Origin: Candidatus Binatia bacterium
Lineage (GTDB): Bacteria > Vulcanimicrobiota > Vulcanimicrobiia > Vulcanimicrobiales > Vulcanimicrobiaceae
NCBI GenBank assembly: GCA_035544215.1
Contig: DATKHY010000007.1
Coordinates: 496,001 to 560,000, forward strand
Reading direction: 5' to 3'
Length of the DNA: 64,000 nt
The notes under the pieces were generated by a model. It did not search any database. It was not told the DNA's origin and saw only the letters and a list, made by a program, of their open reading frames with translations. Below are positions 1 through 64,000 of the stretch, in pieces (the stretch's first letter is position 1; each line of letters opens with the position of its first letter). Made by a program: the position numbers and the translations under genes.

Positions 1-1309
<1,309 letters not shown>

Positions 1310-1366
1310 GTTCTCGCCGGGCCGAGCGCTCTACTCCCTTAGAAAGGTCAATCGAGAGGAGTCAGC

Positions 1367-1888
1367 ATGGTAAAGTCTCTGGTTTCGCGCTTCGTCAGCA
1401 GTGCTGCGCTCGTATGCCTAACGGCGGCGGCGCTGACGAGCGCGGCATCGGCCCAGACGACGACGCCGAACATGCATTTCACGACGAAGATAACCGAGGT
1501 CTACGGATCGCCGTATCCCATCACGGGTAGGCTCGACATTCAGATCTTCCCGGCCGGGAACTTGCGCGGCTACTATCACACGTCGTACTACAAGCTCTAC
1601 ATCCCGGTGGTCGGCGGCCGCGACGGCAACTACATCTGGTTCGATATCGGTCCGTCGGTCGTCGATCTCGGGCTCGGCGCGGGCCCGGGCGGGAGGTTAC
1701 ACGTGGTGGGCACGATGAGCACCGACGGCTCCTTCCGCGGCCAGGTCTATCCGGAGACGGCGGCCGTCCTCACGGGCGTCGTAGTGGTGGGCCCCACTCC
1801 CAACCCCACGCCGAACCTCGCCGAGCAATACATCTTCGCCGCGACGCCGACGAACGAGCCCGAGCCGACCGTCAGCGGCCCGCCCTAG
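1367..1888 (+). CDS. Secreted protein of unknown function
   Basis: The 173-residue protein has a clear Sec signal peptide (basic start, hydrophobic core about 8-28, likely cleavage after ASA in TSAASAQTT). A strong Shine-Dalgarno (gaggag) lies 7 bases before the ATG. The mature part is rich in Gly, Tyr and beta-branched residues and has a Pro/Thr-rich tail (VGPTPNPTPNLAEQ), which suggests a small beta-rich exported protein. No family was recognised. It lies between a Crp-type regulator on the other strand and a convergent cytochrome c gene whose stop is one base away. Confidence 0.75.
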   Translation: MVKSLVSRFVSSAALVCLTAAALTSAASAQTTTPNMHFTTKITEVYGSPYPITGRLDIQIFPAGNLRGYYHTSYYKLYIPVVGGRDGNYIWFDIGPSVVDLGLGAGPGGRLHVVGTMSTDGSFRGQVYPETAAVLTGVVVVGPTPNPTPNLAEQYIFAATPTNEPEPTVSGPP

Positions 1889-1889
1889 A

Positions 1890-2420
1890 CTACCGGCGGC
1901 TCGCCGCGCTTCTCATGGCCTTCCAGACGCGCTGCGGCGCCGGCGGAAGGCCGTCCATGTGTTTGAGGAAGAGCGTCACCTGCCAGATCTGCTCCTCGCG
2001 CAGCGTCTGGACGAACGACGGCATGCCCGTAAAGCGGATGCCGTGATCGATCTTCCAAAAGATCACGCCCTCCGGATCGTCTTCGACGCCTTTCTTGGCG
2101 AGCTGCGGGGGACGCTGGTAGAGGCCACGCGCGATGACTGATGGTTCGCCGTCCGAAGCGCCGTGGCAAGCCGCGCAGTCCGCGGCGTAGAGCCGAATGC
2201 CCGCGATCAGATTCGCATCGTCGCCTGCAATCGGCGGCGCGGCCGTCGGCGCTTCGCGCGCGAGCGTAGCGTGCAGCGACGTGCGCGCCGCCCAGCGTTC
2301 CAGCTTCGAGGGCTTCGCATCCGCGTTGGCGGGCATCATCCCGACCTCGATTCCGATGTAGAGGACGAGTCCTAGCGCGACGAGCGCCGCGATCGCCCCC
2401 AAAACGAGTCCACGCATCAT
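1890..2420 (-). CDS. Membrane-anchored c-type cytochrome
   Basis: The 176-residue protein has an uncleaved N-terminal transmembrane helix (about residues 4-26) and a single c-type heme site, CAACH, near residue 85. A distal methionine is offered by the GMPSF segment near residue 131. The fold is the compact mono-heme cytochrome c with the usual 'bubble at the end' pattern (QIWQVTLFLKHM). It would face the periplasm and carry electrons to an oxidase or reductase. No oxidase genes are in the window, so its partner is unknown. Confidence 0.85.
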   Translation of the reverse strand: MMRGLVLGAIAALVALGLVLYIGIEVGMMPANADAKPSKLERWAARTSLHATLAREAPTAAPPIAGDDANLIAGIRLYAADCAACHGASDGEPSVIARGLYQRPPQLAKKGVEDDPEGVIFWKIDHGIRFTGMPSFVQTLREEQIWQVTLFLKHMDGLPPAPQRVWKAMRSAASRR

Positions 2421-2511
2421 GGGCGGCGCCGTTCGACGCTAATCCGTGCTTAACCGGCGGACACGGGCCTCTCCACTGGTTGTCAGCCGCGTTCGCTACC
2501 GTGGAGAAGCC

Positions 2512-4026
2512 ATGTCAACGATTACGATTCCTCAATCGAAAGGCCTCGGCGCGATCGGCGCGGCCATCACTCGCCTGCCGCGGCTGCTCTGGCTCGGCGC
2601 GGGTCTGCTGCTAGCGGTCCTGCTGACCTGGGCGCTGCTGCATGCGCGAGCGCGCGATCAACTGATCACTGCGCCGGTGGTCACGCAGACGCTCGTGCAG
2701 TCGGTCACAGCGTCGGGCACAGTCAATCCCCAGAATCTCGTCTCGGTCGGCACGCAAGTTTCCGGGACGATCGCGTCGATTTACGTCGATTACAACAGCA
2801 AGGTGCGGCGCGGGCAGGTACTGGCGAGATTGGATCCCAGCACGCTCGAAGCGCAGGTGCAGCAAGCGCGCGCGGCGCTCGCGCAGGCTCAGGCGCAGGT
2901 CGCGCAGGCGGTCGCTACCGCAAACGGCGCGTCGTCGGGCGTAAGCGTCGCAAACGCGACCGATGCGGCCGACGCGGCCGCGGTCGCTTCCGCAAAGGCC
3001 AATGTCGGTAAGACTCAGGCGGCGCTGGTGCTCGCGCAGAAGACGCAAGGTCGCGACGCCGCGCTGCTCGCGCAGGGATACGTCGCGCAGAGCACGGTCG
3101 ACACGGACCGCTCGACGGTGGCGCAGGACGCGGCCGACGTCGCCGCGGCGCAGGCCGCCGTCGCGCAAGCGCAGGCACAAGATCTCGCGGGGGCCGCAAC
3201 GGTCGATCAACAGTCGTCCACCGCGAGCGGTCAGGCTGCCGCGACGCAGGCAGCCCAGGCCAACGTAGCCGCCGCGCAGGCCATCGTACAGCAAGACGAG
3301 CTCAACCTCGAGCACGCCGTGATCACGTCGCCGGTCGACGGTACCGTCGTCGCCCGCGATGTCTCGGTCGGTCAGACCGTCGCGGCGTCGCTCCAGACGC
3401 CCACGCTCTTCTCGATCGCACAGAACCTCTCGAAGATGGAAGTCGACATCAACGTCGGCGAGCCTGACATCGGCAACGTGAAGCCGGGCGATTCGGTGGC
3501 GTTCTCGGTGCTCGCGCACCCAAACACGAACTTTTACGGCACGGTCGCGCAGGTTCGCATCAATCCACAGACGTTGAACAACGTAGTGACGTACGACGTC
3601 GTCGTCTACGCCGCGAACGCCGGCGGACAGCTCCTTCCCGGGATGACCGCGAACGCGACCATCGGCGTCGCGAGCGCTCCGAACGCTCTGACGGTCCCGG
3701 TCGCGGCGCTGCACACGTCCGCCGCGGCCGGCGCGACGCCGTGGGGAACCGCGAGCGGCGCGGATGCCGGCGCGGAAATCGCCGCGGGCTCCGCGGCGCG
3801 GCTCTTGGTCGATCGCAGCGGAAAGGCCATACCGGTTTCGGTGCGCGTGACGCTGACCCAGGGGAATCTCGCCGGGGTCGAGCCGGTCGAAGCCGGCGCC
3901 TTGACGGCGGGCGACCTGGTCGTCACAGGATCGTCTGCGCGTCAACACAAGACCAGCGCGTCGCCGACGAGCGCGTCGCCGATGGGCGGCACGTCCGTGG
4001 GTGGCGCGATGCGGGGAATCCATTGA
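2512..4026 (+). CDS. MacA/HlyD-type efflux periplasmic adaptor subunit
   Basis: This is a membrane-fusion protein of a MacAB-TolC-like exporter. A transmembrane helix (about 26-46) is followed by a lipoyl/barrel-sandwich half (SVTASGTVNPQNLVSVGTQV, LARLDPSTLEAQV). An unusually long Ala/Gln-rich alpha-hairpin (about 105-270) precedes the second lipoyl half (ITSPVDGTVVARDVSVGQTV) and a beta-barrel domain. The tail is Ser/Thr/Pro/Gly-rich. The ATG at 2512 is preferred over the upstream one at 2446 because ggagaag precedes it and the residues before it look untranslated. The stop overlaps the ATG of the ABC ATPase gene, so the two are translationally coupled. Confidence 0.88.
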   Translation: MSTITIPQSKGLGAIGAAITRLPRLLWLGAGLLLAVLLTWALLHARARDQLITAPVVTQTLVQSVTASGTVNPQNLVSVGTQVSGTIASIYVDYNSKVRRGQVLARLDPSTLEAQVQQARAALAQAQAQVAQAVATANGASSGVSVANATDAADAAAVASAKANVGKTQAALVLAQKTQGRDAALLAQGYVAQSTVDTDRSTVAQDAADVAAAQAAVAQAQAQDLAGAATVDQQSSTASGQAAATQAAQANVAAAQAIVQQDELNLEHAVITSPVDGTVVARDVSVGQTVAASLQTPTLFSIAQNLSKMEVDINVGEPDIGNVKPGDSVAFSVLAHPNTNFYGTVAQVRINPQTLNNVVTYDVVVYAANAGGQLLPGMTANATIGVASAPNALTVPVAALHTSAAAGATPWGTASGADAGAEIAAGSAARLLVDRSGKAIPVSVRVTLTQGNLAGVEPVEAGALTAGDLVVTGSSARQHKTSASPTSASPMGGTSVGGAMRGIH

Positions 4027-4727
4027 TGGCGCGCGTCGTCGAGGTCTCGGGCCTGGGCAAGACCTACGCGTTGGGTGAGGAGCGGGTGCAGGCGCTGCGC
4101 GGCGTCGATCTCGCGCTCGATGCCGGCGAGTTCGTCGCCGTCATGGGGCCGTCGGGATCAGGGAAGTCGACGTTCATGCACGTCGTCGGGCTCCTCGACA
4201 CGCCGACCGCGGGAACGTACCGCTTCGAAGGCGCCGACGTCTCAACGCTGCGCGCCGACGACCGAGCGGACATCCGCGGGCGCCGATTGGGCTTCGTCTT
4301 TCAGGCCTACAATTTGCTTCCGCGTACCAGCGCGGTGGAGAACGTCGAGCTGCCGATGGTGTACGCCGGGGTGTCCGAGGCCGAGCGCCGGACCATCGCG
4401 CTTGCCAAGCTCGACCTCATCGGCATATCGCATCTGGCGAATCATCACCCTAACCAAATGTCCGGCGGCCAACAACAACGCGTGGCGATCGCGCGCGCGC
4501 TCGTCAACGATCCCGGACTGATCCTCGCGGACGAGCCGACCGGCGCCCTCGACACACAGACCTCGAAGGACATCATGAGCCTCTTCGCGCGGCTCAACGA
4601 GGAGCAAGGAATTACGATCATGCTCGTCACGCACGAACCGGACGTCGCGGCCTACGCGCGCCGCATCGTAACCTTCCGCGACGGCCTGATCACGAGCGAC
4701 ACGCGCAACGAAAGGCGGGCCGCATGA
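4026..4727 (+). CDS. ABC transporter ATP-binding protein (MacB/LolD type)
   Basis: The 233-residue ATPase has all core motifs: Walker [11 protein letters not shown]-loop ([10 protein letters not shown]), signature MSGGQQQR, Walker [13 protein letters not shown] and the H-switch (VTHEPD). It matches the MacB/LolD/FtsE class that powers FtsX-type permeases, and the split ATPase and permease genes are the commonest arrangement outside Proteobacteria. The ATG at 4026 overlaps the adaptor stop (TGATG). Residues before it in the longer frame belong to a shadow of the adaptor gene. The stop overlaps the permease ATG by 4 bp. Confidence 0.92.
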
Positions 4728-5941
4728 ATCTGAAAGCCACACTCGCGCTGGCACTCTCGGCGCTCGTTCGCAACAAGGCGCGCTCGCTGCTCACGATGCT
4801 CGGCATCGTCATCGGCGTGGCGGCGGTGATCGTCACGGTGGCGATCGGCGTGGGCGCACGTACGTCGGTGCAGCAGAGCATCAACAGCCTGGGTTCGAAC
4901 CTGATCGTCGTGCAGCCGGGAAGCGTCACGCAGACGGGCGCGCGCAGCGGATTCGGCGGCGCCTCGACGCTGACGCCCGACGACGGGCTCGCGATCGCGA
5001 AGCTCCCGGGCGTCGCCGCGGTGTCGCCGATGGTCTCGGTGCGCACGCAGGTCGTCGCCGGCGATAACAACTGGCAGACGACGATCGCCGGCGTGGCGCC
5101 CACCTACACGTTCATCCGTTCGTGGCCGCTCGCGAGCGGGCGTTTCATCAACGAGAACGACGTCGCGTCGGCCGCCAAGGTTGCCGTGTTGGGCCAGACC
5201 GTCATCGCACAGCTGTTCCCCAACGGGGACTCGCCGTTGGGCCAGACGGTGATCGTCAAGGGCGCACCGTTCACCGTGATCGGCACGCTGAGCGCGCTCG
5301 GGCAGAGCGGCCTGGGCCAAGACCAGGACGACACCGTGCTGATTCCCTATACGTCAGCGATGGAGCGGCTCACCGGCCTGACGACCGTCAACGCGCTGAT
5401 GGTCTCGGCCTCCGAACAAGAGCAGATCGACCCCGTTCAGCAGAGCGTGACGCGGCTGCTCGAGCAGCGCCACCGCATCGTGCCGCCGGAGATGGACGAT
5501 TTTCAGGTGCGCAACCTGCAGTCGATCGCGCAGGCGGCCTCGCAGACGGGGACCGTGATGGAGCTGCTGCTCGCGGGCGTTGCCGCCGTCTCCCTCATCG
5601 TCGGCGGAATCGGCATCATGAACATCATGCTCGTATCGGTGACGGAGCGCACGCGCGAGATCGGTCTGCGCATGTCGGTCGGCGCGCGCGCCTCAACGAT
5701 CCTACGCCAGTTTCTAGCCGAGGCGATCGTGCTCGCCACGATCGGCGGTCTGATCGGCGTCATCGCCGGCGGGATCGGCACGCTCGCGATCGGACTCGCG
5801 ACGCATTGGCCGATGGCGATCCCGCCGCAGTGGATCCTCGCCTCCGTGGCCTTCTCGGCCATGGTCGGCATCTTCTTCGGCTACTATCCGGCGCGACAGG
5901 CCGCCGCGCTCAACCCGATCGAGGCGCTGCGATTCGAGTGA
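4724..5941 (+). CDS. MacB-type ABC transporter permease (FtsX domain)
   Basis: The 405-residue permease has an N-terminal helix with the motif SLLTMLGIVIGVAAVI, a large periplasmic MacB_PCD domain (about 45-265) and a C-terminal FtsX domain with three helices, including the conserved GGIGIMNIMLVSVTERTREIG segment. It is one of two subunits of a dimeric mechanotransmission exporter that works with the preceding adaptor and ATPase and an outer-membrane factor. The substrate (macrolide, peptide or lipid) cannot be told from sequence. It overlaps the genes on both sides, and its TGA overlaps the GTG start of the response regulator. Confidence 0.9.
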   Translation: MNLKATLALALSALVRNKARSLLTMLGIVIGVAAVIVTVAIGVGARTSVQQSINSLGSNLIVVQPGSVTQTGARSGFGGASTLTPDDGLAIAKLPGVAAVSPMVSVRTQVVAGDNNWQTTIAGVAPTYTFIRSWPLASGRFINENDVASAAKVAVLGQTVIAQLFPNGDSPLGQTVIVKGAPFTVIGTLSALGQSGLGQDQDDTVLIPYTSAMERLTGLTTVNALMVSASEQEQIDPVQQSVTRLLEQRHRIVPPEMDDFQVRNLQSIAQAASQTGTVMELLLAGVAAVSLIVGGIGIMNIMLVSVTERTREIGLRMSVGARASTILRQFLAEAIVLATIGGLIGVIAGGIGTLAIGLATHWPMAIPPQWILASVAFSAMVGIFFGYYPARQAAALNPIEALRFE

Positions 5942-6606
5942 ACGCGCGGATCGCAGTGATCGACGACGAGCCAAACATCCGCGATCTGCTCTCGCTCGCG
6001 CTCGGTCACCGCGGCTTCGACGTGCGCTGCGCCGGCGACGGTGCGTCCGGGCTCGCACTGGTCCGCGAGTGGTCGCCGGATCTGATCGTGCTCGACGTCA
6101 TGATGCCCAAGGTCAGCGGCATCGAACTGCTCCCCGCGCTGCGGCGCGTCACCGACGCGCCGATCGTGATGCTGAGCGCGCGCGGGGAGCTCGAGAACCG
6201 CGTCGAGGGCCTCGTCGCGGGCGCCGACGACTACTTGAGCAAGCCCTTCGAGATCTCGGAGCTGCTCGCGCACGTGGATGCGAAGCTCCGCCGGCCGCAT
6301 CTCGAGGCGCGCTCGACGCTGGAATACGAAGGACTGACCGTGGACCTCGACGAGCACGTGGTCGAACGCGAGGGACGCCGGCTGGATCTGTCGCCGCTCG
6401 AGTACGATCTGCTCGTGACGCTGATGCGCAGACCGCGGCGCGTGTTCACCCGAGAGGAACTACTCGATCAAGTGTGGGGCGACGCCGACGTAGGCACCGG
6501 CGCCGTCGAGCGCTACATTTCGTATCTGCGTGGGAAAGTCGACGGCGGCTTCGATCGTCCGCTAATTCAAACCGTCCGTGGGGCGGGCTACACGCTACGT
6601 GTCTGA
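5938..6606 (+). CDS. OmpR/PhoB-type two-component response regulator
   Basis: The 222-residue regulator has a receiver domain (DDEPN acidic pair, phospho-Asp in IVLDVMMPKVSG, conserved Lys in YLSKPFE) and a C-terminal winged helix (LSPLEYDLLVTLMRRP...VFTREELLDQVWG, then VRGAGYTLRV). The GTG start at 5938 overlaps the permease stop (GTGA); the long frame running upstream from there is a shadow of the permease gene. Together with the next gene it forms a two-component system in the same transcription unit as the exporter, so it most likely controls this operon in response to the exported compound or envelope stress. Confidence 0.9.
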   Translation: MNARIAVIDDEPNIRDLLSLALGHRGFDVRCAGDGASGLALVREWSPDLIVLDVMMPKVSGIELLPALRRVTDAPIVMLSARGELENRVEGLVAGADDYLSKPFEISELLAHVDAKLRRPHLEARSTLEYEGLTVDLDEHVVEREGRRLDLSPLEYDLLVTLMRRPRRVFTREELLDQVWGDADVGTGAVERYISYLRGKVDGGFDRPLIQTVRGAGYTLRV

Positions 6607-7978
6607 CTCGTTTTCGCCGTTCGCCGCGCGCCTCACGCGCGGCTACGTGCTGCTCGCCGTCGCGCTGATCGTGCTCGTCGTGGCGACGACGAGCCTGCTC
6701 GCGTTTCTGCTCTACGTCGGTGCGCTCAATGAAGCGATCGGCACGTACGCGCAGCGCGCGACGGAGCGTTCCGCCGCGTACGAGCGCGCCGGCGAGCCGC
6801 TGAGCGCCTACGCGCCGAAGGTCGCGAATGAGATCGGTGGAGCGCGCGTTCGCGTCTCCGTCTACGACGACGCGCATCGTCTGCTCGCGCAGAGCGCGCG
6901 CCGGGAAGCGTTCGCCGGCGACCGCATCACGCGGGCGGCGGCAGCGTTCTTGGGCCTGCATCCTACGGTCGTGAGCGTGTCGGGGGGAACCATCGTCGTG
7001 GCCCCGGATCTCGCCGGATTCGCGCGGCTGCTTCAGCGCTACCTAACGTTCGTGCTGCCGATCGGCGCGCTGGCGGTGGTCGCCGCGTGGCTGATCGGCC
7101 GGGCGATCACGCGGCGCGCGATCGCACCGCTACAAGACGTATCGGCGGCGCTGCGACGCATCGCGGCCGGCGACTTCGCGCCCGAACCACTGTTGTCGCG
7201 CGACAGCGACCTGCGCGAGCTCACGGCGGCCTATAACGAGGTCGCGCATCGCCTGACGACGGCGACCGCCGAGCGGGACCGAAACGAGGCGCAGATGCGC
7301 CAGTTCATCGCCGACGCCGGCCACGAACTGCGGACGCCGCTGACGATCGTGATGGGCTATCTCGAAGTGCTCGACCAGGGCGTCATCACGGACCCCGACG
7401 GCGTCGCGCGCGTCTATACGACGATGCTGGCGGAGAGCCGGCGTATGCGCGCGTCCATCGACAAGCTGATCCTGCTCGCGCGTCTCGAGCGTCCGGCCCT
7501 GCCGCGACCCGAGCGGATCGACGCCGGCGCGGTCGCGCGCCGAGCGGCCGACGCGCTCGCACCGCTCGCCGGCCCGGGCCGAATCGCACTACGCGCGGCC
7601 GACGCTCCCATGCCGATCGACGCCGACGAGACCGAGCTCTATGAAGCGATCAAGAACGTCGTCGAAAACGCGCTGCGGTACGCCCCCGCCTCCGGCGTCA
7701 CGGTAAACGTCGCCTCGGACGGCGCGTGCGTCACGATCGAGGTCTCGGATCACGGCCCCGGGATGGCGGCGCAGGACGTGGAGCACGCGTTCGACCGCTT
7801 CTATCGCGGAACGTCGCGCACGAACGGCGAGGGATCCGGGCTCGGCCTCGCGATCGCCAAACGCGCGGTCGAACGGGCCGGCGGCGCTGTTGCGCTCGAA
7901 AGCCGGCTCGGCGATGGCACTCGCGTGACGATGTCGTTCCCGAGCGCACCGCAACCAATTCCACGAGGCGCCGGGTAG
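6599..7978 (+). CDS. Sensor histidine kinase with HAMP domain
   Basis: The protein has about 459 residues with two transmembrane helices (about 14-36 and 150-175) around a short periplasmic sensor. These are followed by HAMP, a HisKA domain with phospho-accepting His in GHELRTPLTIV and an HATPase domain (NVVENALRYAP, DHGPGM, GSGLGLAIAK). GTG 6599 overlaps the end of the response regulator gene and is preferred to the GTG at 6578, which would add residues translated from the regulator's end. It presumably phosphorylates the upstream regulator. Coupling of kinase, regulator and exporter in one operon is typical of drug or peptide sensing and export modules. Confidence 0.9.
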   Translation: MSDSFSPFAARLTRGYVLLAVALIVLVVATTSLLAFLLYVGALNEAIGTYAQRATERSAAYERAGEPLSAYAPKVANEIGGARVRVSVYDDAHRLLAQSARREAFAGDRITRAAAAFLGLHPTVVSVSGGTIVVAPDLAGFARLLQRYLTFVLPIGALAVVAAWLIGRAITRRAIAPLQDVSAALRRIAAGDFAPEPLLSRDSDLRELTAAYNEVAHRLTTATAERDRNEAQMRQFIADAGHELRTPLTIVMGYLEVLDQGVITDPDGVARVYTTMLAESRRMRASIDKLILLARLERPALPRPERIDAGAVARRAADALAPLAGPGRIALRAADAPMPIDADETELYEAIKNVVENALRYAPASGVTVNVASDGACVTIEVSDHGPGMAAQDVEHAFDRFYRGTSRTNGEGSGLGLAIAKRAVERAGGAVALESRLGDGTRVTMSFPSAPQPIPRGAG

Positions 7979-7986
7979 AGACCGGC

Positions 7987-8394
7987 ATGAGCGTCAAGGT
8001 ATACGGCATCAATCACATCGCGATCGAGGTCAGCGACGTCGCGAAGGCGGTCGCGTTCTATCAGGACGTCTTCGACCTAGAGAAACTCGACGAGGGTGAG
8101 GGCGACGCGTTTTTCAAGGTGGGCGAGCATCAGTTCCTCGCCATGTTCGGAGGCGGCGACGGCCGCCCGAATCGCACTCGCCATTTCGGATTGATCGTCC
8201 GCGACGAGGCGCAGCTAGCGGAGGTGCGTGACAAGCTCACCGGCAAGTACGGCATCAAACTGATACCGGGGTTTCGCTGCGATTTCGTCGACCCGTTCGG
8301 CAATCGCGTTCAGGTCGTGGACCTGCACGATGAGTCGTTAGTATGGCTGCTGCCGTATCAAGAGGTGCAGCAGACCGGAATCGTCTTCAAGTAG
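7987..8394 (+). CDS. VOC family (glyoxalase/dioxygenase fold) protein
   Basis: The 135-residue protein is a single vicinal-oxygen-chelate unit: the first beta-alpha-beta module begins INHIAIEVSDVAKAVAFYQDVF and the second ends with DPFGNRVQVVDLH. It has one potential metal His near the start and an acidic residue near the end, as in fosfomycin-resistance or glyoxalase-type proteins, but the substrate is not deducible. The ATG at 7987 lies 8 bp after the kinase stop, so it may be co-transcribed. Its 3' end overlaps the convergent monooxygenase gene by 8 bp. Confidence 0.85.
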   Translation: MSVKVYGINHIAIEVSDVAKAVAFYQDVFDLEKLDEGEGDAFFKVGEHQFLAMFGGGDGRPNRTRHFGLIVRDEAQLAEVRDKLTGKYGIKLIPGFRCDFVDPFGNRVQVVDLHDESLVWLLPYQEVQQTGIVFK

Positions 8395-9592
8395 CGACGT
8401 GTTCCGGTCGAAAGCCGATCCCGACGAGCCGCGCCGGTATCCGCGGCAAGAACGGTAGCCAGCGCAGCAGGGCCGGAAGCCGGTGCAGCACCGGCGCTCG
8501 CCCGCTCGCGAGCACGTTCCCGATGATCCTGCTCTGAATGAACAGCTGTAGCGCTTGAGTAAGCCGCGCGGCGCCCTCGCGACGGCGCTGCACCGCACGG
8601 AGGTCGCGCACGCTCACGTCGCCGCGGACGAGTTTAGCGGCGAGCATGTTCGCCGCGGCGACGGCGTCTTGAATCGCGAGGTTGATGCCCACACCTCCGA
8701 TCGGCGACATGGCGTGCGCCGCGTCTCCGATACACAGGAAGCCTGGGCGAAACCACTCGCGCAGGCGATTCACCCGAACGGTCAGCAGCTTGACGTCGTC
8801 CCAGCTGTGGATCTCATCCACGCGATCGGTGAGAAAAGGGACGATCGTGCTCACGTTCCGGCGAAACGCCTCCAACCCCGAGCGCTGGAGTTCGCTGAGC
8901 GATCCCTTCGGAATGACGTAGGCGCACTGCCAGTAGACTCCGCGGTCGATGAGCGCCATGATGCGGCCGTCGCGGATGTACCCGAACGTTTGATGCGGAT
9001 CGTCGGCGTGTTTGGTTAGGCGCAGCCAGAGTACGTCCATCGGCGCGCCGAGCTCGACCGGCTCGAGTCCCGCGCGTTGCCGCAACACGGATTCGCGTCC
9101 GTCGGCCGCGATCGTGAGGCGCGCTCGGACGTCCACGGCGCCGTCCGGGGACTGCGCGCGGACGCCGACGACTCCGCCGTTCTCCCAAAGCAGACTGTCC
9201 GCACGGGTGCGCATGCGAAGGTCAAACGCCGGATAGCGCCGCGCCTCCTCCGCCAAGAAATCGAGAAAGTCCCACTGCGGCATGAACGCGAGGAACTTGC
9301 ATCGCGTTGGCAGATGCGTAAAGTCGGCCACGGTGACGAGCGTGTCTCCGAGACTGCCGGCCAGCGTCGTGACCTCTTGGTGCGGCCGCTGCAAGAACGA
9401 TTCGAGCAGCCCGAGCTCGGCCATGACGTCGAGCGTCGACGGATGAATAGTGTCACCGCGAAAATCGCGTAGAAAGTCGCCGTGCTTCTCGAGCAGCACC
9501 GTCGAGACGCCGGCCCGAGCCATGAGCAGACCGGCCATCATTCCGGCCGGCCCGCCACCGACGATGCAGCAACCCGCCTCGGTTCGATTCAT
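8387..9592 (-). CDS. FAD-dependent monooxygenase (aromatic hydroxylase type)
   Basis: The 401-residue flavoprotein has the Rossmann FAD motif VGGGPAGMMAGLLMARAG near the N-terminus, the internal DG motif (TIAADGRESVLRQRAGL) and the GD motif (CIGDAAHAMSPIGGVGIN). This is the PheA/TfdB-like group A monooxygenase family, which uses NAD(P)H and O2 to hydroxylate or epoxidise organic substrates. The substrate is unknown. The gene overlaps the upstream SRPBCC-like gene by 4 bp, so the two are coupled. Confidence 0.87.
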   Translation of the reverse strand: MNRTEAGCCIVGGGPAGMMAGLLMARAGVSTVLLEKHGDFLRDFRGDTIHPSTLDVMAELGLLESFLQRPHQEVTTLAGSLGDTLVTVADFTHLPTRCKFLAFMPQWDFLDFLAEEARRYPAFDLRMRTRADSLLWENGGVVGVRAQSPDGAVDVRARLTIAADGRESVLRQRAGLEPVELGAPMDVLWLRLTKHADDPHQTFGYIRDGRIMALIDRGVYWQCAYVIPKGSLSELQRSGLEAFRRNVSTIVPFLTDRVDEIHSWDDVKLLTVRVNRLREWFRPGFLCIGDAAHAMSPIGGVGINLAIQDAVAAANMLAAKLVRGDVSVRDLRAVQRRREGAARLTQALQLFIQSRIIGNVLASGRAPVLHRLPALLRWLPFLPRIPARLVGIGFRPEHVAT

Positions 9593-10095
9593 CGAAGGTT
9601 GGCCGAATAGAAACGGTAGCGCGCGAACTCCGCCTCGCGCTGATCGACGCGTGCCTGGGTCGCTGCGGCGATCTCGTCGATGAAGTTCTCGAGCGAGCGT
9701 CGCGCGAGATTCGGCGCGAGCGCTTTGTCGAGGAACGATCCAAAGATCTGCATCGGCAGATCGTAACCGCCCCTAAGTAGGAGCTTGCACTCGCCGAGGC
9801 CGGAAGGTTCGGTACCGATGGTGCCGTTGAACGTGGGAAACGCGGCGGGAAGATTCATCGAGCTGAAGGTGATGTCGAACACGCGCGCGTTGTCCTCATG
9901 CTTCTTCACTTGCAGGCTAATTGGCACGGCGACGTATCCGACGTCGGGGAGATGTAGTTCACCGAAACCGATGTGCAGCGCGAAGCCGCGCCACGGGCCC
10001 TCCTGGTCCGCGATCGCCTTCAACAGTTCGCCGAGTGCCTGGGCCCCGGGGTCTGCTGGAACCCGCAGCGTGCGCTCGAGCCGTACGTCCGGCAC
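9589..10095 (-). CDS. Hypothetical protein, possibly SRPBCC-like
   Basis: The 168-residue cytoplasmic protein has no signal peptide. Its alternating beta segments (FDITFSSMNLPAAFPTFNGTIG, GECKLLLRGGYDLPMQIFGSFLDK) and a long C-terminal helix suggest a START/SRPBCC-like lipid or ligand-binding fold, but this is weak. It is translated first in a two-gene operon with the FAD monooxygenase (4-bp overlap) and has a good Shine-Dalgarno (aggag). It is divergent from the oxidase-ZIP gene, with only 80 bp between the two start codons, so a shared regulatory region is likely. Confidence 0.7.
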   Translation of the reverse strand: MPDVRLERTLRVPADPGAQALGELLKAIADQEGPWRGFALHIGFGELHLPDVGYVAVPISLQVKKHEDNARVFDITFSSMNLPAAFPTFNGTIGTEPSGLGECKLLLRGGYDLPMQIFGSFLDKALAPNLARRSLENFIDEIAAATQARVDQREAEFARYRFYSANLR

Positions 10096-10160
10096 GTCAT
10101 TCTCCTTTCCCCGACGGCCCGATTCGCCGAAGCGGGAGAAAGGTATGCCTAGCGAAAATA

Positions 10161-10174
10161 TTAGGCGTACCTAA
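10161..10174 (+). promoter_or_regulatory. DtxR/IdeR-like metal-responsive operator
   Basis: The sequence TTAGGCGTACCTAA is a perfect inverted repeat (TTAGG-4-CCTAA). It matches 12 of 14 positions of the right-hand part of the known DtxR/IdeR iron box (TTAGGCTAACCTAA). A second, looser dyad (GCCTA...TAGGC) overlaps it from 10147. The site lies one base before the ATG of the oxidase-ZIP gene, which fits metal-dependent repression of a metal importer. No repressor gene is in the window. Confidence 0.65.
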
Positions 10175-10175
10175 G

Positions 10176-12053
10176 ATGCAGCAGCTCCGCCGCCGGCGCT
10201 GGGGCGCCCTGTTTGCCTTCGCGCTGCTCGTCGGGGCGGCTGTTCCCGCAGTTGCCTCGGCCGACGCCGATCAGACTGCGGCCTCAGCGAACTCGACGTC
10301 GCTCGGGCTGCAGCCGCTGAGCGGGCCGATTCCACAGGCGACGCCGGCGCCCGGGGAGTCGTCGGTCTTCCAGCGTTCGGACGGCGCGTATCAGGCGCTT
10401 CCGTCGACGCGAGGCCCCGTCAAGACCTTTCACGTCGTCGAGCGCGCAGCCCCCTGGACGCTCAAGCCTGGTCTGACCGTCATGGCGAACACGTACAACG
10501 GCGTTGTTCCGGGACCCGCGCTCGTCGTGCGGCAGGGCGATACGCTCGTGCTCGACTACACGAACGACGGCACGACGCCCGACTCGATTCACATGCACGG
10601 CGTGCACGACATTCCGGTGAGCATGGATGGCGTCGGCGGCATCTCGCAGCCGCTCGTGCCGCCGGGCGGCCACTTTGTCTATCGTTTCGTCGCCGATGAG
10701 CCCGGGACGTTCATCTACCACACGCACGACGACGAGGCGATGCTGGACTCGGGACTCTACGGAGCGATCATCGTCGAGCCCGCAGTCCCGCGGCCGGTCG
10801 AGCGCGGCCTCGCGCACGACTTTCTAGAGATGATCTCGTCATGGCAGATCCAGAGCGGCGCGGAAAATCACTTCACGCTCAACGGCAAGGAGTATCCGGC
10901 AACCCGCGAGCTCGACGTGCGCGCCGGCGAGCGTTTTCGCATCCGGTGGGTCAACATCTCAGGCGAAGAGTTCCATACGATGCACACGCACGGTCACTAT
11001 CAGCAGATCGTCGCGCGCGATGCGTCTCCGGTCGACTACCGCGACGTCGAGGACACGGTGCTGGTAGCGCCGGGCCAGCGCGTCGACGTCGTTGTCGACG
11101 CCAACGCGAAGCCCGGCACGTGGCTGATTCACTGTCATGTCATGGACCACATCGAAGACGCGAGCGGCATGCCGGCTGGCCTCATCACCGCGATCCACTA
11201 CGCCGGCACGCCCAACACCCTGACCGCGATGTACCATGCGATGGCGCCTGCGGCCGGAGCGACGACGCGCGCGCTGAGCTTCGGCATGACGGTGCTGCTC
11301 GGGGCGATCGCGGGCTTCACGATCTTCCTGGGCCTGCCGATCGCGCGAGCGCGGCGGCTCTCGCAGGAGACCATCGCGCTGCTCAACGCGCTAGCCATCG
11401 GCATCCTGCTCTACCTGGTCGTCGAGATCGCACAGAACGCGATCGCGCCCATCTCACGAGGCCTCGATGCGTGGCACGCCTCGACGGGCGCCTTCCCGGC
11501 GGGGCTCATCGCGGTGTTCGTCGCCGGCTTGCTGATCGGCTTGGTCGGCCTCGGGAGCGCGGCGACGCACCTCACCCGGCAGGCGGCGGCGCACGCCGAG
11601 AATCCGATCGTGCTGGCCGCAATCATCGCGATCGGGATCGGCGCGCACAACTTTGGCGAGGGACTTGCAATCGGCGCATCGGCCGCGGCCGGCGCGACCG
11701 CCGTCGCACTCGCGCTGATCGTCGGCTTCGGGCTGCACAACGCGACGGAGGGCTTCGGCGTCGCGGCGCCGCTCGTCGGGCGCGTCGTCCCGACGTGGGC
11801 GCAGATCGGCCTTGCCGGCCTCATCGCCGGCGGGCCGACGTTCGTCGGGACGATCGTCGGTTACAGCTTCTACTCGCCGACGCTCTCGGTGCTGTTCCTC
11901 GCGATCGCCGTTGGTGCGCTCATCTTCGTGATCGGCGAGTTGTGGAGCGTGTTGCGGCGAACCGGCCTCTCGGCGTCCGTAACGGCGACGATGTGCGCGG
12001 GGTTCTTGATCGCGCTCGCCACGGAGCTCTTTCTCGACATGAACGGAGGATAG
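10176..12053 (+). CDS. Two-domain multicopper oxidase fused to a ZIP metal permease
   Basis: The 625-residue fusion begins with a signal peptide (about 1-30). Residues about 75-355 are a two-domain multicopper oxidase with copper-binding motifs HMHG (~140), YHTHDD (~182), HTMHTHGH (~268) and HCHVMDH plus a downstream Met (~319). Only the second domain has the Cys-containing type 1 site. Residues about 360-625 carry about eight membrane helices of the ZIP family with the metal-site motifs HNFGEG (~490) and HNATEG (~521). The inferred role is oxidising a metal such as Fe(II) or Mn(II) outside the membrane and passing it to the permease, as Fet3-Ftr1 does in yeast. The start abuts the operator and has no Shine-Dalgarno, so the mRNA may be leaderless. 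Confidence 0.9.
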   Translation: MQQLRRRRWGALFAFALLVGAAVPAVASADADQTAASANSTSLGLQPLSGPIPQATPAPGESSVFQRSDGAYQALPSTRGPVKTFHVVERAAPWTLKPGLTVMANTYNGVVPGPALVVRQGDTLVLDYTNDGTTPDSIHMHGVHDIPVSMDGVGGISQPLVPPGGHFVYRFVADEPGTFIYHTHDDEAMLDSGLYGAIIVEPAVPRPVERGLAHDFLEMISSWQIQSGAENHFTLNGKEYPATRELDVRAGERFRIRWVNISGEEFHTMHTHGHYQQIVARDASPVDYRDVEDTVLVAPGQRVDVVVDANAKPGTWLIHCHVMDHIEDASGMPAGLITAIHYAGTPNTLTAMYHAMAPAAGATTRALSFGMTVLLGAIAGFTIFLGLPIARARRLSQETIALLNALAIGILLYLVVEIAQNAIAPISRGLDAWHASTGAFPAGLIAVFVAGLLIGLVGLGSAATHLTRQAAAHAENPIVLAAIIAIGIGAHNFGEGLAIGASAAAGATAVALALIVGFGLHNATEGFGVAAPLVGRVVPTWAQIGLAGLIAGGPTFVGTIVGYSFYSPTLSVLFLAIAVGALIFVIGELWSVLRRTGLSASVTATMCAGFLIALATELFLDMNGG

Positions 12054-12060
12054 CGGGAGC

Positions 12061-12360
12061 ATGACGTTCGCGGAATTTTATCCGGAGTATCTCGCGGCGC
12101 ATCAGGACCGCCGCACGAAGCTCGTGCACGCGGCGGGTCTGCTGAGCGGCCTCGCGGTCGGCCTAACCGGCATCGCGCTGCGACGTCCCGCGCTGATGCT
12201 CGGCGGTCTCGCGCTCGGCTATCTGCCGGCGTTTGCGTCGCACTGGGTCTTCGAGAAGAATCAGCCCAAGACGCTGGAGCATCCGGCGCTGTCGTTTTGC
12301 GGCGACTTCGTGATGGTCTATCAACTCCTAACAGGTAAAATCGAACAGACCGGCGACTAG
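12061..12360 (+). CDS. DUF962/Mpo1-like membrane protein
   Basis: This 99-residue protein has two hydrophobic helices and the family pattern FAEFYPEYLAAHQDRRTKLVH, then ASHWVFEKNQPKTLEHP and FCGDFVM. The His residues of this family bind iron in yeast Mpo1, a dioxygenase acting on 2-hydroxy fatty acids; the bacterial relatives are mostly uncharacterised. The gene begins 7 bp after the oxidase-ZIP stop with gggagc before its ATG, so it is probably co-transcribed. An iron-dependent enzyme beside a metal importer is suggestive but unproven. Confidence 0.82.
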   Translation: MTFAEFYPEYLAAHQDRRTKLVHAAGLLSGLAVGLTGIALRRPALMLGGLALGYLPAFASHWVFEKNQPKTLEHPALSFCGDFVMVYQLLTGKIEQTGD

Positions 12361-12370
12361 TTCGTCGCAA

Positions 12371-13117
12371 GTGATCGCTGCAATCTCTGTGCTCGCGGCG
12401 GCCGTTACGCTTGCCGCGGACTCAGCCGTAGCCTGGCACGGCGTCGCGCTCGGAGCGCCGGCGTCGACGCTGCGTCCGAAGCTCGGCGATCCGTTGCGGA
12501 TCGTGCCGGTGAACGGCCGGCGCGTAGCGCGCTACTGGCTGCCTGGCGCAAACTCGACGTACCTGCTCGTCGTCGAAGACGCCGGCTATATCTCAAGCTT
12601 TGAGGCATTCACCGACGCCGCGCCCACGGCCGTGCTGGATAACGTCGTGCCCGATCCCTCGGGCGTGCGCCTCGGAGACACGCTCGAGACGGTGAAGTCG
12701 GTGCATCCCGACTATCACTCCGCGATCGACCCTGACGACCGGCCGCTACTCGCCGTACCCATCTCGCCGACGACGAATGCGACCTACGTGTTCCAAGACG
12801 GCCGGCTGCGCAGCCTCCAATGGACCACGACGGCGCAGACTGCGCGACCCGCGCTTCCGCCGCTGACCGCACCCGCCGGCGACTCGCTGTTTGCGGCGAT
12901 CCTCGATACGCAATCCGATGAAACCGACGGCGTCGCGTGGGAATACCGCTATCTCGCGTTTCACCCGTGCTCGGGCGACACACGCTGGCAGATCAAGAGC
13001 CAGTCGGCGATGCACGCGGCAGGACATGCCTACGATCGTCTTCACGTCGTCTGTCCGGCAACCAACGTGGAGCGCGATTTTTACTTCAACATCACTAGCT
13101 TCTTCGGAAAGCTATAA
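12371..13117 (+). CDS. Secreted protein of unknown function
   Basis: The 248-residue protein begins at GTG with a short hydrophobic signal peptide (IAAISVLAAAVTLAADSAVA). Two similar segments, WHGVALGAPASTLRPKLGDP and GVRLGDTLETVKSVHPDY, resemble repeats often seen in exported proteins of GC-rich soil bacteria. Two Cys residues near the C-terminus (FHPCSG, VVCPAT) could form a disulfide. No enzyme family was recognised. It follows the DUF962 gene by 10 bp and may belong to that operon. Confidence 0.7.
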   Translation: MIAAISVLAAAVTLAADSAVAWHGVALGAPASTLRPKLGDPLRIVPVNGRRVARYWLPGANSTYLLVVEDAGYISSFEAFTDAAPTAVLDNVVPDPSGVRLGDTLETVKSVHPDYHSAIDPDDRPLLAVPISPTTNATYVFQDGRLRSLQWTTTAQTARPALPPLTAPAGDSLFAAILDTQSDETDGVAWEYRYLAFHPCSGDTRWQIKSQSAMHAAGHAYDRLHVVCPATNVERDFYFNITSFFGKL

Positions 13118-13149
13118 CGATCGCAGGCGTCGCGCTCGTCGCAGCCCTC

Positions 13150-13863
13150 ATGTCGGACAAGGCGATCGCGGCATGTGCGAGCGAGTCCGGCCGGACGCCG
13201 CAAGCCTACGTCGCTCAGGCGTTCCAACTGCGACACCTGACGCTGCGCGGCGGCGAATACATGACGGTCGCCGTCGCGATTGACCCCTGCCTAGCACTGG
13301 GGCAATCGACGCGGGTCGCGATCTACGAACGAATCGGATCCGGCTATCGGCGCGTGCTCGACGCGCCGACGTTGCCGGCGTTTGCTCAGGTGAGTGCGGA
13401 CGGCACCGCGACGATGCCGACGCACGACTCCGTTGAGCTGATACTGGAATCGACCTACGTCTGGAACGGAACCAAATACGTCTTCTCCGCGGCGCGGTCG
13501 CATCTTTACGACGTCGCGCTGGGCGAGCGCAGGCCGTACGAGGTGCCTGTGCGCTTTGCGCCCGGCACGTCCACGACCACCCTCTCGGGCACGGTCGCTT
13601 ACCACTTCGGAGACGAATACGTCTTGCGCGCACGCGCCGGTCAGCGGATCTCGATCCGGTTGCAGAGTGGGGCCCGGCCGCCGCACACGGGTGCATCACT
13701 GTACTACGACGATGATGCGTCGAGCCTCGCCCAACTCAGCGGAGTGACGGCGTGGAGCGGCACGCTCCCGAAAACCGGTACGTATCGCTTGTTTGTCTCC
13801 GGCACGAACGAGCACGATGAGTACCGGCGCTCGCGCTACGAGATTCGACTCGCGATTCGCTAG
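13150..13863 (+). CDS. Hypothetical, probably exported, beta-rich protein
   Basis: The 237-residue frame contains a long beta-rich region and a C-terminal part resembling pre-peptidase or carbohydrate-binding folds (FGDEYVLRARAGQRISIRLQ, then GTLPKTGTYRLFVSGTNEHDEY). The ATG at 13150 is the first standard start. However, the frame is open back to 13099, and codons 13114-13149 read as a hydrophobic stretch (ITIAGVALVAAL) that would complete a signal peptide ending AIAACA. The only candidate start for that version is ATA 13114, which overlaps the upstream TAA. The real start is therefore uncertain. Confidence 0.65.
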   Translation: MSDKAIAACASESGRTPQAYVAQAFQLRHLTLRGGEYMTVAVAIDPCLALGQSTRVAIYERIGSGYRRVLDAPTLPAFAQVSADGTATMPTHDSVELILESTYVWNGTKYVFSAARSHLYDVALGERRPYEVPVRFAPGTSTTTLSGTVAYHFGDEYVLRARAGQRISIRLQSGARPPHTGASLYYDDDASSLAQLSGVTAWSGTLPKTGTYRLFVSGTNEHDEYRRSRYEIRLAIR

Positions 13864-13874
13864 CGCAGCAAAGC

Positions 13875-15119
13875 TTACCGCCCGATGCTAAAGGCGGTTC
13901 CCCATCCGCCGTTGACGCCACCGCCTTGCGTCGTGCCGTAGAACTTTCCGTCGAAGTACGTCAGCTGTCCGAAGGGAGATGCGCCGTCGTGACCGGCTTG
14001 GAAGCCGTACAACACGCGCTCGCCGCCGGTCGGCCCGACCCGAAACACCGTTCCCCAGTTCTTCTTGTTGCCTTCCAGGGTCGTGCCGTACAACATGCCG
14101 TTGAGCGCCGTGAGACGCGCGTAGGGATAGCCTCCGTCGGAACCGCTCTTGAACGAGTACACCAAGTGCTCTTGACGCGAAAGGTCGACGACGAACACGG
14201 TGCCCCAGCCCGCGCTGCCGCCCTCCTTCGTGGTGCCGAAGAGCTTGCCGTCGAGAACGGTGAGCCCATCGAACGGATAGCCGCCGTCCTTGGTTCCGGC
14301 CTTGAAATTATAGAACACTTTTTCGCTGCCGACCGGGCTTACGGTGAAGACCGTGCCCCATCCGGTGCTTCCGCCCTCCTTCGTCGTGCCGTAGAACGTG
14401 TCGTTGACCGCGATGAGGTCGCCATACGGATAGCCGCCATCCTTGGTGCCGGCCTTGAAGCTGTAGAGCACGCGCTCGCGACCGGTCGCCGACGTCTCGA
14501 AGATCGTCCCCCATCCCTTCGTGCCGCCCTCGACCGTCGTGCCATAAAAGTTTCCTTTGTGATAGAGAACGCCCGCGTAGGGCGCGGCGCCGTCGTTGCC
14601 GGCCTTGAAGCTGTAGACGAGGCGCTCGCTCCCCGCGGCGGACACCTCGAAGATGGTGCCCCAGCCGTGCGTGCCGCCGGACTGCGTTGTTCCGTACAGC
14701 TTGCCGTTCGCCACCGTGAGGCCCGAGCACGGATACCCGCCGTCGGTGTTCCCGCCGAAGCTGTAGACCACGCGTTCCTGACCGCTCTTGCTGAGTTCGA
14801 AGACGGTTCCGTATCCGAATTTCCCGCCTTGGTCGGTCGTACCGTAGAGCTTGCCGCCCAGCACGACGAGTGCGCCATACGGATAGCCGCCGTCGTTCCC
14901 GGCCTTGAATTTGTAGAGCGACTTATAACTGGAACCGAGCGCCGGCGAATCGTCGCCGCGGCGTGCCGCGGACGGCGGCTGGCCACACAACCATGGCCCT
15001 TGGTCTGGCGACATTGCGGAGGCTCCGCTGGAAAGTGGCGGAGAAAATTGCGGTGCAAAGGTGGAATGCGAGCAGTTGGCAAGCAGAATAGCGCAAGCAA
15101 GGATTGCATACGGTTTCAT
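13875..15119 (-). CDS. GloVer-repeat lipoprotein (seven tandem repeats)
   Basis: The 414-residue protein has a lipoprotein signal peptide with Cys in ILLANCSHS. It then carries seven tandem repeats of about 45-50 residues with the core LYGTTxxGGxxGWGTVF, followed by a VxYSFKAGxDGGYPYG segment. This pattern is the GloVer tandem repeat of choice-of-anchor extracellular proteins, which probably folds as a beta-propeller-like surface protein. Repeat six (LEGNKKNWGTVF) is the most divergent. The ATG at 15119 is chosen because the longer frame upstream lacks a signal peptide at its start. Function is unknown; adhesion or carbohydrate contact is plausible. Confidence 0.85.
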   Translation of the reverse strand: MKPYAILACAILLANCSHSTFAPQFSPPLSSGASAMSPDQGPWLCGQPPSAARRGDDSPALGSSYKSLYKFKAGNDGGYPYGALVVLGGKLYGTTDQGGKFGYGTVFELSKSGQERVVYSFGGNTDGGYPCSGLTVANGKLYGTTQSGGTHGWGTIFEVSAAGSERLVYSFKAGNDGAAPYAGVLYHKGNFYGTTVEGGTKGWGTIFETSATGRERVLYSFKAGTKDGGYPYGDLIAVNDTFYGTTKEGGSTGWGTVFTVSPVGSEKVFYNFKAGTKDGGYPFDGLTVLDGKLFGTTKEGGSAGWGTVFVVDLSRQEHLVYSFKSGSDGGYPYARLTALNGMLYGTTLEGNKKNWGTVFRVGPTGGERVLYGFQAGHDGASPFGQLTYFDGKFYGTTQGGGVNGGWGTAFSIGR

Positions 15120-15174
15120 GATGTTGGTGCACATACAATGACGGGCTCGCGTCTTCCCTCGGCACGTTAACGAA

Positions 15175-15717
15175 ATGGAAGCGGCCGTAATGATTGCCAT
15201 CTTTGCAGACGAGCCGCACGGAGTCGTCTTCGTCAAGCGCGCCGGCCATCTGCGGCGCAATCCCGGTCAAATCGGACTACCCGGAGGCATGACCGATCCG
15301 ATCGACGGCGCGGATCCGGCGACGACCGCAGTACGCGAACTTTACGAAGAGCTCGGCGTGCGGCCCACGGCGATCCGCGTGGTCGGGCAACTCGAGCAAC
15401 AACGGCAGGTTTCCGGCGGCGTCGCGGTCACGCCGGTCGTCGGCGTGCTCGAGCCGCGTACGCCGCTGCACGTCGACCGAACGGAGACGATCGGAGCATT
15501 TACGGTTCCGCTTGCGGCGATCGTCGCTCCGGGCAAAATATACGAAGATCCTGCGCTAGGCACGGGCGACAGGACGTTGTACGCGCTGGACCACGAAGGC
15601 CGGCACATTTGGGGGCTGACAGCGAGAATTCTGAAGGTCTTCGCTGATGAGTGGAACGCGCGATCGGCGTTGCGGCAAAGAATCGAAGCGGCACTTCAAG
15701 GAGGAGGCAAAAAGTAA
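15175..15717 (+). CDS. Nudix hydrolase, CoA pyrophosphatase (NudL) type
   Basis: The 180-residue protein has the CoA-pyrophosphatase signature preceding the Nudix box: VFVKRAGHLRRNPGQIGLPGG. The box itself continues as TAVRELYEELGV with the metal-binding REL..EE. Such enzymes cleave CoA or oxidised CoA to 4'-phosphopantetheine and 3',5'-ADP using Mg or Mn. The first glutamate of the canonical Nudix box is an Asp here, as in this subfamily. The start is ATG 15175. A perfect hairpin follows directly after the stop. Confidence 0.85.
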   Translation: MEAAVMIAIFADEPHGVVFVKRAGHLRRNPGQIGLPGGMTDPIDGADPATTAVRELYEELGVRPTAIRVVGQLEQQRQVSGGVAVTPVVGVLEPRTPLHVDRTETIGAFTVPLAAIVAPGKIYEDPALGTGDRTLYALDHEGRHIWGLTARILKVFADEWNARSALRQRIEAALQGGGKK

Positions 15718-15718
15718 A

Positions 15719-15756
15719 GACTCCGTGGCACCTGATCAATCGGATGCCACGGAGTC
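15719..15756. terminator. Bidirectional hairpin terminator
   Basis: Perfect 12-bp arms (gactccgtggca at 15719-15730 and tgccacggagtc at 15745-15756) flank a 14-base loop. It sits 1 bp after the Nudix stop and 29 bp before the stop of the convergent lipoprotein gene, as expected for a terminator serving both strands. There is no long T-run. Confidence 0.7.
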
Positions 15757-15785
15757 GAACTCACGCAAACGCGTGCTTCGATTGT

Positions 15786-17192
15786 CTAAGGTTGTTGTTG
15801 CGCCCAGGTCGCCTTCAGGGCGTTAAGCGTTGGACGCGGGGTCAGCACGTCGAGGTCACCGGCACCTTTCTTGATCGAGTTGAGTCCGAACCAGGCCGAA
15901 TCATAACCACATCCGGGGAAGTGGGCGGTGAATTTTTCGTTTCCTACGTGTTCGCCGCGAAACGCCGGGTTGTTAGGGTCGGCCTTCCACCACTCATCGC
16001 TATATTCGAAATAGAACCCGCCCGCCACGAGGCCGCTATCTTTGTACGTGTTATACAGCAGATCCGCCATGTTCACTGAGTAGTCGACGAGGCCGGCCAT
16101 GTTGGGATTGTGGCGGCCGCCGGGCAACTCTGCGACATCGCGATTTACCGGCCCATCCGGCCCCGTCGGCGGAATGCACTGCCCGTTTCTGTGCTTTTCG
16201 GCCTTGAGATACTCGTAGGTGTTCGCCCACGCAGGGTGGTAGGCTGCCGTCGCGCCGTACTCGGTTAGAATAACGGGCTTCGTGGTCGTGTCTTGGATCT
16301 GCGTAAGCAGGTCAGTGAACCACCGTCCTCGATAGAGGTTGTCGCCCCACACATCGACCCTCGCGCCGTACTTCTCGCCCCAATAGATTTGGGCAATCTG
16401 CGGGCGGCCCTTGAAGTCAAAGGTGGTGAGGCCATCAAAGTCGGCAGTCGTCACGAGCTTCTTGACGCCCTTAGAAGCGAAGCCCCTCCTGGCTCCGTCC
16501 GCGACCAGGTTGAAGTTGTCCCACCAGCCCTTTGTGGTCCAGTGGTCAACACCAGTGATTTCGTTGCTGATCGATACTCCCATGACGGCCGGATAGAGGG
16601 CGTACTTGGCGGCGAGACGCTCATACTGGCCGGCGATGTCTCGGGCCGCATCGGCATTATTGAGCGCGCTACCATCGAAATAGATGGTCATGAGCACGTA
16701 GATGGGCTTGTCGCCTTTGTTCCAGGCGGCATCCAGGAATTCGTCAATCGTCCCAAGCTTTTCGTCGTAAGGCGGCGGCGAGACGTTGAAAACGCGGATC
16801 GCGTTGATGCCCGTCGCCCGGAGCGTGGGAAGGTCGCGCGACCAAATAGCCTTGTTGTCGTTGCGAAGCGGATCGTCGCACGACGGCGGATCGCCAAGGC
16901 CGTTGCCGACCGGGGTCGGCGAATAAGCCATCCCCTTAATGAAAAACTTCTGGGGTGCCTTATCCCCAATCTTCAAATCGATGTAGCGTCCGTTGACGAT
17001 GAATTGGGTATGCGGCGTCTGCATGCCCACGCCGCTCTTGCCCTTCTCACAAGCGGGATGGAAGGGGACCGCGCCCATTGGCGATGACGCCCCAGGGGCT
17101 TTCGAAAACGGGGTGACTGCACCGTTGCATGCGCTCAGCGCAAAAGATAGCGTGACAGCGGCCGCAGCGCCGGCAGATACGAGGTTTCGCAC
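15786..17192 (-). CDS. Lipoprotein glycosidase/transglycosidase-like protein (GH72-like TIM barrel)
   Basis: The 468-residue protein begins with a lipoprotein signal peptide (Cys in FALSACNGA). The barrel pattern includes FFIKGMAYSPTPVGNG, LRATGINAIRVFNVSPPP, a strand-4 acid in GVSISNEITG and a second acid in PVILTEYGA. These positions fit the acid/base and nucleophile of clan GH-A enzymes, and the N-terminal pattern resembles GH72 beta-1,3-glucanosyltransferases and related bacterial proteins. It would act on polysaccharide at the cell surface. The exact substrate cannot be judged. Confidence 0.72.
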   Translation of the reverse strand: MRNLVSAGAAAAVTLSFALSACNGAVTPFSKAPGASSPMGAVPFHPACEKGKSGVGMQTPHTQFIVNGRYIDLKIGDKAPQKFFIKGMAYSPTPVGNGLGDPPSCDDPLRNDNKAIWSRDLPTLRATGINAIRVFNVSPPPYDEKLGTIDEFLDAAWNKGDKPIYVLMTIYFDGSALNNADAARDIAGQYERLAAKYALYPAVMGVSISNEITGVDHWTTKGWWDNFNLVADGARRGFASKGVKKLVTTADFDGLTTFDFKGRPQIAQIYWGEKYGARVDVWGDNLYRGRWFTDLLTQIQDTTTKPVILTEYGATAAYHPAWANTYEYLKAEKHRNGQCIPPTGPDGPVNRDVAELPGGRHNPNMAGLVDYSVNMADLLYNTYKDSGLVAGGFYFEYSDEWWKADPNNPAFRGEHVGNEKFTAHFPGCGYDSAWFGLNSIKKGAGDLDVLTPRPTLNALKATWAQQQP

Positions 17193-17390
17193 GGGAAGTT
17201 CGTTCCTTTCGTGTTGAATGCTCAGCAGATCGCAAAGCGACTAGTCAGCAAAGTAAAAAACGCACCGACAGTGTTATACAACGCGACTGAGGCGATCTTA
17301 GTTGTTATATTCGCCGTCCGCCGTAGCGGTCCCTCGCTCGCTCACGGCCAGGAGGGTGCCGACCTGGGGCCCCTTCCTCGCTATCCGGCC

Positions 17391-18935
17391 TTACGTCGAA
17401 TAGGATAACGTTGTTGCTTTACACCCCGGACAATGAATGAGGATGTCGTTTTCCCCTCGCTCTAGATCAAAGGTAACAACCTCGCCGGCGCGACCGGCCG
17501 GAGTCGCATTCGGCTGATTTATCCTTAGCGTTTCCGGCGACGCCCATAACGCGATCCCGAAATGCAGCCGAATCGGCGACGTTATTTCGAGTATTAAGCT
17601 CTTCTTGTCAATGACGGCTTTCTCCAGCGTCGGGTAGTCCCCATGAGGCAGAGATACCAGCGGCACGTTATACTTTGATACCGGGTCATCCGCATAACGA
17701 AAGGCTCGCGTCGGCAAGGTGTGCCCAGCCAAAAACGTCATGCCGATCTGCGTGTCGTGATAGTCGATGGTTGCAGGATAAACGGTTTGTCCGTTAACGA
17801 TCGGCGATGGAACGGCCGTACCGCCGGGAATAAACGGAAATGCCGCCGCTCGGGGCGCCGCTGAGAACGTCTCGGCATCGCTCGCAACCTCCGCCAGTGT
17901 CTCCGTCTTCATGCCATCGCGCGTTGCCTGGTTGTATAACGCTGCGAGAACTTCAGCGTCGCCAGGAACGATATTGTTGAAATTGCTCTCCTGCTGCGAC
18001 ATCATCACGATCGGTTGGGTCTCACCGGCCGCCGCATACGCATCGGCCAGCTCGCGAATGTACTGCTCCGCACCAGATGTCGAGAATCCCGCACGCTGCT
18101 GCAAATCATCGGGATCGGTCGAAAAATACTCTTCATGCCCGCTCAGGTATGCGCGAGTCAAGTCTCGTGCCGTCCACTCTAGCGCCAGTAACGAGCATTG
18201 ACCGTCCGGCTGCGGGCGTTTATATGAAGTCGGGTCGGCACAGTAGCTCCCCCACGGCGCGCCGTAATCGTACGTGCCATCGGTTCCGTGGCTATTCCAC
18301 GTGATTCCCCAGAAGGCGTGTTCGCCTAACGCTAACAGTCCTTGGATATTGCGTTCGTGTCCCGCGCCCTCGACACTCACCGTGGGGACGTACCACGAAA
18401 AATGGTCCTTCAGGTAGTCGATCAGCGTACGGTTACTGATACCCTCGATATCGTCGCCGTTTTTTTGATGATAGACGTCGTACAAGTCGCCAACGCCGGT
18501 AACGTAGCTCAACCCGACGGTCATCCACGACACCGATAGCTTGTTCTCCCGGGCATCCGCCTCGATACTCTGCATTCCGCCGGGTACGTAGTGTCCTTGC
18601 TGCAAGGACGTCGCCACGAATCGCGCTTGCGTCTGCCCATGCGGAATGGCCCAACTTGGGCGTGGCGGCGAGTCGATCGTAGAGAGACCGCTTGAACAGT
18701 GCGCGTGCCTTACGTCAATCGGGGAGAACTTGCCGGCGGGCACCTGATACCAAACGACTCCGTCGTATGAAACAGCGCACGCCGAGGCGCTCTGATCGAA
18801 CACCGTCGCTCCCGGCGTGCTTCCACCCGGGACACCCGGAGTAGGCGGAAGAGCTGCCCCAGAACATCCACAAAAACCGAAGATGAGGATAAAACCCAAA
18901 AGACCAGCCGCTTTTACGGGTCCCACTTCGCTCAT
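17391..18935 (-). CDS. Large lipoprotein of unknown function
   Basis: The 514-residue protein has a lipoprotein signal peptide (FILIFGFCGCSGA). A Pro/Gly linker (PPTPGVPGGSTPG) leads to a large domain rich in aromatic residues with segments such as DYLKDHFSWYVPTVSVEG, WGSYCADPTSY and IVMMSQQESNF. The C-terminal 80 residues look like a beta-sandwich module. The acidic and aromatic character recalls carbohydrate-active enzymes, but no family was recognised. It lies next to the glycosidase-like lipoprotein in the same orientation, 198 bp apart, so a joint surface or polysaccharide role is a guess. Confidence 0.65.
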   Translation of the reverse strand: MSEVGPVKAAGLLGFILIFGFCGCSGAALPPTPGVPGGSTPGATVFDQSASACAVSYDGVVWYQVPAGKFSPIDVRHAHCSSGLSTIDSPPRPSWAIPHGQTQARFVATSLQQGHYVPGGMQSIEADARENKLSVSWMTVGLSYVTGVGDLYDVYHQKNGDDIEGISNRTLIDYLKDHFSWYVPTVSVEGAGHERNIQGLLALGEHAFWGITWNSHGTDGTYDYGAPWGSYCADPTSYKRPQPDGQCSLLALEWTARDLTRAYLSGHEEYFSTDPDDLQQRAGFSTSGAEQYIRELADAYAAAGETQPIVMMSQQESNFNNIVPGDAEVLAALYNQATRDGMKTETLAEVASDAETFSAAPRAAAFPFIPGGTAVPSPIVNGQTVYPATIDYHDTQIGMTFLAGHTLPTRAFRYADDPVSKYNVPLVSLPHGDYPTLEKAVIDKKSLILEITSPIRLHFGIALWASPETLRINQPNATPAGRAGEVVTFDLERGENDILIHCPGCKATTLSYST

Positions 18936-19360
18936 TTACGACGCCCTCAAGTTCTGTTCCATCCGGGCTTTCCGATCGAAAGGTGCGCAGGTGTCGGCCC
19001 CTCATCGCGTTCGAGACCGTCGATGGCCGTGCCTTTGGAGGCGCGCTCGATTAAGGCCGATCCGGCCGTCAAACCACGACCTCACACACTTTTCCGACAC
19101 AGTTTTCTGGCACAATTGCGCCTGTAGATGGCGACCCTCCGGGGCTCGACGCTACCATGGTTGCATGCTTACACCACGACGCGCATGCCCATCGCGTGGA
19201 GAATCGAAGACAGCTGGGGCGCGCTGCACTCGGCCGTTAGGGCACCGGTTCATGGCGCCGTTCGAGGCCGAGGTCTGGCAGTTCTGGTTTGGCCTGGCAT
19301 TGTGAGGCCTCGCCCATCATGCGAAAAGCTCGCGCCACAACAACGAAGGAGCAAACTAAC
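18936..19360. other. Intergenic region between divergent lipoprotein genes
   Basis: The 425 bp separate two divergent lipoprotein genes and should hold both promoters. The short open frames on the plus strand have no start signal or recognisable composition. A Shine-Dalgarno (gaagga) for the next gene lies at its right end. Confidence 0.4.
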
Positions 19361-19792
19361 ATGACGTTCCATCTAAAACGGTTGGTGGGTGCCACCCTAA
19401 CTGTGGCCTTATCGCTCAGTATGGCAGCCTGTCACGGACAATCGCCTGCGAGCCCAAATTACATCCCCGTTGGCTCGACTGCGGTTTCTGCGCCTCAATT
19501 CGGCGGTGCGGATACCTTTGCCCGAAACCGTTCCCCCATCATATCGCTTTGCGGCAACGTGATAAAAATCAAACTACTGGGCTTCGTTCACTGCAAGTTC
19601 CGTGAAAACGGATATAACGGTGTCTTTAAGCTCTTCAATCACGTGCCCGGGCTCCTTGATCTCAAGCCGCTTCTCGGGAGTCAAAAGACCGATTTCTTGC
19701 TCGGCGGCCTCGCGCTTGGCAACGGGTTCTTTCTCGTGAAAGACCTGCGGCATCACCTTCTGCTGGTCCGCGTGCGGATCGTACTCTTGTAG
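19361..19792 (+). CDS. Small lipoprotein of unknown function
   Basis: The 143-residue protein has a lipoprotein signal peptide (SLSMAACHGQ) and no recognisable domain. Its second half is hydrophobic and rich in Leu and Gly (LLDLKPLLGSQ, LLGGLALGNGFFLV), unlike typical soluble lipoproteins. The ATG at 19361 is preceded by gaagga and is preferred to the in-frame ATG 24 codons upstream. A strong terminator hairpin lies 20 bp downstream. Confidence 0.6.
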   Translation: MTFHLKRLVGATLTVALSLSMAACHGQSPASPNYIPVGSTAVSAPQFGGADTFARNRSPIISLCGNVIKIKLLGFVHCKFRENGYNGVFKLFNHVPGLLDLKPLLGSQKTDFLLGGLALGNGFFLVKDLRHHLLLVRVRIVLL

Positions 19793-19812
19793 GAAGGCCC
19801 CGGGGAATGCGC

Positions 19813-19840
19813 AAGAAGGCCCGCTCGGACGGGCCTTCTT
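19813..19840 (+). terminator. Rho-independent-type terminator hairpin
   Basis: Perfect 11-bp arms (aagaaggcccg and cgggccttctt) enclose a 6-base loop. It lies just after the small lipoprotein gene. The right arm ends in ttctt, so a short U-rich end exists, though not a full T-run. Confidence 0.72.
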
Positions 19841-19885
19841 GGCGCAGAGCAAGGGCTGGGTCGCTAACGCGACGAAAGTTCTTTT

Positions 19886-20860
19886 GTGTCCAGATTTTTG
19901 GCGCGACGGCTCGTGCACCTTACGATCGCTCTCGCTGCGAGCGGGTGTGCGCAAGGCCCGTCCGCCGGCACGCCGCCATACGTCGGAGCTACACAGACGT
20001 TAGCGTGGCCAGCCGCCCATTTCTACGGCAACGATGCGATGTATTCGTCTCAGCCTTCCGCCAATGAGGTCGTCGTCTATCGGCGCAACAGACACGGCTT
20101 TACCCTCACGCGCCGTAAGACGCTGACCATGGGATTCTCGAGCCCGATGGGCATGGTAACGACGCGCGACGCGTGGTGGTACATCGCCAACTCAGGAGCC
20201 TCAGACGTCCTCGTCTATCGCACGACGCGTGAAGGACTGGAGAGCCCCAAAGCAACGCTGAGAGACGACGGACAGGTTCCCGTCAACGTCAACGTTACTC
20301 CAGATCGGCAGCTCGTCGCCGTTTCGAACGGCTCGACCACCCGAGGGAGCGCGGGAAGTGTGAGTGTCTATCTGAACGGTCACGACGCACCCTCGCGGAT
20401 ACTGACCTATGGGACCGATCCGATCCAGGGCGAGGGCATCGCAATCGATTCACGTGGCAACTGCTACTGGAGCTTCAACGACCCTCTGAAATTGACCGGG
20501 TCGATCGTGGAGTTTGCGGGCTGCAACGGGAGCGGTACGCTGTTTAAGTCCGGAATATTGAGGGCCGGCGGACTGGCCTTCGACGGTGCCGGGAACCTCT
20601 ATTACGTCGACCAACTGCTCGGCATCTTCAAATGCCAGAGCTCGTCGTCGTGCAGCATCTTCACCGTCGTCGGTCTCGGCGGCCTCATTCTTCCAGCGAA
20701 CATAAATTTCGATAACCGCAGGCCTCAAAATCTGTGGGTCGCCGATGCCGCCGGATATATCGACGCGGTAAATCTGCAGGGCCTTATTGCATATATCCTA
20801 GACGTACTCGGCGGAATCACGGCCCCGCCAATCGGAATCGCACCCGCGCTGGGTAGCTAG
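19886..20860 (+). CDS. Lipoprotein with beta-propeller (NHL/SMP-30-like) fold
   Basis: The 324-residue protein starts at GTG 19886 with a lipoprotein signal peptide (ALAASGCAQG). Repeated segments such as GIAIDSRGNCYWSF, GLAFDGAGNLYYVDQ and NINFDNRRPQNLWVAD are typical blades of an NHL or SMP-30-like beta propeller. It is probably a periplasmic or surface protein binding a ligand or sugar; no catalytic residues are evident. Its stop is one base before the TTG start of the following regulator, so both may be expressed together. Confidence 0.7.
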   Translation: MSRFLARRLVHLTIALAASGCAQGPSAGTPPYVGATQTLAWPAAHFYGNDAMYSSQPSANEVVVYRRNRHGFTLTRRKTLTMGFSSPMGMVTTRDAWWYIANSGASDVLVYRTTREGLESPKATLRDDGQVPVNVNVTPDRQLVAVSNGSTTRGSAGSVSVYLNGHDAPSRILTYGTDPIQGEGIAIDSRGNCYWSFNDPLKLTGSIVEFAGCNGSGTLFKSGILRAGGLAFDGAGNLYYVDQLLGIFKCQSSSSCSIFTVVGLGGLILPANINFDNRRPQNLWVADAAGYIDAVNLQGLIAYILDVLGGITAPPIGIAPALGS

Positions 20861-20861
20861 C

Positions 20862-23333
20862 TTGCGAGACGCGGCGAACACCGCCGAGCTCGCTGCCCTT
20901 CTCAAAAAGTTTCGACTACAAGCTGGTCTCTCTCAGCAGGCGCTCGCAGAGCGAGCGCTCATCAGCGTCCAGGCCGTCAGCGCGCTCGAGCGCGGGTATC
21001 GCAAGGCGCCGTACCATGTGACGCTCGAGCGCATTGCCGATGCGCTCGCACTGCCACAAGAAGCGCGCGAGGCACTCGAGCATGCCGCCCCGCGTTCGCG
21101 CGGTCCCCGTCTCGCCGATCACGGTTCAGCCCTGACGCATAATCTCCCGCGAAAGCTCACGTCGTTATTTGGGCGCGACGACGTCGTTCGAGACATCGCC
21201 GATTTACTTGATTCGGCGCCGCTCGTCAGCATCGTTGGAACCGGGGGAATCGGGAAGACGCGGGTCGCCATCGAGGTGGGAACGCGGCTGGTAAACCGAT
21301 TTCCGCACGGCGTTTGGTTCGTAGAGCTCGCCCCGCTCAACGACGCCGCCGTAGTGCCGCATGCGCTTGCGAGAGCGTTACACCTTCAGGAATCACCCCA
21401 ACGCCCTACGCTCGAAACGCTCTTCGCCTACCTCGCACAAAAGCGGTTGTTGATCATTCTGGACAATTGCGAACACGTCATCTCGCAGGCGCGCACGATC
21501 GCCGGATCACTTCTCCGCGAATGCCCGAGCGTCGCCTTGCTGGCGACGAGTCGCGAAGGCCTAAACATCGCGGGGGAGCAAATCTATCGTCTTTCGCCCC
21601 TTGCCTTTCCGAAGCAGAACGTCCCCTCCCCGGACGCGGCCTCGAAGTACGGCGCCGTCGCCCTTTTTGCCAACCGCGTTCGCGCCGCTGACTTACGCTT
21701 TGAGGTGACAGCAGAAAACGTACGATCAGTCGTTGAGATCTGCCGACGTCTCGACGGCTTGCCCCTCGCCCTCGAACTTGCGGCTGCACGAGCAAGCGTG
21801 CTATCTCCGCAGGAGATCGCCGATCGTCTCGACGGGGTCTTCGACCTGCTGACGGGAGATCGGCGCGCGTCAATATCGCGCCACGCAACGATGCGCGCCG
21901 TGATCGACTGGAGTTACGGACTCCTGTCCTCGCAGGCACAGCTACTTTTCGATCGACTCGCCACCTTCAGCGGCGGCTTCACTCTGGAGACTGCGACGGC
22001 AGTTTGCACGGACGAAGCCATTCGGCCACAAGACGTATTAGAGTCGATCTCGTCGCTCGTCGGCCAATCGCTAGTCATGACGAACTTCGTTCACGGCACC
22101 ACGCGTTATCATCTGCTGGAGACCACCAGGCAATATGCCTTGGAAAAGCTCACGGAGCGAGGCGAACGCCACACGCTGGGACATCGCCACACGCTGGCGC
22201 TTCTACAAGTAGCCGTGCGGCTCGATCGGGATTGGTACGGGGCTTCCGAACGTTCCTGGTTCCGCGAAGCCGAGGCCGAGCTCGATAACTTTCGCGCCGC
22301 ACTCCGCTGGTCGCTCGAGGAGCGCAACGACCTTCGCTCAGGCTGTCTTCTCGCCGGAGCCCTTGCCCGGGTGTGGTATTCGCTCTCTCCCGTTGAGGGC
22401 CGACGCTGGGTGCGGTTGGCCATAGACTCGATTACCGAAAAGACTCGCGCCGACGAGCTCGCGCAGCTCTACATCGCGGACGCGGAGCTCTCTGGCGCGC
22501 TATTTGAATCCGCAGCGTCGCTCGCATCGGCAGAGCATGCGCTACGGCTACGCTCCATGCTCGACGACTTACAAGTCGCACGCGCAGAGCACGCGGCCGG
22601 AAGCGCTCTTACCGCAATCGGAAAGGGTTCGGAGGGCGAAGCATTTCTGCAGAGGGTGCTGGCGTCGGCGGAGCGGCTCGAGAATCGCCGTCTGCAAGCA
22701 TTAGCACTGAGCGACCTCGGGACCGCTTGCTCTCGCCGCGGGGACGTCGAGGGCGCCCGCCGATTCTACGCTGAGGCGCTCGCCCTATACGTGTCGCTTG
22801 GCCTTGGGAGACCGGCGGCGTCGATCGCGGGGCATCTTGCCGAAGTGGAGTTCGAGGCCGGCGATGCGGCCGCCGCTTTGGAACGAGCAGAAGAGGCGCG
22901 CACCGGACATGCAACCACGCGAAATCGTCGCTCGGAAGCGGCCGACTTGAGCAACATGGCGGCATATCTGGTGGCGCTCGATTGTTTTGACGACGCGCGC
23001 GCGTACGCTTTGCAAGCATTAGAGGCGGCCCAAGACGTCCGCGCGCCTGTGTTGTCGGCATTTGTACTGCAGCACTTCGCCGCAATCGCAACGTTACAGT
23101 CCAGTTCGGATCAGCCTTTGGGGAGAAAACGGGAGCAGGTCCCAATGCTGCTCGGATTCGTTGAGGCTCGGCTCAGATCGCTTGGTGCCCGCCGGGACTA
23201 TACCGAACGGCAAGAGCACGAGCGCGTCGGCGTCGTGCTCAAAAGCGCATTCGGAGAACAGCTCGACAAGCTGATGGCGCTTGGCGCGCAATGGAGCGAA
23301 GAGGCCGCCGCGACGGCCGCCCTTGAACTATGA
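20862..23333 (+). CDS. XRE-family regulator with STAND/NB-ARC ATPase and TPR region
   Basis: The 823-residue protein starts at TTG, immediately after the previous stop. It has an XRE helix-turn-helix (about 10-70: LLKKFRLQAGLSQQALAERA, VSALERG) and a STAND-type ATPase with Walker A VGTGGIGKTR (~130) and Walker B RLLIILDNCEHV (~205). The motif GLPLALELAAARA is typical of NB-ARC proteins. The last 400 residues look like TPR helical repeats. Such proteins are signal-transducing ATPases that sense a ligand through the repeats and switch transcription. The target genes are not evident; the adjacent lipoprotein genes are candidates. Confidence 0.87.
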   Translation: MRDAANTAELAALLKKFRLQAGLSQQALAERALISVQAVSALERGYRKAPYHVTLERIADALALPQEAREALEHAAPRSRGPRLADHGSALTHNLPRKLTSLFGRDDVVRDIADLLDSAPLVSIVGTGGIGKTRVAIEVGTRLVNRFPHGVWFVELAPLNDAAVVPHALARALHLQESPQRPTLETLFAYLAQKRLLIILDNCEHVISQARTIAGSLLRECPSVALLATSREGLNIAGEQIYRLSPLAFPKQNVPSPDAASKYGAVALFANRVRAADLRFEVTAENVRSVVEICRRLDGLPLALELAAARASVLSPQEIADRLDGVFDLLTGDRRASISRHATMRAVIDWSYGLLSSQAQLLFDRLATFSGGFTLETATAVCTDEAIRPQDVLESISSLVGQSLVMTNFVHGTTRYHLLETTRQYALEKLTERGERHTLGHRHTLALLQVAVRLDRDWYGASERSWFREAEAELDNFRAALRWSLEERNDLRSGCLLAGALARVWYSLSPVEGRRWVRLAIDSITEKTRADELAQLYIADAELSGALFESAASLASAEHALRLRSMLDDLQVARAEHAAGSALTAIGKGSEGEAFLQRVLASAERLENRRLQALALSDLGTACSRRGDVEGARRFYAEALALYVSLGLGRPAASIAGHLAEVEFEAGDAAAALERAEEARTGHATTRNRRSEAADLSNMAAYLVALDCFDDARAYALQALEAAQDVRAPVLSAFVLQHFAAIATLQSSSDQPLGRKREQVPMLLGFVEARLRSLGARRDYTERQEHERVGVVLKSAFGEQLDKLMALGAQWSEEAAATAALEL

Positions 23334-23359
23334 TCTCTCGCGTAAAGTAGACGGCGTTC

Positions 23360-24361
23360 TCACGATCCGCCTAGGGAGACGCTCAGCTTGTAGACGGCCG
23401 CCGAGACCAGCCAGCTCGCAAGGAAGACTCCCACAATGATAAATCCGAGGACGCCGAAGTTATCGTTGACGGTTCTCACCGCGTCCCAGACGCCGCCATA
23501 GAGGCGGAGCTGGTCGGCGACGACTCCGGCGGCCTCGAGGCCGCCGACGACGAGCGCGACGAGCACCGAGACGAGGGTGATGACCGCGTTATAGTACAGC
23601 TTGCGCATCGGCTTGACGAAGGCCCAGCCGTACGCACCTAGCATCAAGATGCCGTCGGTCGTGTCGATCAGCGACATTCCCGCGGTGAAAAGCAGCGGGA
23701 ACAGCAGGATGCCGGCCACGGGCAGACCCTTGCCGGCCTCGACCGCGGCGAGGCCCAACAGCGCGACCTCGGTGGCAGTGTCGAAGCCGAGCCCGAAGAG
23801 CACCCCGATCGGATACATTTTCCAGCTGTGGTCTACGATCCGCAGGAGCGGCGCGAAGAAGCGCCCCATTAGGCCGCGCCGGTTCAGCATCGCGTCGAGG
23901 CACGCATCGTCGTACGCCTCGCCTCGCCGCGCGCGCGCGAACGCGCCGAAAATATCGAACAAAACCATCAGGTTGATCGCCGCAATCAAGAGTAAGAAGC
24001 CGGCGGAGACGGAGGTGCCGACGAGCGTCCCGGCGTGTTGCAACGCTGGCAGCCTGCTCTTGACGAGCGCGGCGCCGATCGCCACGGCGAGCGTCAGCGC
24101 GACGACGACCGTCGAATGCCCGAGCGAGAAGAACAAGCCCACGCCCAGCGGCCGTTTGCGTTCCTGCATCAGCTTTCGCGTGACGTTGTCGATTGCGGAG
24201 ATGTGATCGGCATCGACCGCGTGACGCAGACCGAACGTGTACGCCAGAAGCGCGGTGCCGAGCAAAACCGGGCGCGACCAAAAGGCCCACAAGGCCAGCG
24301 CCCACGCACCCAGGTTGAGCGCGATCAAAAGGGCGTAAAGTCGAACGACATTCGCGCGCAT
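23360..24361 (-). CDS. HoxN/HupN/NixA-type nickel/cobalt transporter
   Basis: The 333-residue membrane protein has about eight helices and the family signature RHAVDADHISAIDNVTR in helix II. Further conserved segments are LFFSLGHSTVV, GLGFDTATEVALL and LFTAGMSLIDTTDG. NiCoT permeases import Ni2+ or Co2+ across the inner membrane. The ATG at 24361 is chosen because it sits just upstream of helix I and next to the stop of the preceding gene. It is the last gene of a five-gene minus-strand operon that begins with a different nickel/cobalt transporter. Confidence 0.9.
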   Translation of the reverse strand: MRANVVRLYALLIALNLGAWALALWAFWSRPVLLGTALLAYTFGLRHAVDADHISAIDNVTRKLMQERKRPLGVGLFFSLGHSTVVVALTLAVAIGAALVKSRLPALQHAGTLVGTSVSAGFLLLIAAINLMVLFDIFGAFARARRGEAYDDACLDAMLNRRGLMGRFFAPLLRIVDHSWKMYPIGVLFGLGFDTATEVALLGLAAVEAGKGLPVAGILLFPLLFTAGMSLIDTTDGILMLGAYGWAFVKPMRKLYYNAVITLVSVLVALVVGGLEAAGVVADQLRLYGGVWDAVRTVNDNFGVLGFIIVGVFLASWLVSAAVYKLSVSLGGS

Positions 24362-24363
24362 CG

Positions 24364-25677
24364 TCAGTCGCCGATCGCCTGGAGCAGCCGGCGAGCGTCG
24401 TCGGCGTAGACCGGGTGAAACTGCGGATCCGCGTCCAGCGCCGTCCGGAGTCGCCGCCGCGCTTCTCTGCGATGGCCCGTATGCCAGGCGATGACGGCGG
24501 CGTGATACTCGAGCTCGGGATCCGCCGTATCGTATCGCGTCGCTCGAAGCGCATAGACGCGCGCCAGATTCCAGCGCCGCATCGCGGCGAGTACCCAGGC
24601 CATCGTGTCGTCCGCATAGATCTCGTCGCCCCGCTTGACCGCGTCGGATCGCGCCGCGCGGAGCGCGTCGGGCAAGTGCTCGCGGTGTTCCGCGTAGTAG
24701 ATCGCGAGCAGCCGATCGTTGACGCCCTGCGCGTTGAAGAGGCGCTGTTCGGCACGGATCAGAGCGTCGGTCCGCCTCGCGTCGGCGAGGTCGCCGAGCG
24801 CGCGCTGCGCGTCGGCCTCGTACCCGAGCGCTTGCGGCAGCGGATAAAGCTCTGCGCTTCGCGTCGCGGCGACCAGCGCGCGGCGCCAATCGCGCTGCGC
24901 GCGGTAGAGCTTGGCTTCGAAGAGCAGCGCCATCGCGTTGTCAGGGAACACGCGCAGCGCATCGTCGAACTGCCCGGCCGCGCTTGATGGTTCCCCCGCC
25001 TCGAAGGCGAGCTGCGCCACCCGCGTGTGATACCACGAACGCGTGTACGCCGGAATCACGATGATGCGGTCGACAATCGCCGTCGCCGCGGCCATTTGCA
25101 CGCGGGCGCCGGCAAGGTTGCCGGTGAGCTCGTCGTACCGCGCGCGGATCGACATCCAGGTCGGATTCGGGTCGCTTTGCAAGGGATGGGCGAGAATATG
25201 CGCGGCCGCGTCATACCGCCCCATCTCCATCAGGATCGATGCAGTTTCCGCACGCGCGTTGTCGTCGAAGGGCGCAACACGTACGGCCGATTCTGCCGCG
25301 ACGAGCGCGGCTGCGAAGCGATGGAGGGCGAGGTCGGACGAGGCGATGACGCTGAGAGCCTGAAGGTTGCCGTAAGGCTGCAACCGCAGCGAATCGCTCG
25401 CGACGGCGAGCGCGCGGGTGACGTCGTTAAGGTCGCCCGTCTCGCGAAAGCGCTGCAGGTACTCGCCGCCCAGCATGCGGCGCGTGATTTGATCGGTGGA
25501 GTCGCGCAGATCTTGCCTCTCGTAAAACGCGATCAGCGCGTTACGCCGGAGGTAGTCGGTCTGGATCGGAGCGGGCGGCGGCGAGTTCGCCTGCGCGCGG
25601 TGCGCCGCGAACCACGGCCATGCCGATCCGATGGCGATTGCCGCCACGAGGACGACAATCGCCTTTGGTGTTTTCAC
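24364..25677 (-). CDS. TPR-repeat protein with N-terminal signal/anchor
   Basis: The 437-residue protein has a hydrophobic N-terminal segment (about 7-22), probably a signal peptide or membrane anchor. About eight tetratricopeptide-like helical repeats follow (for example YLQRFRETGDLNDVTRALAVA and ALLFEAKLYRAQRDWRRALVAATR). It likely serves as a periplasmic scaffold for protein contacts. It lies between a split DUF4331 pair and the NiCoT transporter, with 1-2 bp gaps, so it belongs to the same operon and probably to the same metal-related assembly. Confidence 0.78.
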   Translation of the reverse strand: MKTPKAIVVLVAAIAIGSAWPWFAAHRAQANSPPPAPIQTDYLRRNALIAFYERQDLRDSTDQITRRMLGGEYLQRFRETGDLNDVTRALAVASDSLRLQPYGNLQALSVIASSDLALHRFAAALVAAESAVRVAPFDDNARAETASILMEMGRYDAAAHILAHPLQSDPNPTWMSIRARYDELTGNLAGARVQMAAATAIVDRIIVIPAYTRSWYHTRVAQLAFEAGEPSSAAGQFDDALRVFPDNAMALLFEAKLYRAQRDWRRALVAATRSAELYPLPQALGYEADAQRALGDLADARRTDALIRAEQRLFNAQGVNDRLLAIYYAEHREHLPDALRAARSDAVKRGDEIYADDTMAWVLAAMRRWNLARVYALRATRYDTADPELEYHAAVIAWHTGHRREARRRLRTALDADPQFHPVYADDARRLLQAIGD

Positions 25678-25678
25678 G

Positions 25679-26269
25679 TTAGAGCGGTGCCTGAATATAC
25701 GGGAACGTGTCGGTGTTCGACTTGTCGTATGCGATATTGTCGGTTGTAAGGCAGGGCGCCTCTTTGTGATCGTCGGGAATGAGGCCTAGCGCCGAGAGCG
25801 TGTTACCGAAGATCGCGCCGAGGGAGATGTCGATGATGTCGTCGTTGAGGGCGCGGCCGCCGTACTTGCTGCCGGTTGCGCCGCCAGTCTCGTAGCCGAG
25901 ATAGGCGGCCTTCGTCGTATCCTGCGAAAGGTCGACTTTCATCACGTTCGGATACAGGACGGCCTGCAGCGTTTCGGCGTTCTTCCTGCTGCGAAAATCC
26001 AGCGTGAACGCCTTGATCTGGCTCTGCAACACCGGATCGGCGTAAGGCTCCGAGACGTTCGTCTTGCGGTGATCTCTGAACAGCTCGAAAGCTTCTTTCA
26101 CGGCGGGCCGCGAGAGCAGCTCGATCTGCTGGTACACGGTCTTCGAAGAGGTCGTAGGACTCGACTGACCGCGCATCGCGGGGGTCAACGCCGAGTTCGA
26201 GGCGCAGCCCCCGATCACGGCGCCGGCCAGGGCGAGAGCCAGCAGCGAGAGTTTGTAGCGTATCGTCAT
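25679..26269 (-). CDS. Lipoprotein resembling the C-terminal part of DUF4331
   Basis: The 196-residue protein begins with a lipoprotein signal peptide (Cys in AVIGGCASNS). The mature part has SRPAVKEAFELFRDHRKTNVSEPYAD and GGRALNDDIIDISLGAIFG, patterns seen in the C-terminal half of DUF4331 proteins. The preceding gene encodes the N-terminal DUF4331 half, so this looks like a natural split of a protein that is usually one chain. Function is unknown. It is exported and probably works with its operon partners. Confidence 0.68.
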   Translation of the reverse strand: MTIRYKLSLLALALAGAVIGGCASNSALTPAMRGQSSPTTSSKTVYQQIELLSRPAVKEAFELFRDHRKTNVSEPYADPVLQSQIKAFTLDFRSRKNAETLQAVLYPNVMKVDLSQDTTKAAYLGYETGGATGSKYGGRALNDDIIDISLGAIFGNTLSALGLIPDDHKEAPCLTTDNIAYDKSNTDTFPYIQAPL

Positions 26270-26282
26270 GTTCGAGAGCCTC

Positions 26283-27101
26283 CTATTCCGCTTGGCCGTC
26301 GGACGTGCCGGCGGTCGCCCAGAGTGCGATCAGTCCCGGTGATCCGCTTGCCGGAGCGAGCAGCGCCTTCGGCATCTCGACGACGATCGAGATGACGTCG
26401 TAGTCGGCGAGAAAATCCCGCGGCTTTGCGATCTTGCATTTGTTGGAGCCCGCCGTGCCGTAATCCACGCCGTTCAGGATGATCCGCTGCTTGCGCGACG
26501 CGAAGCGAAAGGAATCCGCCGTCGCGGGTGGGACGTGCGGATGATTCATGTAGTTGCGGTCAGGTATGATCTTGAAAAACTGCGCGAGATCAAAGAAGAA
26601 CGGGTCGCGCCTCGGCCCGACAAAAACTTTGATCCCGTGCTTGAGCGAGGTGGCCTTGCCAAAGTCGAACGTTCCGGTCTTGACGACGGTCGTATTGGAC
26701 GTGCCAACCTCGTTCGGAGCGGCCGGCCCGTAGAGAGTGACTCTCTGCGACGAGCCGGTCGTGTCGGCCGTGAACTGAAGGACGGTATTCTCATGAAACG
26801 AGTTCGAGCCGACGCCGGTATTGGCGATCTTGAACTGGTACAGGACGTTGGGATCCAACCCGATGCCCCCATACATCCCGGCCGGAATCAGCGGCCGGAT
26901 GTTCATCACCAACGCGACGCGCGAGGCGTCGTGCGGGTTCGGGAAGGCAAAGACGTCGGTGATATCCGCGAGCGGGTTAGCGACGACTGCCGGCGAGTCT
27001 TGGTGATCGGATCCGCGTGCCGCTCTGAACGAGTAGAGCGAGATCGAGAATGCGAGCACGAAGACTGCCGCCATCGTCCCAACGGAACGAAGGATTCTCA
27101 T
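26283..27101 (-). CDS. DUF4331-family exported protein
   Basis: The 272-residue protein has a signal peptide and then the characteristic DUF4331 start SDHQDSPAVVANPLADITDVFAF. Further family traits are LVMNIRPL and the FFFDLAQFFK segment. It is about half the usual family length, with the missing C-terminal half apparently encoded by the next gene. The ATG at 27101 overlaps the stop of the NicO gene by 4 bp; the longer frame upstream is a shadow. DUF4331 is uncharacterised but often found near metal or redox genes. Confidence 0.82.
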   Translation of the reverse strand: MRILRSVGTMAAVFVLAFSISLYSFRAARGSDHQDSPAVVANPLADITDVFAFPNPHDASRVALVMNIRPLIPAGMYGGIGLDPNVLYQFKIANTGVGSNSFHENTVLQFTADTTGSSQRVTLYGPAAPNEVGTSNTTVVKTGTFDFGKATSLKHGIKVFVGPRRDPFFFDLAQFFKIIPDRNYMNHPHVPPATADSFRFASRKQRIILNGVDYGTAGSNKCKIAKPRDFLADYDVISIVVEMPKALLAPASGSPGLIALWATAGTSDGQAE

Positions 27102-28588
27102 GTGGTCTCCTTTATGGCGAGAGCGTGGTGTGTCAAGCGTGTCGAGAGAAAGGCGGAGAGAATTGCGCAGGCCGCCACGCCGCCGAGGGCGAGCGCGAGG
27201 AGCGTCGGTGCGGAGGCGCGCACCCCCTGCTCGATAAGCCCTTGCGTGAGCATGCCGGCGCCGATGATCGTGATGACGGTCGCCGTGACGAAGGGTGCGA
27301 CGCGAGCCGCCCGCTCGAACGCGGAGCGCCGAGAAAGCCATGCGGCCCCGCGCACAACCGCGAGCCCCAATCCGGTGAGAATGGATGCAAGGCCGAGGCT
27401 GAAGATGACGATGAGCGCCAAGCCGTAGCCGATGCGGTGCAGGTGCAGCGCGGTGAGCAGCACGACGATGGCCGCCGGGCAAGGGGCGATCCCGCCGCTC
27501 ATCGCGGCGACGACTGCGCTCGGGAAATGCAGGGGCGCCGCGCCCGGTATCGCGTGCGAGTGATCGGCGTCGTGGTCTGCGTGTGCGTGGCCGCGAGCGT
27601 GTTGGTACCGATGCCGAAGTGTCGCGGTCAGGCTGCGCGCTCCGATCGCCGTTACCGCGACGCCCGAGACGAGCGTGATCCACGTGAAGAGGGTCTCGGT
27701 TGCGAAACCCGCCACGACGAACAGGAGCACGCCGAGCAGCAACACGGCGATGGTGTGCGCGAAGGTCAACGCTCCCGCCAGGATGGCGGCCTGTTTGAAG
27801 GTCGCGCGCGCGCCGACCAGCGTGAATGCGAGTAGTGCCTTCCCGTGGCCGGGCTCGAGGCCGTGCAAGGCGCCGAGGCCGAACGCCGCGAGGACTGTGA
27901 ACAGGATCCACGCCGGCGTTTGACCGCCCCGCGCGACGAGATCCGACAGCGCCGAGGAACGCACGATCGAGCTCGCACCCCACGCCAGCGACGACTCGCC
28001 GCTGACTCGAACGTTGGAGATTCGTCCGTCGGCGACGGTGAACGTCGCTGCATCGTTTTGGCGCGGCGAGCCGATTAGTGCGCTGGGATACGAGCGCAGC
28101 TGGTTGGTGGGATCCGCAATGCCCGGAAGGACGATATCCTTCCAGCCGATGCGCCGGTCAGCGTAGACGAGATCGCGGACCGCTACGGTGGCGCGAGCGG
28201 GAAGCTTGGCCCAGTAATCTCCGGTCCAGTAAAGAATGGGTAGACCGCCGGCACCGGGGCGCGTTCGAGCCGACGTGCCATCCAACCGCAACACGAGCGG
28301 CGTCCCATTGGCCAGCACGAAAAGGTTTCGTGCTACGAGCCCGCCTTCGCCGTCTTGCCAATCGCGCACACGATCCGGAGTCCAGTCAGCGGCGTGCATA
28401 ATTTGAAAGGTCGGGATTTCGGCGATATCGAGCACGTAGTGGATTTCGAGGCGCTCGCCGCGCGCATCAATGCGCGCGAGATGATTGATCGTAAAGTTGC
28501 CGAGCGGATGTGCGGCCGCGTTTCCTATCGCAGCGAGCGATAAACACGCAATCCATAGCGCTAATGCGGCCACCCTGAACAGCTCCAA
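27098..28588 (-). CDS. NicO/RcnA-type nickel/cobalt transporter with N-terminal exported domain
   Basis: The 496-residue protein has a signal peptide and an N-terminal domain of about 200 residues (HPLGNFTINHLARID...), known from NicO-type proteins of many bacteria. The membrane part carries the family motif GLGALHGLEPGHGKALLAF, a His/Asp-rich loop (QHARGHAHADHDADHSH) and the GGIAPCPAAIVVLL segment. NicO and RcnA proteins move Ni2+ and Co2+, in RcnA's case outward. The His-rich loop lies between helices and probably collects metal. It is the first gene of the operon and is followed by DUF4331. Confidence 0.88.
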   Translation of the reverse strand: MELFRVAALALWIACLSLAAIGNAAAHPLGNFTINHLARIDARGERLEIHYVLDIAEIPTFQIMHAADWTPDRVRDWQDGEGGLVARNLFVLANGTPLVLRLDGTSARTRPGAGGLPILYWTGDYWAKLPARATVAVRDLVYADRRIGWKDIVLPGIADPTNQLRSYPSALIGSPRQNDAATFTVADGRISNVRVSGESSLAWGASSIVRSSALSDLVARGGQTPAWILFTVLAAFGLGALHGLEPGHGKALLAFTLVGARATFKQAAILAGALTFAHTIAVLLLGVLLFVVAGFATETLFTWITLVSGVAVTAIGARSLTATLRHRYQHARGHAHADHDADHSHAIPGAAPLHFPSAVVAAMSGGIAPCPAAIVVLLTALHLHRIGYGLALIVIFSLGLASILTGLGLAVVRGAAWLSRRSAFERAARVAPFVTATVITIIGAGMLTQGLIEQGVRASAPTLLALALGGVAACAILSAFLSTRLTHHALAIKETT

Positions 28589-28873
28589 AGCCCACCTCCA
28601 ATTGCCACCCCAACGTTGCCGTTGATTGGTTGGATTGAGGCTGAGCGGGGATTTTTCTCAAATGAAATCCAAGTCGACGCGTCCGACGTTCAAGCGATTA
28701 CGTGGCCGTGCGCCCGGCGTTCCCCGCGGTCCGGTCGGGCGATCCGAGCCGGCGCTCCCGGTTTTCGCGGGTGCAAGGAGCGAGCGAATCGGGTAGTCAA
28801 GGCACGTACCGGGGTCGCCCGCCGGCACCCCAATCGCCGTAAGGCGCACTCGACCACCATAAAGGATGGGGCT

Positions 28874-29149
28874 ATGTTCATTTCGGTCATTCATAGGATC
28901 AGCGATCCCGATGCGTTTTGGGCCACCGCGGCTAGCGCCGCGAAAGACATCCCCGCCGACATCAAGCTGCATCAAACCGTGACGAGCAATGACCGCTCGA
29001 CGGCGATCTGCTTATGGGAAGCCGCGTCGGTCGACGGCGTCAGGGACCTTCTCGAGCCGCTCTTCGGGCGGGTCTGCAAAAACGAATACATTCCGATCGA
29101 CCCTTCAAGCTCGACGGGACTCCCTACGGCTGCAAGCGCGACCGCTTGA
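28874..29149 (+). CDS. Small conserved hypothetical protein (ferredoxin-like fold suspected)
   Basis: The 91-residue protein begins MFISVIHRISDPDAFW and contains HQTVTSNDRSTAICLWEA and VRDLLEPLFG. This resembles a known set of short bacterial proteins with dimeric alpha-beta barrel appearance. No enzymatic role is assigned. The ATG at 28874 is chosen because the protein pattern begins there; residues encoded upstream in the same frame are not protein-like. The Shine-Dalgarno is weak (ggatgggg). Confidence 0.65.
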   Translation: MFISVIHRISDPDAFWATAASAAKDIPADIKLHQTVTSNDRSTAICLWEAASVDGVRDLLEPLFGRVCKNEYIPIDPSSSTGLPTAASATA

Positions 29150-29195
29150 GTCGATCCTCCAGTCACGAAGGGATCCGGCGCCGAAGCCAGGTCTC

Positions 29196-29813
29196 TTGGA
29201 GTTCTTACAACCTGTGGAGCATAGGTCTGGAAAGGGAGCTAAACAGCCCTATATATTCTCTCACGAGCGCGCCGGCGTGCTCGACGATCCTGAACGAGAA
29301 GGCTGGCTTCCGACTGCGGCGGTCATAGAGCTGCTCGACGTTCCCTCGGGCTCGCGGGTTCTCGATTTTGGGACCGGCACGGGGCGCTACGGAGTTGCAT
29401 TTGCTCATGCGCATCCGGACGTCTGCGTCGTCGCCTATGACGTGCAGCCCGAGATGCTCGACATCGTTCGCCGCCGGAAGGAAGAGTTAGGCCTCGAAAA
29501 CTTCGTCGCCGCAAGTTGGGAAGAGACGCAGGCGAGAGCACCGTACGACCGCATCTTCGCGCTCAATGTGCTCCACGAAATCGACGACGCTACGCTTCGT
29601 TCCCTCGCGCCCCTATTGGCGCCGCGAGGCGACGTCCTGATTTTCGACTGGGATGCAACCATCGACCGCCCAACGGGCCCACCGGCCGAACACGCCCACA
29701 GCCCCGCCGAAGGATGGGACCGCATAGCTCGCAGCGGCCTGCGATGCATCGAGGGTATCCGCGATCCGCGTATTCCCTACCACTTCATCGTGAGAGCCAC
29801 GCGCCGAAGGTAA
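29196..29813 (+). CDS. SAM-dependent methyltransferase
   Basis: A class I methyltransferase of about 205 residues with the SAM-binding motif I VLDFGTGTGRYGVAFA, an acidic residue ending strand 2 (VVAYDVQPEML) and motif IV-like FALNVLHEI. The pattern HERAGVLDDPEREGW before the domain matches a known type of small-molecule methyltransferase with start near this point. The start is uncertain: TTG 29196 (ccagg before it) or GTG 29214. Residues further upstream in this frame overlap the previous gene and are not protein-like. Its substrate is unknown. Confidence 0.75.
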   Translation: MEFLQPVEHRSGKGAKQPYIFSHERAGVLDDPEREGWLPTAAVIELLDVPSGSRVLDFGTGTGRYGVAFAHAHPDVCVVAYDVQPEMLDIVRRRKEELGLENFVAASWEETQARAPYDRIFALNVLHEIDDATLRSLAPLLAPRGDVLIFDWDATIDRPTGPPAEHAHSPAEGWDRIARSGLRCIEGIRDPRIPYHFIVRATRRR

Positions 29814-29874
29814 GCGCGCCACGACCTGCACCACGGTCTCAAGTTCGAAAGCGAACAAAGGAAAGGGTGGCTTT

Positions 29875-30379
29875 ATGCAAACAGTCGGCCGACCATCGCG
29901 ACCGAGCCGGCCACGCAGGCCCTTCCAGGTCGCGAGCCTACTGTTCGGTGCCGCGCTGCTGGGCACAGGCGTCGCGGGCGCGAATCCGTCCACGCTGGTG
30001 GCGTCAACCTCGACCGCGACGCTCAAGCCGATCAGCCAGGGTACGCTGCAAACGATGCTGGACGCGACAGCTCGGAAGCTCCTGATCCCCGGCGCCGTGG
30101 TGCTCCTGCGCACACCCCAAGGCGAGTTCACGGCCACCTACGGCACCACACAGCTCGGCACGATGAGTCGGCCCGCAACTGACACCTACTTTCGCATCGC
30201 CTCGAACATCGTTCATGGGCTACGATCCCGCCAATAAAGTGACATTGGTGGTGTGGACTAACTTGACGGTGTCGCTCGACGAAGCCCCGACCGCCAACAC
30301 CCTAATGTTGAAGGTGCTCGATCAAATCTACGCCGCGTCACCACTAACGCCCACTCAGTCGGCGGGTGCCTCTCACTAG
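29875..30379 (+). pseudogene. Serine hydrolase (class C beta-lactamase-like) with a large internal deletion and frameshift
   Basis: The first frame (29875-30237) has a signal peptide and the N-terminal part of a beta-lactamase/D-Ala-D-Ala carboxypeptidase-like protein: MLDATARKLLIPGAVVLLRTP, then TDTYFRIASN, where the family normally continues with the SxxK active site. Here it turns into IVHGLRSRQ and stops. From ATG 30215 the next frame reads the end of the same family (GYDPANKVTLVVWTNLTVS, then ANTLMLKVLDQIY) to TAG 30377-30379. The middle, with the catalytic Lys and Tyr, is missing, so the product would be inactive. The break is close to 30205-30215. It lies next to the tRNA used for integration. 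Confidence 0.8.
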
Positions 30380-30422
30380 GGTCGCCGCTTTCTTACGCGA
30401 ACCGCGTGGCGCGGGGGCTTCA

Positions 30423-30513
30423 TGGAGGAGAGGGAGGGATTCGAACCCTCGAAACGCTCATCGCGTTTTGCGGTTTTCAAGACCGCCGCATTCAACCGCT
30501 CTGCCACCTCTCC
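30423..30513 (-). tRNA. tRNA-Ser(UGA), includes encoded CCA
   Basis: Read on the minus strand, the gene folds as a class II tRNA. The acceptor GGAGAGG pairs with CCTCTCC. The D arm, an anticodon arm GCGGT-CTTGAAA-ACCGC with anticodon TGA, a long variable arm (AAACGC-loop-GCGTTT) and a T arm GAGGG-TTCGAAT-CCCTC are all present, and CCA is encoded at 30425-30423. The discriminator base is U rather than the usual G of serine tRNAs. The first 39 nucleotides (5' end to anticodon loop) are the att repeat shared with 61498-61536, so the 5' half is element-derived and the 3' half chromosomal. Confidence 0.95.
30475..30513 (-). repeat. att site, left copy (39-bp direct repeat in tRNA-Ser)
   Basis: These 39 bases are identical to 61498-61536. 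The repeat runs exactly from nucleotide 1 of the tRNA to the anticodon loop, and identity stops at both ends. This marks the left recombination junction of the element. Confidence 0.92.
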
Positions 30514-30520
30514 GTGCTGG

Positions 30521-30526
30521 ATTTTA
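30521..30526 (-). promoter_or_regulatory. Candidate -10 box for tRNA-Ser, located in element DNA
   Basis: Read on the minus strand, TAAAAT ends 7 bases before the tRNA 5' end, which is the right distance for a -10 box of the tRNA promoter. No good -35 hexamer was found at the usual distance. The box lies outside the 39-bp repeat and so belongs to the element, not to the original chromosome. Confidence 0.45.
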
Positions 30527-30566
30527 TGCGGGTTTTTGCTGCATAGACCTTTCGGGCTATTGCCGC

Positions 30567-30591
30567 CGGTGCAATTTCGGTGCAGTCGGTG
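30567..30591 (+). repeat. Probable integrase arm site, left copy
   Basis: This 25-bp sequence contains CGGTGCA twice and CGGTG once. It recurs with one change at 61373-61397. It lies 53 bp inside the left att site, and the other copy lies 100 bp inside the right one. In the excised circle the two would flank the core, as arm-type integrase sites do. Confidence 0.6.
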
Positions 30592-30614
30592 CGAGAAGCT
30601 CGATCGACGCGGGG

Positions 30615-31850
30615 TCATTTCCTGCCCGCCGCGCGTGCCGCTCGCGCCCGCCGAAGCGTGTCGCTGACGGCGGCGACCGCCTTCTCCCGGCCGCCTGCAA
30701 CGACGTGCGAATATAGGTTCAGCGTCGTGCTCGGGACGGAGTGCCCAAGGCAGCGTTGCACCGCGACAATATCGCCGCCGCTCGCGATCGACCATGACGC
30801 GAACGAGTGGCGCAACGAGTGCAGCGAAACTTCCGTCGGGAGCTCCGCATCATCGGCGATCTCTCGAAAGGCCTTGGTAGGCGCGTCGAGCTTTAATGGA
30901 CGCCCGTGCTTGTCCGAAAAGACGAAGCCGAGGTCAAAGTACTCCCCGGGTTTCGCCGCGAGCTCCTGGGCCGCTTGGGCCGTCTTGACGCGCCTAAGAA
31001 CTGTAACGGCGTCGCGATCGAGCGGCACTTGCCGGCTCTTTCCGGACTTCGTGCCTTTCAGGATGACAGCAGCGGCTCCGGCAGCGCGCTCCGCCTTCTT
31101 TGCACGCGTCGATGCGAGCGACGTGCGTACGGTCAGCGCTCCAGAGTCAAGATCGACAGCATCCCATTTCAAGCCGACGAGCTCGCCGCGCCGCGCGCCA
31201 GTCAACGCGGCGACGTGGAAGAAGGCTTCGAAGCCCGAGCCTCGTGCGGCGTCAAAGAACTTACCCGCCTCCTCAAGCGACAGCGCTCGGGTGTCCGCGT
31301 CCTTGACCCTCGGCACTCTCACGCGATGGAAGATGTTGGCGCCAATCAAATCGACTTCGACCGCCCACTCGAAAGCGCGGTGCAGAACCCTGTGCAGGTG
31401 CAGGATCGTGCGGGGATTGAGTGGCTTGCGCTTCCCCCGGGGCTCGCGCTGTAAGTGTGCGTAGAGCCTGACAATATGCGCTTTCCGGAGATCTGCGATC
31501 GTGTGCTTACCTAGCGCCGACCCGTGGATCGACCAAAGCTCGCGATACCGGTGACGTGTTGTGACAGAGAGGTCGGTAGTTCCGTCCTTGAAGTAGCGTT
31601 CGACAAGTTCGCGAACGGTTAGATCCGTTGGCAGCAGGTCGATTCCCCGGCGATGGTTTACGAGCGCCTCCTGTAACTTTGCTTCGGCTTCTTCTCGTGT
31701 GTCATAGACGCCGAGCGTCTTACGGTCAAGTTTCGGCGGCGTGACCGCGCGCCACTTGCATTCGCGACAACCCTTGCGGCCACGCCGATCCTTACGGTCA
31801 CTAGTCTTCTTAGCCACACATTTTGCGCACGGCCGAACAAACACACTCAT
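30615..31850 (-). CDS. Tyrosine-type site-specific integrase with N-terminal zinc-ribbon-like segment
   Basis: The 411-residue protein begins with paired cysteines (CAKCVAKK...GCRECKWRAV), then an AP2-like arm-binding region, a SAM-like core-binding domain and the catalytic domain. All catalytic residues are visible: Arg in TGARRGELVGL, Lys in TKSGKSRQVPL, HxxR in SLHSLRHSFAS, His in CLGHS and Tyr in LNLYSHV. It would catalyse integration and excision of the element at tRNA-Ser. The stop lies about 100 bp from the left att site. The start overlaps the stop of the upstream gene by 4 bp. Confidence 0.93.
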   Translation of the reverse strand: MSVFVRPCAKCVAKKTSDRKDRRGRKGCRECKWRAVTPPKLDRKTLGVYDTREEAEAKLQEALVNHRRGIDLLPTDLTVRELVERYFKDGTTDLSVTTRHRYRELWSIHGSALGKHTIADLRKAHIVRLYAHLQREPRGKRKPLNPRTILHLHRVLHRAFEWAVEVDLIGANIFHRVRVPRVKDADTRALSLEEAGKFFDAARGSGFEAFFHVAALTGARRGELVGLKWDAVDLDSGALTVRTSLASTRAKKAERAAGAAAVILKGTKSGKSRQVPLDRDAVTVLRRVKTAQAAQELAAKPGEYFDLGFVFSDKHGRPLKLDAPTKAFREIADDAELPTEVSLHSLRHSFASWSIASGGDIVAVQRCLGHSVPSTTLNLYSHVVAGGREKAVAAVSDTLRRARAARAAGRK

Positions 31851-32707
31851 GGTTTGTGGTCCTCCCTTAGGTGCTCCAGTTTAAAGCCGGGCTCCGGGAT
31901 GAACTTCGGTGAGGCGTACAGATCATCTAAAAAGGCGCCGCGTGCTACGGTGAGTGCCTGCTCGATAATCCTTACTTCGTATCCCGACTCGAGGTCCAGC
32001 GAACGTTGCAGAATCAGGTCTTCCAAAATGGGGAAATCCTTAAAGCAGGGTTTCAGTGCAGATACCATGCCAATTCTTGCCCGAACGTTCAGATTCAGGA
32101 CCTTGGCCCACCACAAAAACGATGCGTAGACTTCCCTTTGATTTTCACGTAGATGGCGTGCGTCGGCGTTGCGAAACTCCACGCCGAGGTGTTCCGCGAC
32201 GAGTTCAAGCGCGTCGCGTTCGTAAAGTCCAATATCGGCCACGACCATATCGGCAAGGGCCTTTCGTCGTAGCTCCGTCGGAGCTGCTGCAATTTTTTCT
32301 CGCAAAGCAGCGCCGACTGCCGCGAACTGTGGACGGATTGCAGAGTGGGAGCGACTCGTGATCAACTGATCCAAGCGCCGTAGGGCTTCCCTCTCGTCTC
32401 CCGGCGTCAACTCAATGACGAGCGCGTGCTGAGTTAGCTCGTTATAACCCAGAACGTCCGCCAGCCTTGTCACCGTCGAAGTCCGAGGCGATTGCGCGAG
32501 AACGCTTCGCGTGAGTGCTGAGGCATCATATGCGGGGCTCGCGAAGCGAGCGGCAAGTTCTGACATCGAGTAAGCCCGTCGAGCGGCTTCAAGAGCGAGA
32601 GCCTTCATGCGCGGATCGGTCGCTTGATGGGCTAGTTCGAGCAGCGCCTGAGCGGGATTCTTCGGCCGCCCGACCTTACCTGAGCGCCCATGATGCTGAG
32701 CTGGCAC
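31847..32707 (-). CDS. Element-encoded protein of unknown function
   Basis: The 286-residue protein starts at GTG and is coupled to the integrase by a 4-bp overlap. A middle region (SELAARFASPAYDASALTRSVLAQ...VTRLADVLGY) resembles a helix-turn-helix, so DNA binding is possible. The second half is helical with no recognised domain. Its place next to int suggests a role in integration control or excision. There is no visible Shine-Dalgarno. Confidence 0.6.
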   Translation of the reverse strand: MPAQHHGRSGKVGRPKNPAQALLELAHQATDPRMKALALEAARRAYSMSELAARFASPAYDASALTRSVLAQSPRTSTVTRLADVLGYNELTQHALVIELTPGDEREALRRLDQLITSRSHSAIRPQFAAVGAALREKIAAAPTELRRKALADMVVADIGLYERDALELVAEHLGVEFRNADARHLRENQREVYASFLWWAKVLNLNVRARIGMVSALKPCFKDFPILEDLILQRSLDLESGYEVRIIEQALTVARGAFLDDLYASPKFIPEPGFKLEHLREDHKP

Positions 32708-32763
32708 AAAGTATCGGATTCTATGTCTGGACGGCGGTAACCCTCTGCGACTACTCTTGGCCA

Positions 32764-32955
32764 GTGGAAACCGTTCTTATTCACCAAATCCCGGACCTGC
32801 CTGATGTGCTAGGTATCGGATTATCCAAGGTCAAGCAAGAGATCGCCTCAGGACGGCTACGCTCCTTTAAGGCTGGGAGGCGGCGGCTGGTGACGCACGT
32901 GGCGGTTCTGGAGTGGATCGCTGACCGTGAACGCGAGGGCGAGGTCCCTTTGTGA
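32764..32955 (+). CDS. Excisionase-like helix-turn-helix protein
   Basis: The 63-residue protein has the MerR-like/Xis pattern: IPDLPDVLGIGLSKVKQEIASGRLRSFKAGRRRLVTHVAVLEWI. Such proteins bind and bend DNA near att sites or regulate element genes. The GTG start at 32764 fits the domain start, although the frame is open further upstream. It is divergent from the gene before it, with 56 bp between them, and heads the plus-strand replication region. Confidence 0.65.
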   Translation: METVLIHQIPDLPDVLGIGLSKVKQEIASGRLRSFKAGRRRLVTHVAVLEWIADREREGEVPL

Positions 32956-33110
32956 CTGCCGGCCTCTGCGACCGTGACTTTGCATGGCACGTTGGAGCGC
33001 GCGAGGGGAGGTCGGTAGCTGGCGCCGACCGAGTGAGTCTGTGCACCGGCCCGCGCCGCTGTAAAATCTGCATGGCGATTCTGGCCCACCTCTGGCGACC
33101 GTAGGACCAG

Positions 33111-34736
33111 ATGGCTATCCCTCACAATGAGTCGCACGACAATCTGCCGGGCGCCAGATCTAACTTGATCGGCGAACTTGTCAACTTCCCTGCCGAGCTC
33201 AGGGCCCTACGCCGATGGGTGGCGTGGCGTATTGACGTCCGCGACGGCAAGAGTAGCAAAAGGCCGCTACAACTCGTAAACGACGAGCGAAAATGGCTTT
33301 CTCTCTCCGGAGCGTGTGACTTCGTCGTTCGCGGTCGCGCGGACGGTGTAGGCTTCGTTCTGGGCGACGGGATCGTCGGCATAGACCTCGACGCCTGCAT
33401 CAATGTCGATGGCACAGTGCATGCCGTAGCACGCGACGCGATCGAGACGCTCGGCACCTACGCCGAAAAAAGCCCGAGCGGACGCGGCTTGCACCTCCTC
33501 GTTCGGGGGGCCATACAAGAGCCACGCAAGATTTGCAAGCGCGACGGCGTTCCCGGCCGCGAAATTTACGACGGTCGCGAAGGGTCCGCGCGGTTCTTCA
33601 CCGTCACTGGTGAGCGCTTCGGGAGCGCACAGCAGCTCGCGGAGGGGCCACAAGCGCAAGCTGCACTTGATGCCCTGATCGCCAAGTGGTTCGTCGAACA
33701 AGCGAACTCGCTCGAGGCCGGCGACGACGCCCACAACGAGCAGCACTCGCTTGACGACGACGGGGTGCTTCAGGTCATGTTCGCGGCGAAGGACGGAGAA
33801 AAGTGGCGCGTGATTTTCGACGGCGACCATTCCGGGTATCCGTCGCGTAGCGAGGCAGACCTCGCGCTCTGTCGCAAGCTCCGGTTCTTTACGGGCGCAA
33901 ACCGTGCGCAAATGAACAGACTGTTCCGTCGCTCTGGCCTCATGCGCCCGAAGTGGAACGAACGCCACGGAGCGCAAACGTATGGCCACACTACGATTGC
34001 AAAGGCTATCGCGAAGGGTGGTCCATGCTACGCTCCTAAGAGCTCCGACAAAGACCAGAACGCAGAGCGACGGCGCCTCGCCCATGAGCGTAGCGCCTGG
34101 GCCAGGTTCCCCCTCTGGTGGGTGGGCGCGCTCCAAGGAACAGGAGAACTTGCGTTTCGGGCCGTCTGCGTCATCGCCAGCTACGCAGACGCAAAGACTG
34201 GCGAGGCTTACCCAAGTGTCGCAACACTTGCAGCTCATTGTCAGGTTAAAGAACGCACGATGAAAGCGGCGCTCAAGAAGGTTCGGGCAATAGGGATCCT
34301 TACCAGTATAAAGAGGCCGGGGACTTCGAACCTCTATCGGTTAGCGCGAAGCGTACCTGAAGCCATCACCCCCTATGCCCGGCTGCGAAAAGCGACAGTG
34401 TCCGAGATCATCACCCTCGATGCTATGCAGCACAAGCCGACGACGGTGTCGGAGGTCATCACTCCCGATGCAAAGCACCGTTCGGCATCGCAGGTGATGG
34501 AATCTAGTCATCCAGGGTGCTGGCCACTAGGTACGATAACCGACCAGGAACCTACCACCGTAGACACAGGGGGGAAGACTGCGAGTACATTCAAGCGATC
34601 AAGTCGTCGTGTAGAGGGGCTGGCGCCCTTGCTTCCAGAACCCAGTATCTCCCTTTCCCCGAGTGCAAGGGCTCTGCGCGACGACATGCTTCGCGGCCCT
34701 GTTGGTAGACTTTTCCTTGAGAACGGCGCAGTATAG
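33111..34736 (+). CDS. PrimPol-type replication protein with C-terminal helix-turn-helix
   Basis: The 541-residue protein has an N-terminal AEP primase/polymerase-like domain (VGFVLGDGIVGIDLDACI supplies the acidic metal site; KSPSGRGLHLLVRG and GREIYDGREGSARFFTVTG follow). A region about 245-310 (DLALCRKLRFFTGANRAQMNRLFRRSGL) resembles the helix-bundle domain of the phage NrS-1 polymerase. From about 365 a helix-turn-helix follows (AKTGEAYPSVATLAAHCQV). It probably primes or initiates replication of the element. No helicase domain is present. The ATG is preceded by taggacc. Codon and repeat content of the last 100 residues is low-complexity. Confidence 0.8.
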   Translation: MAIPHNESHDNLPGARSNLIGELVNFPAELRALRRWVAWRIDVRDGKSSKRPLQLVNDERKWLSLSGACDFVVRGRADGVGFVLGDGIVGIDLDACINVDGTVHAVARDAIETLGTYAEKSPSGRGLHLLVRGAIQEPRKICKRDGVPGREIYDGREGSARFFTVTGERFGSAQQLAEGPQAQAALDALIAKWFVEQANSLEAGDDAHNEQHSLDDDGVLQVMFAAKDGEKWRVIFDGDHSGYPSRSEADLALCRKLRFFTGANRAQMNRLFRRSGLMRPKWNERHGAQTYGHTTIAKAIAKGGPCYAPKSSDKDQNAERRRLAHERSAWARFPLWWVGALQGTGELAFRAVCVIASYADAKTGEAYPSVATLAAHCQVKERTMKAALKKVRAIGILTSIKRPGTSNLYRLARSVPEAITPYARLRKATVSEIITLDAMQHKPTTVSEVITPDAKHRSASQVMESSHPGCWPLGTITDQEPTTVDTGGKTASTFKRSSRRVEGLAPLLPEPSISLSPSARALRDDMLRGPVGRLFLENGAV

Positions 34737-35221
34737 CCCGTTCGCGATTATCACAGCCGGCCGGATTCTCTCGACGTAAGACACACGGCCGGTTAGTGTC
34801 GCCAAGCTGAGCGAGGCGCTAGCCGAGCAGCACGAGGTCCCCGCGTCGTGGTACAGTGCCGACGCTCGACGGACGGACTAGCGGCTCCCGACGAAGCCCA
34901 ACGCTCAGCGGCGGACCCGACCTCCGCGAACGGCAGCCAGCACTCGCCAGCGGAGCCCACAGCCTGAGGGCTGAGTCAGTGCTAGTGCGAAGCCGGACTC
35001 GGTTGTCTCAAGGGCCTTCGCGAGCGCGATGCTCTCAGAGCATCGTCGATGCTCGCGAAGACCCGTCGAACCGCCCCTCGAACGGACAAAAGTCTCGAGA
35101 CTGCGCGGCTAGAATCCTGGAACGCTGCAAATTTGTCGTTCGAGAACGAGTAGCTCGCGCGGCTACCAGCGCAAGGGCCCGGGAACCCGAACTGTTATCG
35201 ATTCAGGATAATAGCGATCAC
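34737..35221. other. Gene-free region after the replication gene; possible origin
   Basis: The 485 bp hold no convincing gene: the open frames are Arg/Ser-rich and lack start signals. It contains a nested inverted repeat at 35016-35060 and lies directly downstream of the PrimPol gene, which is a plausible place for the element's replication origin. Confidence 0.4.
35016..35060. repeat. Nested inverted repeat
   Basis: Outer 10-bp arms (cttcgcgagc and gctcgcgaag) enclose an inner hairpin with 8-bp arms (gatgctct and agagcatc) separated by one base. The whole could form a long cruciform or an RNA hairpin. It may be part of an origin or a terminator. Confidence 0.65.
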
Positions 35222-35866
35222 TTATTGCCGAGACCATAGGTCGTGGGCAACTTCCTCGCCACTTTCGTCGTCGATTGCAATACTGAGGCCGCCGTCAGGT
35301 AACCGGCGCTCGTTACGGTCACCGCCGTGGGGCTGTCGATACGCCGCGACACACGCGACGCCGGCGATCCGGAGCACAATCCGCTTGTCCTGTTCGCTCA
35401 GGCCCTCGTAAATGTTCCCGTCGACCGTAAGCGTGCAGTTGGCCAGGCCGATTGCCGCCTTCGTGAAGAGCCTCTCCCCATACTGGGCGTTGATACCGTT
35501 TATGCGCTTGGTGAGCTGACTGAGCGACGCTCCGTTGATGGAATCGATATAGCGCTGCTGACGAGCCTCTGCGGCAGTCGGGCGATAATTTTTAACGCTT
35601 TCAGCGGTTCGCTGCCCAAGCATAGCAAGGCTCGCGCACCCCGCGATAAGCGCGACGATGATGCCACCGGTCCAGAGCAATGCAGTGCCGCAACCCTTAT
35701 TTGCGTTCCGTCGCAAGGCCGGCGACGCAGTCACCGGCTGAGCAGTTTGCGACGCTCGGCCGCCCGGCTCCGCCCCTGTAACGTCGGTCTGCGACGCAGC
35801 GCCACAGGTCGGACAAAACCTTGCGGAGTCGGGGGTTTGAGAGCCGCAGGCCGGGCAAAAGGTCAT
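35222..35866 (-). CDS. Zinc-ribbon membrane protein of unknown function
   Basis: The 214-residue protein opens with a double zinc ribbon (MTFCPACGSQTPDSARFCPTCGAA) followed by a Ser/Thr-rich linker, a transmembrane helix (about 62-85) and an extracytoplasmic domain with conserved cysteines (LANCTLTVDG, AGVACVAAY). Zinc-ribbon plus single-helix proteins are common but mostly of unknown function. It lies on the opposite strand to its neighbours and is divergent from the XRE regulator. Confidence 0.72.
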   Translation of the reverse strand: MTFCPACGSQTPDSARFCPTCGAASQTDVTGAEPGGRASQTAQPVTASPALRRNANKGCGTALLWTGGIIVALIAGCASLAMLGQRTAESVKNYRPTAAEARQQRYIDSINGASLSQLTKRINGINAQYGERLFTKAAIGLANCTLTVDGNIYEGLSEQDKRIVLRIAGVACVAAYRQPHGGDRNERRLPDGGLSIAIDDESGEEVAHDLWSRQ

Positions 35867-35938
35867 CTTTTCCTTTCACAAAGCGCTCTAAGTGCCGTAG
35901 CATAGGCGTAGCGGGCCGGTTCGCAGATTATCCAACGC

Positions 35939-35958
35939 GCAAAGTAGGTTAACTTTGC
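35939..35958. promoter_or_regulatory. Palindrome upstream of the XRE regulator gene, possible operator
   Basis: Arms gcaaagt and actttgc flank a 6-base centre. The site lies between the divergent zinc-ribbon and XRE genes, the usual place for autoregulation by a small XRE protein. Confidence 0.4.
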
Positions 35959-35995
35959 CCGGCGCTGCTGGCTTAGCAGGTTCAATATTTGCACC

Positions 35996-36047
35996 CGCCT
36001 GGCTTGGCGTCCCGCCTCCGGAGGCGTTTAACCCGCCTCGCAAGGCG
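35996..36047. repeat. Three mini-hairpins with shared stem CGCCT/AGGCG
   Basis: Three short inverted repeats follow one another at 35996, 36013 and 36034: each has CGCCT, four variable bases and an AGGCG-like arm (the first has TGGCG). They lie just before the XRE regulator's likely start and may act on RNA or DNA level. Confidence 0.5.
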
Positions 36048-36083
36048 TGGGCAGCCGGGCGCAGCCGTTGGACAATCCAGGGC

Positions 36084-36299
36084 GTGGCGTCCTACGAGCG
36101 AACTCGGCGAGCCCTGGCGCGGCGCATACGGGAACGTCGAATCGCGCTAGAACTCACCCAGGAGGATGTAGCCGAACGGGGTGAGTTCGACGTTCGGCAT
36201 GTGCAGAAACTCGAGGCCGGCGAGTTGAACGTGTCACTGCAAACGCTCTGCAGGCTGGCATCGGCGTTGAAACTCCCTCTTGGCGAGCTGTTCGAGTAG
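36084..36299 (+). CDS. XRE-family helix-turn-helix regulator
   Basis: The 71-residue product from GTG 36084 is almost entirely one XRE domain: TRRALARRIRERRIALELTQEDVAERGEFDVRHVQKLEAGELNVSLQTLCRLASALKLPLGELFE. A purine-rich stretch (ccaggg) precedes the GTG. The ATG at 35955 would add 43 residues encoded by the mini-hairpin repeats and is less likely. Such small proteins usually repress their own promoter and neighbouring element genes. Confidence 0.75.
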   Translation: MASYERTRRALARRIRERRIALELTQEDVAERGEFDVRHVQKLEAGELNVSLQTLCRLASALKLPLGELFE

Positions 36300-36354
36300 C
36301 TCGAAAGTCTAATCAGCCGGCGTCGTCTGCAGAGGCTGCCCGCCGCTCGGAGAG

Positions 36355-36819
36355 CTACGTAACCGATGCTTCCTCGCGCCCGAGAAAGCGGTCGCTGACA
36401 GTCCAGAATGGCCCGTCGGATTCTTTCTGGGGGATCGCGACGTCAACCACGCGACGAAAGAGCGAGCGGCAAAAAGCATAGGCTTCGCTGCAATCCCAGT
36501 CCGGCGTCTCGCAGGCCTGGTACTCATAGCCGCGGACCGCCATAAGCGCTTGGCTCGGCGTGTACACGCGCTTCGTCGGCCGATAGATGTAGGTGAGCGC
36601 GGCCGGATCCTGGACCTCGCGATAACGATGGCCGACTGATCGCGCGTTTTCCGCCAACAACATGCGCCCGATTTTGGTCTCCGCCTGGTCGCGGAGCGAG
36701 CGGCTCTGACCGGGGTTCCCGAAGTGCCAGTAGAGTTGACCACGGCCGATCCCGCGATACTCTCGCTCGTACTGTTTTGCGATGTCGATCAGCGCGTCGA
36801 TGTGCGCGTCGTCGACCAT
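36355..36819 (-). CDS. Element-encoded protein of unknown function
   Basis: The protein has about 154 residues from the chosen ATG (MVDDAHIDALIDIAKQYERE). It contains conserved-looking segments (GNPGQSRSLRDQAETKIGRMLLAEN, YTPSQALMAVRGYEYQACE, WDCSEAYAFCRSL) with three cysteines. Similar proteins with the start 'hIdaLv..A' are known in phages and islands of Proteobacteria, without an assigned function. It is the last gene of a four-gene minus-strand group. Confidence 0.65.
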   Translation of the reverse strand: MVDDAHIDALIDIAKQYEREYRGIGRGQLYWHFGNPGQSRSLRDQAETKIGRMLLAENARSVGHRYREVQDPAALTYIYRPTKRVYTPSQALMAVRGYEYQACETPDWDCSEAYAFCRSLFRRVVDVAIPQKESDGPFWTVSDRFLGREEASVT

Positions 36820-36827
36820 GTAGGCAC

Positions 36828-37250
36828 TCACGGCTCTTCTCCTCTGTAAAGGAGCGCGCACAAGGTGGCATCGACCGTGTCCCAGGGGAGCTTGATGCCG
36901 ACGGCCTTCAGCTCACGTTGAGCGGCCGTTACATCGGCTTTGGTGAATCCGCAAGCCCACCGACCAGGATCGCTGTTGCGCATCGGCCAGTTCGGATGAA
37001 TTGTGGCCTCATACTCGTTGACGATGACCATCGGACGGTAGCCCGAGGGCAGCGTTGCGCGGATGATCTCCTTCGCTTTCTTCGGCAGATTCGGAAAGCC
37101 GAAACGCGCACAGCGGTCGCACTCGAGACCATCGTGCTCAATCACGACCGCGCGCTCTTTGTCTAGCCTGGAGCGGCATCGGAGCACGCACCACTCGCAA
37201 TACAGCCGGCCGCGCACGTGGTAGAGCTTCACGGGCCCAGCTCGCCACAT
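36828..37250 (-). CDS. Zinc-binding protein of unknown function
   Basis: The protein has about 140 residues from ATG 37250, which is preceded by agaagag on the minus strand. Two cysteine pairs (YCEWCVLRC and LECDRCARFG) suggest one zinc site. The rest contains GFPNLPKKAKEIIRATLP and VNEYEATIHPNWP without a recognised fold. A longer start (37316) is possible but would overlap the recombinase gene end. It sits between the Xer-like recombinase and the next hypothetical gene. Confidence 0.58.
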   Translation of the reverse strand: MWRAGPVKLYHVRGRLYCEWCVLRCRSRLDKERAVVIEHDGLECDRCARFGFPNLPKKAKEIIRATLPSGYRPMVIVNEYEATIHPNWPMRNSDPGRWACGFTKADVTAAQRELKAVGIKLPWDTVDATLCALLYRGEEP

Positions 37251-37312
37251 CCGAACTCTTCTACGCGGTCGCCGGTGGGACGGACCGCCGCTTGCAGCCA
37301 GGGCGGTCCGTT

Positions 37313-38290
37313 TCATAGACCAACCCGGTGCGCGGCGTTCATTTGCCAGATAGTCGCCGGTCTCGTGTAGCGCGCAACCATCGAAAGGCTCCTGTGGCCG
37401 GTCTGGCGCGAAATTTCCAGCGCGTCCGCACCCGCGAGCGCGGCCGACGTCGCAAAGCCAGCGCGGAGCGAGTGACCACCGAAGCGTGTCGGATCGAAAC
37501 CAGCGCGTTGCGCACGACGCTTGACGATCAACGCGACCGTCTGGTCCGATAATGGCGTCGACGCTATGTTGCCGCCTCGATCGACAGCGCGGAAGAGCGG
37601 TCCATCGACGATCGCCGACCGGTCGAGCCACCCTTGGACCGAACGTACGGGGCACGTTACGAGATTCGAGCCGTACGGAATGCCGATCAGGCGGCCTTCG
37701 CGCTCCTGATCGGTCTTCGAGCGTCGGAGGATAACCTCGAGGCCATTGGTGACGATTCGGACGTCCACGACATCGAGTGCGACCAGCTCCGACCGACGAA
37801 ACGCCCCGGCGAATCCGAGCAACAGCAGCGCGCGATCGCGGATGTCGATCGTCGTATCGGTCAACGGCTCGAGCATCCGCCGCAGGTCAGCGGTGAGAAT
37901 CGCATCTTTACGGGCTTGCGTGACGCCCAGCGTGCGGCGAATGCCCTCCCAGACCTCGACCACTCGCGGGTGCGTAAACGGGGTGCGAAGCCCCGCTTTT
38001 CGGTGCTCCTGGCTGATCGCAGCGATGCGCCGGGCGATCGTCGCAACCTTGTAGGTCCGAGCAAGCTCGGAGAGGTAGAGCGCGACCGACGCCGGCAGTG
38101 CCGGAAGCACCACAACGCCGTGCGCACCGCACCACTCTCGGAAGTGTCGGTAATCGCCGTGATACGCACGCCGTGTACTCTTAGCGCTCGATGCCTCGGC
38201 GAAGCCCTGCGCCCGCTCGCGCAGATCCTCGAGATGCGCCAACGACCGGTTTGATGGCGTCTGCTCGACGGAAACCAGCGCAGTTGTCAC
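37313..38290 (-). CDS. XerC/D-like tyrosine recombinase
   Basis: The 325-residue protein has an N-terminal SAM-like core-binding domain and a catalytic domain with all key residues: Arg in GAFRRSELVAL, Lys in RRSKTDQE, HxxR in GGHSLRAGFAT, His in TGHRS and Tyr in VARYTRP. It lacks the arm-binding domain of the integrase at 30615. Proteins like this resolve multimers of plasmids or circular elements, or move gene cassettes. The GTG start overlaps the DUF488 stop by 4 bp. A second recombinase far from the att site is unusual and may serve the circular form of the element. Confidence 0.88.
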   Translation of the reverse strand: MTTALVSVEQTPSNRSLAHLEDLRERAQGFAEASSAKSTRRAYHGDYRHFREWCGAHGVVVLPALPASVALYLSELARTYKVATIARRIAAISQEHRKAGLRTPFTHPRVVEVWEGIRRTLGVTQARKDAILTADLRRMLEPLTDTTIDIRDRALLLLGFAGAFRRSELVALDVVDVRIVTNGLEVILRRSKTDQEREGRLIGIPYGSNLVTCPVRSVQGWLDRSAIVDGPLFRAVDRGGNIASTPLSDQTVALIVKRRAQRAGFDPTRFGGHSLRAGFATSAALAGADALEISRQTGHRSLSMVARYTRPATIWQMNAAHRVGL

Positions 38291-38751
38291 GGGTGACGCT
38301 CGGGAAGGCGATCAAGGTCCAAATGGAGCTGTTCAGCGAGATACCGCCGCACCGCGTCGGTGTCGTCGATGGGCGGTGCCGGCTTAGGCGGTATTCGCGC
38401 CGCCGTCGTGACGGGCGCCTTTAGCTCGGGAACATGGATTCCCAACGTAGCCGCTAGCCAACTACTCACAATCAGGCGATGGCATCGAATGCCAGGCTTC
38501 TCGTGGCAGAGCAGAAGCGCGTCAGGGCCAGCGACTGCGACAATATCGCGATACACGTGTTGCGGATCGAGTGCCTCGAGACGAGCCCAGTAAAGCGCAT
38601 CAAACTCGCTACCACTCATTTTGACCATTGCTGGCGTCGGCGCCAATGGCGCGTACCAAGCACCGCAAAACTTCATCCAGCGCGGACCAAATCGTGCGAT
38701 TGAAATAGCGTTTGGATGCGTTCCGGCTGTATGAAAGCAGGCCGTCTTCAA
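38287..38751 (-). CDS. DUF488-like protein
   Basis: The protein has about 154 residues from TTG 38751, chosen because an AGGAG lies about 7 bases before it; the longer frame from TTG 38778 has no ribosome site. The signature LLLCHEKPGIRCHRLIVSSWL is typical of the DUF488 family (two Cys-His pairs). The function of DUF488 proteins is unknown, although they are frequent in defence islands and mobile elements. The gene is first in a group with the Xer-like recombinase (4-bp overlap). Confidence 0.7.
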   Translation of the reverse strand: MKTACFHTAGTHPNAISIARFGPRWMKFCGAWYAPLAPTPAMVKMSGSEFDALYWARLEALDPQHVYRDIVAVAGPDALLLCHEKPGIRCHRLIVSSWLAATLGIHVPELKAPVTTAARIPPKPAPPIDDTDAVRRYLAEQLHLDLDRLPERHP

Positions 38752-39233
38752 AGCCTCTCCTGAAATCAATTGGGACAATTTCAGTATAGCAATTTTACTT
38801 ACTTTAGTACATGGTTACGTTTTGCCACCGAATCATATTGTTGTTCGATCGTTCACTGCTTCGCGGCGGTCCGTCTGTATTTGCCGCCAATGGTTCATAA
38901 CTTGTCGGAATCACAAGCGTAAGACGAACCGGTGCGAGCGGCGAATCCGCGCTCAACCGTCGTTGACCGCGCGCAGCCCGAGCTTCGCACGCCCGAGGAA
39001 GGCCAGTCAAGTGGTTAGCGTCCCCGTTTTTCGACCTTTCGCGCGTCGGCGCGTTAGAAAGACGCATCGAACCTCCACTTGGCTTGAATGAGTCGTTCGT
39101 CATTCATGTTTCCTGACAGCGATTTGCTCCGTCGAAAAACCTGGTCGACCTATCGGGTATAGCCCTTCCGTATGCGACCGAGGCGGGAGTCTGCGCCGAT
39201 ACACAAAAGATTGGACCTCAGGAGGGGTAAACG
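38752..39233. other. Intergenic region with divergent promoters
   Basis: The 482 bp separate the minus-strand DUF488 group from the plus-strand restriction-modification genes. The left part is AT-rich and carries a probable -10 box for the minus-strand group; the right end has a strong Shine-Dalgarno. No convincing gene was found between them. Confidence 0.45.
38783..38788 (-). promoter_or_regulatory. Probable -10 box of the DUF488-recombinase group
   Basis: On the minus strand this hexamer is TATACT, within an AT-rich stretch, about 25-30 bases upstream of the Shine-Dalgarno of the TTG start at 38751. The -35 region at the expected spacing (TGTACT) is poor. Confidence 0.45.
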
Positions 39234-39425
39234 GTGCCAAAGAAAGCGGCTGCGAAAAAGCCAGCCAAGGGAATCCGCATAACAAAAGGCTCTAAGTGGA
39301 GACTCACCGACCACGGCGGAACCCATCGCCAGTTTCCAGCGACTGTCATCGAGTCATGGTCTGCAGGCGGAAAGCGGATTGTACTTCTTAGTGTGCCAGC
39401 CCGCCCTCGCGAAAAACGTGGCTAA
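39234..39425 (+). CDS. Small basic protein ahead of the restriction-modification genes
   Basis: The 63-residue product begins at GTG with a very strong Shine-Dalgarno (aggagggg) at the right distance. It starts with a Lys/Ala-rich stretch (PKKAAAKKPAKG) resembling histone-like or nucleoid tails, followed by a small beta-rich segment (SKWRLTDHGGTHRQFPATVIES). It may bind DNA or RNA, or regulate the restriction genes that follow 68 bp later, like a small controller protein. No family was recognised. Confidence 0.6.
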   Translation: MPKKAAAKKPAKGIRITKGSKWRLTDHGGTHRQFPATVIESWSAGGKRIVLLSVPARPREKRG

Positions 39426-39493
39426 TGGGGAATGAAGTGCAATGCGCGGGCGATTGCGCAGCATGAATCTCGCGCTATCTGGTTGACAATTAC

Positions 39494-42466
39494 ATGCCGG
39501 GCGTCGTTATCGAGAACCCAATTCTTAACTCTCCATATGAAGAGCCGAAACGGCATTGGAAATTCGGCGACGATGGGATCACCGACGAAGTCGTCGAGGG
39601 GCGCCGCGTAAGCTCGTACTTCATTCCAATACCGCCGCCGAAAAAGAAGAATAAGCAACTCGCGCTGGAGACCAGCTGGACGGCTGAACGCGAGAAGCCC
39701 AACGAACTCATTAATCAGATTCGCCAACGCGTAGCCGAATGGCGCATTGGGGGCTATCAGGGAGTCACCGCAACCACGCGGGCGCTGCTTGAATACTGGA
39801 CAGATCCGCACCGAGAGAGGCGTTTGTTTTTCTGCCAGATCGAGGCGCTAGAGACCGCTATCTATCTCGCGGAAGTGGCCGACCGCTACGGACAAGCGTG
39901 GATTGGCAAGGAGCTGCGTGGCTCCAATGCTACGGCGAATCCCGGTATCGATCGCACCGCCGTTAAGATGGCGACGGGCTCAGGCAAGACAGTAGTGATG
40001 GCGATGCTTATCGCGTGGCACGCGCTCAACAAAATCGCTCAGCCCCAGAACAAGGAGTTCTCCGACGCCTTTCTGATTGTCACGCCTGGCATCACGGTGC
40101 GCGACCGCCTACGCGTCCTACTGCCCAACGATCCGAACAACTACTACCTAGAACGCGATATCGTTCGACCCGATCAGCTCGACATGCTTCAGCAAGCCAA
40201 GATCGTTATAACCAACTATCACGCCTTCGGACTACGCGACCGCGCTGAGTTCGCTGCGACATCACTTACGAAGAAGGTCCTAGCCGGCCCCGACGGCGAC
40301 ATTAGCCGCTTCAAAGAAACGCCGGCCGAGATGGTCCGCCGCGTGCTACGCGATTTGGGAATAAAGAAAAGCCTCATCGTCATCAACGACGAGGCGCATC
40401 ATTGCTATCGCGAAAAGCCCGAGAGCGAGGAAGAGCAACTCGCCGCCGACGAGCGAGTCGAGGCGAGCCAGAACCGCGAGGCGGCGCGCGTCTGGCTCAC
40501 CGGACTCGAAGCGGTCGGAAACAAGCTCGACATTCGGGCCTGCTATGACCTCTCGGCGACGCCTTTCTTCCTGCGGGGCTCCGGCTATCGCGAGGGAACG
40601 CTGTTTCCGTGGGTTATATCCGATTTCTCGCTCATCGATGCTATCGAGTGCGGGATCGTCAAGATTCCACGCGTTCCTGTTTCGGATAACCGAGTCGTTG
40701 GCGCGATGCCGACGTATCGCGATCTATGGTTGCAAGTCCGCGACGACCTGCCGAAGAGAAGCGCCAAATCGCTACAGGAGGGCGCTGAGCCGCACCTTCC
40801 AGCGAAACTAGAGGGTGCGCTCCGCAGTTTGTACGAGCACTACGAAAAGGCGTATCGTCTGTGGGCTACTCGTGGCATCGGAACACCGCCGGTCTTCATC
40901 GTGGTGTGCAGCAACACGGCCGTTTCAAAACTCGTCTACGATTATGTCGCTGGCTGGGAGAAGGCGCTTCCGAACGGTGGGACGGTCGTCGTGCCGGGAC
41001 AGCTTCCAATTTTTAGCAACGAGGCCGATGGCCTTTGGGGCACTCGCCCGAATTCGCTGCTCATCGACTCAGCGCAAATCGACTCCGGCGCCGGCATGGA
41101 TGAGAGCTTCAGGCGCGCCGCCAAGAACGAGATCGAGGAGTTCAAAAACGAATACCGCCGCCGCTTTCCCGACCGGAGCGCTGACGAGATTACCAATGAA
41201 GACCTGCTGCGCGAGGTGCTCAACACGATCGGCAAGCCCGACCGCCTCGGCGAATCGATCAAATGCGTCGTTTCGGTCTCGATGCTCACCGAAGGCTGGG
41301 ACGCCAACACCGTAACGCACATCCTTGGCGTACGCGCCTTCGGGACCCAGCTGTTATGTGAGCAGGTCGTCGGCCGTGGCCTTAGACGCATGAGCTACGA
41401 CGTTGGCACGGACGGAATGTTCTCTCCTGAGTACGCCGACGTGTACGGCGTGCCGTTCTCCTTCATTCCGACAGCCGGATCGACAGTCGCCCCCGCGTTG
41501 CCTAAGCAACTTTATCGTGTGAGGGCGCTTCCGGAACGTACCTCGTTGACGATCGAGTATCCGCGCGTCGTCGGCTACCGGTATGAGCTACCTCCCGAAC
41601 GAGTCATGGCACGCTTCAGCGATGATTCTCTGCTCACACTTACAACCGACATGCTCCCGACAGAGACTCGTCTTGATCCGATCGTGGGCGAGTCGAACGT
41701 AACTAATCTCGACGGGCTTAAGGCGATGCGCCTCCAGCACATCGCGTTCGTCGTTGCTCGGCGCGTCCTCGCAACGCACTTTGGCGATGCGATAGGTACC
41801 GACAAGCCGTGGCTCTTTCCGCAGATGTTGGAGATCGCGAAGCGCTGGATGCGAGAGTGCCTTGTGTGCAGAGACGACACATTTCCGCAGCTCCTGGCGC
41901 TGCAAGAGCTGACGCTGGCAGCATCGGAGCGCATCTATCGTGCCGTCGTGGCGGGCGCAGCGGGAGAGAAACGACTGCTCCCGCTGCTGCGCCCGTATGA
42001 GACAATTGGCAGCACCGCTAATGTGGGTTTCGACACGAGCAAGAGTGTCTACACGACGAAGAATAGTCCCCTCAACTATGTCGTGCTCGACAGCGATTGG
42101 GAGGCGAAAGTCGCGGAGGCGCTCGAAAGCATGGGCGAGGTGGTCTCGTACGTCAAGAACGACGATCGAGTCGGGTTCCGTATTCCGTACACGGACGGCG
42201 GAGCACCGCATGACTACATTCCTGACTTTCTCATTCGCTGGCGCGCGGCCGACGGGAACGAAGTGATGGTAATCGCAGAGGTAACGGGCGAGCGCAAGAA
42301 GGCGAAGGCCGCCAAGATCGAGACGGCCGAGCAGCTATGGGTGCCGGCGATCAACAATCTCGGTCAGTTCGGGCGCTGGCGTTTCGTAGAAATCACCGAT
42401 CCCAATGATTCAAAGCGTTTACTCCGGACCAAGCTCGCGTCACTACGGGAGGCTGTTGTCAGTTAG
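39494..42466 (+). CDS. Type III-like restriction endonuclease, BPTD_3080-type
   Basis: The 990-residue helicase-nuclease has SF2 motifs: Walker A MATGSGKTVV (~160), DEAH box INDEAHH (~298), motif III-like DLSATPFF and motif VI-like QVVGRGLRR. The C-terminal 130 residues hold a PD-(D/E)xK-like nuclease region: YIPDFLIRW, then VMVIAEVTGERKK. The usual Lys of ExK is a Thr in EVTG. This layout matches a known subgroup annotated as the BPTD_3080 family restriction endonuclease. It cuts unmodified foreign DNA with its methyltransferase partner. The ATG has no clear Shine-Dalgarno; the stop is 2 bp before the methyltransferase ATG. Confidence 0.87.
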   Translation: MPGVVIENPILNSPYEEPKRHWKFGDDGITDEVVEGRRVSSYFIPIPPPKKKNKQLALETSWTAEREKPNELINQIRQRVAEWRIGGYQGVTATTRALLEYWTDPHRERRLFFCQIEALETAIYLAEVADRYGQAWIGKELRGSNATANPGIDRTAVKMATGSGKTVVMAMLIAWHALNKIAQPQNKEFSDAFLIVTPGITVRDRLRVLLPNDPNNYYLERDIVRPDQLDMLQQAKIVITNYHAFGLRDRAEFAATSLTKKVLAGPDGDISRFKETPAEMVRRVLRDLGIKKSLIVINDEAHHCYREKPESEEEQLAADERVEASQNREAARVWLTGLEAVGNKLDIRACYDLSATPFFLRGSGYREGTLFPWVISDFSLIDAIECGIVKIPRVPVSDNRVVGAMPTYRDLWLQVRDDLPKRSAKSLQEGAEPHLPAKLEGALRSLYEHYEKAYRLWATRGIGTPPVFIVVCSNTAVSKLVYDYVAGWEKALPNGGTVVVPGQLPIFSNEADGLWGTRPNSLLIDSAQIDSGAGMDESFRRAAKNEIEEFKNEYRRRFPDRSADEITNEDLLREVLNTIGKPDRLGESIKCVVSVSMLTEGWDANTVTHILGVRAFGTQLLCEQVVGRGLRRMSYDVGTDGMFSPEYADVYGVPFSFIPTAGSTVAPALPKQLYRVRALPERTSLTIEYPRVVGYRYELPPERVMARFSDDSLLTLTTDMLPTETRLDPIVGESNVTNLDGLKAMRLQHIAFVVARRVLATHFGDAIGTDKPWLFPQMLEIAKRWMRECLVCRDDTFPQLLALQELTLAASERIYRAVVAGAAGEKRLLPLLRPYETIGSTANVGFDTSKSVYTTKNSPLNYVVLDSDWEAKVAEALESMGEVVSYVKNDDRVGFRIPYTDGGAPHDYIPDFLIRWRAADGNEVMVIAEVTGERKKAKAAKIETAEQLWVPAINNLGQFGRWRFVEITDPNDSKRLLRTKLASLREAVVS

Positions 42467-42468
42467 GC

Positions 42469-45060
42469 ATGCCATCGAAAAAGATCGCAGAGAACAAGCA
42501 TAAGAGCGCAACGCGCGTGAATATTCCAACCGCGGAGTTGGAGTCGATGGCAGAACAGCGAGACGGCGCCGCGAAGGCGCTGCTCTATCCGCGTGACCCT
42601 TCCCTAGATCCACAACTCGTCTGGCGGGGCAAAGACGAACAGGATCAAGCGGACCTGGCGGTGCCGCTGGTTCCGCTATTCATTCAAGAGCAGATTTCAC
42701 CCCGCGCGATCATCGAGGAACTGCGCAAGCGCACTGAGGAGTCCGTTGGGCCTGGGCTTTTCGACAATTTCAATGGCTTGAGTTTCGAGCAACGCGTCGA
42801 CTTCTACCAGCACCGGCGCAAGTGGTCAAACCGAATGATCCTCGGTGACTCGCTAATGGTCATGGCATCACTTGCCGAAAAGGAAGGTCTCAAAGGCAAG
42901 GTCCAGATGATTTACTTGGACCCGCCGTACGGCATCAAGTTCGGCTCAAACTGGCAAGTGTCGACCCGCAAGCGGGATGTTAGAGATGGCAGGGCAGATG
43001 ACGCCACTAGGCAACCGGAACAGGTCCGAGCCTTCAGGGATACCTGGGAACTGGGCATCCATTCCTATCTCTCGTACCTTCGGGATAGGGTAACTATCGC
43101 GCGAGATCTGTTGACAGACAGTGGTTCCATTTTCATCCAAATAGGCGACGCAAACGTGCATCTTGTACGAAGTGTTCTGGATGAGGTCTTCGGTTCAGGA
43201 AACTTTGTTAGTGTGATTACTGTACAGAAGATGGCCGGCTTATCGGCCGAATTTATCAACGGCGCGGCAGACTACATTGTCTGGTACGTTCGGAACAGAG
43301 AAACCGCTAAATATCGGCAACTGTTTCAAGACAAACTTCTGGGCGTTGGCCATGGTTCCGGTGCGCGATACGACCAAATCATATCGCCTTCTGGCGAAAG
43401 GCGGAGGGCTCCAAAAATCGCATCGGACTTAAACAAGATGCTCTCTGAGGGGTGGGAGCCCTGCCAGCTAACTACGTTGACGACGTTTGGCTCGGGTGGA
43501 TCGTCGTTTTTCCCGTTCGACTTTCAAGGAAAAACCTACTTTCCGGCTACAGGCAAGGGTTGGCTCACCACCCTTAACGGGATGCGTCGGCTGGATGTGG
43601 CGCACCGTATCATGTCGTCCGGCGCGACCATAAGGTATCTACGACTGTTAAACGATTTTCCAAGTTACGAACTGAACAATGTATGGACCGACATTGCGAG
43701 CCCGCCCGATGTTGTCTACGCCGTGCAGACCAGCCCACGTCTCGTCCAACGCTGTATGTTAATGTGCTCGGATCCTGGTGATCTCGTTCTCGACCCAACT
43801 TGCGGCAGCGGTACTACCGCGTTTGTCGCCGAGCAGTGGGGTCGCCGATGGATCACCATTGATACAAGTCGCGTCGCCCTGGCCTTAGCTCGAACGCGCT
43901 TGATGTCGGCAAGGTTCCCTTTCTACATATTGGCCGACTCGCCGGAGGGCGTCCGCAAAGAGCACCAACTGGCAAAGACAATTCCTCCCGATCCACTTCC
44001 AGCGATGAACTGCGATGTCGACAAGGGCTTCATCTACGAACAAGTCCCGCACGTGACGCTTAAGTCGATTGCCAACAACCCGGATATTCGAGAAGCGATG
44101 ACGCGGGAGGAAATCCGTACGGCAATTGCGCGCCACGCCGAAACTGAACTGCTCTACGACAAGCCTTACGAAGAGAAGGACATCGTTCGCGTCTCGGGCC
44201 CGTTTACGGTTGAGAGCCTCTCCCCGCACCGCATGCTTCCAGCCGCCGACGGCGTTCGTGACCCAGAGCCGGATCCTGCACCCGACTCGGAGCGCTTCAT
44301 ATCGCGCATCCTTGACAACCTGCGTAAAGCGGGCGTACAAAATACTGTCAAGGGAGAGCGCCTGGACTTCGCTTCAATCGAGCTCTGGCCTGGCGCGTAC
44401 ATCCAGGCAGTTGGGGATTACAACGAGGCCGACAAGGCGAAGCGCGCCGCGATTTGTATAGGTCCCGAATACGGCACGGTGGGCCCTGAGCTGATCCGCG
44501 AAGCCGCGAAGGAGGCGTCGAAGATATGCGATTTGCTAATAGTTTGCGGCTTTGCGTTTGAAGCGATCGTTGGCGAGGAGTCGTCGAAGTTGGGCCGCAT
44601 GCAGGTCTTGCGAGCCAAGATGAACCCTGACCTCTCGATGGGCGACGAACTCCTCAAGAAGACCGGTGCAGGCAATCTTTTCATGGTCTTCGGCGAGCCC
44701 GACATTGAGATTCGCAAAGAGGGTACAGGCGAGTACGTCGCACAGATTCGCGGCCTCGACATCTACGATCCCACTACTGGCGCCGTGAAGAGCCACGACA
44801 CGGATGATATCGCCTGCTGGTTTATCGACACCAACTACGACGAAGAGAGTTTCTTCGTTCGCCATGCCTATTTCGTTGGCGCGGGCGATCCCTACGAGAA
44901 GCTCCGCAAGGCGCTGCGCGCGGATATCGACGAATCAGCATGGCAGACGCTCTACCGCACAACGAGCCGCCCATTCAAAAAACCGTCAACCGGTAAGATT
45001 GCCATCAAAGTCATCAACCACTATGGCGATGAAGTGCTAAAGGCGTACGCCATCTCGTAG
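42469..45060 (+). CDS. Type III-like DNA adenine methyltransferase (beta class)
   Basis: The 863-residue enzyme has the catalytic motif IV MIYLDPPYGIKFG (~150) and, later, the SAM motif I LDPTCGSGTTAFVAEQWGRRWITID (~440), an order typical of beta-class N6-adenine methyltransferases. The insertion between them is long and probably holds the target recognition domain. The C-terminal 300 residues are extended compared with classical Mod subunits. It protects self DNA and forms one operon with the upstream helicase-nuclease, here with res before mod rather than the more common mod-res order. Confidence 0.88.
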   Translation: MPSKKIAENKHKSATRVNIPTAELESMAEQRDGAAKALLYPRDPSLDPQLVWRGKDEQDQADLAVPLVPLFIQEQISPRAIIEELRKRTEESVGPGLFDNFNGLSFEQRVDFYQHRRKWSNRMILGDSLMVMASLAEKEGLKGKVQMIYLDPPYGIKFGSNWQVSTRKRDVRDGRADDATRQPEQVRAFRDTWELGIHSYLSYLRDRVTIARDLLTDSGSIFIQIGDANVHLVRSVLDEVFGSGNFVSVITVQKMAGLSAEFINGAADYIVWYVRNRETAKYRQLFQDKLLGVGHGSGARYDQIISPSGERRRAPKIASDLNKMLSEGWEPCQLTTLTTFGSGGSSFFPFDFQGKTYFPATGKGWLTTLNGMRRLDVAHRIMSSGATIRYLRLLNDFPSYELNNVWTDIASPPDVVYAVQTSPRLVQRCMLMCSDPGDLVLDPTCGSGTTAFVAEQWGRRWITIDTSRVALALARTRLMSARFPFYILADSPEGVRKEHQLAKTIPPDPLPAMNCDVDKGFIYEQVPHVTLKSIANNPDIREAMTREEIRTAIARHAETELLYDKPYEEKDIVRVSGPFTVESLSPHRMLPAADGVRDPEPDPAPDSERFISRILDNLRKAGVQNTVKGERLDFASIELWPGAYIQAVGDYNEADKAKRAAICIGPEYGTVGPELIREAAKEASKICDLLIVCGFAFEAIVGEESSKLGRMQVLRAKMNPDLSMGDELLKKTGAGNLFMVFGEPDIEIRKEGTGEYVAQIRGLDIYDPTTGAVKSHDTDDIACWFIDTNYDEESFFVRHAYFVGAGDPYEKLRKALRADIDESAWQTLYRTTSRPFKKPSTGKIAIKVINHYGDEVLKAYAIS

Positions 45061-45156
45061 AGGGTCCTGAGGGCAGCGGGTAACGTCAGGGACGAAAAGG
45101 CGCTTCGTATGAAGGCGCGGGACCAACATTTTTGCTAATCGCTCATTCATCGGACG

Positions 45157-45182
45157 GCCGGCGGGGGCGTGCTCCCACCGGC
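45157..45182. terminator. Possible bidirectional terminator hairpin
   Basis: Nine-base arms (gccggcggg and cccaccggc, one mismatch) flank an 8-base loop between the convergent methyltransferase and SLOG genes. There is no T-run on either side, so the call is tentative. Confidence 0.45.
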
Positions 45183-45226
45183 AGGCTGGTCATTTCCCGC
45201 AAAATCCCAGTCGACCTACTCGCCAC

Positions 45227-46135
45227 TCAATCTTGATCTGGTTGCCTTAGGTGTGAAAGCCCTATTAAGAGAAGTTCCGTCAACCGGTCAACGGAGCTTG
45301 TGTGAAATAGCTCACGCTGCTGTTCAATCGAAAGTTTATTCGTTTCCGCGATACTGGGCTCGTCAAAATTCTGGAGTGCATCCCAGATTTCTGCTCGGCT
45401 TTGGAAGCGCGAGGCCTCAACGCCGTCTGCAAATTGAAGCGGAGTCTCAAATGCCTTAAAATCCGGGCAAAAGGATTTAGGCATCGGCTTCCCCTCGATT
45501 GCCCAAATGATTTCCTGCGATGCTCCCCCAAATAAGTCGGACATATATAGCGGACGATGACTGTCAAGTGACAGCACAGCTTCCTCAAGGACGCCCGGCA
45601 AGAAACCTTGAGAACCTGAAAGCCTCCCGCCCAGGCACAGCCTAGCTGTACACTCTCCGGTAAGTCTGCGCCGGAGGTACGTCAAGGCGCGAGCGCGGAC
45701 GTACTTGAACTCGCTGGTCGCCGTCATGCCGGAAACGCGTTGCGCTTCCTCTCGGAGGTCCTCGGGCAAAACGGGTCCTTCGATCTGAAGAGTTGGGGAT
45801 AGCGCGTCAATATCATCTGCTGAAAGAGAGGGAACGTCGGGCCACGCTAGGATGTTTCGCAGCATTGGTTCTCCAAGAACTCGAGCATCGTCCTCAGAAA
45901 GTCCAACTGGTGCTCGCATCTGCTGGGCAAAGGAAAGCATTGCTTCCATGACACCATCCTGCCGCCAGTCATGACCGAATACAACGGTCATTCCTTGCCC
46001 GAACAGAGCTGACACGAGTTGGAGTGATACGCGATTCACCTGCCAAGTTGGAAACCCGCGTTCCGCGCTGTCAAGGCTCTCTGAAACCGAAAGATTGATT
46101 GACATCCCCGCAAGTGGTCGTGTGCTAATACTCAT
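45227..46135 (-). CDS. SLOG-domain protein linked to TIR genes
   Basis: The 302-residue protein has a Rossmann-like SLOG pattern. The start NLSVSES and VVFGHDWRQDGVMEAM is followed by LCLGGRLSGSQGFLPGVLEEAVLSL and then PLYMSDLFGGASQEI, the three glycine-rich nucleotide-binding loops of the family. SLOG domains bind NAD-derived or other nucleotide signals, as in the ThsA sensor of Thoeris. It follows a TIR gene by 25 bp on the same strand with a good ggag site, so it probably senses or processes the molecule the TIR protein makes. Confidence 0.78.
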   Translation of the reverse strand: MSISTRPLAGMSINLSVSESLDSAERGFPTWQVNRVSLQLVSALFGQGMTVVFGHDWRQDGVMEAMLSFAQQMRAPVGLSEDDARVLGEPMLRNILAWPDVPSLSADDIDALSPTLQIEGPVLPEDLREEAQRVSGMTATSEFKYVRARALTYLRRRLTGECTARLCLGGRLSGSQGFLPGVLEEAVLSLDSHRPLYMSDLFGGASQEIIWAIEGKPMPKSFCPDFKAFETPLQFADGVEASRFQSRAEIWDALQNFDEPSIAETNKLSIEQQRELFHTSSVDRLTELLLIGLSHLRQPDQD

Positions 46136-46160
46136 AAGGAGTCTCCAGCCCCGTTCATGC

Positions 46161-47369
46161 CTAAGCGCCCATCGCAGAAATGGTCTCCGGAGTTACCAAC
46201 TTTGTGCCAGGAGCTGCTTCGTTTACAAGGGCATTTGCAGCCTCATAAAGGCCGGCTCGCAGCGGAGGATCAGGATATATAATCATTTTCTGTGGTGCCG
46301 CGCTCGTTGCGAGGCTGTTGCAAGCGCGCAGCAATGCTGCCATGCTGGGCTGAAAAGAGAAGGCCTTGACTTCGCAGTCTTCGGATAAATCGCCATTTCG
46401 TTTCATCTGGGTAACGCGCACGACGAAGAGCATGAATCGTAGGCTTTCGCGCAGTGCGACGAACAGGATGCGAAAGAGGTTCCCATCAGGAATTCGGACA
46501 GACGGGGCTCGATCTAGCGGGAGGGTGGTTGCTCCGTAGGTGAGAGACGTACGTGCATCCACTAAGACAGCTGGCGTCGCGTATTCGTCTGCCCACTTTA
46601 CCTCCTGCTGACACCACGGGCGGCTCTCGTAAATGTTGGTTCTCAAGATTATGATTACCGAATTGCCGACACCGCGCTCTAATTCCTCGGGCCAAAATGA
46701 TCCGGCTGGGATATCCTTCGCATCGTAAAAAGTCGTCAGTCCAAGAGCAGCAATTTGGTGAAGAAGCGCCTGTGCGAGGGGCAGTCCATCCGCTTTTGCA
46801 TGGCTGATGAAGAGCGTAAGGTTCGTTGCCGGATTGTTAGCAATTGTTCCAATAGAGTTAGACAGCTGCATTCTACAGTGGTGCAAGGCATTCAATGCCG
46901 CTATTGCCGGCCGAACTGCCGGCTCACCAAAGGAAGACGCTATGACTACCTGCGCATACTGAAGGTCGCCTGCCTTCTCAGTAAAAGCTCGCGCAGATTG
47001 CTCCTCGAGTGCGAAGGGCACTAACGTGCATCGGTCGCTCGAAGCTTGAACCTCACGGTAGTACTTCCTGATCCAATTCCAAAACTTCTTACTAGCTTTC
47101 TTAATTAGCGTACGATCGATGAACACCAGGACGACCGTATGGCAAAACCCACTAAGGGATTCGGCTGGAGAAAATTTAGGTGCGTTAGAAAAGAGTCTGA
47201 GTTGAATCCCAAGGTCGTCTCCAGTGGCGAGGTAGGAACCCGCATCCTTACCACCTTGGAGCGCCCGGACAAGCGCCTCCTCGTAGGGAGCTATCTCAAC
47301 GTCATCGCCGCGAAAAATAATAAGTTGTAACGGCTGATGTTTCATTTCGACGGCCTGCATCGGCTGCAC
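46161..47369 (-). CDS. TIR-domain protein with extra N- and C-terminal domains
   Basis: The 402-residue protein has a central TIR domain (about 185-310): NLTLFISHAKADG, TFYDAKDIPAGSFW, VIIILRTNIYES and RPWCQQEVKWAD. The Glu in the last segment is at the place of the catalytic glutamate of NAD-hydrolysing TIRs. The N-terminal 180 residues and the C-terminal 90 (QKMIIYPDPPLRAGLYEAANALV) are not assigned; the latter resembles partner domains found with TIR-SLOG pairs. It likely signals through NAD cleavage on infection. Start codon 47369 or 47345. The region looks lower in GC than its surroundings. Confidence 0.82.
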   Translation of the reverse strand: MQPMQAVEMKHQPLQLIIFRGDDVEIAPYEEALVRALQGGKDAGSYLATGDDLGIQLRLFSNAPKFSPAESLSGFCHTVVLVFIDRTLIKKASKKFWNWIRKYYREVQASSDRCTLVPFALEEQSARAFTEKAGDLQYAQVVIASSFGEPAVRPAIAALNALHHCRMQLSNSIGTIANNPATNLTLFISHAKADGLPLAQALLHQIAALGLTTFYDAKDIPAGSFWPEELERGVGNSVIIILRTNIYESRPWCQQEVKWADEYATPAVLVDARTSLTYGATTLPLDRAPSVRIPDGNLFRILFVALRESLRFMLFVVRVTQMKRNGDLSEDCEVKAFSFQPSMAALLRACNSLATSAAPQKMIIYPDPPLRAGLYEAANALVNEAAPGTKLVTPETISAMGA

Positions 47370-47406
47370 CGCCGAACCATTTGTGTGAGTTGCGTCGGTG
47401 TCACGA

Positions 47407-47913
47407 TTAGGCGTTTCTTATGCGAATTGGCCGGGAATTGCGAATAAGACGTTTGTCGCGTCGGTTGGCATCTTCGATTACCGCGCTCAAGTGCGTAGGG
47501 TTATCGATAATCGCTTCCCAACGTATCCAGACGGCATACCCGGTTTCGATGTTATCATGAAGGCGTTCCGGCACGGAAACTCTATTATTGATTATCGGCA
47601 AGGATGGAAGTTGTACGCCAATGAGGCCATGCTCAGCGTCAAGGGTTCCTTTGATTTCCATGTCAACATGTTTTCGCCCACTGGTCTGAGCACCACATAG
47701 CACGATCGTGCATGAGCTGCCTGTAATGTACTCCTGACGTATCACTCGCATGACGTAGTCTACGTTGTCGCTATCCACCTCGCGATCCAGAGAATGGTCC
47801 TCGACGACATCGTAAATACCACCAAAGGTCTGCGTGAACGCATCGTAGTAGCGCTGGTCACCTCGATGATGATAGCTCACGAAGACCCTGCGTTTTACGG
47901 GCGAAGATCGCAT
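47407..47913 (-). CDS. MTH538/ThsB-like TIR-fold protein
   Basis: The protein has about 168 residues from ATG 47913. It has the TIR-like MTH538 pattern: KRRVFVSYHHRGDQRYYDAF, then YVMRVIRQEYITGSSCTIVLCG and GRKHVDMEIKGTL. The same fold is used by ThsB of Thoeris to make a cyclic ADP-ribose-like signal. The longer frame from 47997 begins with residues that do not look like a protein. It heads the minus-strand trio followed by TIR and SLOG, 37 bp upstream of the TIR gene. Confidence 0.82.
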   Translation of the reverse strand: MRSSPVKRRVFVSYHHRGDQRYYDAFTQTFGGIYDVVEDHSLDREVDSDNVDYVMRVIRQEYITGSSCTIVLCGAQTSGRKHVDMEIKGTLDAEHGLIGVQLPSLPIINNRVSVPERLHDNIETGYAVWIRWEAIIDNPTHLSAVIEDANRRDKRLIRNSRPIRIRNA

Positions 47914-48256
47914 GCAAAATCTGCCTGTCTTTCTAGACTGAGGGCTTCTGGGCGCGCCCGCCCAGCGCCGAAAGTGCTGATACAATCGCTTGGCCATGCG
48001 CCGGTCCGCCGCAAGACCTGGATGTTATGTCACGTAGAGGGCGCGCGTAGTGGGCGCGGGTCGCTGCGGTCGAGGGCATCGGCTACGCCTTTCTGCATTT
48101 CGTGGGCATCGCGGCGAGCTGCTTTCTGTAGGGAGGATAATCCTGCCATAGCATACTTTAACCGCTACCTCTTGCGCCCCTACGGACGGTTACCTGTTAT
48201 CATAGCGCTGGTGGGAAGCCCACTTTTGTGCCCAAGGGTGGCGGGAAAAAGCACGC
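47914..48256. other. Intergenic region between divergent TIR-like genes
   Basis: The 343 bp hold the promoters of two divergent operons. TTGCGC near 48172 and a TATCAT stretch near 48199 before the plus-strand gene could be promoter elements, but spacing is unsure. A short open stretch ending at 48130 looks protein-like but has no start and is not called. Confidence 0.4.
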
Positions 48257-48730
48257 ATGAGCGACGACATCCAACACATCTTCATCAGCCACATCCACGA
48301 GGACGACGCGCGCCTGCCGGCACTCAAGGAGCTGCTGGCAAAACACGAGTATGACGTTCGCGACAGCTCGATTAACTCGACCAAGCCCAACGAGGCCAAG
48401 AACGAAGACTACATCAAACGAGAAATTCTTGCGCCGCAGATCGACTGGGCGAAGGCGCTGGTCGTATTGATTTCACCCGGTACGCACGAAAGCAGATGGG
48501 TTAATTGGGAAATCGAGTACGCCCACCAACAGGGTAAACGCGTTATAGGCGTATGGGACCGTGGTGCGCAGGACGCCGATCTCCCAGAGACCCTCTCAAA
48601 ATACGGCGATGCGCGCGTAGTCGGTTGGCACGGACAGCGCATCATCGATGCGATCAACGGAAAGGACGAGTGGGACAACGTCGATGGCACGCCGCGCGAT
48701 GAAGCTGACATCCCACGGCATAACTGTTGA
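48257..48730 (+). CDS. Second MTH538/ThsB-like TIR-fold protein
   Basis: The 157-residue protein has the full pattern of this fold: QHIFISHIHEDDARLPALKELL, then EDYIKREILAPQIDWAKALVVLISPGTHESRWVNWEIEYAHQQGKRVIGVW. A Glu in the WEIEYA segment matches the catalytic position of TIR NADases. Its stop overlaps the TTG start of the Nmad2 gene by 4 bp. It thus belongs to a plus-strand operon with nucleotide-modification-associated genes rather than to the opposite TIR-SLOG trio. Confidence 0.83.
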   Translation: MSDDIQHIFISHIHEDDARLPALKELLAKHEYDVRDSSINSTKPNEAKNEDYIKREILAPQIDWAKALVVLISPGTHESRWVNWEIEYAHQQGKRVIGVWDRGAQDADLPETLSKYGDARVVGWHGQRIIDAINGKDEWDNVDGTPRDEADIPRHNC

Positions 48731-49341
48731 AGCTCTACTCCTATGTGATCGCGCGCGACTTCGGCTTCGCTCCTAACCCCTTCTATGGCTTTTGTACGCT
48801 CGCGACTTGTAAACCGAGGATTCGTAAAGGGGCATCGATCGGGGACTGGATCGTCGGAACTGGCTCGACGAAATACGATCTACACGGACACCTCGTATAT
48901 GCGATGCGAGTGACAGAGGATCTAGCCTTCGACGATTATTGGAGCGACCCGCGCTTCGTACATAAGCGACCGAATCTGCGCGGCAGTCTCAAACAATGGT
49001 TCGGCGACAACATCTATCACCGCAATCCTCGCACAGGCCGCTGGATCCAGGAGAATTCGCACCATAGCCGCGGCACAGGAAGACCGTTCAAGAGCAACAT
49101 TGACCACGACACGCAGACTGATCGCGTGCTGATATCGGACGACTTCGTGTACTTTGGTGGATCCGCGCCACGTATACCTGCCCCATTTCGTACCGGGAAC
49201 AAGCTCTGGAAGAACGGCGCGAGCCACAAGGGCAACTTCACCGACGCTTACATCGAGCGCGTCGTCGAGTGGCTGCGTTCCTTAGGATCGTGGGGATGCG
49301 TTGGCGACCCGGCTGAGTTCGCGAAGATCAAGTGGGCGTGA
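48727..49341 (+). CDS. Nmad2-domain (nucleotide-modification-associated) protein
   Basis: The 204-residue protein starts at TTG, overlapping the previous stop. It begins LKLYSYVIARDFGFAPNPFYGFCTLATCKPRIRKGASIGDWIVGTGS, which is the diagnostic pattern of the Nmad2 domain described by Aravind and co-workers from DNA-modification gene neighbourhoods. No reaction is established. The domain is thought to act on, or recognise, modified bases or nucleotides. Its stop overlaps the ATG of the MazG-like gene (TGATG). Confidence 0.82.
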   Translation: MKLYSYVIARDFGFAPNPFYGFCTLATCKPRIRKGASIGDWIVGTGSTKYDLHGHLVYAMRVTEDLAFDDYWSDPRFVHKRPNLRGSLKQWFGDNIYHRNPRTGRWIQENSHHSRGTGRPFKSNIDHDTQTDRVLISDDFVYFGGSAPRIPAPFRTGNKLWKNGASHKGNFTDAYIERVVEWLRSLGSWGCVGDPAEFAKIKWA

Positions 49342-50471
49342 TGACGACGAACCGCTGGCTCATTCCTTACGCGAAGGCAGCCAGAACCTCGGATATTTTC
49401 CGCGGACGCCCGGACCACACGCTTCTGATCGCCGCGGGGCTGCTCGGCGAAGCCGGGAGCGTCCTTGCCGAAGTCAAGAAGCGTCAGCGGGAGGAGGATG
49501 TCTACCCGGACTATCTCGATTCACTTGGCGAAGAGCTCGGTGACTCGCTATGGTATCTCGTCCGCCTTATCGATCTGCTCGACCGTCCGCTGCTGAGATC
49601 CATTGCGAGGGAGCGCGTACGCGCAAACCGCAGGCCCGCCCTGGCGAGCGCTCTCGACCTCGGCGCTGCGGCTGGCCGCATCATTTCGACACTCAAACTC
49701 CGAGATAGTATCGCGCTGCGACAAGCACTGTGCGCCGCCTGGGCGTCGCTTGAGCGGGTTGCGCGCGCCTACGGAAAGACGCTGGAGCAGGCCGCTAATG
49801 ACAACCTTCTCAAGACGCAGAGTCGTTGGCCGAGCGAAAGGACGAGGCCGGCCTGGCCCCGCCCTTCAGATTACCATCCGCTGTTTGATGCCGACGTGCC
49901 GCCCGAGGATCAGCTGCCGCGCAGCATGGAGTTCGAGTTCATCGAGCGCGGACGTGGTGAACGCAAGCAGGTCGTCCTCCGTGCTAACGGCATCAATGTC
50001 GGTTCGCGCATTAACGACAATATCACAGACCCGGATCATTATCGCTATCACGACATTTTTCACCTTTCATATGCAGTCTTTCTCGGATGGTCGCCTGTGA
50101 TTCGAAACGTGCTGCGCTGCAAGCGAAAGAGTAACCCGGAACTGGACGAAAATCAAGATGGAGCGCGCGCTGTCATCATAGATGAGGCGATCTCCGCCAC
50201 CGTCTTTAGCAGAGCGAAACACACGCGTTACTTCGAGGACGCGACACAGGTCGACTACGATCTGCTCAAGATCATCGCGGAGTTCGTTCGCGGCTACGAA
50301 GTTGAAGCGATACCTGCATGGCAATGGGAACACGCAATCCTTGAAGGGTTTCGGGTCTTCCATCAGCTCAGAGCGAACCACGGCGGTCGCGTATCCGTGA
50401 ACCTGCCCCAACGATCGCTCGTATACCGTAAGCCGCAAAGGAGACGAGCGGGCCGCATGCGGAAGCGATAA
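49341..50471 (+). CDS. MazG-like nucleotide pyrophosphohydrolase with C-terminal extension
   Basis: The 376-residue protein has an N-terminal MazG-like all-alpha domain (LLIAAGLLGEAGSVLAEVKK, then SLGEELGDSLWYLVRLIDLL) with the paired acidic residues that bind Mg. The remaining 230 residues are of unknown fold but contain DPDHYRYHDIFHLSYAVFLGW, a His/Asp-rich motif that could bind metal. MazG enzymes remove unwanted or modified NTPs. The ATG at 49341 overlaps the Nmad2 stop and is preferred over GTG 49332. Confidence 0.8.
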   Translation: MTTNRWLIPYAKAARTSDIFRGRPDHTLLIAAGLLGEAGSVLAEVKKRQREEDVYPDYLDSLGEELGDSLWYLVRLIDLLDRPLLRSIARERVRANRRPALASALDLGAAAGRIISTLKLRDSIALRQALCAAWASLERVARAYGKTLEQAANDNLLKTQSRWPSERTRPAWPRPSDYHPLFDADVPPEDQLPRSMEFEFIERGRGERKQVVLRANGINVGSRINDNITDPDHYRYHDIFHLSYAVFLGWSPVIRNVLRCKRKSNPELDENQDGARAVIIDEAISATVFSRAKHTRYFEDATQVDYDLLKIIAEFVRGYEVEAIPAWQWEHAILEGFRVFHQLRANHGGRVSVNLPQRSLVYRKPQRRRAGRMRKR

Positions 50472-50477
50472 GTACCA

Positions 50478-51467
50478 ATGACCGCCCGGCGCTACTTCAG
50501 AGTTTCCCCAGGCTTGATTCTGTCGACGACGCCGGTGTTCGAAACGTATTGGCGCTTTGCGTACGAGCGACAGGAAATCTTCTATCGGCGTTTGTCAGGC
50601 GATCCGCAGCCATGGACCGACGACGCCATCTTACGCGCATTCCGCTTCACGAACGTCTACCGCGCGTCCGACCGTGTCAGCCAATATCTCATCCGCCACG
50701 TTATCTACGAAGGCTCACAGACGACCGACGAGATATTCTTTCGAGTCTTCCTCTTCAAGATATTTAACCGGATAGAGACGTGGGAGCGTCTTGTCGAGAG
50801 TCTGCAACAACCGGCATGGTCGACGTTTGACTTCCGTCGCTACGATCGCGTATTGGGCGATCTTATGCGGCGAGGCGAACGCATTTACTCCGCAGCATAC
50901 ATCGTACCACCGCCCGACCTTGGTCGGGTGCGGAAGCACTCGAACCACCTGCTGTTACTGACCATGATGATGCGCGATCGGCTGCCAGACCGCCTGGCGG
51001 AAGCGCGTAACTTGCGCGAGACATTCGAACTCCTACGCGCGTATCCGTCTCTCGGAGATTTTCTCGCGTTTCAGTTCTCCATAGATCTCAACTATGGACC
51101 ATTCTTGAACTTTTCGGAAATGGAGCATGTCGTCGCCGGCCCTGGAGCACGAAGCGGCATCCGAAAAGCATTCAGCGACGCGGGGGGACTATGCGACGAG
51201 GATGTGATCCGCGCGGTCGCCGAGCACGCGAGTCGAGAGTTCGCGGCTCGTGGACTGTCTTTTCGGTCACTCTGGGGCCGGTCCCTACAGTTAATCGATT
51301 GCCAAAACCTATTCTGCGAGGTGGACAAGTACTCACGGGTGGCGCATCCCACGGTAGCTGGGCTCGGGCGTACGCGCATCAAGCGTCGCTTCGCTGCGCC
51401 GAAGGCTACATTTGAACATTGGTATCCGCCGAAGTGGCGCCTAGCGATGAACCGCGCTGTCCCCTAA
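50478..51467 (+). CDS. HMUDK helical domain / aGPT-pyrophosphorylase-like protein
   Basis: The 329-residue protein has the pattern ILRAFRFTNVYRASDRVSQYLIRHVIY near residues 50-80, followed by helical segments. This matches the helical domain known from 5-hydroxymethyl-dUMP DNA kinases and from alpha-glutamyl/putrescinyl-thymine pyrophosphorylases of phages that hypermodify thymine. No P-loop kinase domain is attached. It probably acts on, or recognises, modified thymines or their precursors. It is 6 bp from the MazG-like gene and in the same operon. Confidence 0.72.
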   Translation: MTARRYFRVSPGLILSTTPVFETYWRFAYERQEIFYRRLSGDPQPWTDDAILRAFRFTNVYRASDRVSQYLIRHVIYEGSQTTDEIFFRVFLFKIFNRIETWERLVESLQQPAWSTFDFRRYDRVLGDLMRRGERIYSAAYIVPPPDLGRVRKHSNHLLLLTMMMRDRLPDRLAEARNLRETFELLRAYPSLGDFLAFQFSIDLNYGPFLNFSEMEHVVAGPGARSGIRKAFSDAGGLCDEDVIRAVAEHASREFAARGLSFRSLWGRSLQLIDCQNLFCEVDKYSRVAHPTVAGLGRTRIKRRFAAPKATFEHWYPPKWRLAMNRAVP

Positions 51468-51519
51468 TCGCTAAGACCATAGAGCCTGTTTTACGGACAA
51501 GAGAGAATCGAGGTACATC

Positions 51520-52305
51520 TTGCGCCACTATCGTGACCCACTTGTCCCCGAAATGAAGATCCAAATACATCGTCAGTTGTATCGATTCCGAAATGCGGAG
51601 GCGCTAAGATTTGCTTTTAGACAGATGCTCGAGACCGTGCGACCTTGGATGACCGAAACAGTCAGCCGCATAAATCAGACGTATCATGTGGGCCGAGTTA
51701 ACCAAACCACCGCAGAGGTAAAGCTCGCGGATATCGGCAAGCGGCCTGGCCTAACGTGGAACGAAGGAGAAATAGGCGAGTACGCGTTGCCGTCCAGGGC
51801 CGCCTATGTTGCGGCTATGCAGGTTGAGCTCGATGCGGAGTTGACCCTGTTAACTTTAGATGGCATAGTGACGGGTCTCGTAAATGCCTTGACCCTGGAG
51901 GACCGACCTCTCGGCGTTGGCGGAGCGTTGGAGGGTGATGTCAGATTAGATGTGTTGTTAGACGCCGCCGCAAATTTTGTGCGTCATCGGTCAGAATGGT
52001 TAACGGCGGTGCGCGACGGCAGACCACTCGAACGCCGACAGTTGGAGTCAATCGAACCTCTAGCTCGATCGATTTCCGGCAACGCGAAACTGTCGAGCGG
52101 CGCCGCCGCTAGCTTTCTTTTTGACTTTCCGATGCCGATGCTCGCGGTCTTAGACATTATTGCTGGCTACGACCGCGCGAGCTGTGTGAGTTACGCTCTA
52201 ATCGAGGACCGGATCGTCGCGCTTGGCCACACCATTATAGAGCACGAGTTTGTCGCGTGGATGACACAGCCGAACACGCGGCGTTCGCAGCGACAGCGAC
52301 TCTAA
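51520..52305 (+). CDS. Hypothetical protein in the nucleotide-modification operon
   Basis: The 261-residue protein starts at TTG with a gagg site about 8 bases before it. It is helical, with Leu/Ala-rich stretches (AMQVELDAELTLLTLDGIVTGLVNAL, LLDAAANFVRHRSEWL) and no recognisable catalytic motif or membrane segment. It may be a structural partner of the preceding proteins, from which it is separated by 52 bp. No family was recognised. Confidence 0.6.
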   Translation: MRHYRDPLVPEMKIQIHRQLYRFRNAEALRFAFRQMLETVRPWMTETVSRINQTYHVGRVNQTTAEVKLADIGKRPGLTWNEGEIGEYALPSRAAYVAAMQVELDAELTLLTLDGIVTGLVNALTLEDRPLGVGGALEGDVRLDVLLDAAANFVRHRSEWLTAVRDGRPLERRQLESIEPLARSISGNAKLSSGAAASFLFDFPMPMLAVLDIIAGYDRASCVSYALIEDRIVALGHTIIEHEFVAWMTQPNTRRSQRQRL

Positions 52306-52573
52306 GGCGATTCTGTAGCTTGCTCATTCGTCTAGCCATCTTTGAGCCGTGCCCGTGTGTAAGCATCTGGAGTACTCATAGCGAGCTGCTGTGTCGGAAA
52401 TGGCCGTTACCGCTGATAACTGAGAGTTGGTCGCCCGGCCGAGCTTGGTATCGATCGGGCACGCTTTCCGGCCTTGTTGCCCGTAGCTCGCCGCCTCCCC
52501 GCCGGTTCCGGAACCCTCCGCATCCCGTGCTGGGTCCGGCGTAAGGTCCGCGAAGTGCGGGCCACCTGCAGCG

Positions 52574-53326
52574 TTGAATGGGAAAAAAGTGACGGTGCTC
52601 CGAGAAGTCTTCGACTCGATAGCCTACTGCAAGAATGTCGCGCTGTGCCAACGCGGGGACGGATCGCACCCCTGCACCAAGATCGTCCGGTCCCAGCACG
52701 TCCCTGACGACGAGTTCCAACTCCCAGAGCCGTGGCGCGGCCAGATCGACAAAGCGCGCATCCTGTTCGTAGGTTCCAACCCTTCGATCGGCGACGATCG
52801 CTATGCCCTTCAGTCTTCGCCGGCAAAGCAGGTCTGGGAGTCGCAGCATCTCGCGTTCGGCGGCGGGAGCCGGCAATACGTCATAGACGGCATGAGAACG
52901 ACTAAGGCCGATGGGTCGCCCGGCCGCCTCGTACGCTACTGGTCGTCGATTCAGGCTCGTGCTCGCGAGCTGATCCCAGGCGCGGTCCCGGGCGAGGACT
53001 ACGCGATTTCTGAAGTCGTGCACTGCAAGTCCAAGGGCGAAGACGGAGTCGCCCAAGCCGGCCAAACGTGCTATGCCATGCATGCGACGGCCGTGTTTTC
53101 GGTCGCGGCTGCCAAGGTCATAATCGTGCTTGGCAAGTTCGCCAAGGAACGAATAATAGGGGGCGTGGCCGCTCCTGTAGCTCCCTCACAGCTGGAACTG
53201 GGAGGCCGAATACGGACCCTACTATTCTTGCCCCATCCCAACGCTCGAGGCGTAAGGAAGGCTCTTTCAGCGCATTATGCCTACGCAGATTTGGAGGCGG
53301 TCAAAAAGCGAATCGCAGACCCATGA
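52574..53326 (+). CDS. Possible uracil-DNA-glycosylase-like protein
   Basis: The 250-residue protein contains RILFVGSNPSIGDD and, near the end, TLLFLPHPNARGVRK. These resemble the two active-site motifs of the UDG superfamily (GxNPS-like and HPNxRG-like). Between them are EVVHCKSKGEDGV and three cysteines. The N-terminal part also has paired cysteines (CQRGDGSHPC). If correct, it would remove or recognise an unusual base, which fits its neighbours. The start is uncertain: TTG 52574 or GTG 52589. Confidence 0.5.
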   Translation: MNGKKVTVLREVFDSIAYCKNVALCQRGDGSHPCTKIVRSQHVPDDEFQLPEPWRGQIDKARILFVGSNPSIGDDRYALQSSPAKQVWESQHLAFGGGSRQYVIDGMRTTKADGSPGRLVRYWSSIQARARELIPGAVPGEDYAISEVVHCKSKGEDGVAQAGQTCYAMHATAVFSVAAAKVIIVLGKFAKERIIGGVAAPVAPSQLELGGRIRTLLFLPHPNARGVRKALSAHYAYADLEAVKKRIADP

Positions 53327-54093
53327 GTACCGCAAGAGCAATGGACGACGAGACCTTTCTCGCATTCATTCGCAATAGCGTCGCAGCATATGACCTCGAG
53401 ACGCTCGAGAAAGCCGTCAAGACGCTTAACGACAACATAGCAAGTCGCCGTTGGGGCAAGCCTCCTGGTCTAGAGGTTGGGTCTCACGTTGCGGCGGTCG
53501 ATTTCGATGGGGTCTTCGGTTGGTACGGGACCGTTATCAGGATGACAGGGCAAGGTTGTATCATCGAACCGCCTGGCGCGAAGTATACGCAGCGGATCTC
53601 CTTCAAGAGATTCATAATGCGCATCGTGGATGAGTTTGAATGGAATCGCGCGTGCCTGGCGGCGGAAGAGCGCGCGCGTGAGTTCGCCGAAACAAAAGTT
53701 CGAGAAGCTGCGGAATTAGAAGCGGACCGGAACGACGCAATTAAAAATCGCGCCCAGACAGCTCAACGCCCCAAAACTTTGCTGGCGATGAATGGTGGCG
53801 TAAGTGTGTACCGAGGTGCGTTAGTTCACGCTTATCGTCCCGACTGGGATGATCACGAGTACGGCGTGGTAGTCGGCGTGACGCCGAAGGCCCTAGATCT
53901 AAGCAGCCCGGAGACCACCTGGACTCGCCGAATCATCGCGGCTAAACACGAGATTGAGCTGCTCGATGAAGTGCAATGGCAACTGGTCGACGCCGAACTG
54001 CGACGCCGTCGAGAGGAGTACGAAGCGGCGGAGGAGTCTGGGAAGACCAGCGATCTAAGGGACTATAGCAAGGTGCAGATTCCACTAGGCTAA
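53323..54093 (+). CDS. Hypothetical protein with repeated beta-rich module
   Basis: The 256-residue protein has two related segments: GLEVGSHVAAVDFDGVFGWYGTVI and GGVSVYRGALVHAYRPDWDDHEYGVVVGV. Each looks like a small SH3-like or chromo-like beta barrel, flanked by helical, charged parts. This layout suggests a DNA- or protein-contact protein. The ATG overlaps the stop of the UDG-like gene by 4 bp, so the two are coupled. No family was recognised. Confidence 0.62.
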   Translation: MSTARAMDDETFLAFIRNSVAAYDLETLEKAVKTLNDNIASRRWGKPPGLEVGSHVAAVDFDGVFGWYGTVIRMTGQGCIIEPPGAKYTQRISFKRFIMRIVDEFEWNRACLAAEERAREFAETKVREAAELEADRNDAIKNRAQTAQRPKTLLAMNGGVSVYRGALVHAYRPDWDDHEYGVVVGVTPKALDLSSPETTWTRRIIAAKHEIELLDEVQWQLVDAELRRRREEYEAAEESGKTSDLRDYSKVQIPLG

Positions 54094-54101
54094 GGCAGTA
54101 A

Positions 54102-55049
54102 TTGCTGACGATGATTTCCGAAAGTGGCGGACGCCGGACTATAGATCAGTTGTTGCGCAGCGACGAGTCCTTCGCTGCCTATGAGGGCTGGCGCTACGGA
54201 CCCATCGTCAACCTATGCCTCGACGGCAGGCGGATCGGGACGTTACCTTCAGACTTCGGATTCGGCGACCTGTATCAACCTGACGTGGCGCGCAAGAAGG
54301 CCGACGAGCTTCTCGCCGTCGCGAACACTTTGATTATCCTGGGCATGACGATCGCCGATCTGCATCCGAACGAGCGCCCCGATTTCATCGTTTCGACTGC
54401 GCCGGCGAGCGAGCTGCTCGTCGAAGTCACCGACGTTGTGTCCCCGTGCCGGAGCGACTCGGTAAAAAGCGTTATGCGAGAGGTTCGCCAAGCGGTCGAA
54501 TCCGATTCATCTCTAAAGGAAGCGCTCGAAGGGCGTTCGGTGCTCGTCACGCTCCAGCATACCGCAACGGAGACCCTGCCAATGGATGCCTTGACCGACG
54601 ATTGTCCAGGAGATCACATCAATCGGAGCGCTTCCCGAAAGCTCGTCGCAGAAATACTTGAATTCATTCGCAGAGGCGACATCGCCACACACGTCGTTGA
54701 CAAGAACATAACGATTCCCGATACCGCCGCAACCCGGACGCTTGCGAGGTTCAGAGCCATGGTCACGGTCAGAAACGACGGAAGAGCGCAGGCGCAAGTA
54801 TCATCGATGCGTTGGCTTCCGAAGAAAACGAGCCTTTACGCCGCCGCCAAAGACGCCCTCGAAGCAAAGCAGGATCGGGCCGTCGGTTACCTACGAAAAC
54901 CGGATTGGCTGCTGCTCAATGTCAAGGAGCAGGCCGAAGACTTTCGGATCGATGTCGAGGCCCAGGGAGTGCCACTGCTTACACCATTCGGAAGGGCGTA
55001 TATTCTGTTATGGAGGGACTGGGCTCTCCGGCTGTGGGAGTGGAGCTAA
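54102..55049 (+). CDS. Hypothetical protein, possibly PD-(D/E)xK nuclease-like
   Basis: The 315-residue protein has a region ERPDFIVSTAPASELLVEVTDV, which resembles the core of restriction-endonuclease folds (Asp on one strand and E-x-E/V on the next), though the usual Lys is not visible. The rest is alpha-beta with RFRAMVTVRNDGRAQAQVS. The start is TTG 54102 or ATG 54111. It lies 8 bp after the previous gene and ends the plus-strand operon, facing a convergent gene. Confidence 0.5.
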   Translation: MLTMISESGGRRTIDQLLRSDESFAAYEGWRYGPIVNLCLDGRRIGTLPSDFGFGDLYQPDVARKKADELLAVANTLIILGMTIADLHPNERPDFIVSTAPASELLVEVTDVVSPCRSDSVKSVMREVRQAVESDSSLKEALEGRSVLVTLQHTATETLPMDALTDDCPGDHINRSASRKLVAEILEFIRRGDIATHVVDKNITIPDTAATRTLARFRAMVTVRNDGRAQAQVSSMRWLPKKTSLYAAAKDALEAKQDRAVGYLRKPDWLLLNVKEQAEDFRIDVEAQGVPLLTPFGRAYILLWRDWALRLWEWS

Positions 55050-55117
55050 AGATCTCGTCCAGACCGGCTTTGTCCCGCCAGGGACGATTTGGGTATCGAG
55101 CTTGAACCCCAACCTGA

Positions 55118-56236
55118 CTAAACCAAATTTATCCGTAATTCGGCAGCGAACTCGCCTGCGAGGCTCTTCGGAGAAAATTCGTTCGCATTGACGACGAGTG
55201 GAGCATTGGGAATCCAAACGACGTCTTGTTGGTCAGCCAGTGGACGTCCCATGTCGCCCACAGGATAGAAATCGCGAGTCGCCTCCGAAACTCTGAGATC
55301 TGGAGCATCAAGGAACACCGTCCCGATGCCGAGGAAGCTCTGCCCGTTAAAACCCCAGCGCGAGCGTACATCGCTGAATGCAATGAGCGCCATCTCGACG
55401 ATTTCCTCAAACATATACCCGTACAAGAAGGGGTTATCTTCTGGACCTCTGCGGCGTAAACGTTGCATATACGTCACCGCACCACTGAGGTAAGTCCTGA
55501 AGTTTGTGCTACGATCACCCGGGGTAGTGCTTTCCGCTCCAAGATATACTTCCAGAAAGTCGGGACCTGGTCGAAAATCATAGTCGAATCCGCTGGGCCA
55601 AAAATAAGTGTCGTAATGGGTCGCGTTCATCGCGTTGATGATTGGGTGAACGAGATCCTGCGCTCGAAAGGGCGGTGTTCCGAACACGTTTCTGCCCAAA
55701 TAGTGTCGATCATGTGGTACCGGTAAAGCGTAGACGACCAGACGAGCCCGATCGCTGGGTGGCACGCCAAAGCGAATGCTCTGCAAGATCTCTTGTGGAC
55801 TTCGTGCGCCAGCCTCAATGGTACCGTGGTCCCGCTTGCGAACCGGAACGCGCCCTTTCATGACCCGGTCGAATAACTGTGTCGACAAATCGTCATGGTC
55901 CGCGTATCGCAAGCTGTCCCATCCGACGATGTCAGACTGGAGTTCCCTCACGGCGTCTCGTCTGACGACCACAAAGCCAGGTTCTTGCGCACCCAGTGCA
56001 TAACCGAGCTCGAACAGCACATTGGCGTTGCAGTCGGTGACATCGAAGAAACAGACGTCCGCTTCACTCATCATGCGCGTTATCTTGGCCATCACATGGG
56101 TGTTCGCTAGCTCGTCATCGGCGTAACGAAACTCGATTCCAGTACCGGCGAAGCGGCGTTCGAGTGCCGCGCGATATTCGATTCCGAACGAATACGGATA
56201 GGCGACGAAGATCGACCTAACTCTCACAGTACGCAC
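55118..56236 (-). CDS. Nucleoside 2-deoxyribosyltransferase/TIR-like N-terminal domain protein
   Basis: The 372-residue protein has an N-terminal region (about 8-105) with the pattern SIFVAYPYSFGIEYRAALERRF, then ADVCFFDVTDCNANVLFELGYALG. This is typical of nucleoside 2-deoxyribosyltransferase-like and TIR-related domains that cleave N-glycosidic bonds. The C-terminal 250 residues are unassigned but include FEEIVEMALIAFSDV. It would act on nucleotides or NAD. It is the last gene of an operon with an XRE-ImmA regulator, so it may be the effector of that unit. The start is GTG 56236. Confidence 0.65.
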   Translation of the reverse strand: MRTVRVRSIFVAYPYSFGIEYRAALERRFAGTGIEFRYADDELANTHVMAKITRMMSEADVCFFDVTDCNANVLFELGYALGAQEPGFVVVRRDAVRELQSDIVGWDSLRYADHDDLSTQLFDRVMKGRVPVRKRDHGTIEAGARSPQEILQSIRFGVPPSDRARLVVYALPVPHDRHYLGRNVFGTPPFRAQDLVHPIINAMNATHYDTYFWPSGFDYDFRPGPDFLEVYLGAESTTPGDRSTNFRTYLSGAVTYMQRLRRRGPEDNPFLYGYMFEEIVEMALIAFSDVRSRWGFNGQSFLGIGTVFLDAPDLRVSEATRDFYPVGDMGRPLADQQDVVWIPNAPLVVNANEFSPKSLAGEFAAELRINLV

Positions 56237-56239
56237 TAA

Positions 56240-56464
56240 TCATTGTTGACTCAAGTCGGCGATTAGGCGCTTATCCCGAGTGAATCGGGGAACAGGCAAA
56301 AAGACTGGTAAGCGACAGTGTCGTCCTTGGGTGTTCTGAGGTACGTGTGTGCGGACCGCTTGTGATCCGGACGATTTGGTTTTGTCGTTATCCGCCTCTA
56401 TGACGACAAGGCGAGCGGCTTTGCCGATACCTCGCTGCTTCCGGGGCGCGTGTTGATTGGCCAT
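56240..56464 (-). CDS. Small basic protein between regulator and effector
   Basis: The 74-residue product from ATG 56464 fits between the ImmA/IrrE gene and the next gene with gaps of 28 and 3 bp. It is rich in Arg, Lys and Gln (ANQHAPRKQRGIGKAARLVVIE; PVPRFTRDKRLIADLSQQ). No domain was recognised. The gaag site is weak, so this is a tentative gene. Confidence 0.45.
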   Translation of the reverse strand: MANQHAPRKQRGIGKAARLVVIEADNDKTKSSGSQAVRTHVPQNTQGRHCRLPVFLPVPRFTRDKRLIADLSQQ

Positions 56465-56492
56465 TTTTTGAGTGCTTCGAAGAAGTCGACAG

Positions 56493-57677
56493 TCAGCGTT
56501 GCCGAAAAGGAATGACTTCCCCCCGGACATTAGGGCGTTCGATCTCCACGATCGCCGGGCTTTTATCGCGCGTGGCTGCCAGCGAGCCAACGGGTAAGCC
56601 GCTAAGTTCTTCGATGTCTTGCGAATCGTAGGGTAGTGCCGACAGTATGTCTGACGGAACGACCGCGCGATGAGCAATAAGCATTTCAAAGGCCTGCCGT
56701 AGGAGCTCGGGCTGCTCCGCCGGCGTCTCGTCGTCGAACGGCTCTCGCGTCCGCCAGCCGCGCGCACTAAATGCGCGGAAGAATCGAATCTTCGCGTCGT
56801 CGTCGATGAGTTTCAGGTCGTTCAGTCTCATGGCTATTGCCTGCATCGACACGCCCCACTGTCGCTTGAGGTTCTTCAACCCTTCCAGCGTCGTCGAAGT
56901 CACAGTCCTCGCAAAGGATCGCGCCGGAAGCAAGAACGCCGAGGCGAACCGATGCGCCTGAGATTCCATCAGCTTGTGCTCGACTGGTTTCCAGATGTCC
57001 TTAGCGAGAACCGCATTGTGCAGCAGAAGATGCCCAAGCTCATGAGCTGCGTCAAAGCGTGAGCGAAACGCCGATTCTCGATCGCTGGATAAGATGACGA
57101 ATGGGCGACCACTTGAATGGCGCTCTGAAAATGAGTCTAAGGCCTCAGCGTGAAGTGAAAAACGCGTGACGAGGACGCCGTGGTTTTCCAGCAGCCACGC
57201 GACGTTGCTGATGGGGCCGCCGCCCAATCCCCAGCGTCGGCGGATTTCCTGTGCGGCCTCTTCGAGGTCTTCGTCGCGAATCTCGATCGGTCGCGCGGTT
57301 TCGATCAGCGCCGGCACGTCTGTTTTCGGGAACGCGATGAGCTCCTCGAGCCAGGCGACAACGCGCGCGAGCCAGTCCAGCTTGCGCTCCGATCGCAGGC
57401 GGGCAGCCTTGGTGGCCGCGCTCTGCGAGCGATAGTAGAAGATTCGCTGGGGCGGATCGTCTGGCACGGGTTCCGTAAAGAAGCGTTCGGGCAGTCGTGT
57501 GATCGTGCAGATTCGCCCCATGATGTCGGGACTTGGCCTCTTGTGGTCGTGTTCGTATTGCGAGATCGCGGCGCGCGTCAGGCCGAGCACCTCTGCCAAC
57601 GATGCGGCCGTGAGCCCTCGCGCCTCGCGCGCCTCGCGCAGACGGGCGCCGACGAACCCCCGCGTTCCGGGCTTCAT
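56493..57677 (-). CDS. XRE helix-turn-helix plus ImmA/IrrE metallopeptidase
   Basis: The 394-residue protein has an XRE domain (about 8-65: ARLREAREARGLTAASLAEVLGLTRAAISQYE) and an ImmA/IrrE zinc peptidase domain with the active-site motif AAHELGHLLLH (~215) and a second Glu in LMESQAHRFASAFLLP. Such proteins cleave a repressor upon stress or phage infection and switch on element or defence genes. It overlaps the upstream gene by 4 bp. It presumably controls the operon 58306-55118. Confidence 0.9.
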   Translation of the reverse strand: MKPGTRGFVGARLREAREARGLTAASLAEVLGLTRAAISQYEHDHKRPSPDIMGRICTITRLPERFFTEPVPDDPPQRIFYYRSQSAATKAARLRSERKLDWLARVVAWLEELIAFPKTDVPALIETARPIEIRDEDLEEAAQEIRRRWGLGGGPISNVAWLLENHGVLVTRFSLHAEALDSFSERHSSGRPFVILSSDRESAFRSRFDAAHELGHLLLHNAVLAKDIWKPVEHKLMESQAHRFASAFLLPARSFARTVTSTTLEGLKNLKRQWGVSMQAIAMRLNDLKLIDDDAKIRFFRAFSARGWRTREPFDDETPAEQPELLRQAFEMLIAHRAVVPSDILSALPYDSQDIEELSGLPVGSLAATRDKSPAIVEIERPNVRGEVIPFRQR

Positions 57678-58306
57678 GCGTGCTCTTCGCGCAGCCGTTC
57701 GAGCAGCGTGACGGTCGCGCGCCGAATCTCCTCGACGGGGATGTTGACCGGCGCGCGTTCGGCGGCATAGGTGCTCAGGAGGTCGACGCGTCCGACGTAC
57801 TTCGTCAGGAATCGATCGGGGAAGACTAGGTGGGCGAAGCCGAGTTTCGGCAGCGACAGGCCCTCCGGCGTTACCAACGGTCCGTGTATATAGAGCGAGT
57901 AGTACGCGGTCCCGGAGCCTTCGTCGGCATCGGGCAGCAGCGAGAGCTGGGGATCCCGTGCGAGCGTTTGCCGGAACTCCGCGTGGCGCACCAGGGTCTT
58001 CGGTGTCGCGACCGCGGATGCCGTGAGGATCATGTTTGGCGCGGTGATTCTGGTGTGGAAGCTGGTCTTTCGCTGGTTGCGGCGCGCGAAGCCCGTCAGG
58101 CCGAACCGGCCTGCGAGCAGCCGCATATCGCGCTCGAACTTCGCTCGACGGATGTGGGGCAGCAGGTCGTGCATTTCGGGCGGATCGTACTCGAGGGAAA
58201 GCTCGTCAAAGGCCTCCTCGTAGATGGCGCCGAGCCGGTTGGTTAGGGCCCGGAGGAATGGGACGCCGTAGGCCCCTTCGGTCAGTCGCTGCAGCTCTTC
58301 ATCCAT
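57674..58306 (-). CDS. Hypothetical partner of the XRE-ImmA/IrrE protein
   Basis: The protein has about 210 residues from ATG 58306, preceded by ggagg 8 bases before it. It is mixed alpha-beta with no recognised domain; LSLEYDPPEMHDLLPHIRRAKFERD and the C-terminal IPVEEIRRATVTLLERL are its most regular parts. It is the first gene of a unit whose second gene is an XRE-ImmA/IrrE protein, and the 4-bp overlap indicates coupling. Such partner genes are often the repressor substrate or an associated toxin, but this is an inference. Confidence 0.65.
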   Translation of the reverse strand: MDEELQRLTEGAYGVPFLRALTNRLGAIYEEAFDELSLEYDPPEMHDLLPHIRRAKFERDMRLLAGRFGLTGFARRNQRKTSFHTRITAPNMILTASAVATPKTLVRHAEFRQTLARDPQLSLLPDADEGSGTAYYSLYIHGPLVTPEGLSLPKLGFAHLVFPDRFLTKYVGRVDLLSTYAAERAPVNIPVEEIRRATVTLLERLREEHA

Positions 58307-58327
58307 GGATGTGCCTCCGCTATGCGG

Positions 58328-58365
58328 GTTAACCAATGCTATTTTGAGCCGTTTTTGTTAACCAA
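58328..58365. promoter_or_regulatory. Paired GTTAACCAA boxes, possible operator
   Basis: GTTAACCAA occurs at 58328-58336 and again at 58357-58365, 29 bp apart from start to start and in the same direction. Each contains the palindrome GTTAAC. They lie just upstream of the operon with the XRE-ImmA protein, where its repressor would be expected to bind. Confidence 0.5.
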
Positions 58366-59738
58366 AGACCGCGATCCTGCTCGGCCCCAAACACCCGTTC
58401 GCTAATCATCCCCGCTAGCCGCGATTTCGCCGGCCCTGTTGGGAGTAGCGGAAAGGGACCAGCAGGTGGTGTCGGCTCAGGCCGCCGCCGCGCAGCAAGT
58501 TAGGGGACGCCTGCCGAAGTCGCTGCTGGAAGGAGCGACAAGGCCACGCCAAGCTTCAGCGCCTCTCGCTGCGCTCGAGAGCGTCCAGAGAGCTCGAGCC
58601 GCTCCAATTAGTCCGAGTTCAGAACGCACGAGTGAAACGAGTGCACTCGCGGCAGCACGGAGCGCTCTAAAACCCACCAGAGCTCACGAGCGCTTCCAGC
58701 GTGCAGGCTGGGCTTCCACGGACCGAACTCGCCTTGAGCAACTCTGAGAAGACCCCAGCGTTGCTCTGCGACGCCGTGTGCGTCGTTAGCGTGCCGCCAT
58801 GTAACAGAAACTTCGCTCGGTCAAGGTCCGCTCTCAGCCGCTCGGCTTCTAGCGATTCTTCTCATTCGCTCGAACAGCGAGGGCAGCGTTACACTATTTT
58901 TTCACTGAGGGAGGGCCAGTTGCACGCCTACACCTCCCTCCACGGATTACACGTCGCGCACTCTTCCGGCCGCCGGATTGGCGACGAGGGGTCTGCGGGC
59001 TTGCCTGGGGGACACTAGCGAGAAGGGCCCGTCCGCAGATCGTCCGTGAGACGAGTGCCCGAATACCGGCAGTCCTGTTCGGTGTTGGCAAGGGGTGTTT
59101 TCGCTAGCTAAGGCTACAAACCGTCAAGGATCGCAGCCTCGTTGCTGTGCTTTTAATCCTTTAGGCTCGCGCTGTCGAGCGGATCGTCGTAACCTCGGCC
59201 GCTATACCACGTTGTTGGCAAGTCGCTCGGCCATTAGCGGGATGCCTCTAAAGCAGCCCGGGGCCTTAATGCGGCGCACCAAGAACCTCATACTACAGTC
59301 GAGAAGAATGAGTCGCGGTCGCGTTCGCTACGGATTCTCCGACGCGCATACAACTCGTGCCTCCGGGCGGAGCGGTCAGCTGCGCCAGGACGAGCACGTC
59401 CTGAGCAGTCGGGACGCTGACCACTAGAGCATCACCGGGAGCCGCTCGAGCAGCCGTCGGAGTTCATACCACCTTCGGGCGTGCAGACGGCATTATAACA
59501 CCTAATCGGTGCGACGATACCCGATCCGCTAAAAAGTCACGACGTGACGCGATCGCGAGTCGCCGTCGCTTCTAAAGATGCTCCCGCATTTCTGGTCTTC
59601 GAACGACATCCGCGCAAGAGGCTAGGGTATTGAGAAGTACCATTATCGCTAGCTAAGCCGGCGGCCATCGACGGCCACGGACTCGTGCCCACGGGCCCGA
59701 AGCGGCTCTCCCCGGCGCTCTGGAACGGCCTCCAGCGT
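58366..59738. other. Long gene-poor region
   Basis: About 1.4 kb show no convincing gene. The open frames are Arg/Ser/Ala-rich, lack ribosome sites and look like chance frames in GC-rich DNA. Weak hairpins are present, such as GAGGGAGG/CCTCCCTC at 58907-58940. The region may hold an origin of transfer, RNA genes or degraded sequence. Confidence 0.45.
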
Positions 59739-60458
59739 TTACTCCAAGCGAAGTCTGCGCAGTGCCTCGCCGAGATAGTCGACGGGCTGCGGCGGTGGCG
59801 TAGCAGCCAGAGCCCGCTCGTAGTGATCGGCAAGGTCGTGCTTTCCACACCGGCGCAGGTTCGTGATCGCTTCGCGCTCGTAGATAGCCATCAGTTCGCC
59901 GCTCATCCACATCTTGTGGAGACGGTCGAGGTCGCCGCCGGCGTAGCGGTCTGCGGAGCGCTGTAGGTCGCGATCCTGCAGCGCGATCCTGAGATCAATG
60001 CTGGTATCGAAGGCCGCTTGACCAAGGGGATCGCGCTTAGCAGTTTGCCCTTTACGTTGGGCGTCCTGAACGGCGGGTAGGAAGCCGTTGAAAGCCACCC
60101 ATCTCACGATCCGACGCTCCGACAGCCCGGCTACCTTTGCGGCTCCATTTACCGATGCTCCACTTGCTAATGCGGCAAGGAATATACGGACTTCGAGCTT
60201 GCGATCGTCCGGCGTGATTCGTGTTCGCAAATGCCTGCTAGGCCGCCTACGTGCGCGCGTGAGGAGACGCGGGCCGGGGGTGCGCACACGCTTCGTGCGT
60301 TCCTCGCGCAGCGTGCGCACTAAAGTCGCGTCATTTTGTCTTCGACTGGCTGCCAATTTTGATGACAACGCTTGCGACGTCTTGCGCCTTAGAAATGGCG
60401 CGGGGCTCGGTTCACCCTGGAGCGGCAAACGACGGTCGGCTCGACCCATTCTTGACAC
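59739..60458 (-). CDS. Hypothetical helix-turn-helix protein
   Basis: The 239-residue frame begins with a long Arg-rich stretch. From about residue 75 it contains ITPDDRKLEVRIFLAALASGASVNGAAKVAGLSERRIVRWVAF, a good helix-turn-helix, followed by a helical C-terminal region. This resembles small terminase-like or element-encoded DNA-binding proteins. The real start may be ATG 60449 or later, because the Arg-rich start is poorly protein-like. The 5' end overlaps the upstream frame by 70 bp. Confidence 0.55.
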   Translation of the reverse strand: MSRMGRADRRLPLQGEPSPAPFLRRKTSQALSSKLAASRRQNDATLVRTLREERTKRVRTPGPRLLTRARRRPSRHLRTRITPDDRKLEVRIFLAALASGASVNGAAKVAGLSERRIVRWVAFNGFLPAVQDAQRKGQTAKRDPLGQAAFDTSIDLRIALQDRDLQRSADRYAGGDLDRLHKMWMSGELMAIYEREAITNLRRCGKHDLADHYERALAATPPPQPVDYLGEALRRLRLE

Positions 60459-60817
60459 TTAGGGAGTGCTGTCTTAGCGCGCTTTGAGAGTTCATGGAGG
60501 CGTCCCGCTTGCGCCCGCTGATTGGCTTTGGGTCTGGCCGAATGGCGCGTGCCGGCGGGGATTATACACGGCGTTTGGGGCGCATCTGGCCAGCGACAAA
60601 CTCCGGATCCACGACGATGGGGCCACGTGTACGCTTCGCACCTACAGGGTTGTCGACTGGGCCGGATCGGCGGACGCTTAGAGCCGGGTCCGCGCGAGCG
60701 CCAGGGTGAGTGGCTGATGCAGACGTCGAGACCGGCGACGACGTACGCGCGGCAACGAGTATCACCACGCGTGTGCGCCTTGCACCGGAGCAACTGCCGA
60801 GCCTTCGGACTTAACAC
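60389..60817 (-). CDS. Cys/His-rich small protein of mobile elements
   Basis: The 142-residue frame starts at GTG with LSPKARQLLRCKAHTRGDTRCRAYVV, then DVCISHSPWRSRG, and later PCRCEAYTWPHRRGSGVCRWPDAP. The repeated Cys-His spacing (CKAHT...CRAY...CISH) is like short proteins with the 'C.A.T..G..C...CxxH' pattern seen in phages and mobile elements. It could bind zinc. It is paired with the following helix-turn-helix frame in the same direction, but the 70-bp overlap makes the annotation of one of the two uncertain. Confidence 0.5.
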   Translation of the reverse strand: MLSPKARQLLRCKAHTRGDTRCRAYVVAGLDVCISHSPWRSRGPGSKRPPIRPSRQPCRCEAYTWPHRRGSGVCRWPDAPQTPCIIPAGTRHSARPKANQRAQAGRLHELSKRAKTALPKCQEWVEPTVVCRSRVNRAPRHF

Positions 60818-61497
60818 GTAGAGGCTTGCTCCTTCACAGCTTCAGCGTAGCAGTAGCTAGTGACGAACTAAAGGCTGCGGTGTTAGCTTGTTGGCGACCC
60901 TTACCCGCGCAACCATCGCGGAGCCGATCGACCGTCATCGTCGGCTCCGGCCGGCATCGAGGCGCTTGGCACGGTGGGCTCCGTTTGATCCGTCGTCCAC
61001 GCGATCGGTGCGGTGGAGCACGACCCGTGAGAACCGGCTCGTACGTTCTGGACGCCGTACGACGACCTCCGAGCAGCTCGACGTTGTGCACGCCGCGCGA
61101 CGTCCGAGCAGATCGACCTGGCTAGGCCCAGCACCTTTGTCGACTTGTATCTATGCCGCGTCCGTGATCTTGGCGTTTTCGGGGCATTGCCGCCTCTTGG
61201 AGCCGCGTACGCCTCGCGTAATGACATCTGGGGCACTCAGATCCTATGCGGCCCCTTGCAGGTCAATTGTCGCCTTGCTAAACCCGATCACATCAGCGCC
61301 AACGCGGAGCCAGTGCGCACAGTAGCGAACCAGATAGCTGACGTTTAAACCCTATCGGCGTTGTAACTTCCGCGGTGCAATTCCGGTGCAGTCGGTGAAA
61401 ACCTGCCTTGACCTCCGCTGACTCGCAGTAACTGAAAGTTCTTATTTCACCGGCGTTATTGACTATCGCTGACCTTCGGTAACCACGACAGCCGGCA
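60818..61497. other. Gene-poor right end of the element
   Basis: The 680 bp contain no convincing gene; the longer open frames have atypical Arg/Ser/Thr composition and no ribosome sites. Its right part carries the 25-bp arm-like repeat and then the right att copy, so it likely forms the recombination arm of the element. Confidence 0.45.
61373..61397 (+). repeat. Probable integrase arm site, right copy
   Basis: This 25-bp sequence matches 30567-30591 except for one base (C for T in the middle). It lies 100 bp inside the right att copy. Confidence 0.6.
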
Positions 61498-61536
61498 TTT
61501 CAAGACCGCCGCATTCAACCGCTCTGCCACCTCTCC
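61498..61536 (-). repeat. att site, right copy (39-bp direct repeat)
   Basis: Identical over 39 bases to the 5' half of tRNA-Ser at 30475-30513. Here no 3' half of a tRNA follows, so it is not a gene. It marks the right end of the element and the left side of the next integrase region. Confidence 0.92.
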
Positions 61537-61628
61537 AAAACCCGCCAAGTGCCTTAGTTTACGGGTGCTTTTTGGCAAACGGCCTTGCTCACAGAACGGT
61601 GGCCGCAGGCCATTTGCTCACCATTTGC

Positions 61629-62786
61629 TCACGCGCTTTGAGTCCCTGTCGCTCTCGCCATGAGGCCGTTCGCTAGCACATTGACCGCCTCGCGTGCAAC
61701 GCCTTCGACCACGTGCGCGTATGTCGAGAGCGTGATTACCGGCGACGAGTGCCCCAACAGCGCGGACACTTCGTTGACGCTCGTGCCGTTCTTAAGCGTC
61801 AACGTCGCAAATGCGTGGCGCAGATCGTGGAAGCGAAAGCCTTTCATGCCGACGAATCGAGCAATCTGCGCGAACTGCTTCGTGAAGGTATCCGGTGGCC
61901 ACGGGGTGCCGTCCGGATTGCAGAACACCAAATCGGCGTCGTGGTAGCGCAGGCCGAGCTTGCGTTTCTCGGCGTCCTGCCTCGCTCGGTACGAACGCAG
62001 GATCGGGACTGCGACGTCGGCGAGCGGTAGGACCCGCACCTTGCCAGACTTGGGCGCCTTGAAGCGCAAGCCGTAGATCTTCGTTTCTTCAAGCGATTCG
62101 GAGACGATGAGGCGCCTTCGCTCGAAGTCGATGCTCTTGGACCATCGCAGCGCAAGCAGCTCGCCTCGTCGCAGTCCGGTCATAGCCGCCAGCGCTACCG
62201 GGCACTCGAACCGCGTCCGCTTTGCGGCCTCCAGGAGCATTGGGATCGTCTGCTCGTCCAGTGCTAAGGCGCGCTTTGCCACTCTCGGGCTGCGCACGGC
62301 GGCGGCCGGGTTGGCTCGAAGCCAGCCCAGCGTCTTGGTTCCATATTCCAGCGCGGTGTGAAGGACGCGGTGCACGTGGAGACACGATTGGCCGGACAGC
62401 CCATTTGCGCGTACCTTGGCGTAGGCACTCGTTATGTCAGCGGAGCTGAACTTGCGCAGGGCGACCTCCGCAAGATGGGGCTTGAGGTGCAGCCGGACGA
62501 TCGACGCATAGCGCTGATAGGTGGTCGGAGAAATGGTCTGCGATTTGGGGGTTGGCGTTACGTACGTGAGCCAAGCATCGAGCAGATCGCCGACGGTTTT
62601 CGTCGATTCGTCCGCCCATTGGCCTTCGTCGTAGCGGCGAAGCACGCGGCGTTCGCGCTCCTGCGCTTCAGCTCTCGACATTGTGCCGAGCTTGATGCAT
62701 TTTTGGAGCCGCGGTTGATTGGGCAGGCGCGGTAAGTCAAAGGTGGTGTACCAGACGTTCCCGCGCTTGCGGAGAAAGCCTCTCAT
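61629..62786 (-). CDS. Tyrosine-type integrase of a second element
   Basis: The 385-residue protein has an N-terminal arm-binding segment (GNVWYTTFDLPRLPNQPRLQKCI), a SAM-like core-binding domain and a catalytic domain with Arg in TGLRRGELLAL, Lys in KAPKSGKVRVLP, HxxR in RFHDLRHAFAT, His in LLGHSS and Tyr in STYAHV. It differs clearly from the integrase at 30615. Its stop lies 92 bp from the right att copy, mirroring the first integrase, so it probably serves a second element using the same tRNA site. Confidence 0.92.
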   Translation of the reverse strand: MRGFLRKRGNVWYTTFDLPRLPNQPRLQKCIKLGTMSRAEAQERERRVLRRYDEGQWADESTKTVGDLLDAWLTYVTPTPKSQTISPTTYQRYASIVRLHLKPHLAEVALRKFSSADITSAYAKVRANGLSGQSCLHVHRVLHTALEYGTKTLGWLRANPAAAVRSPRVAKRALALDEQTIPMLLEAAKRTRFECPVALAAMTGLRRGELLALRWSKSIDFERRRLIVSESLEETKIYGLRFKAPKSGKVRVLPLADVAVPILRSYRARQDAEKRKLGLRYHDADLVFCNPDGTPWPPDTFTKQFAQIARFVGMKGFRFHDLRHAFATLTLKNGTSVNEVSALLGHSSPVITLSTYAHVVEGVAREAVNVLANGLMARATGTQSA

Positions 62787-62787
62787 G

Positions 62788-63045
62788 TTAAGCCTCCGGT
62801 ATGCGGCCGAAGGCGGCGGTCAAGCTGCTCAGTTCGCCTTTCTTTGCCAATTCCTCTCGTAGGATATCTTTGGCTATTCGCGTCTGGCGCTTGCCGAAGT
62901 TCGCCGCCGGCAGCAACCCCAGCTTTATCGCGGCATAGACTGCACTCGGGGTGACGCGAAGCAACGCCGCCGCTTCTCTAACGGTGAGGATTTCTGGAGC
63001 GCTTTCCCAGGAGAGACTCGTTCGACCCAAGTGCTTCATACACAA
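62788..63045 (-). CDS. Excisionase-like helix-turn-helix protein
   Basis: The 85-residue protein contains EILTVREAAALLRVTPSAVYAAIKLGLLPAANFGKRQTRI, a MerR-like/Xis domain. It ends 1 bp before the integrase start and is thus coupled to it. The likely translation start is ATG 63039; the GTG at 63045 is also possible. It probably controls excision direction. Confidence 0.78.
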   Translation of the reverse strand: MCMKHLGRTSLSWESAPEILTVREAAALLRVTPSAVYAAIKLGLLPAANFGKRQTRIAKDILREELAKKGELSSLTAAFGRIPEA

Positions 63046-63089
63046 CCTTCAATTTCACCAACGCGCGTGGGCGTGAGAACAAAGAGCCC

Positions 63090-64000
63090 TCATCGGTCTA
63101 TCGTCATGGCGTCGCGTGCACGTTGCTCTTTACGAATGCTGTACTCAACATCTCGCCGTATCTCGTTCGGCAGAGCTCGATAGCCGCGCTCGATCGCGGC
63201 TGCAAGGTCGTCGAGCCGTAAGACCCCGATCGCAAGGTCACAATCGATGCGCGCGACGCCGGCACGCTCGAGGACGTTCAGTCGCCGCTCGATTCTCGGT
63301 ACTTCGTCGCGAGCGGCACGCGCGTTATTCATTTCCCGCTCTAGGCCCAACGATGCGTCGACGTAGCGCCGGTAGACGCGTTGGTGGCCGGCCAGCTGTT
63401 TTTCAAGCTGCGGCAAGTCACGCCGCTCGAACTCATGCGTTGCCTCCGCGAGCGCCTTTTCGTAGCGCGAGCGCTGCTCGCCGCATAAACGCTCTTCTTC
63501 TTTTTCCGCGGCGCGGCGTGCCAGCGGGTTCCACGACCGCTTCTCTCTGCCGAGCTGCGCGAGCCGAACGCGCTCGGCATCCGTGCAGCGGGTAGCCTCG
63601 GCCGCACGCTCGTGAATTCGTCGCCGTTCGGTGGCTAGCGCTCCGTCGAGTGTCGGTGGACGCTCGACTTGCTCCAGGTGCTGACGCTCGAGGCGAGCAT
63701 GCTGATAGCGCCCGTCTTCTTCCGCGCGCATGACATTGAGCCGTAGACGTATCTCGGCTAGTGCCACAGGACGCAGCTCACGCTGCGGGACGCGCTCGCT
63801 TCGGTTGCGCGTCGGACGCACGAGCGCATCGACTACCCGCTGCGCTGCGAGGTCGCCCGCACGTGCCCGCTCCGTGACGAATGATCGATACGCGAGCGGC
63901 TTCTCCTCACGCGCCAACCTCCGCTCCGACGCCAGCACGATCTTCGTCGCCTCCCAGCGCACGCGCGCGGCGTCGTACTCTTTCGCGCGCCGGCGGCCCA
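63090..64000 (-). CDS. Arg/Glu-rich coiled-coil protein, partial; possible relaxase C-terminus
   Basis: The frame is open to the window edge, so the start is missing; at least 303 residues are visible. Almost all of it is highly charged helix (for example RRIHERAAEATRCTDAERVRLAQLG), suggesting long coiled coils. The segment YRSFVTERARAGDLAAQRVVDAL resembles the C-terminal part of MobA/MobL-type relaxases. Lacking the N-terminal catalytic domain, this cannot be confirmed. It lies in the second element, next to its excisionase. Confidence 0.5.
   Translation of the reverse strand, partial: GRRRAKEYDAARVRWEATKIVLASERRLAREEKPLAYRSFVTERARAGDLAAQRVVDALVRPTRNRSERVPQRELRPVALAEIRLRLNVMRAEEDGRYQHARLERQHLEQVERPPTLDGALATERRRIHERAAEATRCTDAERVRLAQLGREKRSWNPLARRAAEKEEERLCGEQRSRYEKALAEATHEFERRDLPQLEKQLAGHQRVYRRYVDASLGLEREMNNARAARDEVPRIERRLNVLERAGVARIDCDLAIGVLRLDDLAAAIERGYRALPNEIRRDVEYSIRKEQRARDAMTIDR

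What the first reader, a model, noticed from the sequence alone, without database searches (positions are those of the whole stretch)
45227..51467. TIR/SLOG trio divergent from a TIR-Nmad2-MazG-HMUDK operon: candidate new defence system
Three minus-strand genes (MTH538-type TIR, TIR with extra domains, SLOG) share a 343-bp promoter region with a plus-strand operon in which a second TIR-like gene is translationally coupled to Nmad2, MazG-like and HMUDK/aGPT-like genes. TIR and SLOG proteins make and sense NAD-derived signals in Thoeris. Nmad2, MazG and HMUDK domains come from pathways of modified bases. Direct coupling of a TIR-like gene to base-modification genes suggests a system that detects modified phage DNA or nucleotides and answers with nucleotide signalling. 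Gene adjacency and overlaps are seen directly; the joint function is inferred.
Basis: partly seen in the sequence, partly recalled or inferred. Interest (0 to 1): 0.82.

Follow-up and report, generated by a model that had tools for sequence, protein, structure and literature searches.

The report
TIR defence wired to DNA-base enzymes
Seven neighbouring bacterial genes form one recurring system, found in at least 15 phyla, that joins TIR immune-signalling enzymes to enzymes that handle modified DNA bases; it is probably an anti-phage alarm that senses odd pyrimidines and makes the cell destroy its NAD.

Summary
An unbiased scan with Nmad2 alone gave 80 nearest loci. TIRp overlaps or directly precedes Nmad2 in 74, and TIR2+SLOG lies within 10 kb in 42, although SLOG (LD_cluster2) occurs in only about 2% of genomes. 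In 11 loci all components form one co-directional operon, usually [TIR2-SLOG]-TIRp-Nmad2-MazG-TIRm-HMUDK; 17 loci show the window's divergent layout. Twelve loci contain type I restriction genes. This is one system, spread over at least 15 phyla and many plasmids.

The parts fall into modules. (1) TIRp-Nmad2 core; the predicted Nmad2 structure resembles PUA-like ASCH/EVE/YTH readers of modified bases (weak but consistent). (2) A base-enzyme slot: MazG plus either HMUDK or a uracil-DNA glycosylase, never both. (3) An effector slot: TIR2-SLOG, or a two-TM protein. All three TIRs keep the catalytic glutamate. Nmad2 and MazG_C occur in none of 50,697 phages; HMUDK occurs in 480.

Best model: a Thoeris-like abortive defence triggered by modified or excised pyrimidines. 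The single system is shown; defence is strongly inferred; the trigger chemistry is a hypothesis. No paper I could search describes the combination; the key 2015 NAR paper was unavailable.

The parts
45227..46135 (-). SLOG (LD_cluster2) protein, 302 aa; predicted sensor part of the effector
   Evidence: Pfam PF18163 E=1.4e-33; in the 80 loci always with TIR2, fused in 15 and separate in 27; the same domain is fused to patatin elsewhere
46161..47369 (-). TIR2, 402 aa, TIR in the middle (residues 187-262) with N- and C-terminal extensions; predicted NAD-degrading effector
   Evidence: Pfam TIR_2 E=1.4e-12; W252xxxE256 invariant in 16 sequences
47407..47913 (-). TIRm, ThsB-type TIR (168 aa from the ATG at 47913; longest ORF starts at 47997)
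   Evidence: Pfam ThsB_TIR E=1.1e-21; profile hits solved ThsB 9b7d/6lhy at about 2.5e-7; lies between MazG and HMUDK in single-operon relatives
47914..48256 (.). 343-bp shared intergenic region between the divergent arms
   Evidence: sequence read; no promoter match above chance
48257..48730 (+). TIRp, 157-aa ThsB-type TIR; predicted signal-making enzyme
   Evidence: Pfam ThsB_TIR E=3.4e-25; PADLOC ThsB model PDLC00418 E=9e-64 over its full length; WVNWE glutamate E85 invariant
48727..49341 (+). Nmad2, 204 aa; predicted PUA-like (ASCH/EVE/YTH-like) reader of modified bases, translationally coupled to TIRp (TTGA overlap)
   Evidence: Pfam Nmad2 E=6e-71; AlphaFold2 pLDDT 90.6; Foldseek lists dominated by ASCH/EVE/YTH folds
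49332..50471 (+). MazG-type nucleotide pyrophosphohydrolase with MazG_C domain, 379 aa
   Evidence: Pfam MazG_C E=6e-76; MazG 19.4 bits, below its cut-off of 22; present in 54 of 80 Nmad2 loci
50478..51467 (+). HMUDK_hel protein, 329 aa, of a family found in many phages; predicted to act on pyrimidine bases in DNA
   Evidence: Pfam HMUDK_hel E=2.5e-110; 480 phage records; never together with the UDG of sister loci; AlphaFold2 pLDDT 92

Best explanation
One modular, horizontally spread, Thoeris-like abortive defence system with a pyrimidine-base sensor. SHOWN: the seven genes belong to one recurring system with three slots: a constant TIRp-Nmad2 core; base/nucleotide enzymes (MazG with HMUDK, or MazG with UDG, or thymidylate synthase with HMUDK); and exchangeable effectors (TIR2-SLOG with TIRm here). 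INFERRED: Nmad2, a PUA/ASCH/EVE-like protein made together with TIRp, recognises a non-canonical pyrimidine (in phage DNA, excised as a base, or as a nucleotide) that MazG and HMUDK/UDG expose or process. This switches on TIRp, perhaps with TIRm, to convert NAD+ into an ADP-ribose-type messenger. SLOG binds the messenger and activates its partner TIR2, which degrades NAD+ and stops the infected cell. Rough likelihoods: one system 0.97; defence 0.85; TIR signal to SLOG to TIR2 cascade 0.65; trigger is a modified or excised pyrimidine read through Nmad2 0.45.
For: Unbiased Nmad2 scan (549 relatives found, 80 kept). TIRp lies directly upstream of Nmad2 on the same strand in 74 of 80; of the six exceptions three have Nmad2 within 43 bp of the contig end (L065, L073, L099), and one (L039) is an artefact of stop-to-stop ORF coordinates, since one search lists TIRp there. 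TIR2 45, SLOG 42, MazG 54, HMUDK 40, UDG 25 of 80. Single co-directional operon in 11 loci, divergent arrangement in 17. The set also co-occurs on plasmids of Cyanobacteriota, Actinomycetota and Pseudomonadota. Distances between partner proteins are correlated: Nmad2-TIRp 0.64, SLOG-TIR2 0.81, Nmad2-SLOG 0.43, SLOG-HMUDK 0.64, each permutation p=0.001. LD_cluster2 background is only about 2% of genomes. Type I RM genes HsdR/M/S in 12 loci, several with the system inside the operon. Catalytic glutamate kept in all three TIRs; profiles of TIRp and TIRm hit solved ThsB. LD_cluster2 is fused to TIR2 and also to patatin. Nmad2 fold: ASCH, EVE, YTH and the EVE-containing modification-dependent nuclease VcaM4I dominate the PDB list, and ASCH/DUF3850 recur in the viral list. 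HMUDK and UDG exclude each other: 40/0/25, p=2e-10; after collapsing to 52 clusters 24/0/18, p=5e-7. Nmad2 and MazG_C are absent from phages, HMUDK is in 480.
Against: No experiment. Fold matches for Nmad2 (best E=0.029 in the PDB) and HMUDK (best E=0.6) are not individually significant. An ASCH-like fold could be an enzyme rather than a reader, as in BapA (PMC13160076). Not every locus has TIR2-SLOG (38 of 80 lack it) and TIR2-SLOG also occurs without Nmad2, so the coupling is modular, not obligatory. More distant Nmad2 proteins lack TIRp. The 80 loci are the closest relatives of the window's Nmad2, so the frequencies describe that clade. Loci with thymidylate synthase plus HMUDK could be making, not detecting, modified bases. 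Related sequences inflate the p-values, although collapsing to 52 clusters keeps the pattern.
Confidence: 0.6

Rival explanations
1. Two unrelated neighbours: a TIR/SLOG trio that happens to lie beside a nucleotide-metabolism operon.
For: TIR2-SLOG and Nmad2 can each occur without the other; GC content and integrases show a genomic island where unrelated cargo accumulates.
Against: 42 of 80 Nmad2 loci carry SLOG-TIR2 within 10 kb against about 2% of genomes overall; 11 single operons with TIRm usually between MazG and HMUDK; correlated divergence of SLOG with Nmad2 and HMUDK.
Confidence: 0.02
2. A self-marking (modification) system: MazG, HMUDK and thymidylate synthase put a modified pyrimidine into the cell's own or plasmid DNA, Nmad2 reads that mark, and the TIR proteins kill when the mark is missing or foreign DNA is unmarked.
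For: Thymidylate synthase in 17 loci, all with HMUDK; plasmid loci with thymidylate synthase, HMUDK and MazG but no TIR; many loci are on plasmids.
Against: 25 loci have a uracil-DNA glycosylase instead and no thymidylate synthase, which excises rather than makes bases; the window has no thymidylate synthase in the operon.
Confidence: 0.2
3. A nucleotide-pool alarm: the trigger is an abnormal free (d)NTP or free base made by phage metabolism (dUTP, hydroxymethyl-dUTP), not DNA; MazG tunes its level and Nmad2 binds it.
For: MazG in 54, dCTP deaminase/dUTPase-like in 9 and thymidylate kinase in 9 of 80 loci; PUA-like pockets can bind small ligands (general knowledge).
Against: HMUDK and UDG belong to families that act on bases in DNA (family knowledge); DNA and RNA readers (EVE, YTH, THYN1) are prominent in the Nmad2 list.
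Confidence: 0.25
4. An ordinary multi-TIR Thoeris variant; Nmad2, MazG and HMUDK/UDG are an independent Brig-like or type IV-like defence that merely travels with it.
For: TIRp matches the PADLOC ThsB model over its full length; TIR2-SLOG exists alone; a glycosylase gene next to a gene for an ASCH-fold protein (Brig3-BapA) defends without any TIR (PMC13160076).
Against: TIRp overlaps or adjoins Nmad2 in nearly all loci and co-diverges with it; TIRm is embedded between MazG and HMUDK.
Confidence: 0.12

Closest known systems
Thoeris type I (ThsA SIR2-SLOG with ThsB TIR)
   Same: Small ThsB-type TIR (PADLOC ThsB model 9e-64; solved ThsB hit by profile); an effector with a SLOG sensor domain
   Different: No SIR2-SLOG ThsA here: the SLOG is LD_cluster2 and its partner is a TIR; the Nmad2, MazG and HMUDK/UDG genes are not part of Thoeris
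Thoeris type III (NCBIfam ThcB4)
   Same: Several TIR proteins; TIR2 has a mid-protein TIR like ThcB4
   Different: 28 bits against a curated cut-off of 220, and only over the TIR domain; other components not found
Brig1/Brig2/Brig3 glycosylase defence and the Brig3-BapA operon (PMC11078745, PMC13160076)
   Same: UDG-superfamily glycosylase gene beside a gene for an ASCH-fold protein; modified-pyrimidine phage DNA as target; Brig1 was found near a ThsA-like gene
   Different: In Brig systems the glycosylase alone protects and no TIR is coupled; this locus has HMUDK in that slot
Modification-dependent (type IV) restriction with EVE/SRA/ASCH readers, e.g. VcaM4I (PMC7897488)
   Same: Predicted PUA-like reader of modified bases coupled to an effector
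   Different: No nuclease; the coupled enzyme is a TIR
Bacterial and phage thymidine-hypermodification sets (thymidylate synthase, HMUDK/aGPT-Pplase, MazG)
   Same: HMUDK_hel and MazG_C domains; relatives in phages and plasmids
   Different: Adds Nmad2 and TIR; the window lacks thymidylate synthase; Nmad2 and MazG_C are not found in phages
DefensePredictor predicted systems (PMC13092281, Fig. 6F)
   Same: Lists aGPT-Pplase, MazG, MazG-C, NMAD and UDG as predicted, unvalidated defence domains
   Different: TIR and SLOG are not mentioned in its main text; no mechanism or validation
TIR with 2TM SLATT or PDC-M50 pairs (PMC9503650; PADLOC candidates)
   Same: In sister loci TIRm stands next to small two-TM proteins, and one such family matches PDC-M50A
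   Different: The window uses TIR2-SLOG instead

Membership tests
Thoeris (type I) | ThsB-type TIR protein | tested here: met
   Pfam ThsB_TIR in TIRp and TIRm; PADLOC ThsB E=9e-64
Thoeris (type I) | ThsA with SIR2 and SLOG (STALD) domains | tested here: not met
   No SIR2 in any of the seven proteins; SLOG is LD_cluster2
Thoeris (type II) | ThsA with transmembrane and macro domains | tested here: not met
   No macro domain among the genes of this region that were scanned
Thoeris type III | ThcB4 equivalog above curated cut-off | tested here: not met
   28 bits against 220
Thoeris-like signalling (works like) | Catalytic glutamate in the TIR enzymes | tested here: met
   Invariant E85 in TIRp and E256 in TIR2, near-invariant E114 in TIRm
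Thoeris-like signalling (works like) | SLOG senses a TIR-made NAD derivative and activates the effector | not testable with these tools
   Fusions of LD_cluster2 to TIR2 and patatin only suggest it
PUA-like (ASCH/EVE/YTH) modified-base readers | PUA-like fold in Nmad2 | tested here: inconclusive
   Foldseek best E=0.029, prob 0.82, but most of the top 50 are ASCH/EVE/YTH or PUA-like; no sequence hit of meaning
Brig-type glycosylase defence | UDG-superfamily glycosylase in the operon | tested here: not met
   Window has HMUDK in that slot; the UDG-like gene at 52574-53326 is not the UDG of sister loci
Brig-type glycosylase defence | Excision of modified bases from phage DNA | not testable with these tools
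   Needs purified protein
HMUDK/aGPT-Pplase hypermodification enzymes | HMUDK_hel domain above Pfam cut-off | tested here: met
   368.7 bits against 25; relatives in 480 phages
   No nuclease in the seven genes

The most novel reading that the evidence does not exclude
A new class of immune system in which a TIR NAD-signalling enzyme is gated directly by a reader of modified or excised pyrimidines (Nmad2) fed by a base-excision or base-exchange enzyme (HMUDK or UDG) and MazG; possibly the released base or nucleotide is itself the ligand, or is joined to ADP-ribose as the messenger that SLOG senses.
Probability: 0.3. Interest if true: 0.92.

Novelty: new variant of a known kind. Interest (0 to 1): 0.78.

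Why it matters
How TIR immune sensors detect phage is known in few cases (for example capsid sensing by a staphylococcal Thoeris, PMC12578639). This system places a TIR enzyme in translational coupling with a predicted modified-base reader and with DNA-base enzymes, in at least 15 phyla. If the model holds, it would be a TIR pathway that reads phage base modification, the same trick phages use to escape restriction and CRISPR, and it would give functions to Nmad2, MazG_C, LD_cluster2 SLOG and the bacterial HMUDK proteins. The co-directional operons found in L034, L050 and L074 are compact constructs for direct tests.

Tried and rejected
Neighbour-only explanation: rejected. Thoeris type I, II or III membership: defining parts tested and not met. 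The downstream genes 51520-52305 and 52574-53326 as system parts: no homologues in the 80 loci, and the UDG-like gene is not the UDG of sister loci, so left out. Promoters in the 343-bp region: no signal above shuffles. PDB sequence searches for HMUDK, Nmad2, SLOG, MazG and UDG: nothing of meaning. HMUDK as an HhH-GPD glycosylase fold: suggested only weakly (2h56 E=0.6; 3knt and 3n0u TM-scores about 0.3-0.5), so not claimed. Empty-site comparison with genus relatives: the left flank protein has no real homologue in them, so the island borders stay undefined. Literature: the two papers most likely to hold earlier predictions (NAR 2013 gkt573, NAR 2015 gkv1267) are not in the library; Thoeris type III could not be found in the papers.
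Full report
What is there. Searches confirm the seven genes and their domains at the stated coordinates. On the minus strand: SLOG (LD_cluster2), TIR2 (TIR_2 in the middle of 402 aa), TIRm (ThsB_TIR). On the plus strand: TIRp (ThsB_TIR), Nmad2, MazG+MazG_C, HMUDK_hel. The TIRp stop and Nmad2 start share TTGA, Nmad2 and MazG overlap by 10 bp, HMUDK follows after 6 bp, and the divergent arms are 343 bp apart when TIRm starts at its internal ATG at 47913. The region is GC-poor (0.56 against 0.64 for the first 30 kb), lies between two integrase genes and directly follows a type III restriction-modification pair at 39494-45060. The window belongs to the same family as a Candidatus Eremiobacterota genome: locus L025 appears to be the same place as in genome G101 (same LD_cluster2 coordinates and E-value), which one search lists as same family.

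Is it one system? Plasmid searches at once showed the same set in other phyla: the Mesorhizobium plasmid has TIR-Nmad2-MazG-UDG followed by TIR, TIR2 and a hypothetical protein matching SLOG; Gloeothece has a TIR2-SLOG fusion near TIR-Nmad2-MazG-HMUDK; Beijerinckia has TIR2 divergent from TIR-Nmad2-MazG-UDG; Rhodococcus jostii RHA1 has the window's divergent SLOG-TIR2 / TIRp-Nmad2-MazG layout. Their record titles name at least 15 phyla.

Neighbourhood statistics. Iterated profile searches over all loci give, for the 80 loci: TIRp 76, directly upstream of Nmad2 in 74; TIR2 45; SLOG 42; TIRm 37; MazG 54; HMUDK 40; UDG 25; a two-TM protein ('TMeff') 20; thymidylate synthase 17; type I RM genes HsdR, HsdM and HsdS 12 each. 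SLOG never occurs without TIR2; 15 are fused and 27 separate. Eleven loci are single co-directional operons, most of them [TIR2-SLOG]-TIRp-Nmad2-MazG-TIRm-HMUDK; seventeen show the divergent layout of the window. Background: LD_cluster2 occurs in 3 of 149 genomes of this phylum (one of the three is the window and one is L025) and 7 of 398 genomes of another phylum. Nmad2 occurs in 6 of 398, and the two genomes with both have them adjacent. Pairwise distances are correlated between partners (Nmad2-TIRp 0.64, Nmad2-HMUDK 0.58, SLOG-TIR2 0.81, SLOG-HMUDK 0.64, Nmad2-SLOG 0.43; permutation p=0.001 each). These are related sequences, so p-values are indicative; collapsing Nmad2 at 70% identity to 52 clusters keeps the picture.

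Modularity. HMUDK and UDG never occur together (40/0/25 of 80; 24/0/18 of 52 clusters), and thymidylate synthase occurs only with HMUDK. This suggests alternative enzymes for one pyrimidine-directed step. The effector slot also varies: TIR2-SLOG or the two-TM protein (5 loci have both), and in Cupriavidus a patatin fused to LD_cluster2, above the Pfam cut-off. Within one bacterial family the four plus-strand proteins of the window and L025 are 62-75% identical, but the TIR2-SLOG module is from a different subfamily, with no BLAST match covering 70%, and TIRm is missing. So the effector module has been exchanged while the core stayed. TIR2-SLOG also exists alone, and more distant Nmad2 proteins lack TIRp; the coupling is a recurrent combination, not a law.

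Chemistry. TIRp (WVNWE, E85), TIR2 (WCQQE, E256) and TIRm (E114) keep the TIR catalytic glutamate. Profiles of TIRp and TIRm hit solved ThsB structures, and TIRp matches a PADLOC ThsB model from end to end. Nmad2 has no known structure by sequence. Its AlphaFold2 model (pLDDT 90.6) brings up ZmASCH first (E=0.029, prob 0.82), and most of the top 50 PDB matches are ASCH, EVE, YTH or other PUA-like domains, including VcaM4I, THYN1 with 5-methylcytosine DNA, and YTH readers. The viral library again gives ASCH and DUF3850. No single match is significant; the agreement is the evidence. The HMUDK model (pLDDT 92) has only weak matches, the sensible ones being HhH-GPD DNA glycosylases. HMUDK relatives are found in 480 phage records, many of them Salmonella, Klebsiella and Dickeya phages, whereas Nmad2 and MazG_C are found in none of 50,697. 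This fits a host-side role.

Most likely mechanism. Shown: one recurring system, with intact TIR active-site signatures and frequent company of restriction genes. Inferred from Thoeris (PMC7272460, PMC11204291): TIRp and/or TIRm make an NAD-derived messenger, SLOG senses it, and TIR2, its constant partner, degrades NAD. Hypothesis: the trigger is a modified or excised pyrimidine read by Nmad2 and supplied or processed by MazG and HMUDK/UDG. Precedents are the Brig glycosylases, and especially the Brig3 operon, in which a UDG-superfamily glycosylase is encoded with BapA, a protein of ASCH-type predicted structure compared by its authors with ZmASCH (PMC13160076); Brig2 acts on phages with modified thymine. 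There neither protein is a TIR. A free-nucleotide trigger and a self-marking system remain open rivals.

Novelty. DefensePredictor (PMC13092281) lists aGPT-Pplase, MazG, MazG-C, NMAD and UDG as predicted, unvalidated defence domains and cites a 2015 NAR study that is not in the library; TIR and SLOG do not occur in its main text. I found no paper describing the joined TIR/SLOG/Nmad2/base-enzyme system. I therefore call it a new variant of a known kind (TIR signalling defence), with a real chance that the trigger makes it a new class.

Noticed in passing
window 39494-45060; L053 11905-17566; L055 1-2238: The type III restriction pair (res/mod) next to the system has close relatives directly downstream of the same system in a Dehalococcoidia genome, and its mod in a Nitrospira locus, so it may be a regular companion.
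   Followed up: partly
L039, L041-L044, L050, L056, L057, L063, L076: Type I RM genes surround the system; in several loci it is inserted inside the operon, between HsdM and HsdS/HsdR.
   Followed up: partly
L019 3061-4677; L106 7687-9306: Patatin-like phospholipase fused to an LD_cluster2 SLOG domain; annotated as CBASS phospholipase, but the sensor domain suggests an ADP-ribose-type signal instead.
   Followed up: partly
L036 8605-9342 and relatives in 20 of 80 loci: Family of about 246 aa with two predicted TM stretches near residues 32-79 and no Pfam match, often next to TIRm or TIRp; candidate SLATT-like membrane effector.
   Followed up: partly
window 52574-53326 and 51520-52305: A UDG-superfamily gene (below Pfam cut-off) and an orphan gene follow HMUDK, but neither recurs in sister loci.
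   Followed up: partly
window 55118-56236 (-): Protein with weak CAP12-PCTIR_TIR and nucleoside deoxyribosyltransferase matches: possibly another TIR-like NADase in the same island.
   Followed up: no
window 56493-58336 (-): HTH plus ImmA/IrrE-type peptidase gene and a partner gene at the right side of the island; ImmA genes also accompany HMUDK loci elsewhere.
   Followed up: no
window 61629-62786 (-) and tRNA-Ser 62287-62360 (+): ARAGORN calls a tRNA-Ser (cga) inside an integrase reading frame; either the tRNA call is false or the island border is unusual.
   Followed up: no
L005-L008 (plasmids): HMUDK loci without TIR: acyl carrier protein or holo-ACP synthase, HTH, ImmA and MazG, in three of the four with a thymidylate synthase; looks like an unstudied bacterial base-modification set.
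   Followed up: no
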